From Verrucomicrobiota bacterium (GTDB lineage Bacteria > Verrucomicrobiota > Verrucomicrobiia > Limisphaerales > JACDHS01), in NCBI GenBank assembly GCA_013820875.1, contig JACDHS010000020.1, positions 1 through 47,109 on the forward strand: a DNA stretch of 47,109 nt. Direction: 5' to 3'. The notes under the pieces were generated by a model. It was not told the origin of the DNA, ran no database searches, and saw only the letters and a list, made by a program, of their open reading frames with translations. Position numbers and translations under genes: made by a program. Below, piece after piece: positions 1 through 47,109 of this stretch. Within the stretch, counting starts at the first letter, position 1, and every line of letters starts with the position of its first letter.

Positions 1-30
1 TAAGTCGTTGATCTGCAAGGGTCCAGTGGG

Positions 31-60
31 AGGTAAAAAATTGACGTCAATTTTCTACCT
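31..60. promoter_or_regulatory. 30-bp near-perfect palindrome upstream of the FN3 gene
   Basis: The inner 18 bases (37-54) form a perfect palindrome around TTGACGTCAA. The flanks AGGTAA and CTACCT extend it to 30 bp with one mismatched pair. It is AT-rich with no GC stem, so it looks like a dimeric protein operator rather than a terminator. It lies about 140 bp upstream of the first gene. The regulator is unknown. Confidence 0.5.
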
Positions 61-199
61 TATGCGAGGCACATCCCATTTGGCATAAAGTGTCCGTTGG
101 ATTCAGGAGCGACTTAACGCAGGTGAAAAGAAATAAAAACACCTTGTGTCGCAACGGAAGAAACGGTGCGTCCAGGACTGAATTTGAACAACAAAAACT

Positions 200-1108
200 A
201 TGCGTCAAAAAGCATACAACTCGGTGGCGGCATTGATCAATGCCGGCACCAAACTCAGCGCGGGAGCGGAAACCCACGCAACGTCTCTCGATCTTGTGGT
301 CGGGAGCAAGTCGGTGATCGACAGCGACCTCAATGGCTTGACCACAACAACCGCTGCACACCTCGCAGGCAAAAGCCTTCTGCGCAATCGCTGGACGGCG
401 TTGGAGCAGGCGACGAACGCGGCCTACGGGGTGGCCTTGAACATTCGAGACACGTTGAAGCGGGCGCTCGGCAGCAGCTATTCCTCAGCATGGGAAGGCA
501 CAGGTTTCAGCGCGTCGCTGATAATCAGTCGCAGCGTGGCTCGCCTCGAGAATCAGCTCCGTTCGTTGAAGGGCTACCTGGCCGATCATGCCGACCTCGA
601 AGTCCCGACCTTTGCAACCTCGGCGCTCGCAGACGCTGCCCTGGATGCATTAACCATAGCCAACACCGCTGTGACGGTGCAAAAAGGTGCCGTGAGAAGT
701 CTTCTCGCAGCACGGAAACTCAAGGAGAAAGCCATGCGCCAGAGGATTCGCGGTGTGGTGGAGGAACTCACCCGGGTGATCGGCGGACTGGATGGTCGCT
801 GGGATTCGTTTGGCCTGAACCAACCCGATCTGAAGCAGACTCCGCCCAGGCCGGTGAACGTCTCGGTGGCGGTGATCGGCAACAACGGGGTGGTCAAATG
901 GGACAAGGTCGCGCGGGCGTCGTATCACCGCGTTTGGGTGAAGATCGTTGGGGTGGATGAAGAGGCACTGCCGGCGGGCAATTCCACCGACAACAACTTC
1001 ACCTTCGAGAACCTGGCTCCGAACACGCAGTTCGAAGTAGCGGTTTCGGCGTTGAATAATGGCGGAGAAAGCGCCCGCAGTGCGGTGGTGGTGTTCCAGA
1101 CTGCGTAA
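200..1108 (+). CDS. Fibronectin type III domain protein, paralogue 1
   Basis: The protein is 302 residues. Roughly the first 205 are predicted mostly helical, with no signal peptide or membrane segment that I can see and no family I recognise. The last ~90 residues look like a fibronectin type III domain, with a conserved Trp (VVKWDKV), a Tyr (YHRVWVKI) and a C-terminal VAVSALNNGGES strand-turn typical of FN3. The ATG start follows an A-rich stretch with no clear Shine-Dalgarno. A paralogue with the same layout lies at 24201-25112 (shared SSAW/SQAW, SLI/SLRV, RVWVKIVGVD/RVWKKVIGVD). Each gene is followed by nearly the same GNRA-loop terminator. The FN3 domain suggests protein or carbohydrate binding, but function and location are not known. 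Very similar short genes are probably repeated elsewhere in the genome; this is inference. Confidence 0.8.
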   Translation: MRQKAYNSVAALINAGTKLSAGAETHATSLDLVVGSKSVIDSDLNGLTTTTAAHLAGKSLLRNRWTALEQATNAAYGVALNIRDTLKRALGSSYSSAWEGTGFSASLIISRSVARLENQLRSLKGYLADHADLEVPTFATSALADAALDALTIANTAVTVQKGAVRSLLAARKLKEKAMRQRIRGVVEELTRVIGGLDGRWDSFGLNQPDLKQTPPRPVNVSVAVIGNNGVVKWDKVARASYHRVWVKIVGVDEEALPAGNSTDNNFTFENLAPNTQFEVAVSALNNGGESARSAVVVFQTA

Positions 1109-1134
1109 GGCTGATCAGTCTTCGGCGAACCAAA

Positions 1135-1161
1135 GCCGCCCGGGAAACCGGGCGGCTCTTT
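1135..1161 (+). terminator. Rho-independent terminator of the first FN3 gene
   Basis: A perfect 9-bp GC stem (1135-1143 with 1148-1156) closes a GAAA tetraloop and is followed by TCTTTT. It starts 27 bp after the stop codon. Stem and loop nearly match the terminator after the paralogue at 25156. Confidence 0.9.
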
Positions 1162-1166
1162 TGTGG

Positions 1167-1204
1167 GGTTGAATGGTTGAATGGTTGAATGGTTGCATTG
1201 TTGC
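1167..1204. repeat. Short 8-bp tandem repeat (GGTTGAAT)n
   Basis: Three direct copies of GGTTGAAT are followed by degenerate copies (GGTTGCAT, TGTTGCAT), between the terminator and the helicase gene. This is simple-sequence DNA with no coding sign. Confidence 0.75.
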
Positions 1205-1298
1205 ATGGAGGGGGCCGGGCTGCGGCGTTGCGGAAATCCTTGAGGGCCACCCTAAATTCCTCATTTCGAATATCGCCAACTCAAAGTATCTTTTTTAA

Positions 1299-3818
1299 GT
1301 GCAATCCCTGGCCGGACAACTCGAAGACAAGCTTTCAGCCATGAGCCAGGTCACGGTCCCCGACCTGTGGCAACAGCAGGCCGTGGTCGCTTTGCGGGAA
1401 GGGAAGGATGTCGTGGTTCATGCTCCCACGGGTGCGGGAAAAACTCTGGTCTTTGAACTTTGGTCCAACCAGGGGAAAAATCGTGGGCAGGCAATTTACA
1501 CCGTTCCAACCCGTGCCCTCGCCAATGACAAGCTGGCAGAATGGCGCGCGCGGGGATGGGATGTCGGCATTGCGACAGGTGACCTTTCCGAAAACCTCGA
1601 TGCGCCGGTGATCGTTGCCACCCTGGAGACGCAAAAGAACCGGTTGATTCGGGGAGACGGTCCTTCCCTGCTGGTGATTGATGAATACCAGATGCTCGGC
1701 GATCAGGATCGCGGGTTGAATTACGAACTGGCGATCGCCCTCGCCCCGGCGCAAACCCAACTGCTCCTTCTCTCCGGCAGCGTGGCAAACCCGCATGACA
1801 TGGTGCGATGGCTGCATCGTCTCGGGCGCCAGGCGACTTTGGTCAAACACGAACTCCGCCCGGTGCCGCTGGAGGAGATTCACACTAACCAGATCAGTGT
1901 CCATGTGCCGAGCGAGATTCGCGGTTACTGGCCGCGTTTCGTGGCCAAATCTCTGGCGGAAGATCTCGGGCCGGTTCTCATTTTTTCTCCGCGCCGCCAT
2001 GGGACCGAACAACTCGCCGCCGAGATCGCTCGTTACCTGCCCAATCCCAATCCGTTGCAACTGAGCACCGAACAAAAATCATTGGTCGGCGATCACCTGG
2101 CGAAAATGTTGAAAAGCCGGATCGCTTATCATCACAGCGGATTGAGTTACGGCGCGCGAGCCGGCGTGATCGAACCTCTCGCCAAGGCCGGTCAATTGCG
2201 GGTGGTGGTGGCAACGATGGGGCTGGCGGCGGGAATCAATTTTTCTCTTCGCAGCGTCGCTCTTGCTGGCGACTCGTATCGCCGCGATTACAAGGAACAG
2301 CCGCTTCGCGCCGATGAGATATTGCAGATGTTTGGGCGGGCGGGGCGCCGTGGTTTGGATGAAATCGGCTATGTTCTGATTGCTGCCAATCAGATTCGAT
2401 TGATCGATGCTCACGCAGCCCAGCTATCGCGGAGCAGCGCGGTGGATTGGGGCGCATTGCTCGGGCTGATGGCGGTTGCGGCAGAGAACGAGCGGGAACC
2501 GTTTGCCGAAGCAGTCCATGTTCAATCGCGATTGTTCACCGTTAAGACCGTCCATCTTGGTGTGGAGGAATCATTAAAGCATCCGAATGTCCCGTGTGGA
2601 TTAATGACCGATGCCGAACGCGCCCGTCATGTGCGGCATCGCGTTCGCCAAATGTTAAACAGCCAGGGTGAATGGGAGAATTATCCGAAACCGCAAGAGG
2701 TTCCGCTTGGCCAGATTAAGTTTCCGGTTCAAACGAAAGCCGAAGTCCCCGGTGCTGCTGCGGACGTAAACCCTTTCGCACTGCGGCCGGCGCTTTCGAT
2801 TGCGGACGTCATCGAGAAGATTGGGCACGGTTTGCTCGCAGTCATTTCCGAAGATGAAAATGGAAAGATCTACGGTCGGGGCCTGACCGTCGCTGACAAA
2901 CTGAATGACAACCGGATCCTCCTCGCGAAGTGGGTGCGCAAAGTGGTGAATTGGAACAACCGCCAGGCCACCGTGGAACAATGGGAAACCAAAATCATTC
3001 CGTTGCTGCAAAACAAACTGGCGCAACAAAAGACACCCGTCGTGCGGTTCATTTCGGATCAGCACAAAATCATAGCGCATGTCAGTCTTGCGGAGACCGC
3101 TATGCGCGTGCCGATGGATTCACATGGTGTCGCTTTGTGGAAGCCGTTCGAACGCGAAGTGTTACCACCCGACTGCGCCAGTTGTTCGCTCGTTCCCATC
3201 TGCAAACAGTTGTCGGCCGCGACCGGAACGGCGTTGCTCTGGCGAAGGTTAGGGTTGGTGGATGCCGCCGGTGTTCCGACATTGCGCGGTCGCATTGTTA
3301 GCTTTTTTCAACAAGGCGATGGACTCGCAGTAGCGGCCGCACTCGAAGATGAAACGTATCCGCTTGATGAATTGATCTATGATTTGGCGAACCTCGATGC
3401 CGGGTTCCGGTTTTGCGGTGAAGAGAATCGCTGGGCAGGTCGGCTCGCTTATTCGTGCCAGAAAACGTTCGGGGTCCAATCCATTCCTGGTTACCTCGAA
3501 GCGGGCGTGCCGCCGAAATATGGTTCTGGCGCAGAAGTCGTCGTGGCCGGGGTGCATAAGAATCCATTGAGCAAACACGGATGGATCACGGAAATTCTCG
3601 GGGCAGGCGACATCGACCGGATCATCATCGAGTGGCGTAGTCTAATGCGGCAGATTTCACATGCGCCCGATTTGGAATGGTCCCGCTGGATGGATTTGAA
3701 GCAGCGGGCCAAATTGATTCTGAACGAAACCGAATCACCAACGCTCACTGAGCTTCCACCTTTGGAATACAATCAAACCCGACGCGTGAATCATCATCTG
3801 ATTTTGCGACGCCATTGA
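1299..3818 (+). CDS. Ski2-like DEAD/DEAH superfamily 2 helicase
   Basis: This ATP-dependent nucleic-acid helicase is 839 residues with both RecA-like domains. Visible motifs are motif I APTGAGKT (42-49), motif Ia region TVPTRALANDKL, motif II DEYQ (128-131), motif III SGS, the HHSGL segment, motif V TMGLAAGINF and motif VI QMFGRAGRRG (about 343-352). The HHSG and GINF motifs place it with Ski2/Hel308-like enzymes rather than RecQ or UvrD. Motif II reads DEYQ instead of the usual DEVH/DEAH. The C-terminal half is not recognised but carries a Cys cluster, C626-x2-C629-x5-C635, which could bind zinc or an iron-sulfur cluster. The GTG start at 1299 gives the longest frame. The in-frame ATG at 1341 would remove 14 residues and keep motif I; neither start has a good Shine-Dalgarno. 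The gene converges on the kinase gene through a shared terminator. Its role in DNA repair or RNA metabolism cannot be decided. Confidence 0.9.
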   Translation: MQSLAGQLEDKLSAMSQVTVPDLWQQQAVVALREGKDVVVHAPTGAGKTLVFELWSNQGKNRGQAIYTVPTRALANDKLAEWRARGWDVGIATGDLSENLDAPVIVATLETQKNRLIRGDGPSLLVIDEYQMLGDQDRGLNYELAIALAPAQTQLLLLSGSVANPHDMVRWLHRLGRQATLVKHELRPVPLEEIHTNQISVHVPSEIRGYWPRFVAKSLAEDLGPVLIFSPRRHGTEQLAAEIARYLPNPNPLQLSTEQKSLVGDHLAKMLKSRIAYHHSGLSYGARAGVIEPLAKAGQLRVVVATMGLAAGINFSLRSVALAGDSYRRDYKEQPLRADEILQMFGRAGRRGLDEIGYVLIAANQIRLIDAHAAQLSRSSAVDWGALLGLMAVAAENEREPFAEAVHVQSRLFTVKTVHLGVEESLKHPNVPCGLMTDAERARHVRHRVRQMLNSQGEWENYPKPQEVPLGQIKFPVQTKAEVPGAAADVNPFALRPALSIADVIEKIGHGLLAVISEDENGKIYGRGLTVADKLNDNRILLAKWVRKVVNWNNRQATVEQWETKIIPLLQNKLAQQKTPVVRFISDQHKIIAHVSLAETAMRVPMDSHGVALWKPFEREVLPPDCASCSLVPICKQLSAATGTALLWRRLGLVDAAGVPTLRGRIVSFFQQGDGLAVAAALEDETYPLDELIYDLANLDAGFRFCGEENRWAGRLAYSCQKTFGVQSIPGYLEAGVPPKYGSGAEVVVAGVHKNPLSKHGWITEILGAGDIDRIIIEWRSLMRQISHAPDLEWSRWMDLKQRAKLILNETESPTLTELPPLEYNQTRRVNHHLILRRH

Positions 3819-3835
3819 TCTGGGACGCCATAAAC

Positions 3836-3861
3836 AAAAGGACAGCCGAAGCTGTCCTTTT
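3836..3861. terminator. Bidirectional terminator between helicase and kinase genes
   Basis: AAAAGGACAGC and GCTGTCCTTTT are perfect inverted repeats (11 bp) around a CGAA loop. The stem has A/T runs on both sides, so it can end transcription from the convergent helicase and kinase genes. Confidence 0.9.
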
Positions 3862-3883
3862 TCTAAAGAGGTTTAGACCGGGA

Positions 3884-5809
3884 TTACTTCGAAAGCCGCT
3901 TAAGACGGATGTCCTTGAAATGAACGGTGTAGGGCTTGTAATCGATCATCAGTTCCAGTGCGAGCAGACCCGATTTGGCCAGTCTCTTTTCATTACTGTC
4001 CGTCATGTCTGCAACCACCTTGCCATTGATTTTATGCACGAACTGGTCACCTTGTGCGATGATTACGGCTTCGTTCCAATCATTCTTTTTGATCGCAGCG
4101 AGAATAACAGGCAGCGGCTCCAGATCGGCGATTTTCCTGATGCGATCATTGGAATTGAACAACTCCACCACAGTTTTCTGAGTGTAGGAAATCATTCCAA
4201 GCCGGTCTCGTGAGGTTAGCATCCCGGTATTATTACCGTCGCGCGTCATGCGATACTGATATCCACGGAGTTCGAACTGGTTGTATTTGCGTCCGCGATA
4301 AGTGACCGCGACAGTGGACTGCCTGTGGGCTCCCTCGTCCGGATCGAAACGGAACACCACCCGCAATTCGAAATCGCTCAATGGACCACCGTCCCAGACA
4401 AGAGAGCTCACTCGTTTGGCGTCAGCATTCAGAGTAGCAGTGATCGCCCCGTCTCTGACCGACCAAACGTCACTCTCACCCGTCCATCCGGTGAGATCGC
4501 GGCCATTGAAAATATCCTGGAAACCGGAATCTGAACGAGCAGCGAGCCGGGCGATTTCAGCCGCCTCGATTGCAGCGCGGCGCGTCTTGATCTCGTCAGC
4601 AGTTTCCTTTTCGGTGTCGATGGGAATTGCAGGCGTTCCGTCTGGAACGGTTTCCACCAAAGCGGAATTTTCTGCAGTCCGTGAAGAAGATTCGCCAATT
4701 GCCGCCGGGTCGGTCGGCGCTGAATCGCGCGAGACGAAAAAGAAAGCCCCGGCGCCGCCAATCACCACAACGGCCGCAACGACTGCGAGAATGCCGATGG
4801 ACGATTTTTTCCTGGGGGCCGACTGTCCACGACTAGCTACCGATTGTCCCTGCCACTTCGAGGGAACAACGATGTCCGTTTCTCTGTCAACGTATTCAAC
4901 ATTGGCCTGGGGTGCAGGAGCCGTTCTGGCTGGGATCATCCGGACGGGTTCCGGTTCGCTCATTTCAGCGAACTCAAGGCTCCTGGCAATTGTATCCACA
5001 TCCTGCGGACGCGCGCTGGCCTCTTTCGACAAGCAGGACATCACGATGGAACTCACGATCGGCGGAACACGATTGGAGATTTTCAAATGCGCCAGGCGAT
5101 CTTCGATTGTCGGCGGTTTGGTTCCCCGGATCTGCGGTAAAATGTCACCGCTATGAAAAGGAGGTGTGCTGGTGAGGAACTCGTAAACGGTTGTTCCAAG
5201 AGAATAAATATCGTCCGTGGTCTGCGGTTGACCTCCATCCACCTGTTGCGGACTGAGATAACGGAGCAAACCGCCGGCGCCGGTGGTGGGCGGGCCGCCA
5301 TACAGCGGATTATTTAATGTGCCTGCAATCCCCACGTCCAACAATTTCACTTGTCCGCTACGGTCCAGCATCAGGCTGGACGGCCTGATCGCACCCTGAA
5401 CCAGGCGGTTTTCATGGACAAACTGCAGCGCGGCGAAAATTTGTTTGAGCAACGGAGCCAGGAAGGTCCAGTTAAACACTTTATTCGGCTGCATCGTTTG
5501 CAGGGAGGCAAGGTTCATCCCTTCGATATACTCCAGACAAATGAAAGGGTCTTCCCCTGTTGCTTCGTAGAGTTCGTAAATGTTGGCGACGTTAGGATGG
5601 GACAAATCCTGGGCGATCCCAACCTGTGTTCGCAACTCCTCGAGTCCGCGTGGATCCTGGTATAACTCAGCCGGAAGGAACTTGAGAACCACTGGCTTGT
5701 TTTCGATTTCATCATGCGCCAGCCAGGCCATGGTGTTATCGCCGAGTTGTTTGTTGAGGATATAGCGGCCTGCCCCGACAGTTTGTCCGCTGACAAGAGT
5801 TACGTTCAT
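3884..5809 (-). CDS. Membrane-anchored protein kinase-like protein (probable pseudokinase) with C-terminal DUF1080 domain
   Basis: The protein is 641 residues. Residues ~15-280 have a Ser/Thr protein kinase fold: the beta-3 Lys (VLK, K43), an alpha-C Glu region (57-58), a DFG-equivalent DVG (158-160) and an APE-like segment SPQQ near 186. The catalytic loop that should read HRDxKPxN reads QGAIRPSS (138-145), so the catalytic Asp is Ala and the metal-binding Asn is Ser. The glycine loop (LGDNTMAW) is also degenerate. A single membrane span lies near 337-359, followed by an Ala/Glu-rich linker. Residues ~430-641 match the DUF1080 (3-keto-disaccharide hydrolase/LamG-like) fold: FQDIFNGRDLTGW, DFELRVVFRF, INGKVVADM. 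This layout puts the kinase domain inside and the sugar-binding-like domain outside, so it may be a sensor or scaffold. I chose ATG 5809 because the longer frame (to 5896) has no kinase homology before it. Confidence 0.9.
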   Translation of the reverse strand: MNVTLVSGQTVGAGRYILNKQLGDNTMAWLAHDEIENKPVVLKFLPAELYQDPRGLEELRTQVGIAQDLSHPNVANIYELYEATGEDPFICLEYIEGMNLASLQTMQPNKVFNWTFLAPLLKQIFAALQFVHENRLVQGAIRPSSLMLDRSGQVKLLDVGIAGTLNNPLYGGPPTTGAGGLLRYLSPQQVDGGQPQTTDDIYSLGTTVYEFLTSTPPFHSGDILPQIRGTKPPTIEDRLAHLKISNRVPPIVSSIVMSCLSKEASARPQDVDTIARSLEFAEMSEPEPVRMIPARTAPAPQANVEYVDRETDIVVPSKWQGQSVASRGQSAPRKKSSIGILAVVAAVVVIGGAGAFFFVSRDSAPTDPAAIGESSSRTAENSALVETVPDGTPAIPIDTEKETADEIKTRRAAIEAAEIARLAARSDSGFQDIFNGRDLTGWTGESDVWSVRDGAITATLNADAKRVSSLVWDGGPLSDFELRVVFRFDPDEGAHRQSTVAVTYRGRKYNQFELRGYQYRMTRDGNNTGMLTSRDRLGMISYTQKTVVELFNSNDRIRKIADLEPLPVILAAIKKNDWNEAVIIAQGDQFVHKINGKVVADMTDSNEKRLAKSGLLALELMIDYKPYTVHFKDIRLKRLSK

Positions 5810-6047
5810 GTTTGGTCTGGTCCGCGCATCGCGCCCGAGGGCGGGCGAGTTCTGGCGGCAAAGAGTGTAAGTAGGGGAAGGAGAGCCAAAAGACAAGCTT
5901 TTATGGCTCCGCGATAGGTTGTCGGGGCGAAGCCTGGAACGGTTATATAGAAAGGTTTACACTCATGCGCGCCGCAACAAGTTTGCGGTATAACGAGCTA
6001 TCCAGTGCATCCCGGAAAAACAGCCAGAGTGTGATAAGTTAAAATGA

Positions 6048-6266
6048 GTGAAAAAGAGGTATTACGAGATCCGGGTAAACTCAGCCGATTTGCCGGTGAA
6101 TCGGCGGGTGGTGCATGTCGTAACCTGGAACGAGGAATCTCCCCTTAACCGGGCCGTGGCAGAAGGTTTGCTCGAGCGAGATCATCTTCCGAAAGTTAGT
6201 ATCAGGGAGTTGTCAGTGGATGAATGTCTGCAAGCCTGGAACCGCTCGAAATGGCGCAAACAATAG
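6048..6266 (+). CDS. Small hypothetical protein
   Basis: A 72-residue ORF starts with GTG; a TGA immediately before it fixes the frame. The product is charged, without membrane segment or signal, and begins MKKRYYEIRVNSADLP. No family is recognised. It is read away from the kinase gene and converges on the histidine kinase gene, 23 bp apart. Amino-acid composition looks like a real small protein, but there is no clear Shine-Dalgarno. Confidence 0.45.
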   Translation: MKKRYYEIRVNSADLPVNRRVVHVVTWNEESPLNRAVAEGLLERDHLPKVSIRELSVDECLQAWNRSKWRKQ

Positions 6267-6289
6267 TGTTCGCCCGGAGAAATCTGCAT

Positions 6290-9200
6290 TCAATAAGGTT
6301 TCTCAGGTTCACCCCGACGGGCCAATTCTATCCAAAAACAACTGCCTTTGCCGAAGGTGGATTCGACGCCTGCCTTGCCGTTCATCCTTTCGGCACCCTT
6401 CTGCACGATGGCCAGCCCGATGCCTGTTCCCGGAAAGACTTCCACTGAGTGCAAACGTTCGAAGATTCGGAAAATGCGTTCGTGATATTCGGGTTTGATC
6501 CCAATGCCGTTGTCCTGGACGTAAATTCGAATCGAACTCCCGCGTTCTTCCGTCCAGATGTTGATCTGCGGGATGGTGTTGGCGTCCACAAATTTAAGGG
6601 CGTTTCCCACAAGATTTGAGAATATTTGATGCAGGATGGTGTTGTTCGCCCATACCGAACCGAGCGGATGTTTGACGTCGATTTTCGCCTGCCGCGCCTC
6701 GAATTCACTGGTGAAATTTTCGAGAATCCGGTTGAACACGGCATCGAGCTTTACCTGCTCCAGGGGGATGTCCTTGTGGCTCAGTTGGCCATAGATCAGA
6801 AGATCCTGGATCAGTTGATCCATCCGTTCGACTGCATCCTCGATCCGCTCTGCATACTCGCATCCCGTCTCGTCCAGGTTGGGTTTGTAATCTTCAACCA
6901 GCGCCTGCGTGAACCCGCGGATCGCCCGAATCGGCGCACGCAGATCATGTGCGATGCTGTAGTTGTAACTTTCCATGGACTTGATCATCTCCTGCAGCTT
7001 TGCCGTCCGCTGATCCACCAACATGGCCAATTCGCGTTCCCGTTGTCGATGGTTGCGCACGCGCATGAAATGAATACCGGTTCCGCCAGCCAGAATCCCC
7101 GCAAAGCAGAGCGCGAAGAACAGCGAACTTTGATAAAAATGTCGCGACAACGTGAATGCAAAAGTGGCGGGGGTCTCGTTCCACACCCCGTCATTGTTGC
7201 AGGCTTTGACATGGAATTTGTAATCACCGGGAGCCAAATGCAAAAACCGAGCCACGCGTTTCGTGTCGGCGTCTTCCCACACTGTGTCCGCTCCTTCCAA
7301 CCAATATCTGAACCGCACCTTCTCGGGCGCTTGAAAACTCAGCGCGGAATATCGGAATTCCACCTGCTTGCTGCCGGGGGTCAGTCGGATATTGGTTTTG
7401 TTGGTGACGGACGTTCCATCCACGATCATTTCTTCGATGACAACAGGGGGGGGCAATTTGTTGACTGAAATATCTTTCGGATTGAACAGAACGATTCCCT
7501 GCATGGTGGGAAAACAGATCCGTCCATCGCTCAACTTCCAACCGGCTGGTTGGGCGATGCCATTACACTGCGCGCGGCGCATGCCGTCCCGGCGACTGTA
7601 AAAAGCAAAATGCACTTCGGGAACTTTCCCATGCGCGTAATCGTTCAGCCCTTTCTTGTCGGCGCGGTAAACGCCACTGCGCGTGGAAAACCACAAGTAA
7701 CCGTAATCATCCTCCAGGATATGCAGGATGGATTCGCGAAACGGCCCGTCTGGTGTGTTGAACGAAGTGAATTCTCCGACCGTTTGCATGCGATTCAATC
7801 CTGCTTCGGTGCCGATCCAAAGAACCCCGTCGCTGTCTGCAAACAACGCGTTCACGCGATCGCTGCAAAGACCATCGGCCTGCTTGTAGGCTCTGAATTT
7901 TCCAAAACGCCATTGGGTCAGGCCGCTTAACGAGGCGAACCAAACGTTTTTGTCGCTGTCTTCAATGATCGCCTTGGTTGTGTTCCGTGGAAAATTCGGC
8001 TCGTGGACCAGCGCATTGCTTAAGAAGCGGCTTACCCCAAGGTTATGGCCCACCCAAAGGTTGGTCTGGCTGTCTTCGAAAATGACCCGGATTGTATTGG
8101 CTGGAGCATCGTGTCCCAGAAATTGGGTAAAAACACCCTCTTTGTAGCGGCTCATACCGCTCCCATCCGTCCCGATCCACAGGGTATTTTCACGATCCCG
8201 ATGCAGGGCAAGAATGTAATCGCTGGTCAGTTCACCGTCGCGACCCGGCCAGTTTTCCACGGTATTGCTGCGGAGAATTGCCAGGCCACCGCCGTAAGTG
8301 CCCACCCAAAGCGTGCCCGGTTCGGTTTCATACACCAGCGTTGCGACATTATGAGGAAGGCCGTCTTCCATTCTGATGCTGGCGAACTTGGCGGTCTGCA
8401 ACCGGTTTAGTCCCAGGTTGGTTCCCACCCAGAGATTGCCTTCGCGATCTTCGAAAACTGTATAAACAAATGTAATCCCCTCAAAATCTTCAGCCATGCT
8501 GCGGAGAGGCACCGTTTCAAAATGGCCATTCAAATATTTCTGCAAACCGCCCTGTGTACCGATCCAAATCTGCCCGGAGCGATCTTCATATACCGATCGA
8601 ACGACATTATGGAGAAGCCCGTCAGCGACGGTGAAATGCTTCGGTATCCCGTGCTCCACCCGGGTCAAACCAGCGCCTGTGCCGACCCAAAGAACCCCCT
8701 TGGAATCCGCGCATAGCGCCATGATCGCATCATTCACCAGCAGGTTTGCGGTGGTGAATGATTCAAACTTTTCTCCATCAAAGCTGCTCAATCCTTTAGC
8801 GGTGCCGATCCATATCTTTCCTGATTTATCTTCTGCTATCGCACGCACTGCTTCCACAATCAGTCCCGGCTGAGGTTGGAGCGGGACGAACCTGCCAGAT
8901 TGGAACCGCGCAACACCACCGGCCGTGCCGACCCAAAGAGTTCCTTTGCTATCCTCCAGCAGTGACAACACATAATCATGAGGAAGACCATTTTTGACCG
9001 TGTAATGGTGCGTCACTCCTTGATGAACGCGAATCACCCCCCCGTTCACACTGGACGACCAGATGCTGTCATCCCTGGTCCATAAAGTGGCAACCAACCA
9101 GCGCTGAACATTTTCGGACGTTTGTTTCAGTTCGGAAGACTTGAACTGCACCCCGTCGAATTGCACCAGGCCATCATCCGTGCCGAGCCACAGGTAACCG

Positions 9201-9391
9201 GTGCGATCCTGTGTCACCGCCCGGATCACAGGGTTTTGCAAGCCATCTTCAGTGCGCCAGATTTGATGGATATACGGGTTCTTGTCAGCGAGGGAGGCAT
9301 GAGAGACACACACGAAAAGGCAAACGACGGCAAAAACTTTAAGGAGGCTTACCCGAGCCGACGAGGACTTGTCGTAGGTTAAACTCCGCAT
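6290..9391 (-). CDS. Two-component sensor histidine kinase with periplasmic propeller repeats
   Basis: The protein is 1033 residues. A signal sequence or anchor (about 16-36) is followed by roughly 600 residues of two-component-regulator-propeller (Reg_prop) repeats, recognisable by the recurring LWIGT/LWVGT and EDRSGNLWVGT patterns that build a pair of seven-blade propellers. A Y_Y_Y-type beta-sandwich (about 660-750, FRYWLEGADTVWED) comes next, then a membrane segment SSLFFALCFAGILAGG near 765. The cytoplasmic part has a HisKA domain with phospho-acceptor His815 (SIAHDLRAP) and a HATPase domain: N box with Asn930 (SNLVGNALK), G1 DNGIGI (960-965) and G2 GTGIGLAIV near 988. No receiver domain is present and no response regulator lies next to it. 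In this family the periplasmic part senses a sugar or polymer fragment, but the ligand here is unknown. All catalytic motifs are intact. Confidence 0.95.
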   Translation of the reverse strand: MRSLTYDKSSSARVSLLKVFAVVCLFVCVSHASLADKNPYIHQIWRTEDGLQNPVIRAVTQDRTGYLWLGTDDGLVQFDGVQFKSSELKQTSENVQRWLVATLWTRDDSIWSSSVNGGVIRVHQGVTHHYTVKNGLPHDYVLSLLEDSKGTLWVGTAGGVARFQSGRFVPLQPQPGLIVEAVRAIAEDKSGKIWIGTAKGLSSFDGEKFESFTTANLLVNDAIMALCADSKGVLWVGTGAGLTRVEHGIPKHFTVADGLLHNVVRSVYEDRSGQIWIGTQGGLQKYLNGHFETVPLRSMAEDFEGITFVYTVFEDREGNLWVGTNLGLNRLQTAKFASIRMEDGLPHNVATLVYETEPGTLWVGTYGGGLAILRSNTVENWPGRDGELTSDYILALHRDRENTLWIGTDGSGMSRYKEGVFTQFLGHDAPANTIRVIFEDSQTNLWVGHNLGVSRFLSNALVHEPNFPRNTTKAIIEDSDKNVWFASLSGLTQWRFGKFRAYKQADGLCSDRVNALFADSDGVLWIGTEAGLNRMQTVGEFTSFNTPDGPFRESILHILEDDYGYLWFSTRSGVYRADKKGLNDYAHGKVPEVHFAFYSRRDGMRRAQCNGIAQPAGWKLSDGRICFPTMQGIVLFNPKDISVNKLPPPVVIEEMIVDGTSVTNKTNIRLTPGSKQVEFRYSALSFQAPEKVRFRYWLEGADTVWEDADTKRVARFLHLAPGDYKFHVKACNNDGVWNETPATFAFTLSRHFYQSSLFFALCFAGILAGGTGIHFMRVRNHRQRERELAMLVDQRTAKLQEMIKSMESYNYSIAHDLRAPIRAIRGFTQALVEDYKPNLDETGCEYAERIEDAVERMDQLIQDLLIYGQLSHKDIPLEQVKLDAVFNRILENFTSEFEARQAKIDVKHPLGSVWANNTILHQIFSNLVGNALKFVDANTIPQINIWTEERGSSIRIYVQDNGIGIKPEYHERIFRIFERLHSVEVFPGTGIGLAIVQKGAERMNGKAGVESTFGKGSCFWIELARRGEPEKPY

Positions 9392-9495
9392 GTGTTATCT
9401 CACTCTGCACTAGAGGATACCCTGAGTCGAGTTAAAGAGTCACGGGCAGGTCACAGGGTGTGTGATTTTTTCCGGGTGAGATGGGTGGAGTTAAG

Positions 9496-9670
9496 GCCCA
9501 ATGGGCCGAAATCCCCCAGCCCAGGCCATCGGCCCAGGGAAGATGATCTGAAAATTCTCAAAGGGCTGAAGGCCCGCCCTATTGGAGGTTCATTAGACTT
9601 CCACGAATAGGTCGGGCCTTCAGCCCTCAAATTGTGTTGCCGTATTATCCTGGGCTGAAGGCCCAGGCTG
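9496..9670. repeat. Inverted-repeat family built on GGGCTGAAGGCCC
   Basis: A pair of 22-bp arms (9562-9583 and 9606-9627) is complementary except for one base and encloses a 22-nt loop, giving a long hairpin. A third copy near 9652-9668 (TGGGCTGAAGGCCCAGG) is itself palindromic, and 9496-9540 holds GGCCCA/TGGGCC relatives. This resembles REP/BIME-type palindromes mobilised by TnpA-REP transposases in other genomes, but no such transposase is in the window. Confidence 0.7.
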
Positions 9671-9749
9671 GTATGATAGTCACCCCCACCCCAATCGTAA
9701 ATCGCTGTCTTAAAGGCCGTTACAACCCATGAACAGCACCAAACCGCCA

Positions 9750-10059
9750 TTTTTTCCCGCGAAAAAAGTCCCTAACACCTGTTGATTTGGTTTTTTTCGG
9801 CGGAAAAAGTCATGAACACCTTATGACATTGGTTTTTTTCGGCGGAAAAGGTCATGAACACCTTATGACAATGGTTTTTTCCGCCGAATTTAGTCATGAA
9901 CACCTGTTGATTTGGTTTTTTTCCGCGAAAAAAGTCGTTGTCACCTTATGCACCTGATCATTTTCGGCGGAAAAAGTCATGAACACCTATTGATCTGGAA
10001 TTTTACGCCGGAAAAAATGCCGATCCAGTCGTGAATCGAACCTTTTTCCCCGAGAAAAA
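9750..10059. repeat. Helically phased 42-bp array of T-tract / GC-core / A-tract units
   Basis: Eight units each hold a run of four to seven T, a five- to seven-base core of mostly G and C (CGGCGG, CCGCCG, CCGCG or similar), then three to six A. Core starts are at 9756, 9798, 9840, 9881, 9923, 9965, 10006 and 10048, giving steps of 42, 42, 41, 42, 42, 41 and 42 bp. Several units also contain GTCAT...ATGAC (for example 9809-9827), a 5-bp inverted repeat around GAACACCTT. The array lies upstream of the histidine kinase gene and downstream of the thioredoxin gene. No convincing ORF crosses it. Confidence 0.85.
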
Positions 10060-10380
10060 TGGAGCCAATAACGCAGGGGAGAGAAGTGTTCGCGGAAGGG
10101 AAAGTATGACGAAGCGACACCCTGTTTATTTCCCTGTAACAATCCATCCGGACAACCCGATGTCAACGAAAGCGCAAAAAAGGTTGGCGGCAGCCATGTA
10201 GAGCCGAGGCTCAACCGCGTGAGCGGATTGTTTCGTTTATACTTATGTTTTTTCAACTCCGTGAAACCACAGAAACTTTAATCCACTGAAAACAGGCGAG
10301 GAACCACCTCGTTTCGCATAACGCCTTCTCCATTAGCGACTATTAGCGAAGATTAGCGGTTCAACTGCTGTTTATAGAAA
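10060..10380. other. Gene-free stretch after the thioredoxin gene
   Basis: No gene is supported here. ATTAGCG occurs three times in tandem-like spacing (about 10334-10359), and a short ORF on the minus strand has no homology or start signal. No clear terminator for the thioredoxin gene was seen. Confidence 0.6.
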
Positions 10381-11142
10381 TCACTTGGCCGGGGAAAACT
10401 TCGCCTTCACGCGCTCCGCCGCTGCCAATCTTTCCGGTTGCGAGAGCCAGGGATCGAACTGGAATTCTTCCCCAAGTTTTTGATGGAGCAATTTCGAGAC
10501 TGCAATACGCACGGCTAATTTCTGGTGGTTCAGACCGGTTATCAATATCCGCGGATCGGCATCACCCAACTCTTTGATCTTCTTCGCGCCATACTCGCGA
10601 TCCGCTCGCTCTGAGCTGCCGCAGAAATCGAACAGCAGGTTAATCGCTTTGATTCTTTCTTCTTCACTGGAGCTTCTGAGGGCCGTTTCCAATTGCGCAA
10701 CATTCTCGGCAAACACTTTCTGTTGTCCGGCGGCGAAAGCAGCCGCGGCCACACCATCCGTCAACCATCGGTCGAACTGCGGGACGTCCATGTAGCCGAT
10801 GTTCTTTGCAACCGGATCGCCCGAACTGGACAACATCACAAAGGCAGGGATGCCCTGAATACCAAACTGCTTGGCGAGTTCCGGGTTCTTGTCGAAATCC
10901 AGCAGGACGGTCGCGAAACTGCCGAGCGCTTCTTTTATCTTCGGATCGCTCAACGTGGTGCGTTTCATCAACCGGCAGGGGCCGCACCAGGAGGCTGTGA
11001 AATAGACCAACACCGGCCGATCCACTTCTTTCGATGCAGCCAAAGTTTTGCTTAAGTCCGTTTCCCAATCCTCGGTTGCAGCAACCTGCAGCGCGAAAGC
11101 GAGGAGGAGAAACAAACCAATATAATGAGTCTTTCTTTTCAT
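10381..11142 (-). CDS. Secreted thioredoxin-family protein
   Basis: The protein is 253 residues. A signal peptide (about 1-22, ending LQVAAT) is followed by a thioredoxin fold with the redox motif WCGPC (W52-C56) in FTASWCGPC and a cis-Pro region GIQGIPAFVML. Residues ~130-253 form a helical C-terminal extension (HEAT-like or tetratricopeptide-like by composition; not recognised). Its start overlaps the stop of the upstream cytochrome gene by four bases (ATGA at 11139-11142), so the two are translationally coupled. A periplasmic disulfide reductase beside a c-type cytochrome fits a role in keeping heme-binding cysteines reduced or in CXXCH maturation; this is inference from context. Catalytic residues are intact. 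Confidence 0.9.
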   Translation of the reverse strand: MKRKTHYIGLFLLLAFALQVAATEDWETDLSKTLAASKEVDRPVLVYFTASWCGPCRLMKRTTLSDPKIKEALGSFATVLLDFDKNPELAKQFGIQGIPAFVMLSSSGDPVAKNIGYMDVPQFDRWLTDGVAAAAFAAGQQKVFAENVAQLETALRSSSEEERIKAINLLFDFCGSSERADREYGAKKIKELGDADPRILITGLNHQKLAVRIAVSKLLHQKLGEEFQFDPWLSQPERLAAAERVKAKFSPAK

Positions 11143-12518
11143 TTCTGGGCGGTGCTCTTTTCTTTTCCGTGCTGAATCAACGGCCAGAATTCATCCCAAT
11201 CGAAAGGACGACTGAACTCCCCATGATGACACTTCTGACAATCACCCGCGCCGAGCGGTCGGAACTTAAACGTCACCAACTCACCGGCCAGCCGTTGGTT
11301 GACATGAAGGCTGCCGGGCCCATGGCAACTTTCGCAGCCGACATCCACGAGCTTGCTGCTGGCGAATTCGCGCCGGTAACCGGACGGCGTTCCAAAACCA
11401 ACAGTATGACAACCGATGCAATTCGGGTCCGCATCGGCTTTCGTTTCTATCAGTGTCTCAAAGGCATGAGCATGACCGCTCTTCTTCCACGTCGCCATCG
11501 CACTGGAGTGACACTCCGCACAACTTTGGCTTCCGACATACGTTGCAGCCGTCTTGATACCGGGCACCACGTTCTCCTGGAGAAATGCCGGATCATCCAC
11601 TTGCAAAGGCGTTTTCCGAATCTCATCCCGATAATTCGCCGCCAACGTTTTCACGCTGCCGTGCTCATGAATTCTGTCGTGCAACAGGATCATCTCCTGG
11701 CTGGTTGCCGTAAGCTTGTTCTCCGTTGAAACCTGCACCTGCAACACGCCGAGGGTGCGGGACTCGTTGGCGGTGTAGGATATGAAACTGCGATTCTCCT
11801 TCCGCAAGTCCTGCGCAGGCTGACTCACTTTTCCGCCGAGAATAATGTTCAACTCGTAAAATTCCCGGGCCAATTGGGCGAGGGTCGTTTCATCGGTGAA
11901 TGCAAGGAGAACAATGAAATCCGCTTTCTTCTTCAACTCAGGAACGAGGGTGCCCAGGACAGTTTCCATTTTTTCCACCATTAATCCTTCACCCAACGTC
12001 TCGTTTAAACCGCGAGGATCAACCACCCCGACAATTGCAATTTTGTGTCGGCCCCGTTGAATGATGTGAAAAGGTTCGAACACGCGTTCGCCGCTTTTTT
12101 TATCGAACAGGTTGGCGCTGATCAATTTCACCGGCGCACTCTGTTTAATTGTATCCAATTGCCCTTTGGACAACTGCGCTTCGCGATGCCCGATGTTCAA
12201 AGCGTCAAATTGCATTCCTGCATACGCCTCCAAAATGTATTTGTATTCGATCAGGTTGAAATCAGCCGTGCCACGAATGGCATCCCCGACATCCAACCGA
12301 ATCGCCATCGGCTCGGCCAGTTTTTCGAGGGTCGTTTTCAAACGTGTCAAACCACCGTTCTGCCCGGTGAAACAACCGCACGGCACCAAACGCCCACGCG
12401 TGTCACAGGTAAAAAAGATTTTCAGATCCAATGCTTCTTTCTTCTGTCCGCGTAGGAAGTAGAGTCCCGCCCCCGCAATCAACGGAATGAGAATCAGCAA
12501 TGGCAGCCAGCGTTTCAT
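11139..12518 (-). CDS. Tetraheme c-type cytochrome with UshA-like N-terminal domain
   Basis: The protein is 459 residues. An N-terminal membrane anchor or signal (4-23) is followed by a domain resembling UshA/5'-nucleotidase metallophosphoesterases (~30-300). Its metal ligands are degraded: the DxHG signature reads CDTRGRL and the GNHE signature reads IGHRE. A PCGC motif with GGLTR follows, as seen in related cytochrome fusions. The C-terminal part holds four CXXCH heme sites: CAECH (333-337), CIGCH (367-371), CESCH (395-399) and CQKCH (427-431), resembling cytochrome c554-type modules. It is most likely periplasmic and tethered to the inner membrane, and acts in electron transfer rather than hydrolysis. 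It is the first gene of a two-gene operon with the thioredoxin. A repeat-rich gap of 320 bp separates it from the operon upstream. Confidence 0.9.
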   Translation of the reverse strand: MKRWLPLLILIPLIAGAGLYFLRGQKKEALDLKIFFTCDTRGRLVPCGCFTGQNGGLTRLKTTLEKLAEPMAIRLDVGDAIRGTADFNLIEYKYILEAYAGMQFDALNIGHREAQLSKGQLDTIKQSAPVKLISANLFDKKSGERVFEPFHIIQRGRHKIAIVGVVDPRGLNETLGEGLMVEKMETVLGTLVPELKKKADFIVLLAFTDETTLAQLAREFYELNIILGGKVSQPAQDLRKENRSFISYTANESRTLGVLQVQVSTENKLTATSQEMILLHDRIHEHGSVKTLAANYRDEIRKTPLQVDDPAFLQENVVPGIKTAATYVGSQSCAECHSSAMATWKKSGHAHAFETLIETKADADPNCIGCHTVGFGTPSGYRREFASSKLVDVGCESCHGPGSLHVNQRLAGELVTFKFRPLGAGDCQKCHHGEFSRPFDWDEFWPLIQHGKEKSTAQK

Positions 12519-12549
12519 CAGTCTAAATCCGGCAGTTGGAATTCAAGGA

Positions 12550-12818
12550 AGGGAAACCACAGATAGACACAGATGAACTCAACGGCGGCGAAGCCGCAAA
12601 GCGGTTCGTCGTTTCTATAGTTCTGATTTTTGTGCGAAGCATCAGCCGCAGCACGTGAGATTGTTCGAGCGGTCTGGAAAATCTGAACGCCGCAAACAAC
12701 GCCGTACCCGCTGCGGCTGATCCTTCGGACACAGCCGCGCTCCGGAATCTTGGTAATCCCGATTCCCTCAATCCTCCCTCCGTATCTGTGTCCATCTGTG
12801 TTCATCTGTGGTTTCCCT
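12550..12818. repeat. Composite intergenic repeat with terminal inverted repeats and two inner palindromes
   Basis: The ends are inverted copies of AGGGAAACCACAGAT plus ACACAGATGAAC-type sequence (12550-12578 and 12783-12818). Inside are two oppositely oriented copies of a GCGAAGCATCAGCCGCAGC-type palindrome (12631-12670 and 12710-12746). A third copy of the same palindrome, including its GCTCGAACAATCTCACG partner, is at 25896-25990. No ORF is supported. It looks like a dispersed non-coding repeat between two operons. Confidence 0.7.
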
Positions 12819-12838
12819 CCTTTTTAAATCTCAGTGCT

Positions 12839-13510
12839 TCAGTAAAGGAGCGAGTAAGTAAAAATATTGACGTTCACCTTTGCGGAATCGTTGATCTGAT
12901 TCCCACCGCAGCAACAGCATCCTTTGGCATTGGCGATGTCGTTCAGGCCTTCCTTGGAGTAAACAAGGGCAATGCGGCCGTTGATCTCCAATCCTTCCAA
13001 CAACGCTGTGTTTCCGTTTTTGCAGGTGAGCCGCGAAATAGGATGCACGGTTGAAAACATCGGATGATTCATTGGAATCTTCATCAGCTCATTATCCGGA
13101 AAGCAGAGTTTGATCTCTTTGCGGAAAGCCTTGTCCCATTTGTCATCGGAACAGCCGGGGCTTGCGAGGATGAAACCGCCATTCAGCAGGAACTTGCGCA
13201 GGTTTTGCCGTTCCTTGTCGGTCAGCGTGAATGAATCTTCACCGGAGAACACACAGAACGGCACATCAAACAAAGCGTCCGAATCCAGTTTCACAGGGGT
13301 AAAGTTCTTGCGCACGTTGAGGTTGGTATCCTTGACGATGTCGCTGAGAAATTTATCGGCGAAGCAGACTGAACTCTTGTTCCCGGCGTAAACGAGGTTG
13401 CCGCATTGCAACTGTATCCCATCCGCCCCCGCCAGAACGACGCTCAAGAAGCAAACCACTGCCACCCAAAGCAGCCTGGTAACTTTAAAAGATTTAATGC
13501 CTGTTTTCAT
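12839..13510 (-). CDS. DUF4159 domain secreted protein
   Basis: The protein is 223 residues. A signal peptide (about 8-28) is followed by a DUF4159 domain, an amidotransferase-like fold. Visible features are LRKFLLNGGFILASPGCSDD, LMKIPMNHPMFSTVHPI and a C-terminal VNVNIFTYSLLY. Four adjacent cysteines (CCCCGG, about 199-202) precede the end, with scattered further Cys that could form disulfides or bind metal. It is the last gene of the operon and overlaps the preceding gene's stop by four bases (ATGA). Family function is unknown; members recur at the end of MoxR-DUF58 operons. Confidence 0.85.
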   Translation of the reverse strand: MKTGIKSFKVTRLLWVAVVCFLSVVLAGADGIQLQCGNLVYAGNKSSVCFADKFLSDIVKDTNLNVRKNFTPVKLDSDALFDVPFCVFSGEDSFTLTDKERQNLRKFLLNGGFILASPGCSDDKWDKAFRKEIKLCFPDNELMKIPMNHPMFSTVHPISRLTCKNGNTALLEGLEINGRIALVYSKEGLNDIANAKGCCCCGGNQINDSAKVNVNIFTYSLLY

Positions 13511-16383
13511 TTCGTTATCGCTTTGAAATATTTGTCCACAAGATCCCGGTATTCTTCCACCACCGTTTCGGAAGTGACGGCATCGGATTCACGGTTGACT
13601 GATTTAATCCCTTTCACCACGTCGGGCTTATCGAAGGCGACCCCCTCTTCATTCGGGTTTTTCGTCTGGCCATAGCCAGCAGGACTTTTCTGCTTCGACG
13701 ATTCGCCGGAACGGCTGATGGATGTTTCATTTCCCAGGACATCCGCGGAGGGCTCCATCATAACTGCAAAGCCGCCGCTGCCGGAGCGCCCTTCTCCTTT
13801 TCCCAGCGAGAGCCCTTTTCCTTGTCCGCCACCAAACTTTCGACTCTGCATCATTTGTTGAAAACTGTTCCCGGCATTCATACCGCGCTGCAACTTGAGA
13901 TATTGATCCATTTCTTCGCTCATCTGTCCTCCTTGTGCGTTGCATTGGCCGAATAGTTTTTCCATCTCGCCCCTCAATCTTTCCGAGCCTTGAAAAGATT
14001 CTTCACCTCTCCCCTTCAACATCGCATCTGTCGCCTGCATCGCGAGCCGATTAAGCCGCAGTTCGTCCATCTTCTCCGCCAAATCCCGCGCGCCTTGCGC
14101 AGCTTTAGGGAAATTCTTTTCGGCAACATCAGCGTCCTTTTTCAGTCGCTCTTCTATCTCTTTCAATTTCTGCGCAATCTCATTTTCTGTTGCTGCCAGA
14201 TTCTTTAATGCGAGTTGATCTTCGCGGTTCAAAGGGCCACCACGGTCATAGGGCCGGGCTTGTTCGACGAGCGCCTGTTGTGCATGAAAGAGTTGCTCGA
14301 ACCGGCTGAAATTTTTCATGAGCTCATGCAGTTCGCTCAAATCCTGCAGAGGCCCAGCCACTTCTTCGCGGGCTTCCGCTTCGGTCCCGGCGAGGCGCCT
14401 GGCCTGCTCTTCGGAAGCGCGTTTGAAATCCTCCAGCATCTCGGGCGTGGGCTGGCTCTGCGGCGAATTTTGTGCGAGTCGTTGCATGTCCGACTCGTTC
14501 TGAGCGGTGGACTCGCGAATGGCCTCGGCCTTTTCGCGCAGATTATTCTGCAACTCTGCTTCGATGTCGTAGAGCGGATTTTTGCGAACAAAGTTTTCCA
14601 TCCGCTCGGCGACTTTATTCAGGCTTTGGTTTAGCTCACTCTGCTGGGCCAACAAGCGATCCATCTCCTCTTGAACTGCTTTCTTTTTGTTTCCCTCAGC
14701 TTTTGCCAAATCCTTCTCCAACGCCTCAATCTTTTCGGTGAGCTTTTGTTGTTCCTCAATTCGATCGTGGAATTGATCGAGCAGTTGAGAATACTTCGCT
14801 TCGATGTCGCCCATGTCCGTTTGTTCGCGAACAAACGTATTATATTCCTCTTCGGAGATGACCGTGATGTTGATGATCTGACTACGACTCAAGTTGCCCT
14901 GCGGTGATGTATCAATCGCTTCGGCAAACATCGAAATGACATCCCCCGAACGCAGCCCCAGATCCTGGAAATCGAAGGGCAGAGCTTCCCGTGCATTCTT
15001 CATCACTGTATCGAAACGCACTATCTTCGGTGGAGAATAAACACGGTTCAGAGCGCGATGAATCCGGATGGTGGCAAGGCCGTAATCATCCGTTGCTTCG
15101 ATCTGCGCTTCGAGTTTGTAATCCATCGACACGTAGGTGTCCCTCTGCGGATTCACGATGGAGATATCGGGCGAAAGATCGTGCGTGATGGTGAGTGAGC
15201 CTCCGAGTGTTTCATCGGAAGTGATTCCGTCCACATCCAGCATCGCAAAAATCAGGCGCGCGGAGTGGGTCGCCACGAAACTTCCCGAAACTTCGTGCTC
15301 AGACGTTTTTTGCAGAAGCACTGTCTGCACTTCTTTGTCAGCGTTGATGACCTGCAACGTTCCTTGTTTGAGCGGGCGGTTCGATTGCAACCGAAAACGA
15401 ACTTCACTGCCGGTGAGCGCGCGAATATCTTTGAACAGAAAACCGCGTTCATCCGCCTTGAGCCCGGTGTAGGCCGGCGCGGCGATCTGCACGAACGCTT
15501 TGTCCACTTTGGGTGTGAGCACCACGCGGACATTCCGCTTCTTGCTGTAGCTGTGCTTGTTTTTTGTATGCACAAAAGCGACGAGGTCCGATCTGATATC
15601 AGCGATTTCCTGGTAGAACCCGACATCTCCTTTGCCGAACATCGGGATGGTGGTGGATTGCCCAGGCTTTTCCGGTGGATGAAACGTGAGAAACAATTCG
15701 CCGGGCTTGTGGCCTTTGAAAGTCGCTTTGATCAGCGCATTCTTTTTGTAAACGACATCCATCCCATCCTCATTCGGTTCGCTGATCTCAAGCTGGGTAA
15801 AGGAATAGGGTGGATGATCGCCGAACGGATCGACAAAGCGTGGGAACTCAACGGTGGTAATTTTGAAAGCAGCCAATAAAAGAACCGCAAAGATCCCGAA
15901 TGCCGTGGCTGCGCGTTTGAACTCGACCTTCACTCTGCCGGTTCTCGCCACTTTTTCGAACGGCACACGTCTTAGCTCGTCACCGTATTGATCCACAGCC
16001 TGCCGCGCCATTTGCCGCGTCAGGGGGCTGAGCTGCGCGTCCTCCGACTGCGCTTGTAGCTGCAGGATGTTAATAAGTTTAGAACCCAGTGCTGCGTCGC
16101 GGGTTTCCAGCACACGAGCGATGTGTTCAACACTGTTCTTTCGGACATAAGCCACAAACCAGGCTCGTCCTGCTAAAAACAAGCCAAACAAAACAAATGC
16201 CCCCAACAGGAGAACGCGCCAGGTAGCTTCGAGGTGAAAGACCACATCAACAACGAAGCAGAGAACAATGAAGCCGAGCAGGTATTTGCAGGAACGCAGA
16301 AAGAGGCTTGTGCCAATCTCCTTTTGGAAGGAGCGATCCGCGGCGGCCAAACGCCGGATAATCGGCTGCACTTGTTTTAACAT
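13507..16383 (-). CDS. Large DUF4175-like membrane protein with coiled coil
   Basis: The protein is 958 residues. Two membrane spans lie near the N-terminus (about 40-80) and a third near 150-170 (FGIFAVLLLAAF). A periplasmic beta-rich region follows, then a long Glu/Gln/Lys-rich coiled coil (about 530-800, for example EEQQKLTEKIEALEKDLA). The end is Gly/Ser/Gln-rich. This fits DUF4175-type proteins. I chose ATG 16383 rather than the GTG nine codons upstream because AAGGTGGGGA sits just before it and it overlaps the upstream stop by seven bases (ATGTTAA), a coupling arrangement. It overlaps the following DUF4159 gene by four bases. It is probably the scaffold of a membrane complex with the two VWA proteins and the ATPase; its role is inferred from operon context only. 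Confidence 0.85.
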   Translation of the reverse strand: MLKQVQPIIRRLAAADRSFQKEIGTSLFLRSCKYLLGFIVLCFVVDVVFHLEATWRVLLLGAFVLFGLFLAGRAWFVAYVRKNSVEHIARVLETRDAALGSKLINILQLQAQSEDAQLSPLTRQMARQAVDQYGDELRRVPFEKVARTGRVKVEFKRAATAFGIFAVLLLAAFKITTVEFPRFVDPFGDHPPYSFTQLEISEPNEDGMDVVYKKNALIKATFKGHKPGELFLTFHPPEKPGQSTTIPMFGKGDVGFYQEIADIRSDLVAFVHTKNKHSYSKKRNVRVVLTPKVDKAFVQIAAPAYTGLKADERGFLFKDIRALTGSEVRFRLQSNRPLKQGTLQVINADKEVQTVLLQKTSEHEVSGSFVATHSARLIFAMLDVDGITSDETLGGSLTITHDLSPDISIVNPQRDTYVSMDYKLEAQIEATDDYGLATIRIHRALNRVYSPPKIVRFDTVMKNAREALPFDFQDLGLRSGDVISMFAEAIDTSPQGNLSRSQIINITVISEEEYNTFVREQTDMGDIEAKYSQLLDQFHDRIEEQQKLTEKIEALEKDLAKAEGNKKKAVQEEMDRLLAQQSELNQSLNKVAERMENFVRKNPLYDIEAELQNNLREKAEAIRESTAQNESDMQRLAQNSPQSQPTPEMLEDFKRASEEQARRLAGTEAEAREEVAGPLQDLSELHELMKNFSRFEQLFHAQQALVEQARPYDRGGPLNREDQLALKNLAATENEIAQKLKEIEERLKKDADVAEKNFPKAAQGARDLAEKMDELRLNRLAMQATDAMLKGRGEESFQGSERLRGEMEKLFGQCNAQGGQMSEEMDQYLKLQRGMNAGNSFQQMMQSRKFGGGQGKGLSLGKGEGRSGSGGFAVMMEPSADVLGNETSISRSGESSKQKSPAGYGQTKNPNEEGVAFDKPDVVKGIKSVNRESDAVTSETVVEEYRDLVDKYFKAITK

Positions 16384-18566
16384 AATCCCCACCTTCTCCG
16401 CAGATACCAATCAACGCCGAACAGTAATCCGATAAAATAAAATATCCAAGTCTCGTCCCAAACACTCCGCAACCTGGTTTTTGGTGTGCTGTCACTTTTT
16501 TCGTCGCGCAGTTCAGTAATGAACTTCGCAAGTTCTTTCGGCTCAAGCAAACGTCCGCCGCTGCTCTCGCAGAGCCGCTTCAGGTAGGTCACGTCCGTTG
16601 CGACTTCGGTCTCCTCCAGATTCTCATGAAACACGATGAACTTGGATTCCTGCTGCGTGCCATCCGGGAAATCGGCGACGGCGCGGTAACGACCAACTTT
16701 CTCCGGCAGAAATTCGGCGGCGAGGCGAAAGGCATCGTCACCCTTTGGCGTGAACGCAGTTTTGCTGATCTCTTTCCCGTCCAATGAAATCGTCAAAGGC
16801 ACCTTCTTGAGGCTGGCATCCGGTGTTTTGGTCACGAGACGGAAATGAACCTTTTCACCCAGGAGAATGTTTGCGGAACTGGTGCGGAAGGAAAATTGTT
16901 TGGTGGGAATGAAATCGCGTCCCGCCATCAACCACAAAACCAGTTGATCCCAGAAACGATCGAATGAGTTGTTGGGCCCGTCCACCTTGGCATTGAACGC
17001 CCAACGCCAGATGCCATCAACGCCAATGCTCAGAACCTGGCCCTGGCCGAACCGGCGGTGAATCACCGCTGGAACGAGCACCCCATCATCCGGGTTTTCC
17101 GCGAATGCGAGGGTCGCAGCCAAAGTCTTCTTCTCGCTTGAATAATGTCCCTGCAGGAGTTCAGGCAGGTTTTCCACACCGCCGCTTTGTTCCGCAAGAA
17201 CGCGAAACGGCGCCAGCGACTGCCCTTCCCGCGCGACCTGCAGACGCGGTTTCTCTGTCGTTTGCTCGTTCCAGAGAACCGGTTCGAGTTCGTTCTGTTC
17301 CAGATCACCGCCGAACGCTTTACCCCGGCTGAAGATCACAGCGCCGCCCAGTTCCTTCACATAGGTTTGCAACGCTGCCAGTTGTTGTTCATTGAGCAGT
17401 TGGTCCACCGCTTTACCGAGCACAACAAGGTCATAACGATTGAAACCCTCGGGCGTGTCGGGAAGTTTGAGTTCTTCGGTGGATTCCTTTTTGCGAATCA
17501 AACGCGCTTTACGTGGCGCGTATTGGAGAGCCGAATCCACTTCCATCTTGTCGTTCCGCATAAGTGATCGCTGCAAGAAGGTGGTGTCCCAATAAGGTGA
17601 ACCTTCCAACACAAGAATTTGAATCTGCTGATTGATGACGTTCAGGTAAGTGATCGCGCTGTTGTTGACGGTGTCCAATTCTCCCTCCAACGGCACGACG
17701 CGAATCTCATATTCAAACTGCCCGACCTCCGGTTCTGTGACTTCGAAATGCACCGGAATGGTTTGATGTTCATCCGCGTTCACCCGCCGTGTTTGCACGA
17801 TCTTGTTCTCACGCAGCAATTGCACCTGCACGTCCTCGAATTCAGCTCCTAACAGACGCAACAGGGTGCTGATGCGCGCCTTCTGCTTTACGTAGCAATA
17901 CGGTTGATAGTTGGTGATGCGAATGGAGACATCGCGAACCTTGCCCTGCTTGCCAAACGGCACGGCGTAAATCGGAATCTGGCGCCCTCGCGCCAGGAAA
18001 CCGCTCTTGGTCGGATTCACCAACTCGAAGTCATGCCCGTCGGTGAGGAAGATGATGGCGCGGGCGTTCTCCGCGCCGGACAGTGAGTTCACGATACTCG
18101 ACAGAGACCGATGAAAGCGGGTGGTCTGACCGTCGGCCGTCAACTCGGACAACGATTTGGAAACCGGCATGGCATCCTCATGAAATTCAAACAGTCGCAA
18201 GCGCGGATCATTCGGAGCGGTGTTGCGCGGAAGAATGTCGGATTCGAACAAAAGGTTTTTGGCCGATTCCATTCGGCTCATCTTCTCGGAATCCACCTGG
18301 TTCATGCTCCGCGAAGTGTCTAGCGCCAGCACAGTCACCTTGTTGATCTCCGGTGGAGAAATTGTCTCAAGCTCCGAAGGTTGCAGGAGCAACACTGCAA
18401 CGAGCACGATCCCGGCGATGCGGAACGCTGTGAGCAGGGCATTCTTCCCCCGCGAAATCTGAGTCGTAACCTTTACGTAAACGTAAACAGTCGCGGCACC
18501 CAGCAGCAGAGCCAGCAGAACAATCAATCCGAGCGGCAGAATTGGATCGAAGACGATGTCGCTCAT
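16377..18566 (-). CDS. VWA domain membrane protein with glutamine-amidotransferase-like domain
   Basis: The protein is 729 residues. Two N-terminal membrane helices (about 9-33 and 45-62) precede a von Willebrand A domain with an intact MIDAS motif DTSRS (from D83). The middle carries a class I glutamine-amidotransferase-like fold (RYDLVVLGKAVDQLL, GGAVIFSRGKAF) without an obvious catalytic Cys. A C-terminal membrane helix (WIFYFIGLLFGVDWYL) ends the protein. ATG 18566 is preceded by GGAGG at eight-base spacing and overlaps the upstream stop as ATGA; the GTG seven codons earlier is less likely. It is one of two VWA proteins in the operon and probably binds metal-dependent partners in the membrane machine. 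Confidence 0.9.
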   Translation of the reverse strand: MSDIVFDPILPLGLIVLLALLLGAATVYVYVKVTTQISRGKNALLTAFRIAGIVLVAVLLLQPSELETISPPEINKVTVLALDTSRSMNQVDSEKMSRMESAKNLLFESDILPRNTAPNDPRLRLFEFHEDAMPVSKSLSELTADGQTTRFHRSLSSIVNSLSGAENARAIIFLTDGHDFELVNPTKSGFLARGRQIPIYAVPFGKQGKVRDVSIRITNYQPYCYVKQKARISTLLRLLGAEFEDVQVQLLRENKIVQTRRVNADEHQTIPVHFEVTEPEVGQFEYEIRVVPLEGELDTVNNSAITYLNVINQQIQILVLEGSPYWDTTFLQRSLMRNDKMEVDSALQYAPRKARLIRKKESTEELKLPDTPEGFNRYDLVVLGKAVDQLLNEQQLAALQTYVKELGGAVIFSRGKAFGGDLEQNELEPVLWNEQTTEKPRLQVAREGQSLAPFRVLAEQSGGVENLPELLQGHYSSEKKTLAATLAFAENPDDGVLVPAVIHRRFGQGQVLSIGVDGIWRWAFNAKVDGPNNSFDRFWDQLVLWLMAGRDFIPTKQFSFRTSSANILLGEKVHFRLVTKTPDASLKKVPLTISLDGKEISKTAFTPKGDDAFRLAAEFLPEKVGRYRAVADFPDGTQQESKFIVFHENLEETEVATDVTYLKRLCESSGGRLLEPKELAKFITELRDEKSDSTPKTRLRSVWDETWIFYFIGLLFGVDWYLRRRWGLC

Positions 18567-20641
18567 GCCGACAACCTCCGGATCCAAAGTTGAAAGCCAG
18601 CTTCCAGCAGCAGGAAAAGGAGCGCCGCATAAATGAAGTAATGAAACAAGGGACGCCCTGCGGCGAGTGCATTGAAGTCATCCTGGCTTTGAATGAAGTT
18701 GGCCTGCTGCTCACCTTTCATTTGTTCCGGCAACATCGACTTCTCGATGGCGCGCAGGTCGGATTCATCCGGGCTGTGATTCACCGCAAAATCCCTGCGC
18801 TCTTTACCCGCACCCATTGTGTAAAACCCCGGCTTGTAAGGTGTGAATGAAACCGCGTAACGCTCGCCCATCGCTTCACTTTTCAGCGGTATGGCCGTCC
18901 CATCGGGCGACATCAATACGCTCTGTCGCAGTTCATGACGCCACACTTCCGCACTGACGTTCTCTCCAGCCGCATGCGACAAAGGAATAGATTCTTCAGT
19001 GGAGAGCGCTTTGACCAATTCCTGAACCCATGCCGGGAAAATCTTCTGTCGAGCTAGGTTGCTGGAAAGTTCACCTGCCGAAAAATTGAGCAACAACATC
19101 GTCCCGAGCCCGTGACTTGCACTGGCCATCGCAGGAGTTTCATCGCTGTAATGCAACAGGATTTCCCCAGCCCCGGTGGAACTGGCCTGGTAAAAGTCAT
19201 AGAACTCCAGCAACCCCAGATCCTGGCGGGTCGCCCCACGAAATAGTTTTAAATAACGCGATTTAAAATCACCTTTGCTGACCTGCTGGGCGCCGGTCGC
19301 AATGTTCTCAGCCACATGCCGCAAGCCGAGTTTCATCGGCACCACTCCAGAACCCATCGCTTTGTCCAACGCGATTAAGTTCTCCGCATCGTTCTTGCCA
19401 TCAAGGAAGTAAATCACGCCACCGCCGCTAAACATTAATTTGGCCAACTGAGCACACGCCTCTTCGGAGAGCTTGCCCGCGCGGGTCAGAAAAACTTTGC
19501 GAACCCCCACCATGCGTGTTGCCGAAAGTTCCGAAGACTGGATATGCACCGGCAGCAGCGAACCTCCTTTGTCGTCAAACGGGTTCAAAGCGGTTTTCAG
19601 AAAGTAAACCGCCCCCTTTTCTTCTGAATCATCCGAAACCAGCAACACTTCCTCTTTTTCAAGAACAGGGATGCTGATGAAGAACCGGTTGTCAGCGAGA
19701 AGATCATCCTCCGGCAATCTCAACTCGCAACGATGCAAACCGGGACTGCCAGCCGGAATCGGCAATGTGATCCGTGCCGTTGTCCACGGCGCAATCTCCA
19801 CCGTTTGCTCGAAACTCAACCGGTCATCCACAATCGCCGACAGCGGACCGTTAAAAGCTTGTTCGCTGAAATTCCCGACCGTTACCTGCAAAGCGATACT
19901 GTCGCCCGCGAGAAACTGACTTTCTTCCACCGTGGCGCTGAGGATTGCGCGGTTATCTTTCTTCACCGTGCCGACATCGCGGAAAAAGATCCTTGCGGTC
20001 GGAGGCAATGCGGAGAAATCCACGTTCGCCCAATTCTTCCTTTGGAAGTCCGAAAAGTAATAAACCTCCGAGCGTCCTTTGACTTTAGAAAGAGTTCGAG
20101 CGACGGCCGCGTTGGCCTGGTTGAAATCGGCACGGGTAAACCCACCTTTCACGCTCTTCAGAAAACGTTTTGCTTCGTCGTGATTGCGTGAAAAATCCAC
20201 AAAACAACTGGTGGGTGTCTGGGCTACGAGAAAGATGTTCAACTCATCGTCTGGCTCGAGCGTATCGATCAGCTTCTCCGCCTCATGCAGCGCGCGTTCG
20301 CGGCAACTGACCGATTCCCCCTTGTATTCCATGCTGAGAGAATGATCGATCAGGACCAGAACCGATCGCTCACTGTTTTCCGCGGCATTGAATCCGAACT
20401 GGTTCAGGACCGGCTTAAGAAACGCGAAGAGAAGCAAAATCAAAAAAGCCGTTCGCAACAGCATGAAGATGATGTGACGCAGCTTGAACAGTTTCGAGCG
20501 TTCCGCAGCAGTGTCCCGGATGTTCTTCACCGATGAAAACCGGAACAGCGTCGGGAACTGTTTGTTCAGCAAATGAATGATCAGCGGCAGGGCTACCAAG
20601 GGAAGCAACCCGGCCAGCAACGCTGAATTCAAAAACGACAT
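18563..20641 (-). CDS. BatA-type membrane protein with VWA domain
   Basis: The protein is 692 residues. The N-terminus has the double membrane helix of BatA proteins (LLPLVALPLIIHLLNKQFP, 12-30, then 57-77), followed by a VWA domain with MIDAS DHSLS (from D99). A beta-rich region with FN-like strands follows (FSEQAFNGPLSAIV), then an amidotransferase-like segment (GGGVIYFLDGKN). A C-terminal membrane helix (FIYAALLFLLLEAGF) ends the protein. BatA-type proteins pair with MoxR ATPases and are linked to stress tolerance and surface assembly in Bacteroidetes; the role here is inference. The ATG lies three bases beyond the stop of the DUF58 gene. It overlaps the next gene by four bases. Confidence 0.9.
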   Translation of the reverse strand: MSFLNSALLAGLLPLVALPLIIHLLNKQFPTLFRFSSVKNIRDTAAERSKLFKLRHIIFMLLRTAFLILLLFAFLKPVLNQFGFNAAENSERSVLVLIDHSLSMEYKGESVSCRERALHEAEKLIDTLEPDDELNIFLVAQTPTSCFVDFSRNHDEAKRFLKSVKGGFTRADFNQANAAVARTLSKVKGRSEVYYFSDFQRKNWANVDFSALPPTARIFFRDVGTVKKDNRAILSATVEESQFLAGDSIALQVTVGNFSEQAFNGPLSAIVDDRLSFEQTVEIAPWTTARITLPIPAGSPGLHRCELRLPEDDLLADNRFFISIPVLEKEEVLLVSDDSEEKGAVYFLKTALNPFDDKGGSLLPVHIQSSELSATRMVGVRKVFLTRAGKLSEEACAQLAKLMFSGGGVIYFLDGKNDAENLIALDKAMGSGVVPMKLGLRHVAENIATGAQQVSKGDFKSRYLKLFRGATRQDLGLLEFYDFYQASSTGAGEILLHYSDETPAMASASHGLGTMLLLNFSAGELSSNLARQKIFPAWVQELVKALSTEESIPLSHAAGENVSAEVWRHELRQSVLMSPDGTAIPLKSEAMGERYAVSFTPYKPGFYTMGAGKERRDFAVNHSPDESDLRAIEKSMLPEQMKGEQQANFIQSQDDFNALAAGRPLFHYFIYAALLFLLLEAGFQLWIRRLSA

Positions 20642-20643
20642 AA

Positions 20644-21747
20644 CTATTGGCCGATCACATTCCTGTTACGGAATCCAAGGTAGATTTCTATCGCGTGCAG
20701 GTAAGGTTTGGACGAATCCACCAGGGAATAACCAATCTGCCGTTGATCTGCTTCGTGCGCGATGCTCTCCAGAAACTGTTCCATGTTTTTCCGGTAAGCT
20801 TTCCGAATCTCCTCAGGTTCTACCTGCACCTCTTCGCCCGTTTCCATATCCTGAAATTTGGCAACGCTCACCGGCGGCAGGTTCAACTCATCCGGATCCA
20901 AAACCTGCAACAGCAACACGTCGAATTTGCGGTGCAGAAATTGCCCGAGCGCATCGAACAACTCGTTGGTGTCGCAAAGAAAGTCGGAGAGAACAATCAG
21001 CTTGCCTCTCTTCTTAAAAACAGCTCCCGATTCGGAAATCGCCTGGGCAATTCCCGTCTTCTGGGCCGGCTCAACTTTTTCGAGTTCAGTCACGATGCGA
21101 TGGAGGTGACGCCGTGTCCCACCCGGCGCGATGAACTGATCCATTTTCTCTGCAAACAAACCCAGAGCCACTTTGTCTCCCTGGTGCATCATGAGGTAGC
21201 TTAATGCGGCGGCGATTTTTGCCGCCGTGAAGAACTTCGGCTGACGCGATTGCCCGGCATAACGCATTGACGCACTGGTATCCACCAGCAGGTAAATGGT
21301 CATGTCCGTTTCTTCTTCGAACTGGCGGATATACAAACGGCGCGATCGCCCGTAAACCCTCCAATCCATGTGCCCAATATCATCCCCGGCAACGTATTCT
21401 TTGTAGTCGGCAAATTCCGCGGACGAACCGCGATAAGGCGAACGGTGTTTGCCTGAGAAGTAGCCCTCCACCATTGCCTTCGCGAAAACCAGCAGGTTCT
21501 TGAAACGATCCAATTCGTCCGGGGTGAGGATTGGTTCCCGTTTCTGCAGCACGGGTGTGCGTTTTGGAATGGCGGATACTGGAATAGGCGGTGGTTGAGA
21601 TCCTGGATGCCGAAATTGTTCTGCTTTGGTTCCGGGCGGAATGATCGGCGGCTTCGACGGCCCGATCACCGGCGGAACACCCTGTGCATTGCGCATCGAC
21701 TCTATCCGTCGCTTTGCAGCCTCAGAAATGTCCTCGCGCGATTGCAC
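20644..21747 (-). CDS. DUF58 domain protein
   Basis: The protein is 367 residues. After a Pro-rich N-terminal segment (about 20-70) comes the DUF58 domain. Signatures are the SPYRGSSAEFADYKEYVAGD box, the D-x-R-x-YGR segment, and a VWA-like MIDAS DTSAS (LLVDTSASMRYAG). There is no membrane segment, so it is probably cytoplasmic. DUF58 proteins partner MoxR ATPases. The start is GTG at 21747, two bases after the MoxR stop codon region, with GGAAAAGGAA upstream serving as ribosome site. The next gene starts three bases after its stop. The operon order MoxR-DUF58-BatA-VWA is conserved across many phyla. Confidence 0.9.
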   Translation of the reverse strand: MQSREDISEAAKRRIESMRNAQGVPPVIGPSKPPIIPPGTKAEQFRHPGSQPPPIPVSAIPKRTPVLQKREPILTPDELDRFKNLLVFAKAMVEGYFSGKHRSPYRGSSAEFADYKEYVAGDDIGHMDWRVYGRSRRLYIRQFEEETDMTIYLLVDTSASMRYAGQSRQPKFFTAAKIAAALSYLMMHQGDKVALGLFAEKMDQFIAPGGTRRHLHRIVTELEKVEPAQKTGIAQAISESGAVFKKRGKLIVLSDFLCDTNELFDALGQFLHRKFDVLLLQVLDPDELNLPPVSVAKFQDMETGEEVQVEPEEIRKAYRKNMEQFLESIAHEADQRQIGYSLVDSSKPYLHAIEIYLGFRNRNVIGQ

Positions 21748-21751
21748 GGCT

Positions 21752-22735
21752 TCAATATTCCTTTTCCTTCACCGTCTTCACTATGGTTTCTATGATGTCC
21801 CGGGATTTCTTTCCCGCACCCGTGGCACGATAATTCGTAATGACCCGATGTTGCAAAACCGGCAAAGTCACTTCGCGGACATCCTCCGTTTCCGGAGTCA
21901 TCTTTCCTTTCAGAAGCGCCAGGGCCTTGGCGCCGAGTATCAGATACTGTGAAGCGCGCGGTCCTGCGCCCCACTCGACATAATCTTTGGCCACCTGCAA
22001 AGCATCTGGCCGATTCGGACGCGTCGCCATCGTCAACTCCACGGCATAATCAATGACGTGATCTGAAACCGGCGCGGCCAGCACGAGCTTTTGCACGTTC
22101 AGGATTTCTTCCGCCGTCACCGTGGGAGCGAGCACCGGCATCTCTCGTAAGGTCGTTCGCCGCACGATTTCAATTTCTTCCGCTTTGACCGGGTAATCGA
22201 GATAAAGAGAAAACATAAACCGATCCAGTTGCGCTTCGGGGAGCGGGTAGGTTCCTTCCTGTTCAATCGGATTCTGCGTGGCAACCACAAGAAACGGATC
22301 CGGCAGCGAACGCGATTTTCCTCCGACCGTTACCTTGCGTTCCTGCATCGCTTCCAGCAATGCCGCTTGTGTCTTGGGCGGAGTGCGATTGATTTCGTCC
22401 GCCAACAGGAGATTCGTAAAGATCGGCCCCGCCTGGTATTCGAACTCCAGCCGCCGATCCCTTTCCTGCAACAGTTCCGAGCCAATGATGTCCGCAGGCA
22501 TCAGGTCGGGCGTGAACTGGATTCGTTTAAAATCCAGGTGCAGAACTTCCGACAATGTTTTGACGAGCAAAGTTTTGGCGAGTCCCGGAACGCCGACCAA
22601 CAGGCAATGGCCACGAGAAAACAGGCTGACGAGCAAGAGCTGAACGATTTTGTCCTGTCCAACGATGACTTTGCCAAGTTCTCCCGTGATGCGTTCGTGA
22701 AGTTCCTTCAGTGATTGAGGCGATAATTCATTCAT
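21752..22735 (-). CDS. MoxR-family AAA+ ATPase
   Basis: The protein is 327 residues and is an AAA+ ATPase of the MoxR family. Walker A is GVPGLAKT (48-55). Walker B with the family hallmark reads LLLADEINRTPPKTQ. Sensor 1 is ATQNPIEQEGTYPLPEAQLD, followed by the Arg finger region DRFMFSLYLDYP. MoxR proteins act as chaperones that help assemble or activate VWA-domain partners, two of which follow in the same operon. I chose ATG 22735; a TTG eight codons upstream extends the frame but has no start signal and no homology. This is the first gene of the six-gene operon, so its promoter should lie in the repeat-rich DNA upstream. Confidence 0.95.
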   Translation of the reverse strand: MNELSPQSLKELHERITGELGKVIVGQDKIVQLLLVSLFSRGHCLLVGVPGLAKTLLVKTLSEVLHLDFKRIQFTPDLMPADIIGSELLQERDRRLEFEYQAGPIFTNLLLADEINRTPPKTQAALLEAMQERKVTVGGKSRSLPDPFLVVATQNPIEQEGTYPLPEAQLDRFMFSLYLDYPVKAEEIEIVRRTTLREMPVLAPTVTAEEILNVQKLVLAAPVSDHVIDYAVELTMATRPNRPDALQVAKDYVEWGAGPRASQYLILGAKALALLKGKMTPETEDVREVTLPVLQHRVITNYRATGAGKKSRDIIETIVKTVKEKEY

Positions 22736-22858
22736 GAGTCCCAGGGAAGTTATATCCAAAACCGAACACCACAGTTAGTGGAAAGTTGTCGAATTGTTAT
22801 AATTGACCGATCGTTTTCGGCGGGTTCCCTGAAGTGGGTGGAACGGGCTACCAGCCGG

Positions 22859-22885
22859 TTTTCGGCGGCAACCTGCCGCCGAAAA
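22859..22885. repeat. Strong GC hairpin with flanking T/A runs
   Basis: TTCGGCGGCA and TGCCGCCGAA are perfect 10-bp inverted arms around ACC, flanked by TT before and AA after. It is terminator-like on either strand, or a REP-type palindrome, 120 bp upstream of the MoxR start. Confidence 0.65.
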
Positions 22886-23315
22886 ATGCAACAAGCACGA
22901 ATGCAGCAATCGAAGTGGGCAACCGACCAAAATCTGGTAGCAGACGACGTCAGGAAGCTGACTATTTCTTCGCGAGCACCATCCGAAGCCAGGTAGAGCC
23001 TCCCCAGCGTCAAATGCTCAGACAACGTTAATTTCGATCGATTCCGAACGATGCTTGCAAAGAAATAGTCAGAGCCTCCTGACGTCGTCTGCTACAAGAG
23101 AGGCGCTCGCGCAAAACGTAAGCTGACAGCCCACGAAGACCGCAAATGCACAGCCAATCGCCGCTTCAAAATTGAGGAAAATGCAAGGAGCACGAATGCG
23201 GCAATCGCAGTGGGCGACCGACCAAAATCTGGTAGCAGACGACGTCAGGAGGCTCTGACTATTTCTACGCGAGCATCATCCGAAGCCAGATAGAGCCTCC
23301 CCAACGTCAAATGCT
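22886..23315. repeat. 133-bp direct repeat pair with an inverted copy between
   Basis: Copy A (22886-23018) and copy B (23181-23315) are about 90% alike over their whole length and contain GGTAGCAGACGACGTCAGG and ATCCGAAGCCAG. Between them, 23062-23095 carries the central section in inverted orientation (GACGTCGTCTGCTAC), so each copy can fold back on it. Such palindromes are dispersed in related genomes; here they form a small repeat array with no ORF. Confidence 0.8.
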
Positions 23316-23337
23316 ACTGAGAGGGGATCTCCGACTT

Positions 23338-23699
23338 GGAACGTGTGCGGACCGTTTTCGAATGATCCGAAAACGGCCTGGAACGTGTGTGGACGGTTTC
23401 CAAATGATCCGGAAATGGCCTGGAACGTGTGCGGACGGTTTCCGAATGATCCGGAAATGGCCTGGAACGTGTGCGGACGGCTTCCGAATGATCCGGAAAT
23501 GGCCTGGAACGTGTGCGGACGGCTTCCGAATGATCCGGAAACGGCCTGGAACGTGTGCGGACGGTTTCCGAATGATCCGGAAACGGCCTGGAACGTGTGC
23601 GGACGGCTTCCGAATGATCCGGAAACGGCCTGGAACGTGTGCGGACGGCTTCCGAATGATCCGGAAACGGTCTGGAACGTGTGTGGACGGTCTCCAGGC
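23338..23699. repeat. Exact 42-bp tandem repeat, eight full units plus a partial ninth
   Basis: The string AACGTGTG recurs at 23340, 23382, 23424, 23466, 23508, 23550, 23592, 23634 and 23676 without a single indel. Each unit contains an inverted repeat (arms like GTTTCCG / CGGAAAC around AATGATC). The first unit has fully matched 9-bp arms CCGTTTTCG/CGAAAACGG, differing from the others on both arms. Nearly all differences between units are transitions. Because 42 is a multiple of 3, frames stay open on both strands, giving 14-residue peptide repeats. I do not call these genes. Confidence 0.9.
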
Positions 23700-24200
23700 G
23701 GTTTAATGTTTCTTTGCACTGACGAATTTAGATTTTTGAACACAAGTTTTCACGAATGGGCACAAAATAACGCCAGAAATCCGCAATTGTTTTAGGTGTC
23801 AACACCTTCAAGCCCAGCAACTTACGCCCGTTCAGAGCACCTGTTCCCGGTGTGTTTTTGAGTTTTTGCAATTTCGGTGCGGCGCTGCATCCTTGCTTCC
23901 ATCAACGACTTACAACGGGTCAAGTCCCTCTTTTTGCCGGGTTTCTTCTTTTCATCGCCTCTTTTTTTGGGGGTAAAAACAAACTTTTTTTTGCAACCAA
24001 ACCCAATAGGGACGGGCCTCTGGAGGGCGGAGGAAATTTGTGGACAAATTTTCCCCTTATGTGACCGGTGGCGTTTATGTGAAAAAATACCCGATTCGAT
24101 TATCGAGTCATTAACCGTCCGGTAAAACGGACAAAAACGGAGTGGAAATGGGCCGCTAATGTGTCCTTTTCCGCTGCGTCGCAGAAACGGAATAAAACCT
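23700..24200. other. Gene-free stretch upstream of the second FN3 gene
   Basis: No supported gene. It holds A/T-rich DNA with homopolymer runs and one small hairpin (GTCCG at 24117-24121 with CGGAC at 24128-24132). Short ORFs here lack homology and one is antisense to the FN3 gene. Confidence 0.55.
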
Positions 24201-25112
24201 ATGAAAAACACGATCAAAAGAACAATCGGGTTCCTGGCTAATCTCGGGAACAAAGCAATCGCCGGGATGACATTGTATGTCCCACAACTCACCCTGCCTA
24301 ACTCAGTCACGGCGAACCTCCCAGGCAGACTGGACGCGATGACCCTGGCCGACACCGACCACAAAGAGACGATTGTGCAGTTGAAAGCGCGTCAACTCGC
24401 GCTGAACGGCGCAAGGCAATCTGGTGTAGCGTTTACGCGGATCATTCGCGAACAGTTGAAACCGCGCCTTGGGCAAAGATATTCCCAGGCGTGGGATGCC
24501 ACGGGCCTCACCGGTTCACTTCGAGTGCCTGAGTTCGAAAGTGAATTGCTGCGGGTGCTCTATTCGATGGCGGCCTACCTCACGACCTATCCGATCGCGG
24601 ATGCGGGCGCCAATGCAACGGCGGCGCATGCCTCGGCATTGCATGATGCGTTGGCGGCGGCCAGCGCCGCAGTGATTCAGCAGAAGGATGCGGTGGATCA
24701 GGCCATGAAGTATCGGGATGAAAAAGCGAAAGCCATGGAATTCGCGTTGCGCATCTTGCTGAGCGAACTCCATAAAACGTTGACGCCGCTGGATTCCCGA
24801 TGGTTCGCGTTCGGGTTCAAGAAACCGGGCGCACGGGCGACTCCCGATGTGCCGCTGAACCTCCTCGCAGTGTTGATCGGCACCAACGCGATCTCCATGA
24901 AGTGGGACGGCGCACCGCGCGCGGAATATTATCGCGTATGGAAAAAAGTGATCGGTGTGGATGCCGATTACGTGTCGGTCGGCAGCCCAGCCGATTTGGA
25001 CTTCACGATCGAAGGGTTGCCCGGCAACTCACAAGTGGAGGTTGTGGTCTCCGCAGTGAACAACGGGGGTCAAAGTGCCTGGAGCACTGCGGTATTGGTG
25101 CAGACGCTGTAA
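24201..25112 (+). CDS. Fibronectin type III domain protein, paralogue 2
   Basis: The protein is 303 residues, with the same layout as the protein encoded at 200-1108: a mainly helical N-terminal ~205 residues and a C-terminal FN3 domain. Shared landmarks are YSQAWDATGLTGSL, EYYRVWKKVIGVD and VVVSAVNNGGQS. ATG 24201 is preferred over an upstream in-frame start because the extra 14 residues have no counterpart in the first paralogue. No signal peptide is visible. The gene ends with a terminator nearly identical to that of the first copy, so gene and terminator probably duplicated together. Function unknown. Confidence 0.8.
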   Translation: MKNTIKRTIGFLANLGNKAIAGMTLYVPQLTLPNSVTANLPGRLDAMTLADTDHKETIVQLKARQLALNGARQSGVAFTRIIREQLKPRLGQRYSQAWDATGLTGSLRVPEFESELLRVLYSMAAYLTTYPIADAGANATAAHASALHDALAAASAAVIQQKDAVDQAMKYRDEKAKAMEFALRILLSELHKTLTPLDSRWFAFGFKKPGARATPDVPLNLLAVLIGTNAISMKWDGAPRAEYYRVWKKVIGVDADYVSVGSPADLDFTIEGLPGNSQVEVVVSAVNNGGQSAWSTAVLVQTL

Positions 25113-25155
25113 GGCAGTATTCAGTTTACAGTGGTCAGTCTTATAAACGCAAAAG

Positions 25156-25182
25156 GCCGCTCGGGAAACCGGGCGGCATTTT
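25156..25182 (+). terminator. Rho-independent terminator of the second FN3 gene
   Basis: GCCGCTCGG and CCGGGCGGC pair around a GAAA loop (25156-25164 with 25169-25177; one G-U pair), followed by ATTTTT. It matches the terminator at 1135-1161 in stem and loop. Confidence 0.88.
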
Positions 25183-25271
25183 TGCAGTTTGGGAGCCTTC
25201 ACGTGCTCTTGATCAGCGGGAGCGGCGCCAGGTGCGTTCGCATGTCGTGCGTGGCGCGATTTATTTTATTC

Positions 25272-25664
25272 TTATGGAAAGTAGCGATTGATAAAAGTCA
25301 GGTACCCCTGGCGCCCTCCACTTTTGGTGTGACGCTCCACCGATTTTCCAAGCTCCCGAAGGCAGGCAAGCAGCAGGTCGAGCGAGATGGGAGGAATGCG
25401 TTTTGGGCCACTGATCGGACAGTCGGCCCGGCCAAGCCGAAATTCGCACATCGCCTTTAAGCCTTCAAAGGCAGTGGCGTCATGTCCCTTCAATTCCGGC
25501 GGCTTTGCAGTATGCCCGCGCGATTCAGCGCGATAAAACTGAAACGCCGCTTCGTAAGCGCGCAGAGCGGCATAATCGGACATATCCCGATTGGCGCGCC
25601 AGACTTCCAAAACGGCGAACTCAAGGTTTTGCAGGATGTCGAGTTTGTCTTCAGTCCATTTCAT
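25272..25664 (-). CDS. Hypothetical protein, 130 residues
   Basis: No named family is recognised. The protein is mainly alpha-helical with conserved-looking features: LEFAVLEVWRANRDMSDYAALRAYEAA, CEFRLGR, LLACLRELGKS and a C-terminal GRQGYLTFINRY. The last segment looks like a family signature. It has no membrane segment or signal peptide. It faces the FN3 gene across a terminator. Confidence 0.65.
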   Translation of the reverse strand: MKWTEDKLDILQNLEFAVLEVWRANRDMSDYAALRAYEAAFQFYRAESRGHTAKPPELKGHDATAFEGLKAMCEFRLGRADCPISGPKRIPPISLDLLLACLRELGKSVERHTKSGGRQGYLTFINRYFP

Positions 25665-25895
25665 GAGATTTAATGTTGTTTACAATGATTCGCAGTCTTT
25701 TGCTTGCTGGCGAAGCACTTGATCCGGGGCATCCATATGGATTGTCAAATTCAAAAAACGTTACGCGACCGCAAAAATCATTATATTAGGTGCGAATTCA
25801 ACAAAAATCATTACCTCCTTACAGGCTGGAAGCCACTGCGAATCGGAAAACGAGGTGCAACAGGGTGTGATTTTAAGCGGGTGAGATTGCGCAAA

Positions 25896-25990
25896 TTCGG
25901 AGCGCGGTGTGCGAAGCATCAGCCGCAGCGCTCAAGGGTGGAACGTCGCACGGCAGGGCTTTCTATGACGCTCGAACAATCTCACGCGCT
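25896..25990. repeat. Dispersed palindromic repeat, third copy
   Basis: CGGAGCGCGG, GTGCGAAGCATCAGCCGCAGC and GCTCGAACAATCTCACGCGCT recur here as in 12631-12746, where parts are inverted. The rest of 25665-26079 holds no gene that I can support. Confidence 0.6.
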
Positions 25991-26079
25991 CCGTCTGCCA
26001 CCACTCACTTTTACTCATACCCAGCGCAACAAACACCAGTCTTTGTTAAAAATAGCTGATAATGACCCGGACCAACAGA

Positions 26080-26406
26080 TCAGCGCCGCGCTTTCTTCTT
26101 TGGTTTCTTCTTCGTTTTTGATTTTTGGACTTTGGCTTTGGCGGGAGCGCGTTTGGCCGGAACCACCACCACCGCAGCGGGGACCAGCACCTTCTCCTGG
26201 CGCGACGCAATTTCGTCGCAGAGTTCGGCGAGGCGGAGAAACTTGCCGCTGTCATCGGGAACGTACGCGCCGTCAGCAAGCCAATGACTTGGATGATTGC
26301 AGATTTGTTTGAAGCGCATCAGGAACGCGAGCACGAGGCCCCGGCGTTGGATGCCATCCTTAAGGGTCTCCAATTTTTCAGCAGCATGCGTTCGGAACGA
26401 TGCCAC
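26080..26406 (-). pseudogene. Remnant of an SNF2-family helicase
   Basis: The reading frame shows RRGLVLAFLMRFKQICNHPS and SGKFLRLAELCDEIASRQEK, which is the classic SNF2 region just before the helicase C-terminal domain (about 26182-26382). After EKVLV, where intact proteins continue with FTQ, it runs into an Ala/Val- then Lys-rich tail (KKKPKKKARR). Both N-terminal motor motifs and the C-terminal domain are missing. So this is a small surviving slice of a 900+ residue gene, possibly joined to an unrelated Lys-rich C-terminus. Upstream on the same strand (about 26391-26508) another frame encodes a short basic peptide of unknown origin. Confidence 0.7.
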
Positions 26407-26570
26407 TTGCGCTTGGCTTCGACCAACCTGCGCAAACCGGGATTGTTCGGCGGTCCGGTGCGGGCCTCGTGTTTGCGTTTAGGGTCGAGCATCGAAATGG
26501 AGCTATGACGAAACTTGTCGTTTAGGCGAGTTCAAAATGTGAGCGGAAGAGAATGCGGCAAGGGCTGAGT

Positions 26571-26628
26571 GCTGCCGACTGAAACCGGCGTTCCGCACGC
26601 CTCCGGAACACCGCCTTCAGGCGGCAGC
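26571..26628. repeat. Long hairpin repeat with 25-bp arms
   Basis: 26571-26595 and 26604-26628 are complementary at 21 of 25 positions around an 8-nt loop. The second arm holds CCGCCTTCAGGCGG. It is REP-like and lies in an otherwise gene-free stretch (26510-26780). Confidence 0.7.
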
Positions 26629-26779
26629 AGATGAATGTTGCCAGCATTTCTCGATGGACAAAGTTCAAACATTCACCTGCATTTCCGGTCCGAAGCCAAG
26701 GCTCGACACGAACTCGTTCCAACCTGCGTAGGTGTCCGCAATTTGCGACAAGTGTTAAGACAGCGGCACTTCTTTCCAA

Positions 26780-26819
26780 TATAATGCTATTTAAAGTACG
26801 CTTAATGCGTATAATAGGT
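26780..26819 (+). promoter_or_regulatory. Possible promoter and ribosome site for the nucleotidyltransferase gene
   Basis: Two TATAAT boxes occur at 26780-26785 and 26810-26815, upstream of the GTG start at 26827. No good -35 box is at the right distance for either. AGGT at 26816-26819 could serve as a weak ribosome site. Confidence 0.3.
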
Positions 26820-26826
26820 AGCAATT

Positions 26827-27435
26827 GTGGCAAAGAAATTTGTCCTCCGAGGCGGTAGAAAAGGCTTTAGAGCTCTTGGCTGGGAAACTGGAGCTGGTTG
26901 CAGCGGAACCTGTGCAATTGGTGGTTTGCGGGGGTCTGCTTTGGTGGCATTGGGCTTTCGAACACGAACGACCAAGGATGTGGATATCGTTGCGTTGATG
27001 GAATCCGGCGGGGAACTTACCAGTCCTGATCCGCTCCCTGAATTCCTGACGAAAGCTGCCGCCCAGGTTGCACGTGATCTTGGCTTGTTCGACGATTGGC
27101 TCAATAACGGTCCCAGCCAGGGAGAAGGTGGATTGTTCCAGATGGGATTGCCGGTTGGATTTCCGGAAAGGCTGGTGGCACGAAGTTACGGTCCAAGACT
27201 GACAGTCTATTTCATCGGAAGCCTCGACCAGATTTATTTCAAGCTCTACGCCGCAGTGGATCAAGGAGGTGATCCTACACACGTAGCAGATCTCCAGTCT
27301 TTGACTCCGACCGAAACAGAATTGGAGGCGGCTGCTCGCTGGACGATGACGCATGACACATCTGACGGTTTCAAATCGGTGATGCAGGAACTCCTCAAAG
27401 AAATGGGTTATGGATCTGTCGCTAAAAACATTTAA
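26827..27435 (+). CDS. DUF6036/AbiEii-like nucleotidyltransferase, frameshifted near the N-terminus
   Basis: The 202-residue frame carries the nucleotidyltransferase signature GSALVALGF...TTKDVDIVAL (D51-x-D53), like DUF6036/AbiEii-type toxins. But residues ~7-34 of this frame are not family-like, while the next frame over the same DNA (about 26846-26930) reads EAVEKALELLAGKLELVAAEPVQLVVCGG, cut here for length, exactly the expected lead-in to GGSAL. A base is missing in the run of five G at 26930-26934, and an extra base near 26845 would restore the start MAKKF. So the open frame seems to survive by two compensating single-base indels. The GTG start is used. The end overlaps the following gene by 26 bases. 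Function is uncertain if the frameshifts are real. Confidence 0.65.
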   Translation: MAKKFVLRGGRKGFRALGWETGAGCSGTCAIGGLRGSALVALGFRTRTTKDVDIVALMESGGELTSPDPLPEFLTKAAAQVARDLGLFDDWLNNGPSQGEGGLFQMGLPVGFPERLVARSYGPRLTVYFIGSLDQIYFKLYAAVDQGGDPTHVADLQSLTPTETELEAAARWTMTHDTSDGFKSVMQELLKEMGYGSVAKNI

Positions 27436-28429
27436 GCAACGTTACCAGGAACGACTCCTGAAATTTCTCTGGGAACAATGGTCGGCCCTGGGTGTGGCGG
27501 GAGAGATTGGGGCCGAAGATAACCGGATCATCGACCCTGAGGCGCTGCTGCTATTTACGTGCGTGGTGGGGCGTCACGACCCGCGCCTTTTCGATGAGGT
27601 GTTAGACTGGTTGCAGGAAAACGGACAGTTCATCAGCGTTACGCGGCTGAAACGAATTGCGCAAAAGGAGAGTTCCAAGGGCATTCGTTCCCTCGGAGCC
27701 ATTGCAGCCTTGTTGGCCAAGGGAACTGAGATGCCAAAGTGGAAGCAATTGGCTGAAACGATCGGTCCGCTCGATCAACCAGAACCGTTTTTCTATAATG
27801 AAGCAGGAGAACCGATCGCTGTTCTTCGTGAACCGGAGCCACATTTCGCGCGATTCGGATATCATCGCGGGCCGTTGCGGTTGCGCGGTTATTCGCAAAA
27901 GTTCCAACCAACCGAGCGAACCAACCTCGTTTTGCAATTGCGGGCTTTATTAGGAATGAATGTGCGTTGTGAAATTGTGGCGTACCTGCTTACTCATGAA
28001 GCCGCGCATCCATCGCAAATTGCGCGTGAAGTGTATTACTTCGATCGGGGTGTCCAGAGCACTTTGGTGGATATGCTGGCTTCGGGGATTGTGCAGTTGC
28101 AAACGTTCGGACGGGAGAAGCGTTACGGGTTGAAGCGGGAACTTTGGTTAACTTTATTAAGCCAAGCTGAACCCGCGCCAAAATGGATGACCTGGCCGCC
28201 GCTATTTAGTGCGCTGGAACGCGTTTGGCTGAGATTGAACGATCCGAAACTTTTGGAACTGGATCCTCTGCTGCAATCGTCTGAGCTGCGGCAACTGATG
28301 GTCGAGAATCGGCCCTCCATTGAACGCGCTGGTTTGGGAATGGACCTGTCCGATGATCGGCAATTCCTGGGCGAGTCTTATTTGCCGGTGTTCATTGCGG
28401 ATATGACGCGACTGGTGCAAAAATTATAG
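27410..28429 (+). CDS. Winged-helix protein, probable partner of the nucleotidyltransferase
   Basis: The protein is 339 residues. A region at about 180-240 (VAYLLTHEAAHPSQIAREVYYFDRGVQSTL) looks like a winged helix-turn-helix followed by a wing (GREKRYGLKREL). No other domain is recognised. ATG 27410 lies inside the upstream gene's 3' end. The overlapping pair resembles AbiE-like toxin-antitoxin systems, but there the HTH antitoxin gene normally comes first; here the order is nucleotidyltransferase, then HTH protein. Possible roles are autoregulation of the pair and neutralising the transferase. This is inference. Confidence 0.75.
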   Translation: MDLSLKTFKQRYQERLLKFLWEQWSALGVAGEIGAEDNRIIDPEALLLFTCVVGRHDPRLFDEVLDWLQENGQFISVTRLKRIAQKESSKGIRSLGAIAALLAKGTEMPKWKQLAETIGPLDQPEPFFYNEAGEPIAVLREPEPHFARFGYHRGPLRLRGYSQKFQPTERTNLVLQLRALLGMNVRCEIVAYLLTHEAAHPSQIAREVYYFDRGVQSTLVDMLASGIVQLQTFGREKRYGLKRELWLTLLSQAEPAPKWMTWPPLFSALERVWLRLNDPKLLELDPLLQSSELRQLMVENRPSIERAGLGMDLSDDRQFLGESYLPVFIADMTRLVQKL

Positions 28430-28541
28430 ACGCTCGCAGCAGGATGTGCACAAAGAAAACGACCCTTACGTACCTTCAACGATTCCTGGTGAGAGTCAAT
28501 GATGAGGACGGCCTTGACACAAATCTTCCGTCATCTTTTTT

Positions 28542-31500
28542 CTATGGCGAACGGAGCCGGTAAAACCGCAGAGTGTGGTTCGTCCCCCCAGAATCAGTGA
28601 AGTGGAATTGGCCGGGTGCAATTTCAATGGCATTGCCCAGAACCGACCACTCGCTGATTGGCAGCGCGGTGTCTGTTGTGCCAAGGATGGTAAACGTCGA
28701 ACCGGGCACGCTGGAGAATTCGAAGCTCAATTGTCCACTCACCACCACGGGACTCACCGGATCAATATTCAGCGGCGGCAGAGTTGTAGTCGCGAAACTG
28801 GCATCTCCGCCGAAAACCACTCCTTGTTCAGAAATCGTTCCCACCCGGAAGTGGTAAAGTGTCCCCGGAATTAAACCCAACACCGGATGGCTGACAGGTA
28901 TCGCGGAGTTGGTTGCCACCAGAGAGTTGGTCGTTGTGAAATTGCCGTAGCTGGTGCTCGTCCCGTATTCGAAATACCAATCGAGCGGCTTGCCGTTTGG
29001 ATTAATGGAGGCGTTCAACTGCGCCGTGTTGGGCTTGATGTTGGATGCCGGCAACGTGACAAGCTCCGACTCGCCCTGCAACGTCAAGCGAGCGGTCCAC
29101 GAAACAATCACGCAGCCATAAGCATCCTGGATCCGACAACTATATTCGGTGTTATCCAATGCGGGAGAAAGGTTCGTCAGCGTCAACGTTGCGGTAGTTG
29201 CGCCGAGATAAACGGTGTTGTTGGTGAGATCGATGAAAACTTCATTGCTCTTCCATTGCCACTGGTAGGTCACGTTGACCGGGTTGACCACAACCGAGAA
29301 CTCGACTGAAGGGGCTCCGTTCGCAGTGACATCGACCGGCTGCGCGAGGATGAAGAGACCGGAACCGAGTTGCGCTTCGTATGCGCCCATGTCCACTGCG
29401 CCACCCACGACGCGAGCGTTCCGGGCGAGATCGAGCGAACCGGCCACTTCCGAATCGAGCCCGCTGTCGATCGCCGGTGAGCAGGAGGCGACGCGGTAGT
29501 CTCCAGCTATTGTGGGCGCACTGCTTGCATTGACGGCCGCAAGGAACAGCGGATCAGCGCTGATGCCGTTGCCATCTACCCAGGTTTGCTCCCCGGGGTG
29601 GTAACCCTGGACGATGGAATTAGTGAACCGGACGGCATCCCACGTTTCAATTTGCTCATCGTAAAGCGAATTCGCAGGTGACTGATTGCCCCACACGATC
29701 GAGTTGATCAGGGTCACTGGTCCATCAGCGGAAATCGCCGCTGCCGCTCGCAGGGACCTGTTTCCGGCAATCGTGCAGTTGCGCAGGACGAGCTCTCCAT
29801 AGGAGTAAATTGCCGACCCATCCCTGTCAGCCTGATTACCACTGAACAGTGAGTTGGCGATATGGAGAGTCGAACTGGAACCCGAAACAGCTCCCCCGGA
29901 GGAAAAGGGCCAAGTGGTGCGGTTCGCCCGGAAAAGGCAGCGGTTGATGGTAACCGTGCCACCGCTTGATGAAATAGCGCCTCCGCCGTATTTTGCGGCG
30001 TTTGTGTCGAACGTGCAGTCCTCAAAGGCAGGCGAACCGCCGCCTCGGTTTTCCACCGCCCCGGAGTCAACATTTCCCCCGTGCTGAATATTTTTGAACA
30101 CACAGTTGGCGAACACCGGAGAAGCCGGCGCTTCCTCCCCATCGATTAAAATGCCCTTCGTGCCGTCGCTCCCGTCGATAATGAAACCGTCCAGACGAGC
30201 TGATGAGGTGATTGGGGAATCGTAGGGTTGGATTACGATTGTATAATAATTTTTTCTGGAAAGTTTTGTGGGATGAGCGATCCAGTCCCGCTGACTGCGG
30301 TTGGTTTCAGTGCCGGCAAAGCCGCCGTAAATGGCTACCCCATTCCTTAATTCGAAAGATTCACTTGCGGAATAGGTTCCCTGGGCAACCCAGATTTCCG
30401 AGCTGCAGGTCGCCTCGATGGCCGCGCGTAAATCATTGTAGGCGGTCGCCCAGGAAGCGCCGTCTCCGCCCGGGGCTGCACCCGCGTGAACATACGTTTG
30501 GGCAGGAGGCACTGCCAATTGCGCCGCTTGCGAGACAGCCGAGCATCCGAAACCGGAAGTAATGCTGACACGGAATTGCGCACCATTGAGGTCGGGTGTT
30601 GGCGATTGAATGTCGAGGCGCGCTGTGTTCACGCCTGAAAAGACGGCGCTGTTTGATAGCGTCAGGAATGTGTTGCTTCCTGGGCTCCACATCTCCCATT
30701 GGTAAGTCAAAGGAGCGGGGTTTGAAGCGGCCACTTCGAAGAAGTTCGCTTCAGCCGCACAAAAAGTGACGTTCGCCGGCTGCGATGTGATCTGGACCGG
30801 ATCGCCACCCAACTCCTGGAGTTCGTAGGCGCCAAGATCAGGCCCATTGAACTGACGCGGGCGGCCCGCCAGGTCCGTGGTGATGCCGGCAAGCACGCCA
30901 GCGTCGGCATCGTCAAGCAGGGCTGAGCACTTCTGGAGGGTGTAATTCCCGTCGAGCGTTGGGGCGACTGTCGCCAGAACAGGAGCAGTGAAATCCGGGT
31001 CCGCTCCCTGATTGGCGTCATAACCGAAGTTGGACAACCCCTGGATCGCGGTATGATTGACGCTGTAGCTGCCAGAGAAGGATAATTGCGCTGCTTCGTT
31101 TTCGAGGGTTCCGGCCCGGTTGCCCCATAGGATGCTATTGCGAACCGTCCAGTTGCCGCTGAACGCCCAGAGTCCCGCGCCCGGCGACGCGACAGAGGCA
31201 TTGCCCACAATGGTGCAGTTTACCATGGAACCGCTGCCCCCGACCGAGCCCACGCCAGCACCGGATTGAGCGGTGTTACCCGAAACCAGACAGTTTGTCA
31301 GTGCCACGGAGCTGTTGGCGAAATTGAGACCGCCACCAAAATTTGTCGCCGTGTTTCCCGAGAAGCGGCAGTTCAGGAATGCTGCGCCGACAGCATCCGT
31401 AACGCTCGCGCCACCCTTGCCGTTGTTCCGAAGGAACGAAGATCGTTCGATCAAAGGGCCACCCCCGGTGATCCCGAGGCCAAAGCCATGATTCGACTGG

Positions 31501-34500
31501 ACAACGCAGCTTCGAATGGTGGGGCTGGCGTGGAAGACCTGGATGCCGCCGGTTCGCGCCTCCCGGACGGTTACCCCGTCAAGGAGGGTTGACCGGCCTA
31601 CCGGGTTGGCCAACCCATCGATCAGGACCACATAATGGCTGTTGTCGGACGGGTCACCCGGCGCGCCAATGTCGCCGCTGAGAATCACCGTGTTGGTCTG
31701 CGGATTTCGTTGGTTCAAATCGGTTTCATTGCCGCTGAACCCGCCATACACCCGGACGCCATTCCGAATATCGAAGCTCTCGAGGGGATCCGTCCCGGTT
31801 GTCGGCAGGTAGGTTCCCGCGGCCACCCAGATTTCAGGCCGGCAGAGGCTTGCCGCATCCAGCGCGGTGCTGAGGGAATTGTAAGCAGTGGCCCAGTTTT
31901 CACCGTCGCCATCGGGCGGTGCAGTTGCATTGACGAAAATCACCCGCGGATTCTGAACGGTGAGAGCGGCTGCGTCGGTGTAGTAGAACCCAGCCCCTCG
32001 CTGGACCCGGCTCCGGTAGAGGAAACCATTTAACGACCCGTCGATGTTTTTCACCGTGAGCGTGCTGGCCGCGGAAGAGGCGGAAATGCTGTAGCGGCTG
32101 TCGGCGGTAACCGGCTGATAACTGCCGCCTGGAGCCTTGGATTCCCATGTGTATCCACTCCAGGTTCCGGAAGCTCCCGTCACTGAAAAAGCCACGGTAT
32201 CCCCGTCGCAGGCGACGGCAGACAGGGGCTGGGACAAGATGCGCACGGGCAAGGGATCGAGAGTCAAGGTCTCGTAGGCGCCGAGGTCGACAGTGGTGGT
32301 CACACGAATGCGGGGATTGTTGTCGAGGTCGGTGGCGATTCCCGCGATGAATGCGTCGTTACCCACGCTGATGGCGGGGGAGAAGGGTTCCTGCAGGCGG
32401 AAGTTGCCGCCTGCAGCATCGATGAACAACGGGTCATACGGCACGTTGTTGTTGCCGCCGTAAGTGGCGAGACCTTGCAGGAGGGAATAGTTGAGCGAAA
32501 CCGTTGCGCCCGGTTTTGCCAATTGCGCCAGCTCCATGTTGCCATTCGCCTCGTAGGTGTCGGAGTTCCCCCAAAGGATGCTGTTGAGCACGCTGGCCGA
32601 AGTGCCGCTGATAAATAACCCGCTGCCACGGCTGTAGGCGGTGTTCGCGGCCACCGTGCAGTTCACGAGAGTCAACGGCGCATAGCTGGAAATGCCTCCT
32701 CCCACGAATGCGGAGCCATGCGCGACCAGGCAGTTGGTCATCGTCACCCCGAGAGCGGTGGGCATTGCAAAGATGGCCGCGCCATCGGTTCCGGCGCTGT
32801 TGCCGACGAAAACGGAATGTCGCGCCGTGAGGCGGCCGCCTTCATTGAGGAAAATGGCCCCGCCACCGTAACCCGCCGAGTTCGTCTCAAACCGACTCCG
32901 ATCCACAACCACGCTCGAATCCCAGACACTCAATGCGCCACCCTGATTTTCAGTCGTGTTGCGGGCGAAGAGAGAACGCGCAATAGAAACCGCACTGTTG
33001 TTGCGAATGTCCATCGCCCCGAAACCATTCCCTTCGAAAACACAATCTTCAAATGTCGGGCTGGAATCCGCGGTGACGAACACGGCAAACAAACGGTTGC
33101 CCGCGAAGCGACAGTTGCGAATGGTGGGGCTGGCCTGGTTGATGACCATGCCGGCCGTGACGCCAGTGCCGGTAATGGTGAACCCGTCCAGCACGGCCGA
33201 TGAACTGATTGGCGCGAGGAATCCGCTATTGACGAGGTAGGCGGTGGTGTTGTTTCCGCTGAGCACGGTGGGATTATTCGTCCAGTTGCGCTGTGACCGT
33301 TGCGTCTCGTTTCCACTGAACCCGCCATAGATTTCCAGGCCATCTTTCATCGCCACTGCGCCGGAGGCAGGCGGCAGATAAGTTCCACTGGCCACCCAGA
33401 TTTCGGAACAGCCATTCGCGGCCTGTAGCGCCCCGCTGAGGTTGGTGAACGCGTTCGCCCAGCTCGCGCCAGAGTTGTCGCCGGCAGCATCCCGCTTCAC
33501 GAAGAGAACCCCGGGAATCGAGACCGTGAGCGTCGCTGCCGGGCTGATGTAGGGTTCTGCGAATTCACTGGAACTGGCGAAGAAAGCGTATTGCCATCCG
33601 TTCATTGCAGGAGAAGCAGCGGAGATTATGAGCGTGGAAGAATTCGCGGTGGCTGCGACGGTATGCACACCGTCGCCAATCGGCGCCCCGCCCCAGCCAG
33701 TGCCGGTGTTCACAAGCCAGTGATAGCTGATGGCCGGATTGGCAGCCCCGACCACGACCATTGTGAACGCGGCAGGTTCTCCCGAGCAAGCCGATGTTGA
33801 CTGGGGTAGCGCTGAAAATTGCAAGGGCGCAATGGCGCCGATGGACTGCTCATAAGCGCCGCGATCTACCGCGCCGTCTGCGACGCGCGGAAGGCCATCA
33901 AGATCCAGTCCATCGTTCACCCCTCCAGAAATGGTACCGGAATTTACGGCCGGGCTGAACGGACTCAGCCGGAAGTTGCGGGCCGGGGCATCGATGAAAA
34001 GCGGGTTAACGCCTTGATTGCCGTTGCCCGGGAATGTGCCGAGTCCTTCGATGACGGAATTCGTGATCGCCGGGATGGCAGTCGCGCTGAACGTCACCTG
34101 CGCTGGCTCCAGTCCTGGCAGTTTATTGCCCTGTCGATTTCCCCAGAGAATGGAATTGACCACCGTCATCTGCTCATAGCTTTGAATCGCACCACCGGAC
34201 CATGCGGCCTCGTTCTCCACGAGGGTGCAGTGCCTGAGGGAAAGGCCGGCGGAAAGGACCGCGATGGCGCCGGCGCGATACTCGGAGCGATTGCCTGCAA
34301 AGAGCGAATCGGAAACCGTTCCGCTGCTGCCCGAGAACGCGAGTGCGCCTCCCCAGTCTGCCGCGGAATTGTCAACGAAATAACAGCGGGCGATCGCCAG
34401 ATGGCCGGTTCCTTCGTAAAAGATAGCTCCGCCGAATTTATCGCTGCGATTGTCCTCGAATGTGCATCCAATCACCTCGGGGTTCCCATCCACGAAAAGA

Positions 34501-37500
34501 AGGGCACCCCCCCGTTCGCGGGAGCGGTTGCTTTTGAACGTGGAGGCCTCAATGCGGGGAGAGGAGCGATGGCTGTAAATAGCTCCCCCAAAGCTATTGG
34601 TATGATAGCGGAACACGCAGTTCTCGATCGATGGGTTCGAAGAATCCGCGTTTGCGATCGCCACCGCGTTGTTTTCGAACGTGCAGTTGCGAATCGTCGG
34701 ACTGGCCAGATAGTTTGCAATCGCGGTCGCCTTCGAGCCGGACACGGTGAATCCGTCCAGCACCGCCAGCCGGTCCACCAATTGTAAAGTGCCTCGATTT
34801 TCGAAGATCGGCTGGAGGCCGGTTGCCGAGAGCCGGCTGATGTTGTTGGTCCAGTCTCGTTCGCTGCGCAAAATTTCGACGCCGGTGAATCCGCCATAGA
34901 TTCGCATCGCTGATTGCAGGCGCAGCGTCACCGGGGAACCGGTCGAGTTTGTTTGCGCGTAAGTCCCTGCCGCCACCCAAATCTCTGAGCAGGGATTCCA
35001 GAGCGCAACCGCTTCCTGCAGGGTCGAGAGCGCCGTGCCCCACGAAGAACCGGCACCGGATGCCACAACGTTGCCGTTCACATAAATGACGGACGGGCTT
35101 GCAACCTGCAGCGAGAACTCGCGAGAGGTGTAACCCAATTCCGGGATGACGAAGCGGAACTGGTCTCCATCCATGGCCGTCGATGCCTGCGAAATTACCA
35201 GCGAATTGGTGCTTCCGTTGGTGACAATCATGTAATCGGGACCGGTGCCAATGGGACCGTAGCCGTCCGTTCCGAACTTCTGCCACTGGACCGCCGCAGA
35301 AAAGGTCTCGGCAAAGACCAGATCAAACCGGGCCGGGTTTCCGGCGCACACATTCCGGGACTCCGGCTGGGCGAGAAAACGCACCACTCCGTCGGAAGGT
35401 GCTCCACGCTCCAGCGCGCCGCGATCCAGTCCCAATCCCATCCTGCGAGGCTGCCCGGCAAAATCAAAAGCGCCCGCCAGTTGTTCGGAATCAAAGGCGG
35501 AGTCGATCGCGGGCGAAAAGTTACCGAGGCTGAAATCGTTTACCGCAGGGTTGGCAAAGAGTGGATCAGCTGCGGAACTGCCGATTCCTGGGAAGGAGGC
35601 GTAACCCTCGATGGTTGTCCAACTTGCCAGGACAGTGCCGCGGTATTGTTCCCACTGCATCTGTTCCATCGATTTTGCACTCGAGTTCACACGGTTCCCC
35701 CAGACGATCGAGTTCCGCACCTGGTTTGTTGAGGATTGCGCATAGACTCCCGCCCCTTCGATAGAGGCTGAGTTCTGCGCGACGGTGCAGTGGACCAGTT
35801 CCAATGTTCCGCCATATTGCGCGAACGCTCCTCCTCGACCCTGCGACCGGTTGTTCACGGCAACAGAGTTGCGGACGCTCAGTGTGGAGGAATCGACGAA
35901 AATGGCGCCTCCCTCGGCCGTCGCGAGATTGTTTTCAAACCAGCATTGGTCGACCACGAGCGTGCTGCCTTGAAGTGCGGCGATAGCCCCGCCCTGACGA
36001 GCCGAGTTAGTTCTGAAGGTCGATTTGTGTATGAATGCGGTACTGCCGAAAGTGGAAACGGGCCCGTATAGTTGCTCGGCTCGGCCGTTTTCCTCGAAGA
36101 GACAACCTTCCAGGGTGACACTTCCATTGAACGTGGTCACCGCGCGACCAGCGTTCCTCCGGAACACGCAATCAATCAGGCGCGGATGCCCTCTATCGTT
36201 CACCACGGCGGCGACACCATTTCCCATGAGCGTGCAATTGCGGATGGTGGGGGATGCGTCAATGTTCCAAATGGCAGGGGCGGAACTGCCGTTGGAGTCG
36301 AGAACGAATCCATCGAGTATGGCCGTGCGATCGGCTGGGGTGAGTGAACCGCGGGTGCGGAATATTCCGGACCCCACGGAAACGAGCCGCGAAACATTGT
36401 TGCTCCAGTTCCGCTGGTCCCGCTCGGTTTCGTTACCGGCAAAACCACCGTAAACGGCCACGGTTGAGCGCAATTTAAGGGTTTCTTCGAGAGCGATTTC
36501 ATAATCGCCGCCTGTCACCCAAAGTTCCGAGCAACCGGGCACCAACTCGAGCGCATGATGCATATTTGTAAACGCATTGGCCCATGAGGTGCCGTCGCCT
36601 GGGCCGTTGGTTGCCGAGGCATTCACATACCAGACTTGCGCGGAGCCAACCTGCAAGCTGACTGGAACCGAAACAAACGCCGTTCCATCGACCCGGAAGC
36701 GGACCTGATAATTCGTCTGCGGTTGAGGGGAGACGATGGTGAGAACCGAGTCATTGGTGCCGACCGCGACCTGGTAATCGGAACCTACCACGACATCGGC
36801 AAAACCGCTGCCCGTGTTCACCTGCCAAAGATAGCTCGAGCCAGTTGGCTCACCGCTCACGCTGAACAAAGCCGGACTTGCAGCGCACGCCGAGGCTGAT
36901 TGCGGCATGGAGTAAATGGTTACCGGAGTCGCTGCTGTCTGGGATTCATGGGCGCCGATGTCAACCATGCCCCCAACGATGCGCGGGTTGCCCGCCACGT
37001 CGCTTGTCATCGCCATGGAGACGTAGTTGCTGTTGCCGGCATTGATGGCGGGCGAATGCGGGGAAAGTCTTACGTCGCCCGCAGATGCATTGAGGAAGAG
37101 AGGGTCCACTCCGAGGTTCCCATTGCCGGTATAGATGGAAAGCCCCTGGATGCATGAATTGGAAACGGCAAAAGTGCGGTCGAAGGGCCCGAGTTGCGAA
37201 TCCTCCAGAGTGTCGTAAACCGGGTCGGAACGGTTGTTCCAAAGCAGAGAGTTTAAAACGCGGATGGCGCCACTGCCGGAGAGGAACAACCCGCCGGAGC
37301 GAGTTGAAGCGTGATTCCCGGAGATCGTGCAGTTCACCAGATCGACCGCAGTTCCGAAGTGCGAAATGGCACCGCCACGCGAGGCGTGGTTGCCGGTCAG
37401 CACAAGTTGTTCGAGCACCGGCGCGCCGCTCATCGTCGCAATGCCGCCGCCATCATAGGTCGCCACGTTGTTCTCGAAACGGCTGCGGCGAATTGCGGGA

Positions 37501-40500
37501 GAAGATTCCACGTTGTAAATCGCCGCACCCCATGGCGCGGTATTGGCGAGAAAAACACAGTTCGAAATCGTGGCATGGCTTTCCCACAAATTGGCAATCG
37601 CTCCACCGCCGACGAGCGTGTTCTGGTTGTTCACGAACAGGGAGTCGGAAACATCCGGCGATGAACCATTGCGATTGACCAATGCACCGGACAGGTTGTT
37701 TGTGAATACGCAGCCGCTGATGGTTGGCGATGACGCGACCTCGTTGAAGATGCCCGCGCCAGTTGAATTTTGGATTGTGCAATTCCGAATGGCCGGGCTG
37801 GCGCGAAAATTGAAAATACCATCGCCGTTCACCGGCTGAATGACGAAGCCATCGAGCAAAGAAGTCGCATCGATCGCTGCGTTCCAATCAATTCCGCGAT
37901 TCACAAACACCGCCTGCGCATCGGGATGTCCTGTCAAAATGGATTTGTAAAACGCCGGATTGCGCGCGGAGCGAACGAGTTCATTGCCCTGAAAGCCGCC
38001 GTAAATTTCCAACCCGGGTTTCAATGAGAAATAGAACGAGCCGTCCGCAGCTTGAGTCGCCGGATACGTTCCTTGCGCGACCCAGATTTCCGAGCACTGG
38101 TCGGCGATGGCGAGTGCCGATTGCAAATTCGTGAATGCGGCTACCCATGAAGTCCCGTTGTTCCCGCCGGTCGCAGCCGCGTTTACGTAAATCACGGTTG
38201 GTTGTGAAACGCTCAACGTCACAGGCAATGAAGCGTAATTAGCCGCCGCCACAAAAATCCGATAGGCGTGGCCGTTCATTGCGATGCTGATATTTGAGAC
38301 GGTCAACGTGCTGACGCCATTGCTGACGAGGACGTAATGCGCTCCGTCATTTGGGACGGCAGAAAAGGCGCCTCCCGTGCTGACCTGCCATTGCAGGACA
38401 TTTGTTTCCCCCGCCGCGAGAGCAGCGAAGAACGTGGCGCTGTCGCCCGCGCAATTTACCTGCGCTTGCGGCGCAGAAAGAAGCCACACCACCATCCCAC
38501 CCGCCGACTGCCGCTCGTATGCGCCCAGATCCACGATGCTGTCGAAAATGCGGGCGTCCCCCGCGAGATCAGACGCAAGCGCAGAAGCTGCCGCATTGTT
38601 TCCAGCGTTGACCACTGGTGAAGCGGAACCGAGTTGAAAATTGAGCGCACCGGGATTGACGAACAATGGGTCATTCCTGGAGTTGTTGTTGCCTGCATAC
38701 GTGCTCAATCCGTCAATGCAGCTATTCGTGATGTGCAACGCCGAGGCCGGCACGCCTGAACTCCGTTCGATCTGTTGCAACTCGCGATTTGGGATGAACG
38801 TGCGGTCCTGCACGGAGTTGTTCCAGAAAATCGTATTCACGCTGCTGACTTCGCCGCCGAAAACAAACAGCGCGCCGCCGCGGGCGCCCCGATTGTTTGC
38901 AATGGTGCAGTTGATCAACCGTAATTCACCAAGGCTCTGCAAAAAGACCGCCCCGAGATGGTCGGACTGATTTTCCGCGAAGAGGCAGTTCTCAAACTGG
39001 ACGATGCCCGTGCCCAAATTGGCCACCGGCCCACCGCTGCTGCCGCGATTGCCGAGGAACACGCTCCGCGTAATCAACGGCTGCGACTCGCCGCTGATGT
39101 AGAGGGCGCTGCCCGAGTATCCGTGGTTCGATTCAAAGCGGCATCGATCAATAATCGGGCTGGAAGAACTGAGGTAGATGGCGCCATTGGTGTTGCCGGT
39201 GAACAGGCAGTCCATGAATCGCGGCGAGGACCCGGTGCTGTGAACGGCGGTCATCCCGGCATTACGAAAAACGCAATCCGTAAGCGTTGGACTGGAAAAA
39301 GTGACGTCGAGGGCCGTCCCGGCCGGCCCATCAAAGATGCAATTGCGAATGGTCGGGCTGGCCTGCCGCAGCCGGATGAGGGTTACCGGGTCCGCACTAC
39401 GTAAGGTGAACCCATCGAGAATGGAACCTTCATCAATGACGGCCAGATCGCCCCGGGCCTCGAACAAGGACTCGTTCGGACGCGCGACAAGCACTGCCGG
39501 ATAGTTCGTCCAATTGCGTTGGCTGCGCAACGTTTCCACCCCGGCAAAACCACCGTAAACCGGCACCCGCGAACGGAATTCGAAATAATTTGCGCCAAGC
39601 AAAGGGCGAGCGGAGTAGGTGCCTTGCGCCACCCAGATTTCATTGCAACTGGTCGCGATTTCCAGCGCGTCCTGAAGATTGGTAAAAGCATTCGCCCACG
39701 AACTGCCGTTCTTCGTTCCAGCCGCACCATCGCGAACATAAAGAATACTCGGCGGATTAACGGTCAGTAATGCTGCGGGCGTGACATAATCGCTGTCGCG
39801 AATTGAAATGCGATAGGATGTCTGGCTCAGCGCAAGCGTCGGCGCGGCGATGGTCAGCGTGGAATTGCTGCTCGAAAACGAAATTGTGTAAGTGGCATCG
39901 TTGGAAATCGCGACGAACCCGCTGCCGGAATTGGCCTGCCAGTCGTAAATGAGCGTGGCATTGTCCGGGCCGGAAACTCTGAAGTTGACCGGACCTGCCC
40001 CGACACAAGTGGTCACTGATTGCGGTAAAGTGAAAATTTGGACCGCTGTCGCAGGCGTGCCTTGGAATTCGTAAGGACCAACATCAATGCTGTTTCCGAC
40101 GACGCGCGGTTGATCATTCAAATCATTGGTGACGCCCGCCGGAAAACTCGCGTTGCCCGCGTCAATCGCCGGGGAATGCGCGCTCAACCGGTAATTGTTT
40201 GTAGACGCACCGGCAAAGAGCGGGTCAAACGCCGTGTTGCCGTTTGCATGCGGCAGCGGCAGCGCCTGCACAATGGAATTGGAAATCACGAACAAAGCCG
40301 CCTCACCCTCGTTGAATAATTGCGCCCGGTATTGGCTGGAATTATAACGCCCACCGTCGCTGTTGCTCCAAATAATGCAGTTGTTGAGAATATAATTTCC
40401 CTGGCGCACATACAACCCGCCACCGGAGGTTGCGGCGTAGTTGTCGGCCAGGATGCAATTCTGGAGCAAGAAGGTGGACCGATATCCGCTGATGGCCCCG

Positions 40501-43500
40501 CCGAGGTGTGAGCCGTAATTGCGCGCGAAAAGCGAGTTCACCAGCACATTCGTCGAGTCCTGACTGTAAAAAGCTCCCGTGCCGGAAACATTGTCCGTGA
40601 ACCGGCAATTCACGAATGTCGGAGCGGCTCGCCTGCTGTGAACCGCCGCCCCGTGACTGCCATTGTTGTTGATGAAATCGCAGTTGCTTATCGTGGGACT
40701 TGCGTCGGAGACATCGAAGGCGCTGTACTGCGCATCCCGCAAAATAAATCCGTCAAGAATCGCGGTTTGGTCGGATTGAAAACCCCTTTGATTTCCGCTC
40801 ACACTAAACAAAAACAGGCTGTTATCAGCAGTGCTGCTCGGGTTGCCAAGATTGCCGCTGATGATGGTGGGGTTGGCGCGCGGGTTGCGCTGGCTTAGAT
40901 TCGTTTCCGTCCCGGTAAACCCGCCATAGATCGCCACATTCGAACGCAGGCGCAGGTAACTGTTCGTGTTCCCGTCGGCAGTCGGGAAATACGTTCCCGC
41001 TGCCACCCAGACCTGGGCGCAGACAAGCTCTGAATATCGATCCATAATCACATCCTGCGCCTCGTGCAGGGTGCGATAGGCGTTGGCCCAATCGAGCCCT
41101 GTTCCCATTCCGGTGGCCGCCGCGTTGACGTAAAACCGGCTGGGGTTCACGAACAAATGCGCGCTGCCGGAAGTGAACGCGAAATTGCCGGTGGCGCGAA
41201 CGCGATAGCGCTGACCGTTCAGTTCGATACCGGGATAGAGGATGGTCAGATTGGTGGAAGTGGTTCCGGTATAGAGGGCGCTTTCCGTGACCGGCATAAA
41301 ACCCGCGCCGTCATTCCGGTTCAACTCCCATTGGAAGCTCAGGCTCAAATTGTTCGTGCCGATGTAGGCTAGTTGAATGATCGGTCCATCCGCAGTGCAA
41401 TCACGCGTCAGTTGCAAATCGGCGCTGATGATCACGGGCAAATCCTGAAACTCGTAGGCGCCGAGGTCCATGGCTAAGTTCGCAGTCCGGGGAAGTCCAT
41501 CCAGATCGTATTTAGGATCAATCTGATTGGCGGGGCGTTTTCCGGCATCGATGGCCGGCGAGAAGGGGCGCAAGCGAAAGTTGTCGCGTGCGGCATCCAC
41601 AAACTGCGGGTCGAAATCGAGATTACCTGGGTCGGCGTCGAAACGAGCGGGGGGAGAGACGCCTTCCCAGATGCTGTCGCTCACCCAATACAAGCTTCGC
41701 GCTGCATTTGCGTAATGAAACTGTTGTCGCTCCAGGCTGGCGGTGCTGTTCCGGACACGGTTATTCCAAAAAATACAGTCTTTTGCGGAGAAAAATTGAG
41801 GGTCCTGAAAGTTGGCGAAGTAAACGCCGCCGCCGCCGCGCGGCGTTGCGGTGTTCAGGAGAACAGTGTTCTGGACGATGGTGCAATTGTAGAGGGTTAG
41901 GGCAGCTTCCGAGACGTGAATGGCACCACCATTGCCGTAGGGGCTGAGCTTGCCGGCCACGTTGTTGGCAAAAAGGGAATTCCAGAACGTCCCAAAGGCA
42001 GACTCAAGCCAGACCGCGCCTCCGGATTCCCCGGCACTGTTGTTCTCAAAGCGGCAATTCCAAGCCCAAAGGCGTGAGCGATAAAACAAGGCTCCACCCG
42101 ACCCCTCCGAGTGGTTATTGATGAACACACAATTGGTAAGGACGGGGCCGTAAACGGTTCCGCTGGAGCGGAGCGCCGCACCGCTCCCTTGGCTGATGTT
42201 GTCGATAAAACTGCAGTTACGCAATTCAAACCCGGACCGGGTTGCTACAATTGCCGCATCGGTCACGCCGGGTCTTAGAGGGGAGCGCGCTTTGGTGAAA
42301 GTTAAGCCATCAATGAAGGTCACACGGCGTCCTTCCGAGATGTCATTCTGCGGGCCGTCAACGTCCTCGGCGGAGAGAAGAGTAAAACTGTTGTCCCCGT
42401 CATAGGATGGGGTTCCGATGTCGCCGCTGATGATGGTCTCGTACTTGCTGAAGTCGCGCTGGGCGAAATTGGTCGCCCCCGCGCTCACGCTGAACCCGCC
42501 ATAGATCTTGCAGCCATTTCTTAGCACAAACCGGTTAACTGGATTGTTACCTGGTGGCTTGTAGGTGCCAGACTCGACGAAAACAACCACCCCTGCGTTG
42601 AGCGCTGATTGTAGATTGGTCATGGCGTTCTTCCAGTTCACACCGCTGCCGTCGCTTCCGGGGGCGCTAGTTCGCACATAAAGGGTGGTCACGGCATTTG
42701 TGTTCTCTATGCAACCCATGTCGATTTCTGAACCACTGATGCGGGGTTTGCCATGGAAATCCCAATTCACGGGTTGGCTGGTGCGCAGGCGCAGTTGGCG
42801 GCCCGAGTTGAGCGCCACTGAGGGGATTTCAAAGCTCAACTGTTGCAGGGTAGAACCGTAGATCTCCTCGTCCAAATAGAGACCGGGGTTCAAATCCGTA
42901 TTCCCGTTCTTGAGGAGGTTGGGGCGAACGCCTTGGCCGCCGTTGTAAAATCTGTAGAACCAGAGGAGTCCCCGTGCATCCGCCCAATTCTCCAACTTAA
43001 TTTCTTCTTGAATCGTTTCGTAGGTTGTCGCCCAAGAAGCGAAATAGGCAGTGCCGATCGGAATGGAGCGAAGGCTTTGCACGCAACTATGGCTGATTTC
43101 GCACGTCGCCGCCGTTTCGTAAAAGTACATTCCGAGATTGTCCAGGGTCCGAACGTCGTTCGTGTAGCCTCTCTGAACAGCCAGGGCTCTTACCGACGCA
43201 ACCGTTGCGGTATAGACATCAGCGCCGCCTCCTGAGCTGGTCCCGTGGTTGTTGTCCCAGAGAATGGAGTTGGAAATATCCACTGCCGCTCCAGTATGGT
43301 TGCCGATGGCATAACCCTCAGTGGACTTGGAACGATTTTTCCAAAAGGTGCAGTTGACGATGCTCGCGACTGTCTTGGCGGAATTGGCTATCGCGCTGTC
43401 GCCAGAGCCCGCTTGATTTTCAATAAAGGCACAATTCAGAATGGATGCAGTGTTGTATCCCCCCTGATAGACTGCTCCCCCTTCGGCCGCGGCCAGATTC

Positions 43501-45359
43501 TCTTCAAATCCACAGCGTTCAACTTGCAGGTTTTCGAAGATGGCGAGAATTGCACCTCCGTTGTCCGCTCTGTTCCGGATAAACTTACAATCGATAATAT
43601 TCTGTTCTGCGGAAGCATTATAGCGCAATCGCTCCCACCCTTTCTTGTCGAGAACTTCCTGTGTGTATGGGGGTCGCTTCGGGAAATCATAGAAAGTATC
43701 GAAAATTAAATCTGCAAGCTGCATTCCCCATCCCATGGGCGTGGCATACTTTTGGAAATTCGTGTAGAATAAATTCCAATTTTTAACATGGATATTATTC
43801 GGGCTAGTCCCAAACATCTTGGCGAGTTCAAACCCCAGGTTTACAGCGTCAAGACCTACGGAAAGGACTGCATAGCCCCCCGAAATCTTCGAGAAGGAGT
43901 TCACGCCTGAAGTGGCGGCCCAGCCCCGCCTGATGCTAAATTCGGCAAAAGTGTCAGCCTGGTCCAAGTAGGTATAACCTGTTCTTCCAAAAAACCCCGC
44001 CACTGTAGCCACATCTTTCCATGGCCCTACCCCTGCCCCTTCCATTTCTTCCATCTCAACTCTCACCGCGCTCATCGCACCGCTCATCTTAAACATTGCC
44101 AATTCGGACGTCAGTTCCTGATGAAACGCGATCCGGCTTTTGCCAGTCCTGGATTTAAAAAGAGCATCGGTAGTCAGCGTCGGAAGTATCGTGTTTGTTG
44201 AAGGCCATGATTGGAGGTGAATCCCTCCGCCAGAACGGGCCCCGTTTCCGTAAAACGTGCCGCCGGCCATCTGCATCAACTGGTTCTGCCCCCAGTAACC
44301 CCCTCCTTCCAGGGTTGCCTGATTGGCTTTAAAATCGACGTTGAAGGCGATTACGATGGTGTTGTCGGCTGCAATGCCGCCGCCATAAGCGGACGCGGCA
44401 TTGCCAATAATGGTGCATTGGTTGAGTATCATCCCGATTTTATCACCATTGCCACTGATGAACACGCCGCCTCCGGCTACCATCCTACTGACCGGGGTTA
44501 TGGGCTTGCCCGTGAGTAGATTTGCGGTATCCGTTTGATCGGGGTAGCTCATTCCTTCAATCATCAGCGCGAGGTCCACCACGTTGGAGGCGATCTCCGA
44601 CGTGGCCGTTTGCGGGGGCACTCCATTAGCGAAACCACCCGCAATAATGACCTTGTCGAGCCTTGCATGATCCAGGTTGGTTGCAGTCACCACGTTGTAA
44701 CAGTTGTCGAGAAATCCCATGTCATTCCAATCGGGGGCAAGGTCTGCGATAATGAGATGCCTTGTGAATGTCTCACCAAACACTAAGGATGAGCGGTCCG
44801 CGATGTTTGCTTTCAAGATGGTCGTATCCCGTCCTTCGATTCGCAGGACGATTTCCGTAGAGTTTTCACGTTCGAGCACGCCATTGAATATCTGGCCATC
44901 CTTGGTTTCAATGCGGGTATCGAGGCCGAGACTGTGCCGTATTGAGTTTGTCTGCGGCACGCCAATGTCACCGCTCAACACTGTCCAGTTCTTGTTAAAC
45001 AACCGTTGTTTTTCAGTCGTTTCCGTGCCGGCGAAACTACCCAAAATCGCCAGATTGCTCTTGAGCACAAAAGAGGCGTTCCGATTCGTGCCGGTGGTCG
45101 GCTTGTAGGTGCCCGTGGCGACCCAAATTTGCACCGGATTACTCGCCGTGGGATTGGCGTTGCTGATGGCTACAGCAAGGTCGGTGTAGGCATTGGCCCA
45201 CGAAGTCCCATTGCGCAGCGAAGAGAGAGGCGCGTTCTGGTTAACAAAGAGAATGTTTGCCGCGTTAGCTTCCGGCATCCACAGGCCCAGCAAAAGAATC
45301 GATACCAGAAGCGGGAGAATAAAACATTTTCGGGCGAAAGGGCTCGGAAAAGGGCTCAT
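28542..45359 (-). CDS. Giant secreted beta-helix/Ig-repeat protein, 5605 residues
   Basis: A single uninterrupted 16.8-kb frame. A signal peptide (about 10-33, LLVSILLLGLWMPEANA) is followed by ten repeats of a ~520-residue module starting near residues 34, 890, 1405, 1869, 2386, 2906, 3422, 3949, 4470 and 4953. Each module begins with a YVN/FVN strand and a GxSWANAFTNLQ segment, then IWVAxGTY, VYGGFxGxE, many right-handed parallel beta-helix rungs (SPTIRNC, GGAI, NSILWGN), then DPLF, SPAIDAGN and VDxGAYE (choice-of-anchor Q-like), and ends with an Ig-like domain (SQP...FSV...YxWQ). The end is an extra Ig domain (~5328-5425), an FN3-like region (~5430-5523) and a terminal domain with FYRLRSP, a C-terminus common in exported proteins of this phylum. 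The first module has two unique inserts (~148-190 and ~396-590). It is probably a long surface or matrix fibre; no catalytic site was seen. No Shine-Dalgarno precedes the ATG. Confidence 0.93.
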   Translation of the reverse strand: MSPFPSPFARKCFILPLLVSILLLGLWMPEANAANILFVNQNAPLSSLRNGTSWANAYTDLAVAISNANPTASNPVQIWVATGTYKPTTGTNRNASFVLKSNLAILGSFAGTETTEKQRLFNKNWTVLSGDIGVPQTNSIRHSLGLDTRIETKDGQIFNGVLERENSTEIVLRIEGRDTTILKANIADRSSLVFGETFTRHLIIADLAPDWNDMGFLDNCYNVVTATNLDHARLDKVIIAGGFANGVPPQTATSEIASNVVDLALMIEGMSYPDQTDTANLLTGKPITPVSRMVAGGGVFISGNGDKIGMILNQCTIIGNAASAYGGGIAADNTIVIAFNVDFKANQATLEGGGYWGQNQLMQMAGGTFYGNGARSGGGIHLQSWPSTNTILPTLTTDALFKSRTGKSRIAFHQELTSELAMFKMSGAMSAVRVEMEEMEGAGVGPWKDVATVAGFFGRTGYTYLDQADTFAEFSIRRGWAATSGVNSFSKISGGYAVLSVGLDAVNLGFELAKMFGTSPNNIHVKNWNLFYTNFQKYATPMGWGMQLADLIFDTFYDFPKRPPYTQEVLDKKGWERLRYNASAEQNIIDCKFIRNRADNGGAILAIFENLQVERCGFEENLAAAEGGAVYQGGYNTASILNCAFIENQAGSGDSAIANSAKTVASIVNCTFWKNRSKSTEGYAIGNHTGAAVDISNSILWDNNHGTSSGGGADVYTATVASVRALAVQRGYTNDVRTLDNLGMYFYETAATCEISHSCVQSLRSIPIGTAYFASWATTYETIQEEIKLENWADARGLLWFYRFYNGGQGVRPNLLKNGNTDLNPGLYLDEEIYGSTLQQLSFEIPSVALNSGRQLRLRTSQPVNWDFHGKPRISGSEIDMGCIENTNAVTTLYVRTSAPGSDGSGVNWKNAMTNLQSALNAGVVVFVESGTYKPPGNNPVNRFVLRNGCKIYGGFSVSAGATNFAQRDFSKYETIISGDIGTPSYDGDNSFTLLSAEDVDGPQNDISEGRRVTFIDGLTFTKARSPLRPGVTDAAIVATRSGFELRNCSFIDNISQGSGAALRSSGTVYGPVLTNCVFINNHSEGSGGALFYRSRLWAWNCRFENNSAGESGGAVWLESAFGTFWNSLFANNVAGKLSPYGNGGAIHVSEAALTLYNCTIVQNTVLLNTATPRGGGGVYFANFQDPQFFSAKDCIFWNNRVRNSTASLERQQFHYANAARSLYWVSDSIWEGVSPPARFDADPGNLDFDPQFVDAARDNFRLRPFSPAIDAGKRPANQIDPKYDLDGLPRTANLAMDLGAYEFQDLPVIISADLQLTRDCTADGPIIQLAYIGTNNLSLSFQWELNRNDGAGFMPVTESALYTGTTSTNLTILYPGIELNGQRYRVRATGNFAFTSGSAHLFVNPSRFYVNAAATGMGTGLDWANAYRTLHEAQDVIMDRYSELVCAQVWVAAGTYFPTADGNTNSYLRLRSNVAIYGGFTGTETNLSQRNPRANPTIISGNLGNPSSTADNSLFLFSVSGNQRGFQSDQTAILDGFILRDAQYSAFDVSDASPTISNCDFINNNGSHGAAVHSRRAAPTFVNCRFTDNVSGTGAFYSQDSTNVLVNSLFARNYGSHLGGAISGYRSTFLLQNCILADNYAATSGGGLYVRQGNYILNNCIIWSNSDGGRYNSSQYRAQLFNEGEAALFVISNSIVQALPLPHANGNTAFDPLFAGASTNNYRLSAHSPAIDAGNASFPAGVTNDLNDQPRVVGNSIDVGPYEFQGTPATAVQIFTLPQSVTTCVGAGPVNFRVSGPDNATLIYDWQANSGSGFVAISNDATYTISFSSSNSTLTIAAPTLALSQTSYRISIRDSDYVTPAALLTVNPPSILYVRDGAAGTKNGSSWANAFTNLQDALEIATSCNEIWVAQGTYSARPLLGANYFEFRSRVPVYGGFAGVETLRSQRNWTNYPAVLVARPNESLFEARGDLAVIDEGSILDGFTLRSADPVTLIRLRQASPTIRNCIFDGPAGTALDVTFSSPTLTDCVFRNAGMTAVHSTGSSPRFMDCLFTGNTNGAIYLSSSSPIIDRCRFESNHGYSGSALYISGESQPLITRSVFLGNRGSSGGPVANLGTGIVQFENCLFAENQSDHLGAVFLQSLGELRLINCTIANNRGARGGALFVFGGEVSSVNTIFWNNSVQDRTFIPNRELQQIERSSGVPASALHITNSCIDGLSTYAGNNNSRNDPLFVNPGALNFQLGSASPVVNAGNNAAASALASDLAGDARIFDSIVDLGAYERQSAGGMVVWLLSAPQAQVNCAGDSATFFAALAAGETNVLQWQVSTGGAFSAVPNDGAHYVLVSNGVSTLTVSNISIAMNGHAYRIFVAAANYASLPVTLSVSQPTVIYVNAAATGGNNGTSWVAAFTNLQSALAIADQCSEIWVAQGTYPATQAADGSFYFSLKPGLEIYGGFQGNELVRSARNPAFYKSILTGHPDAQAVFVNRGIDWNAAIDATSLLDGFVIQPVNGDGIFNFRASPAIRNCTIQNSTGAGIFNEVASSPTISGCVFTNNLSGALVNRNGSSPDVSDSLFVNNQNTLVGGGAIANLWESHATISNCVFLANTAPWGAAIYNVESSPAIRRSRFENNVATYDGGGIATMSGAPVLEQLVLTGNHASRGGAISHFGTAVDLVNCTISGNHASTRSGGLFLSGSGAIRVLNSLLWNNRSDPVYDTLEDSQLGPFDRTFAVSNSCIQGLSIYTGNGNLGVDPLFLNASAGDVRLSPHSPAINAGNSNYVSMAMTSDVAGNPRIVGGMVDIGAHESQTAATPVTIYSMPQSASACAASPALFSVSGEPTGSSYLWQVNTGSGFADVVVGSDYQVAVGTNDSVLTIVSPQPQTNYQVRFRVDGTAFVSVPVSLQVGSAQVWYVNASATNGPGDGTSWANAFTNMHHALELVPGCSELWVTGGDYEIALEETLKLRSTVAVYGGFAGNETERDQRNWSNNVSRLVSVGSGIFRTRGSLTPADRTAILDGFVLDSNGSSAPAIWNIDASPTIRNCTLMGNGVAAVVNDRGHPRLIDCVFRRNAGRAVTTFNGSVTLEGCLFEENGRAEQLYGPVSTFGSTAFIHKSTFRTNSARQGGAIAALQGSTLVVDQCWFENNLATAEGGAIFVDSSTLSVRNSVAVNNRSQGRGGAFAQYGGTLELVHCTVAQNSASIEGAGVYAQSSTNQVRNSIVWGNRVNSSAKSMEQMQWEQYRGTVLASWTTIEGYASFPGIGSSAADPLFANPAVNDFSLGNFSPAIDSAFDSEQLAGAFDFAGQPRRMGLGLDRGALERGAPSDGVVRFLAQPESRNVCAGNPARFDLVFAETFSAAVQWQKFGTDGYGPIGTGPDYMIVTNGSTNSLVISQASTAMDGDQFRFVIPELGYTSREFSLQVASPSVIYVNGNVVASGAGSSWGTALSTLQEAVALWNPCSEIWVAAGTYAQTNSTGSPVTLRLQSAMRIYGGFTGVEILRSERDWTNNISRLSATGLQPIFENRGTLQLVDRLAVLDGFTVSGSKATAIANYLASPTIRNCTFENNAVAIANADSSNPSIENCVFRYHTNSFGGAIYSHRSSPRIEASTFKSNRSRERGGALLFVDGNPEVIGCTFEDNRSDKFGGAIFYEGTGHLAIARCYFVDNSAADWGGALAFSGSSGTVSDSLFAGNRSEYRAGAIAVLSAGLSLRHCTLVENEAAWSGGAIQSYEQMTVVNSILWGNRQGNKLPGLEPAQVTFSATAIPAITNSVIEGLGTFPGNGNQGVNPLFIDAPARNFRLSPFSPAVNSGTISGGVNDGLDLDGLPRVADGAVDRGAYEQSIGAIAPLQFSALPQSTSACSGEPAAFTMVVVGAANPAISYHWLVNTGTGWGGAPIGDGVHTVAATANSSTLIISAASPAMNGWQYAFFASSSEFAEPYISPAATLTVSIPGVLFVKRDAAGDNSGASWANAFTNLSGALQAANGCSEIWVASGTYLPPASGAVAMKDGLEIYGGFSGNETQRSQRNWTNNPTVLSGNNTTAYLVNSGFLAPISSSAVLDGFTITGTGVTAGMVINQASPTIRNCRFAGNRLFAVFVTADSSPTFEDCVFEGNGFGAMDIRNNSAVSIARSLFARNTTENQGGALSVWDSSVVVDRSRFETNSAGYGGGAIFLNEGGRLTARHSVFVGNSAGTDGAAIFAMPTALGVTMTNCLVAHGSAFVGGGISSYAPLTLVNCTVAANTAYSRGSGLFISGTSASVLNSILWGNSDTYEANGNMELAQLAKPGATVSLNYSLLQGLATYGGNNNVPYDPLFIDAAGGNFRLQEPFSPAISVGNDAFIAGIATDLDNNPRIRVTTTVDLGAYETLTLDPLPVRILSQPLSAVACDGDTVAFSVTGASGTWSGYTWESKAPGGSYQPVTADSRYSISASSAASTLTVKNIDGSLNGFLYRSRVQRGAGFYYTDAAALTVQNPRVIFVNATAPPDGDGENWATAYNSLSTALDAASLCRPEIWVAAGTYLPTTGTDPLESFDIRNGVRVYGGFSGNETDLNQRNPQTNTVILSGDIGAPGDPSDNSHYVVLIDGLANPVGRSTLLDGVTVREARTGGIQVFHASPTIRSCVVQSNHGFGLGITGGGPLIERSSFLRNNGKGGASVTDAVGAAFLNCRFSGNTATNFGGGLNFANSSVALTNCLVSGNTAQSGAGVGSVGGSGSMVNCTIVGNASVASPGAGLWAFSGNWTVRNSILWGNRAGTLENEAAQLSFSGSYSVNHTAIQGLSNFGYDANQGADPDFTAPVLATVAPTLDGNYTLQKCSALLDDADAGVLAGITTDLAGRPRQFNGPDLGAYELQELGGDPVQITSQPANVTFCAAEANFFEVAASNPAPLTYQWEMWSPGSNTFLTLSNSAVFSGVNTARLDIQSPTPDLNGAQFRVSITSGFGCSAVSQAAQLAVPPAQTYVHAGAAPGGDGASWATAYNDLRAAIEATCSSEIWVAQGTYSASESFELRNGVAIYGGFAGTETNRSQRDWIAHPTKLSRKNYYTIVIQPYDSPITSSARLDGFIIDGSDGTKGILIDGEEAPASPVFANCVFKNIQHGGNVDSGAVENRGGGSPAFEDCTFDTNAAKYGGGAISSSGGTVTINRCLFRANRTTWPFSSGGAVSGSSSTLHIANSLFSGNQADRDGSAIYSYGELVLRNCTIAGNRSLRAAAAISADGPVTLINSIVWGNQSPANSLYDEQIETWDAVRFTNSIVQGYHPGEQTWVDGNGISADPLFLAAVNASSAPTIAGDYRVASCSPAIDSGLDSEVAGSLDLARNARVVGGAVDMGAYEAQLGSGLFILAQPVDVTANGAPSVEFSVVVNPVNVTYQWQWKSNEVFIDLTNNTVYLGATTATLTLTNLSPALDNTEYSCRIQDAYGCVIVSWTARLTLQGESELVTLPASNIKPNTAQLNASINPNGKPLDWYFEYGTSTSYGNFTTTNSLVATNSAIPVSHPVLGLIPGTLYHFRVGTISEQGVVFGGDASFATTTLPPLNIDPVSPVVVSGQLSFEFSSVPGSTFTILGTTDTALPISEWSVLGNAIEIAPGQFHFTDSGGTNHTLRFYRLRSP

Positions 45360-45495
45360 ATTGAAGTGGGGGTCAAAAAATTACCATGAGCTAGACATTA
45401 CCTGCTTCTGTCAACATTGAACTTTTCCATAATCTCGTCTTCAACCAGTTCAAAACATTGCAGAGCCATTTCGTTTTGTGGGGGGCCTCGCCTAG

Positions 45496-46006
45496 TCATG
45501 CCAACTCCGTAGGTGGAGCGAAGTCTCCTACAATGCTCCTCAGATGTTCGTGAATCTGTTTCCCCGGGAGGGACAGGTCCAAGGTTGTGGCTCGGATGCG
45601 GTGACCGTGGGTGACGAAGTCGACGTTGAAATCTACGTTCGTGCGCGGGTAGAGGAGAATGCCTTCTGCGTTCTCCCACCCGGGCTGATACGATTTCTGG
45701 CGAAGGTAAGTGAAGAGCTGGAACAGGTTTCCAGGAGGAAGCCTCAGTTTTCTATAGTTTCCGGCTTTCAGAGCTGAGGCAGTAGAACTTTGTATCAAGG
45801 ATGATAGATCGGTCCGGACCCTGGAGACAAACGTCTGTTTCCATCCGCGGCACGTATTCACTCGCGTGGTCGTTATACTGGGACATTGCCCAGTCAATCA
45901 CAGGAGCACCGATCTTCCAGGCAGGCAGTTCGCGACGGTAGAAGTTGAGCACGAATTTTTCGAACAACCCCGGCAATCCTTTCCGAGTAAAATCGCGAAA
46001 TGTCGA
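45496..46006 (-). pseudogene. mcrC: mcrC remnant (5-methylcytosine restriction component), truncated and frameshifted
   Basis: Read from the minus strand, one frame (46006 down to about 45782) shows DFTRKGLPGLFEKFVLNFYR, METDVCL and ILDTKFY, the conserved C-terminal McrC region. After TKFY, one extra base near 45781 shifts the frame. The next frame continues SALKAGNYRKL, GNLFQLFTYLRQK, EGILLYP and DLSLPGKQIHEHL, as in intact McrC. An in-frame stop at 46007-46009 removes the N-terminal half, and no mcrB is in the window. The gene is therefore dead in two ways. McrC partners McrB in restriction of modified DNA. Confidence 0.85.
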
Positions 46007-46009
46007 TTA

Positions 46010-46091
46010 CCCACCTTACGGAAAGTTGCGCGGCTTTGTAGACGCAAACAAGAACGGCGTCGATGACCGGCTCGAAACATTAGCGAAGTAG
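46010..46091 (+). pseudogene. C-terminal fragment of an unidentified, Asp/Asn-rich protein
   Basis: The plus strand ends a frame with GFVDANKNGVDDRLE before a TAG at 46089-46091, an EF-hand or dockerin-like DxNxNGxDD pattern. It has no start of its own; upstream it overlaps the mcrC remnant in antisense, so the fragment was probably joined here by a rearrangement near 46007. Confidence 0.4.
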
Positions 46092-46096
46092 GATTG

Positions 46097-46395
46097 ATGG
46101 CCCGCGACAAACAACTGGAGAACGTCAGTCTCAATTCTGTTATTGAGAAGCGACGTCTCGATCAGGCGTTGAACGCCAAGGAGTTTGCAATCCTCGCGGG
46201 CATTTCGTATTCCACGGCTCGCGGTTGGTTTAAGTTACCGGATTCCCTGCGTTCTCGGGTATCGTGTTCTGGAGCGACTTTGTTACTTGGCGAGGGCTCC
46301 GGAATAGACAGAAAAAGCAGCCGATAAGGCGGACTCACCCGATGAAGGCAAAGCCTCTCCGCATTCAACCAGAGGATTACCACCGCGAGCACTGA
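46097..46395 (+). pseudogene. Excisionase-like helix-turn-helix gene with a single-base frameshift
   Basis: The ATG follows AGGA. The first frame reads AKEFAILAGISYSTARGWF, a helix-turn-helix DNA-binding segment of the excisionase/AlpA type, then runs to FKLP at 46228-46239. The expected continuation GFPAFSGIVFWSDFVTWRGL lies in the next frame from 46240 and ends with a stop at 46393-46395. One base is missing in CCGG (46238-46241). In its current frame the product is cut to about 77 residues with a nonsense tail. An intact version would be about 99 residues. Such genes belong to integrative elements or phages, but no integrase is seen here. Confidence 0.65.
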
Positions 46396-46522
46396 GAATT
46401 CTTCGAGAAGCCAAGTAGATCGAACGCGTCATCTTCCATCCGAAATCCCTAAGGATCGCTTTGGTAAATACCTAAATCATTCAAAGCAATCCACTCGAAG
46501 AGGATATGCAAGCGGGTTCCAA

Positions 46523-47109
46523 TCACCAAGTTCTTGGAGGCTTTATAGGTGTGGCCGATAGCGACAGAGGTAGGCGGACGGAACTGGTGTCCTTGACAGA
46601 TTGAATGTCGTTAGGCAGCCTGCTGTCCACTTCCACTGCCGCCTGCGCATTGTAACTCTGCTCAAAATGCTGACCACTGCCCGCTTTCATGATTCGGCTT
46701 TCCGGATCGGTAAAGTTATATTGATCTTTGGGTTGAGGATCGGGTGTCGGCCCCTGTGGCGGCTTTCCACCACTTTTCTCTCCGCGCTCTTCTTTGGCCG
46801 CTCGTTCGGCCAGCTTTTGCTCATGTTCCGCCAGTTGCGCGATGTAGCGCGCGTGGGCGCGAGCTTCAATCTCAGTGCGGGCGTGTGCCAGGGCAGCTTT
46901 GCGTTCCGCTCGCCGGGTGATTTCTTCGGGAATGCTCAATCCATCCTGTAAAGGAGTGCTGTCTGCCTGTTCGGCTTTAGCGATCAATTCCTTCACTTCG
47001 TTGTCGAGCCGTTCGATGACTTCCCCAGCCCGTTGGTAGCTCACCGCACTGTGTTTACTGGCATTGGCCAATACTTTGGTGCCGTCTGTCGCCACCGTGA
47101 TCTGACCGA
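46523..47109 (-). pseudogene. IS1182-type transposase, 3' fragment running off the window edge
   Basis: The frame shows DGTKVLANASKHSAVSY, a long charged Ala/Glu-rich helical insert, then FTDPESRIMKAG and SYNAQAAVEVDSRL, the signature region of IS1182-family DDE transposases. After DSRL it diverges into unrelated residues and stops at 46523, so the catalytic C-terminal half is missing. The N-terminus lies beyond 47109 and cannot be judged. No terminal inverted repeat was seen. It is a decayed insertion-sequence copy. Confidence 0.85.

Follow-up and report, generated by a model that had tools for sequence, protein, structure and literature searches.

The last 75 aa of a giant verrucomicrobial protein matched the C-termini of other proteins encoded in the same genome, where this C-terminal domain (CTD) capped about 65 other proteins. 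The gene itself was a well-built new member of an already known protein kind. The CTD was a new part of the giant protein, absent from Pfam and NCBIfam, and it looked like an undescribed tag for surface sorting or anchoring. It was also the part most worth following. A domain common to about 65 proteins per genome provides a list of the likely surface proteome and a handle on the export route. Verrucomicrobiota are important polymer degraders, and to our knowledge the surface display of proteins in this phylum is poorly known.

The giant gene and its modules

The gene was located in a genome of 5.7 Mb (239 contigs, 99% complete), on a stretch of 47,109 nucleotides that was analysed as a whole and is called the window below. 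We found that positions 28542-45359 were filled by one uninterrupted open reading frame of exactly 5605 aa, with its ATG at 45359. Thus, the single intact 16.8-kb gene of the original prediction was confirmed, with the correction that it lay on the minus strand, as do all the gene parts described below; the plus strand across the same interval had many stops. The stop-to-stop frame exceeded the reading frame by only 7 codons, and there were 163 and 153 stops in the two other frames of the gene's strand. The GC content at codon positions 1, 2 and 3 was 0.55, 0.51 and 0.66, a pattern as in a coding frame. The protein started with a signal peptide (MSPFPSPFARKCFILPLLVSILLLGLWMPEANA, aa 1-33, 45261-45359) that passed our signal-peptide rule, in agreement with the secretion that had been predicted. 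It was followed by ten beta-helix modules, an FN3-like domain and a CTD of 65-75 aa. The architecture proposed originally was therefore right about the ten modules and made no mention of the FN3-like domain and the conserved CTD.

The modules started at aa 36, 892, 1408, 1872, 2389, 2909, 3424, 3951, 4473 and 4954. After the first module of 856 aa the steps were 464-527 aa (1.39-1.58 kb), which reproduced the predicted period of about 1.4-1.6 kb. Modules 2-10 each consisted of a right-handed beta-helix (PF13229) with a choice-of-anchor Q motif (NF041518, matched by pieces) and then an Ig domain, giving nine Ig domains in total. They were recognized by family matches at 41139-42686 (module 2), 39747-41138 (module 3), 38196-39746 (module 4), 36636-38195 (module 5), 35091-36635 (module 6), 33510-35090 (module 7), 30504-31946 (module 9) and 29070-30503 (module 10), and module 8 (31947-33509) was supported by its predicted structure. 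In five of the six pieces into which the protein was divided, NF041518 scored 39.7-72.1 bits (cut-off 25), and it had no match in the first 1000 aa. The FN3-like domain (aa ~5431-5528, 28776-29069) reached 22.1 bits with PF00041, below the cut-off of 25. The CTD (aa 5531-5605, 28545-28769), delimited by its matches to other C-termini, ended in RFYRLRSP directly before the stop codon. As a separate observation, three contigs of a family neighbour (C188, C551 and C596 of genome G001) contained reading frames of 1902-3023 codons with many repeats similar to this FN3-like domain.

Module 1 (aa 36-891, 42687-45254) was a divergent beta-helix without an Ig domain, as established by module comparison. 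An insert of about 180 aa (aa ~405-580, 43620-44147) stood in place of the Ig domain. It was delimited by alignment with a relative from a closed genome of the same class (G019) and, judging from genome sampling, was private to this kind of module. Accordingly, the predicted composition of every module, a beta-helix plus an Ig domain, was valid for modules 2-10 and failed for module 1. No Pfam family matched module 1 at 0.01, and the region specific to it had no match by sequence among solved structures. Additionally, about 50 aa of module 1 (aa ~140-195, 44775-44942) were missing from the G019 relative, where the alignment had a gap; by eye this segment resembled a part of PVC haem-binding-type proteins.

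A profile built from modules 2-10 scored each of them above 490 bits in one or two pieces, as it had to by construction, and it still matched module 1, which had been left out, with pieces of 92 and 60 bits. The repeat was therefore far beyond chance. Identity was 28-39% among modules 2-10 and 20-26% between these and module 1, and third codon positions were near saturation between modules (about 27-41%), so the modules had clearly diverged, as had been claimed. Exact DNA matches between modules reached 20 bp at most, which made misassembly of short reads by collapse or expansion of modules unlikely. A non-functional or mis-assembled repeat array was a very improbable account of the gene. In its favour, the contig ended 1.75 kb upstream of the start codon, amid apparently broken mobile-element genes. 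Against it were the absence of any exact inter-module repeat longer than 20 bp, the open 16.8-kb frame with its strong third-position bias, and the existence of a relative with the same layout in the closed genome G019.

Predicted fold and length

The AlphaFold model of a module had a pLDDT of 82.8. The Foldseek list for this model was filled by Ig domains, and the beta-helix emerged in the VIA-align comparisons, where the model was aligned to the pectate lyase Pel9A (Z 26.5, rmsd 2.8, 290 aligned residues) and to a phage tailspike (Z 26.8, rmsd 2.7, 287 aligned residues). Ig domains matched the end part of the model with Z of about 14. For the tail composed of the Ig, FN3 and CTD domains, a single-sequence structure prediction gave a pLDDT of 31.

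The fold match to Pel9A, together with a weak sequence match to BcAlyPL6 (7dmk, E 6e-4), raised the question of whether the protein might be an array of polysaccharide lyase-like enzymes, in which each beta-helix would carry a catalytic groove and the rod would degrade a polymer. We considered this unlikely, since the family that the modules matched was the general Beta_helix one, with no match to any lyase family, and the beta-helix fold is common to many non-enzymes.

If each module has about 14 coils of 0.48 nm and an Ig domain of about 4 nm, its length would be about 10 nm and the whole rod would measure about 100 nm. The hundreds of nanometres suggested originally would then be too long.

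Age of the layout

When the module profile was run against genomes of the phylum, an open frame of 6497 codons was identified in G019, containing a 6488-aa reading frame. Its product was aligned to the giant protein over aa 31-1961 (28% identity) and 3878-5555 (30% identity). Similar to the giant protein, it had a divergent module 1 with the insert (30% identity over about 400 columns), modules composed of a beta-helix and an Ig domain, and a CTD at the end. Unlike the giant protein, it had about 7 module starts, after which FG-GAP, cadherin-like and Big_9 repeats preceded the CTD. The genes flanking it were different from those around the giant gene. Among 387 sampled genomes, the module-1-specific region was matched strongly only in the giant's own genome and in G019.

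In a tree of 86 modules, built by a quick method with SH-aLRT supports only, the first modules of the two proteins were sisters (support 100). Modules 2 and 3 grouped with G019 module 2 (support 86), module 10 grouped with G019 module 6 and a further verrucomicrobial module (support 83), and modules 6 and 7 formed a pair (support 91), these supports of 83-91 being moderate. The groupings suggested that module 1 split off first and that the end modules kept counterparts at the ends of the G019 relative. Thus, a multi-module ancestor would predate the two families to which the giant's genome and G019 belong. Transfer of the gene may be another account of the shared layout. Since the G019 relative shared module 1, the kind of module and the CTD, we considered the layout to be old, and the claim that the length was old and maintained was borne out by the presence, in a closed genome, of a 6488-aa protein that shares both terminal parts.

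The module in other lineages

The module of the giant protein was an ordinary one, namely a choice-of-anchor Q beta-helix found across many phyla. Using a profile from a five-module alignment, we identified at least 568 module relatives in a named genome collection, distributed over Bacteroidota, Planctomycetota, Chloroflexota, Hydrogenedentota and others. Pedobacter proteins from three loci (L242, L230 and L212; open-ended reading frames of 3828-4964 aa) were similar to the giant protein in having seven to nine diverged beta-helix modules. In one of these frames, of at least 4964 aa, nine module starts were matched with a loose threshold and eight with a strict one, and module order was kept between Pedobacter species. 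They were different from the giant protein in that they belonged to Bacteroidota, to genomes with SprA; no CTD was found in them and their modules formed a separate clade (support 100).

Among 50 complete beta-helix relatives, the tails were Por_Secre_tail (21), dockerin (4), CHU_C (3), SLH (1), RTX (1) and others. It followed that elsewhere the same module ended in an anchor fitting the local machinery, and that the giant protein had the CTD at this place. In comparison to the NF041518 and PF13229 proteins, the giant protein was alike in that pieces of modules 2-10 exceeded both cut-offs and surface anchors varied among the relatives. It was distinguished by its ten modules, nine Ig domains, private module 1 and a tail outside Pfam and NCBIfam. 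The rod can thus be considered as a case in which different phyla employ one module family and exchange its tail, apparently to suit the machinery of each lineage. Bacterial proteins of more than 5000 aa are enriched in several PVC phyla (PMC11573180; for Omnitrophota, PMC10066038). The giant protein shared this size class and was much smaller than the largest members; its parts and its tail could be named.

The C-terminal domain

A CTD profile was built from 13 C-termini of the own genome and produced 72 matches there at E<=0.001 and 84 at E<=1. The domain was located within 12 aa of the stop in 63 of the 70 own-genome proteins examined (64 of 71 with the giant protein), and the remaining 7 of these 71 matches were internal or were reading past the end of the fetched stretch. 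Signal-peptide-like starts were found in 55 of the 70 CTD proteins and in 136 of 346 background genes, mostly taken from other genomes (odds ratio 5.7). A looser signal-peptide rule had passed 232 of 347 background genes, which was too high, and the stricter rule was therefore used. The cargo of the CTD comprised 70 Pfam families in 53 proteins, including Ig, GHL10, reprolysin-like peptidases, propellers, PKD and PATR.

Across the phylum, 65 of 145 genomes had the CTD, some with 40 or more copies, and in 28 of the 29 best relatives of this sample it was at the extreme C-terminus. Among 40 genomes from other loci with the beta-helix module, the only CTD-rich one was a Verrucomicrobia genome (L213, 54 matches); the other 39, one of them from Opitutales, had 0 or 1 match. 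This distribution suggested that the CTD was a phylum-specific tail domain, and it was also the basis on which the giant's genome was assigned to Verrucomicrobiota. A literature search returned no named C-terminal sorting domain of Verrucomicrobiota, which is no proof that none has been described.

When 48 CTD members were compared with Pfam and NCBIfam, there was no convincing match. F5_F8_type_C_2 was matched weakly by 4 of the 48 members (best E 0.0075), and over a local stretch of 38 positions the profile weakly resembled discoidin domains that bind chitosan (4zy9; E 5e-4). Because of this similarity the CTD may bind sugar rather than sort. In that case it would be a small carbohydrate- or matrix-binding domain, and its proteins would exit through a general route, the CTD then attaching them to a substrate or to their own polysaccharide. 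Such a role was possible and would fit both the discoidin-type domains of glucanase and chitosanase that were matched and the glycoside-hydrolase-like part of the cargo. Nevertheless, we regarded it as rather doubtful, since the similarity covered about half of the CTD, the near-strict C-terminal position (about 90% in the own genome) was unusual for binding modules, and the cargo was highly varied.

Candidate export routes

The window contained no recognizable export genes. The original statement that the export route was not evident was therefore correct for the window; the genome, however, offered the shared CTD and a canonical GspD. With neighbours, this GspD scored 485.7 bits against a curated cut-off of 351. 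Both features expected of a type II substrate, a signal peptide on the protein and a canonical GspD in the genome, were present; they are necessary and not sufficient. GspD exceeded the curated cut-off in 38 of the 145 phylum genomes. At least five CTDs were found in 21 of the 37 listed GspD-positive genomes and in 8 of the 108 others, an association whose p-value of 2e-9 ignores shared ancestry. On the other hand, 4 of the 15 CTD-rich families had no listed GspD match over the cut-off. Moreover, in two genomes of the giant's own class, G141 (24 CTDs) and G120 (19 CTDs), the best secretin match was below the GspD cut-off, so the link of the CTD to type II secretion was imperfect.

Rhombotarget A ends in a transmembrane GlyGly-CTERM tail, whereas the CTD had no transmembrane stretch. 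The two proteins were alike in having a beta-helix with detectable sequence similarity, and rhombotarget A is among the type II substrates listed for Acinetobacter (PMC5861075).

Several other routes were considered and rejected. The type IX system (T9SS) was dismissed as a partner, as far as SprA indicates: SprA was absent from the giant's genome and from all 145 phylum genomes (positive control, five of five Bacteroidota), and neither the CTD nor 47 relatives matched Por_Secre_tail, CHU_C or the type C tail. The T9SS sorting domains Por_Secre_tail and CHU_C were thus unlike the CTD in sequence and in their partner; they would be like it, if the CTD sorts, in being small C-terminal domains of many unrelated secreted proteins. 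A type Va autotransporter was discarded because the last 605 aa contained no beta-barrel family, and an RTX or type I adhesin because the protein had a signal peptide and no RTX match. The protein also did not look like a PEP-CTERM or exosortase substrate, since the last 75 aa had neither an NCBIfam match nor a hydrophobic helix; one of the 47 CTD relatives had a weak PEP-CTERM match (0.054). In G019, the protein just downstream of the 6488-aa relative (positions 928-1605 of locus L324) had, by eye, a PEP-CTERM-like tail. This lineage therefore probably uses more than one C-terminal tag.

Proposed route to the surface

The scheme that we propose has, in our judgement, an even chance of being right as a whole: a rod that is exported by Sec, folds, crosses the outer membrane in a type II-like manner and is retained at the surface by its CTD. 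The signal peptide would send the protein through Sec. In the periplasm its ten modules would fold as right-handed beta-helices, with the Ig domains as hinges, as the predicted and matched fold suggests. The outer membrane would then be crossed, most likely by the type II secretion system of the genome, and the C-terminal CTD would hold the protein at the surface. Module 1 with its insert would be the distal tip and, judging by how conserved it is and where it lies, the part most likely to bind specifically, and the rest of the protein would serve as a spacer of about 100 nm.

The CTD would act as a common sorting or anchoring tag for its set of proteins in the genome and would occupy the position taken by T9SS tails, dockerin and SLH in the beta-helix relatives of other phyla. 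We put forward only tentatively the more specific proposal that this tag belongs to an undescribed surface-display pathway of Verrucomicrobiota, acting with type II secretion on its outer-membrane side, and we consider it possible rather than probable. If it is true, the pathway would serve tens of proteins per genome, giant rods among them, and the CTD would be the counterpart of the T9SS tail.

Neighbouring genes and repeats

The other genes of the window included a MoxR/DUF58/BatA/VWA cluster, a propeller histidine kinase, a helicase, and a serine/threonine kinase with a 3-keto-disaccharide hydrolase domain. On the minus strand, positions 10381-22759 contained genes for a MoxR ATPase, DUF58, BatA/VWA, DUF4159, cytochrome c554-like and thioredoxin-like proteins. 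Positions 45480-47109, which lie upstream of the giant gene, had broken frames that by eye looked like a McrC-like gene and a transposase; a Pfam scan of 46523-47107 gave no match.

Two repeat arrays were also observed. At 23337-23695 a 42-bp unit was repeated in tandem in 8.5 copies (94% matches) with a frame open on both strands, and the library matches of this array (Myb, Tertiapin) looked like repeat artefacts. Units of 42 and 83 bp (about 74% matches) were located at 9750-10017, between the propeller histidine kinase and a thioredoxin-like gene. Finally, positions 200-1108 and 24159-25112, about 23 kb apart, encoded paralogous proteins with 36% identity over 302 aa, the former of which had an fn3 match.
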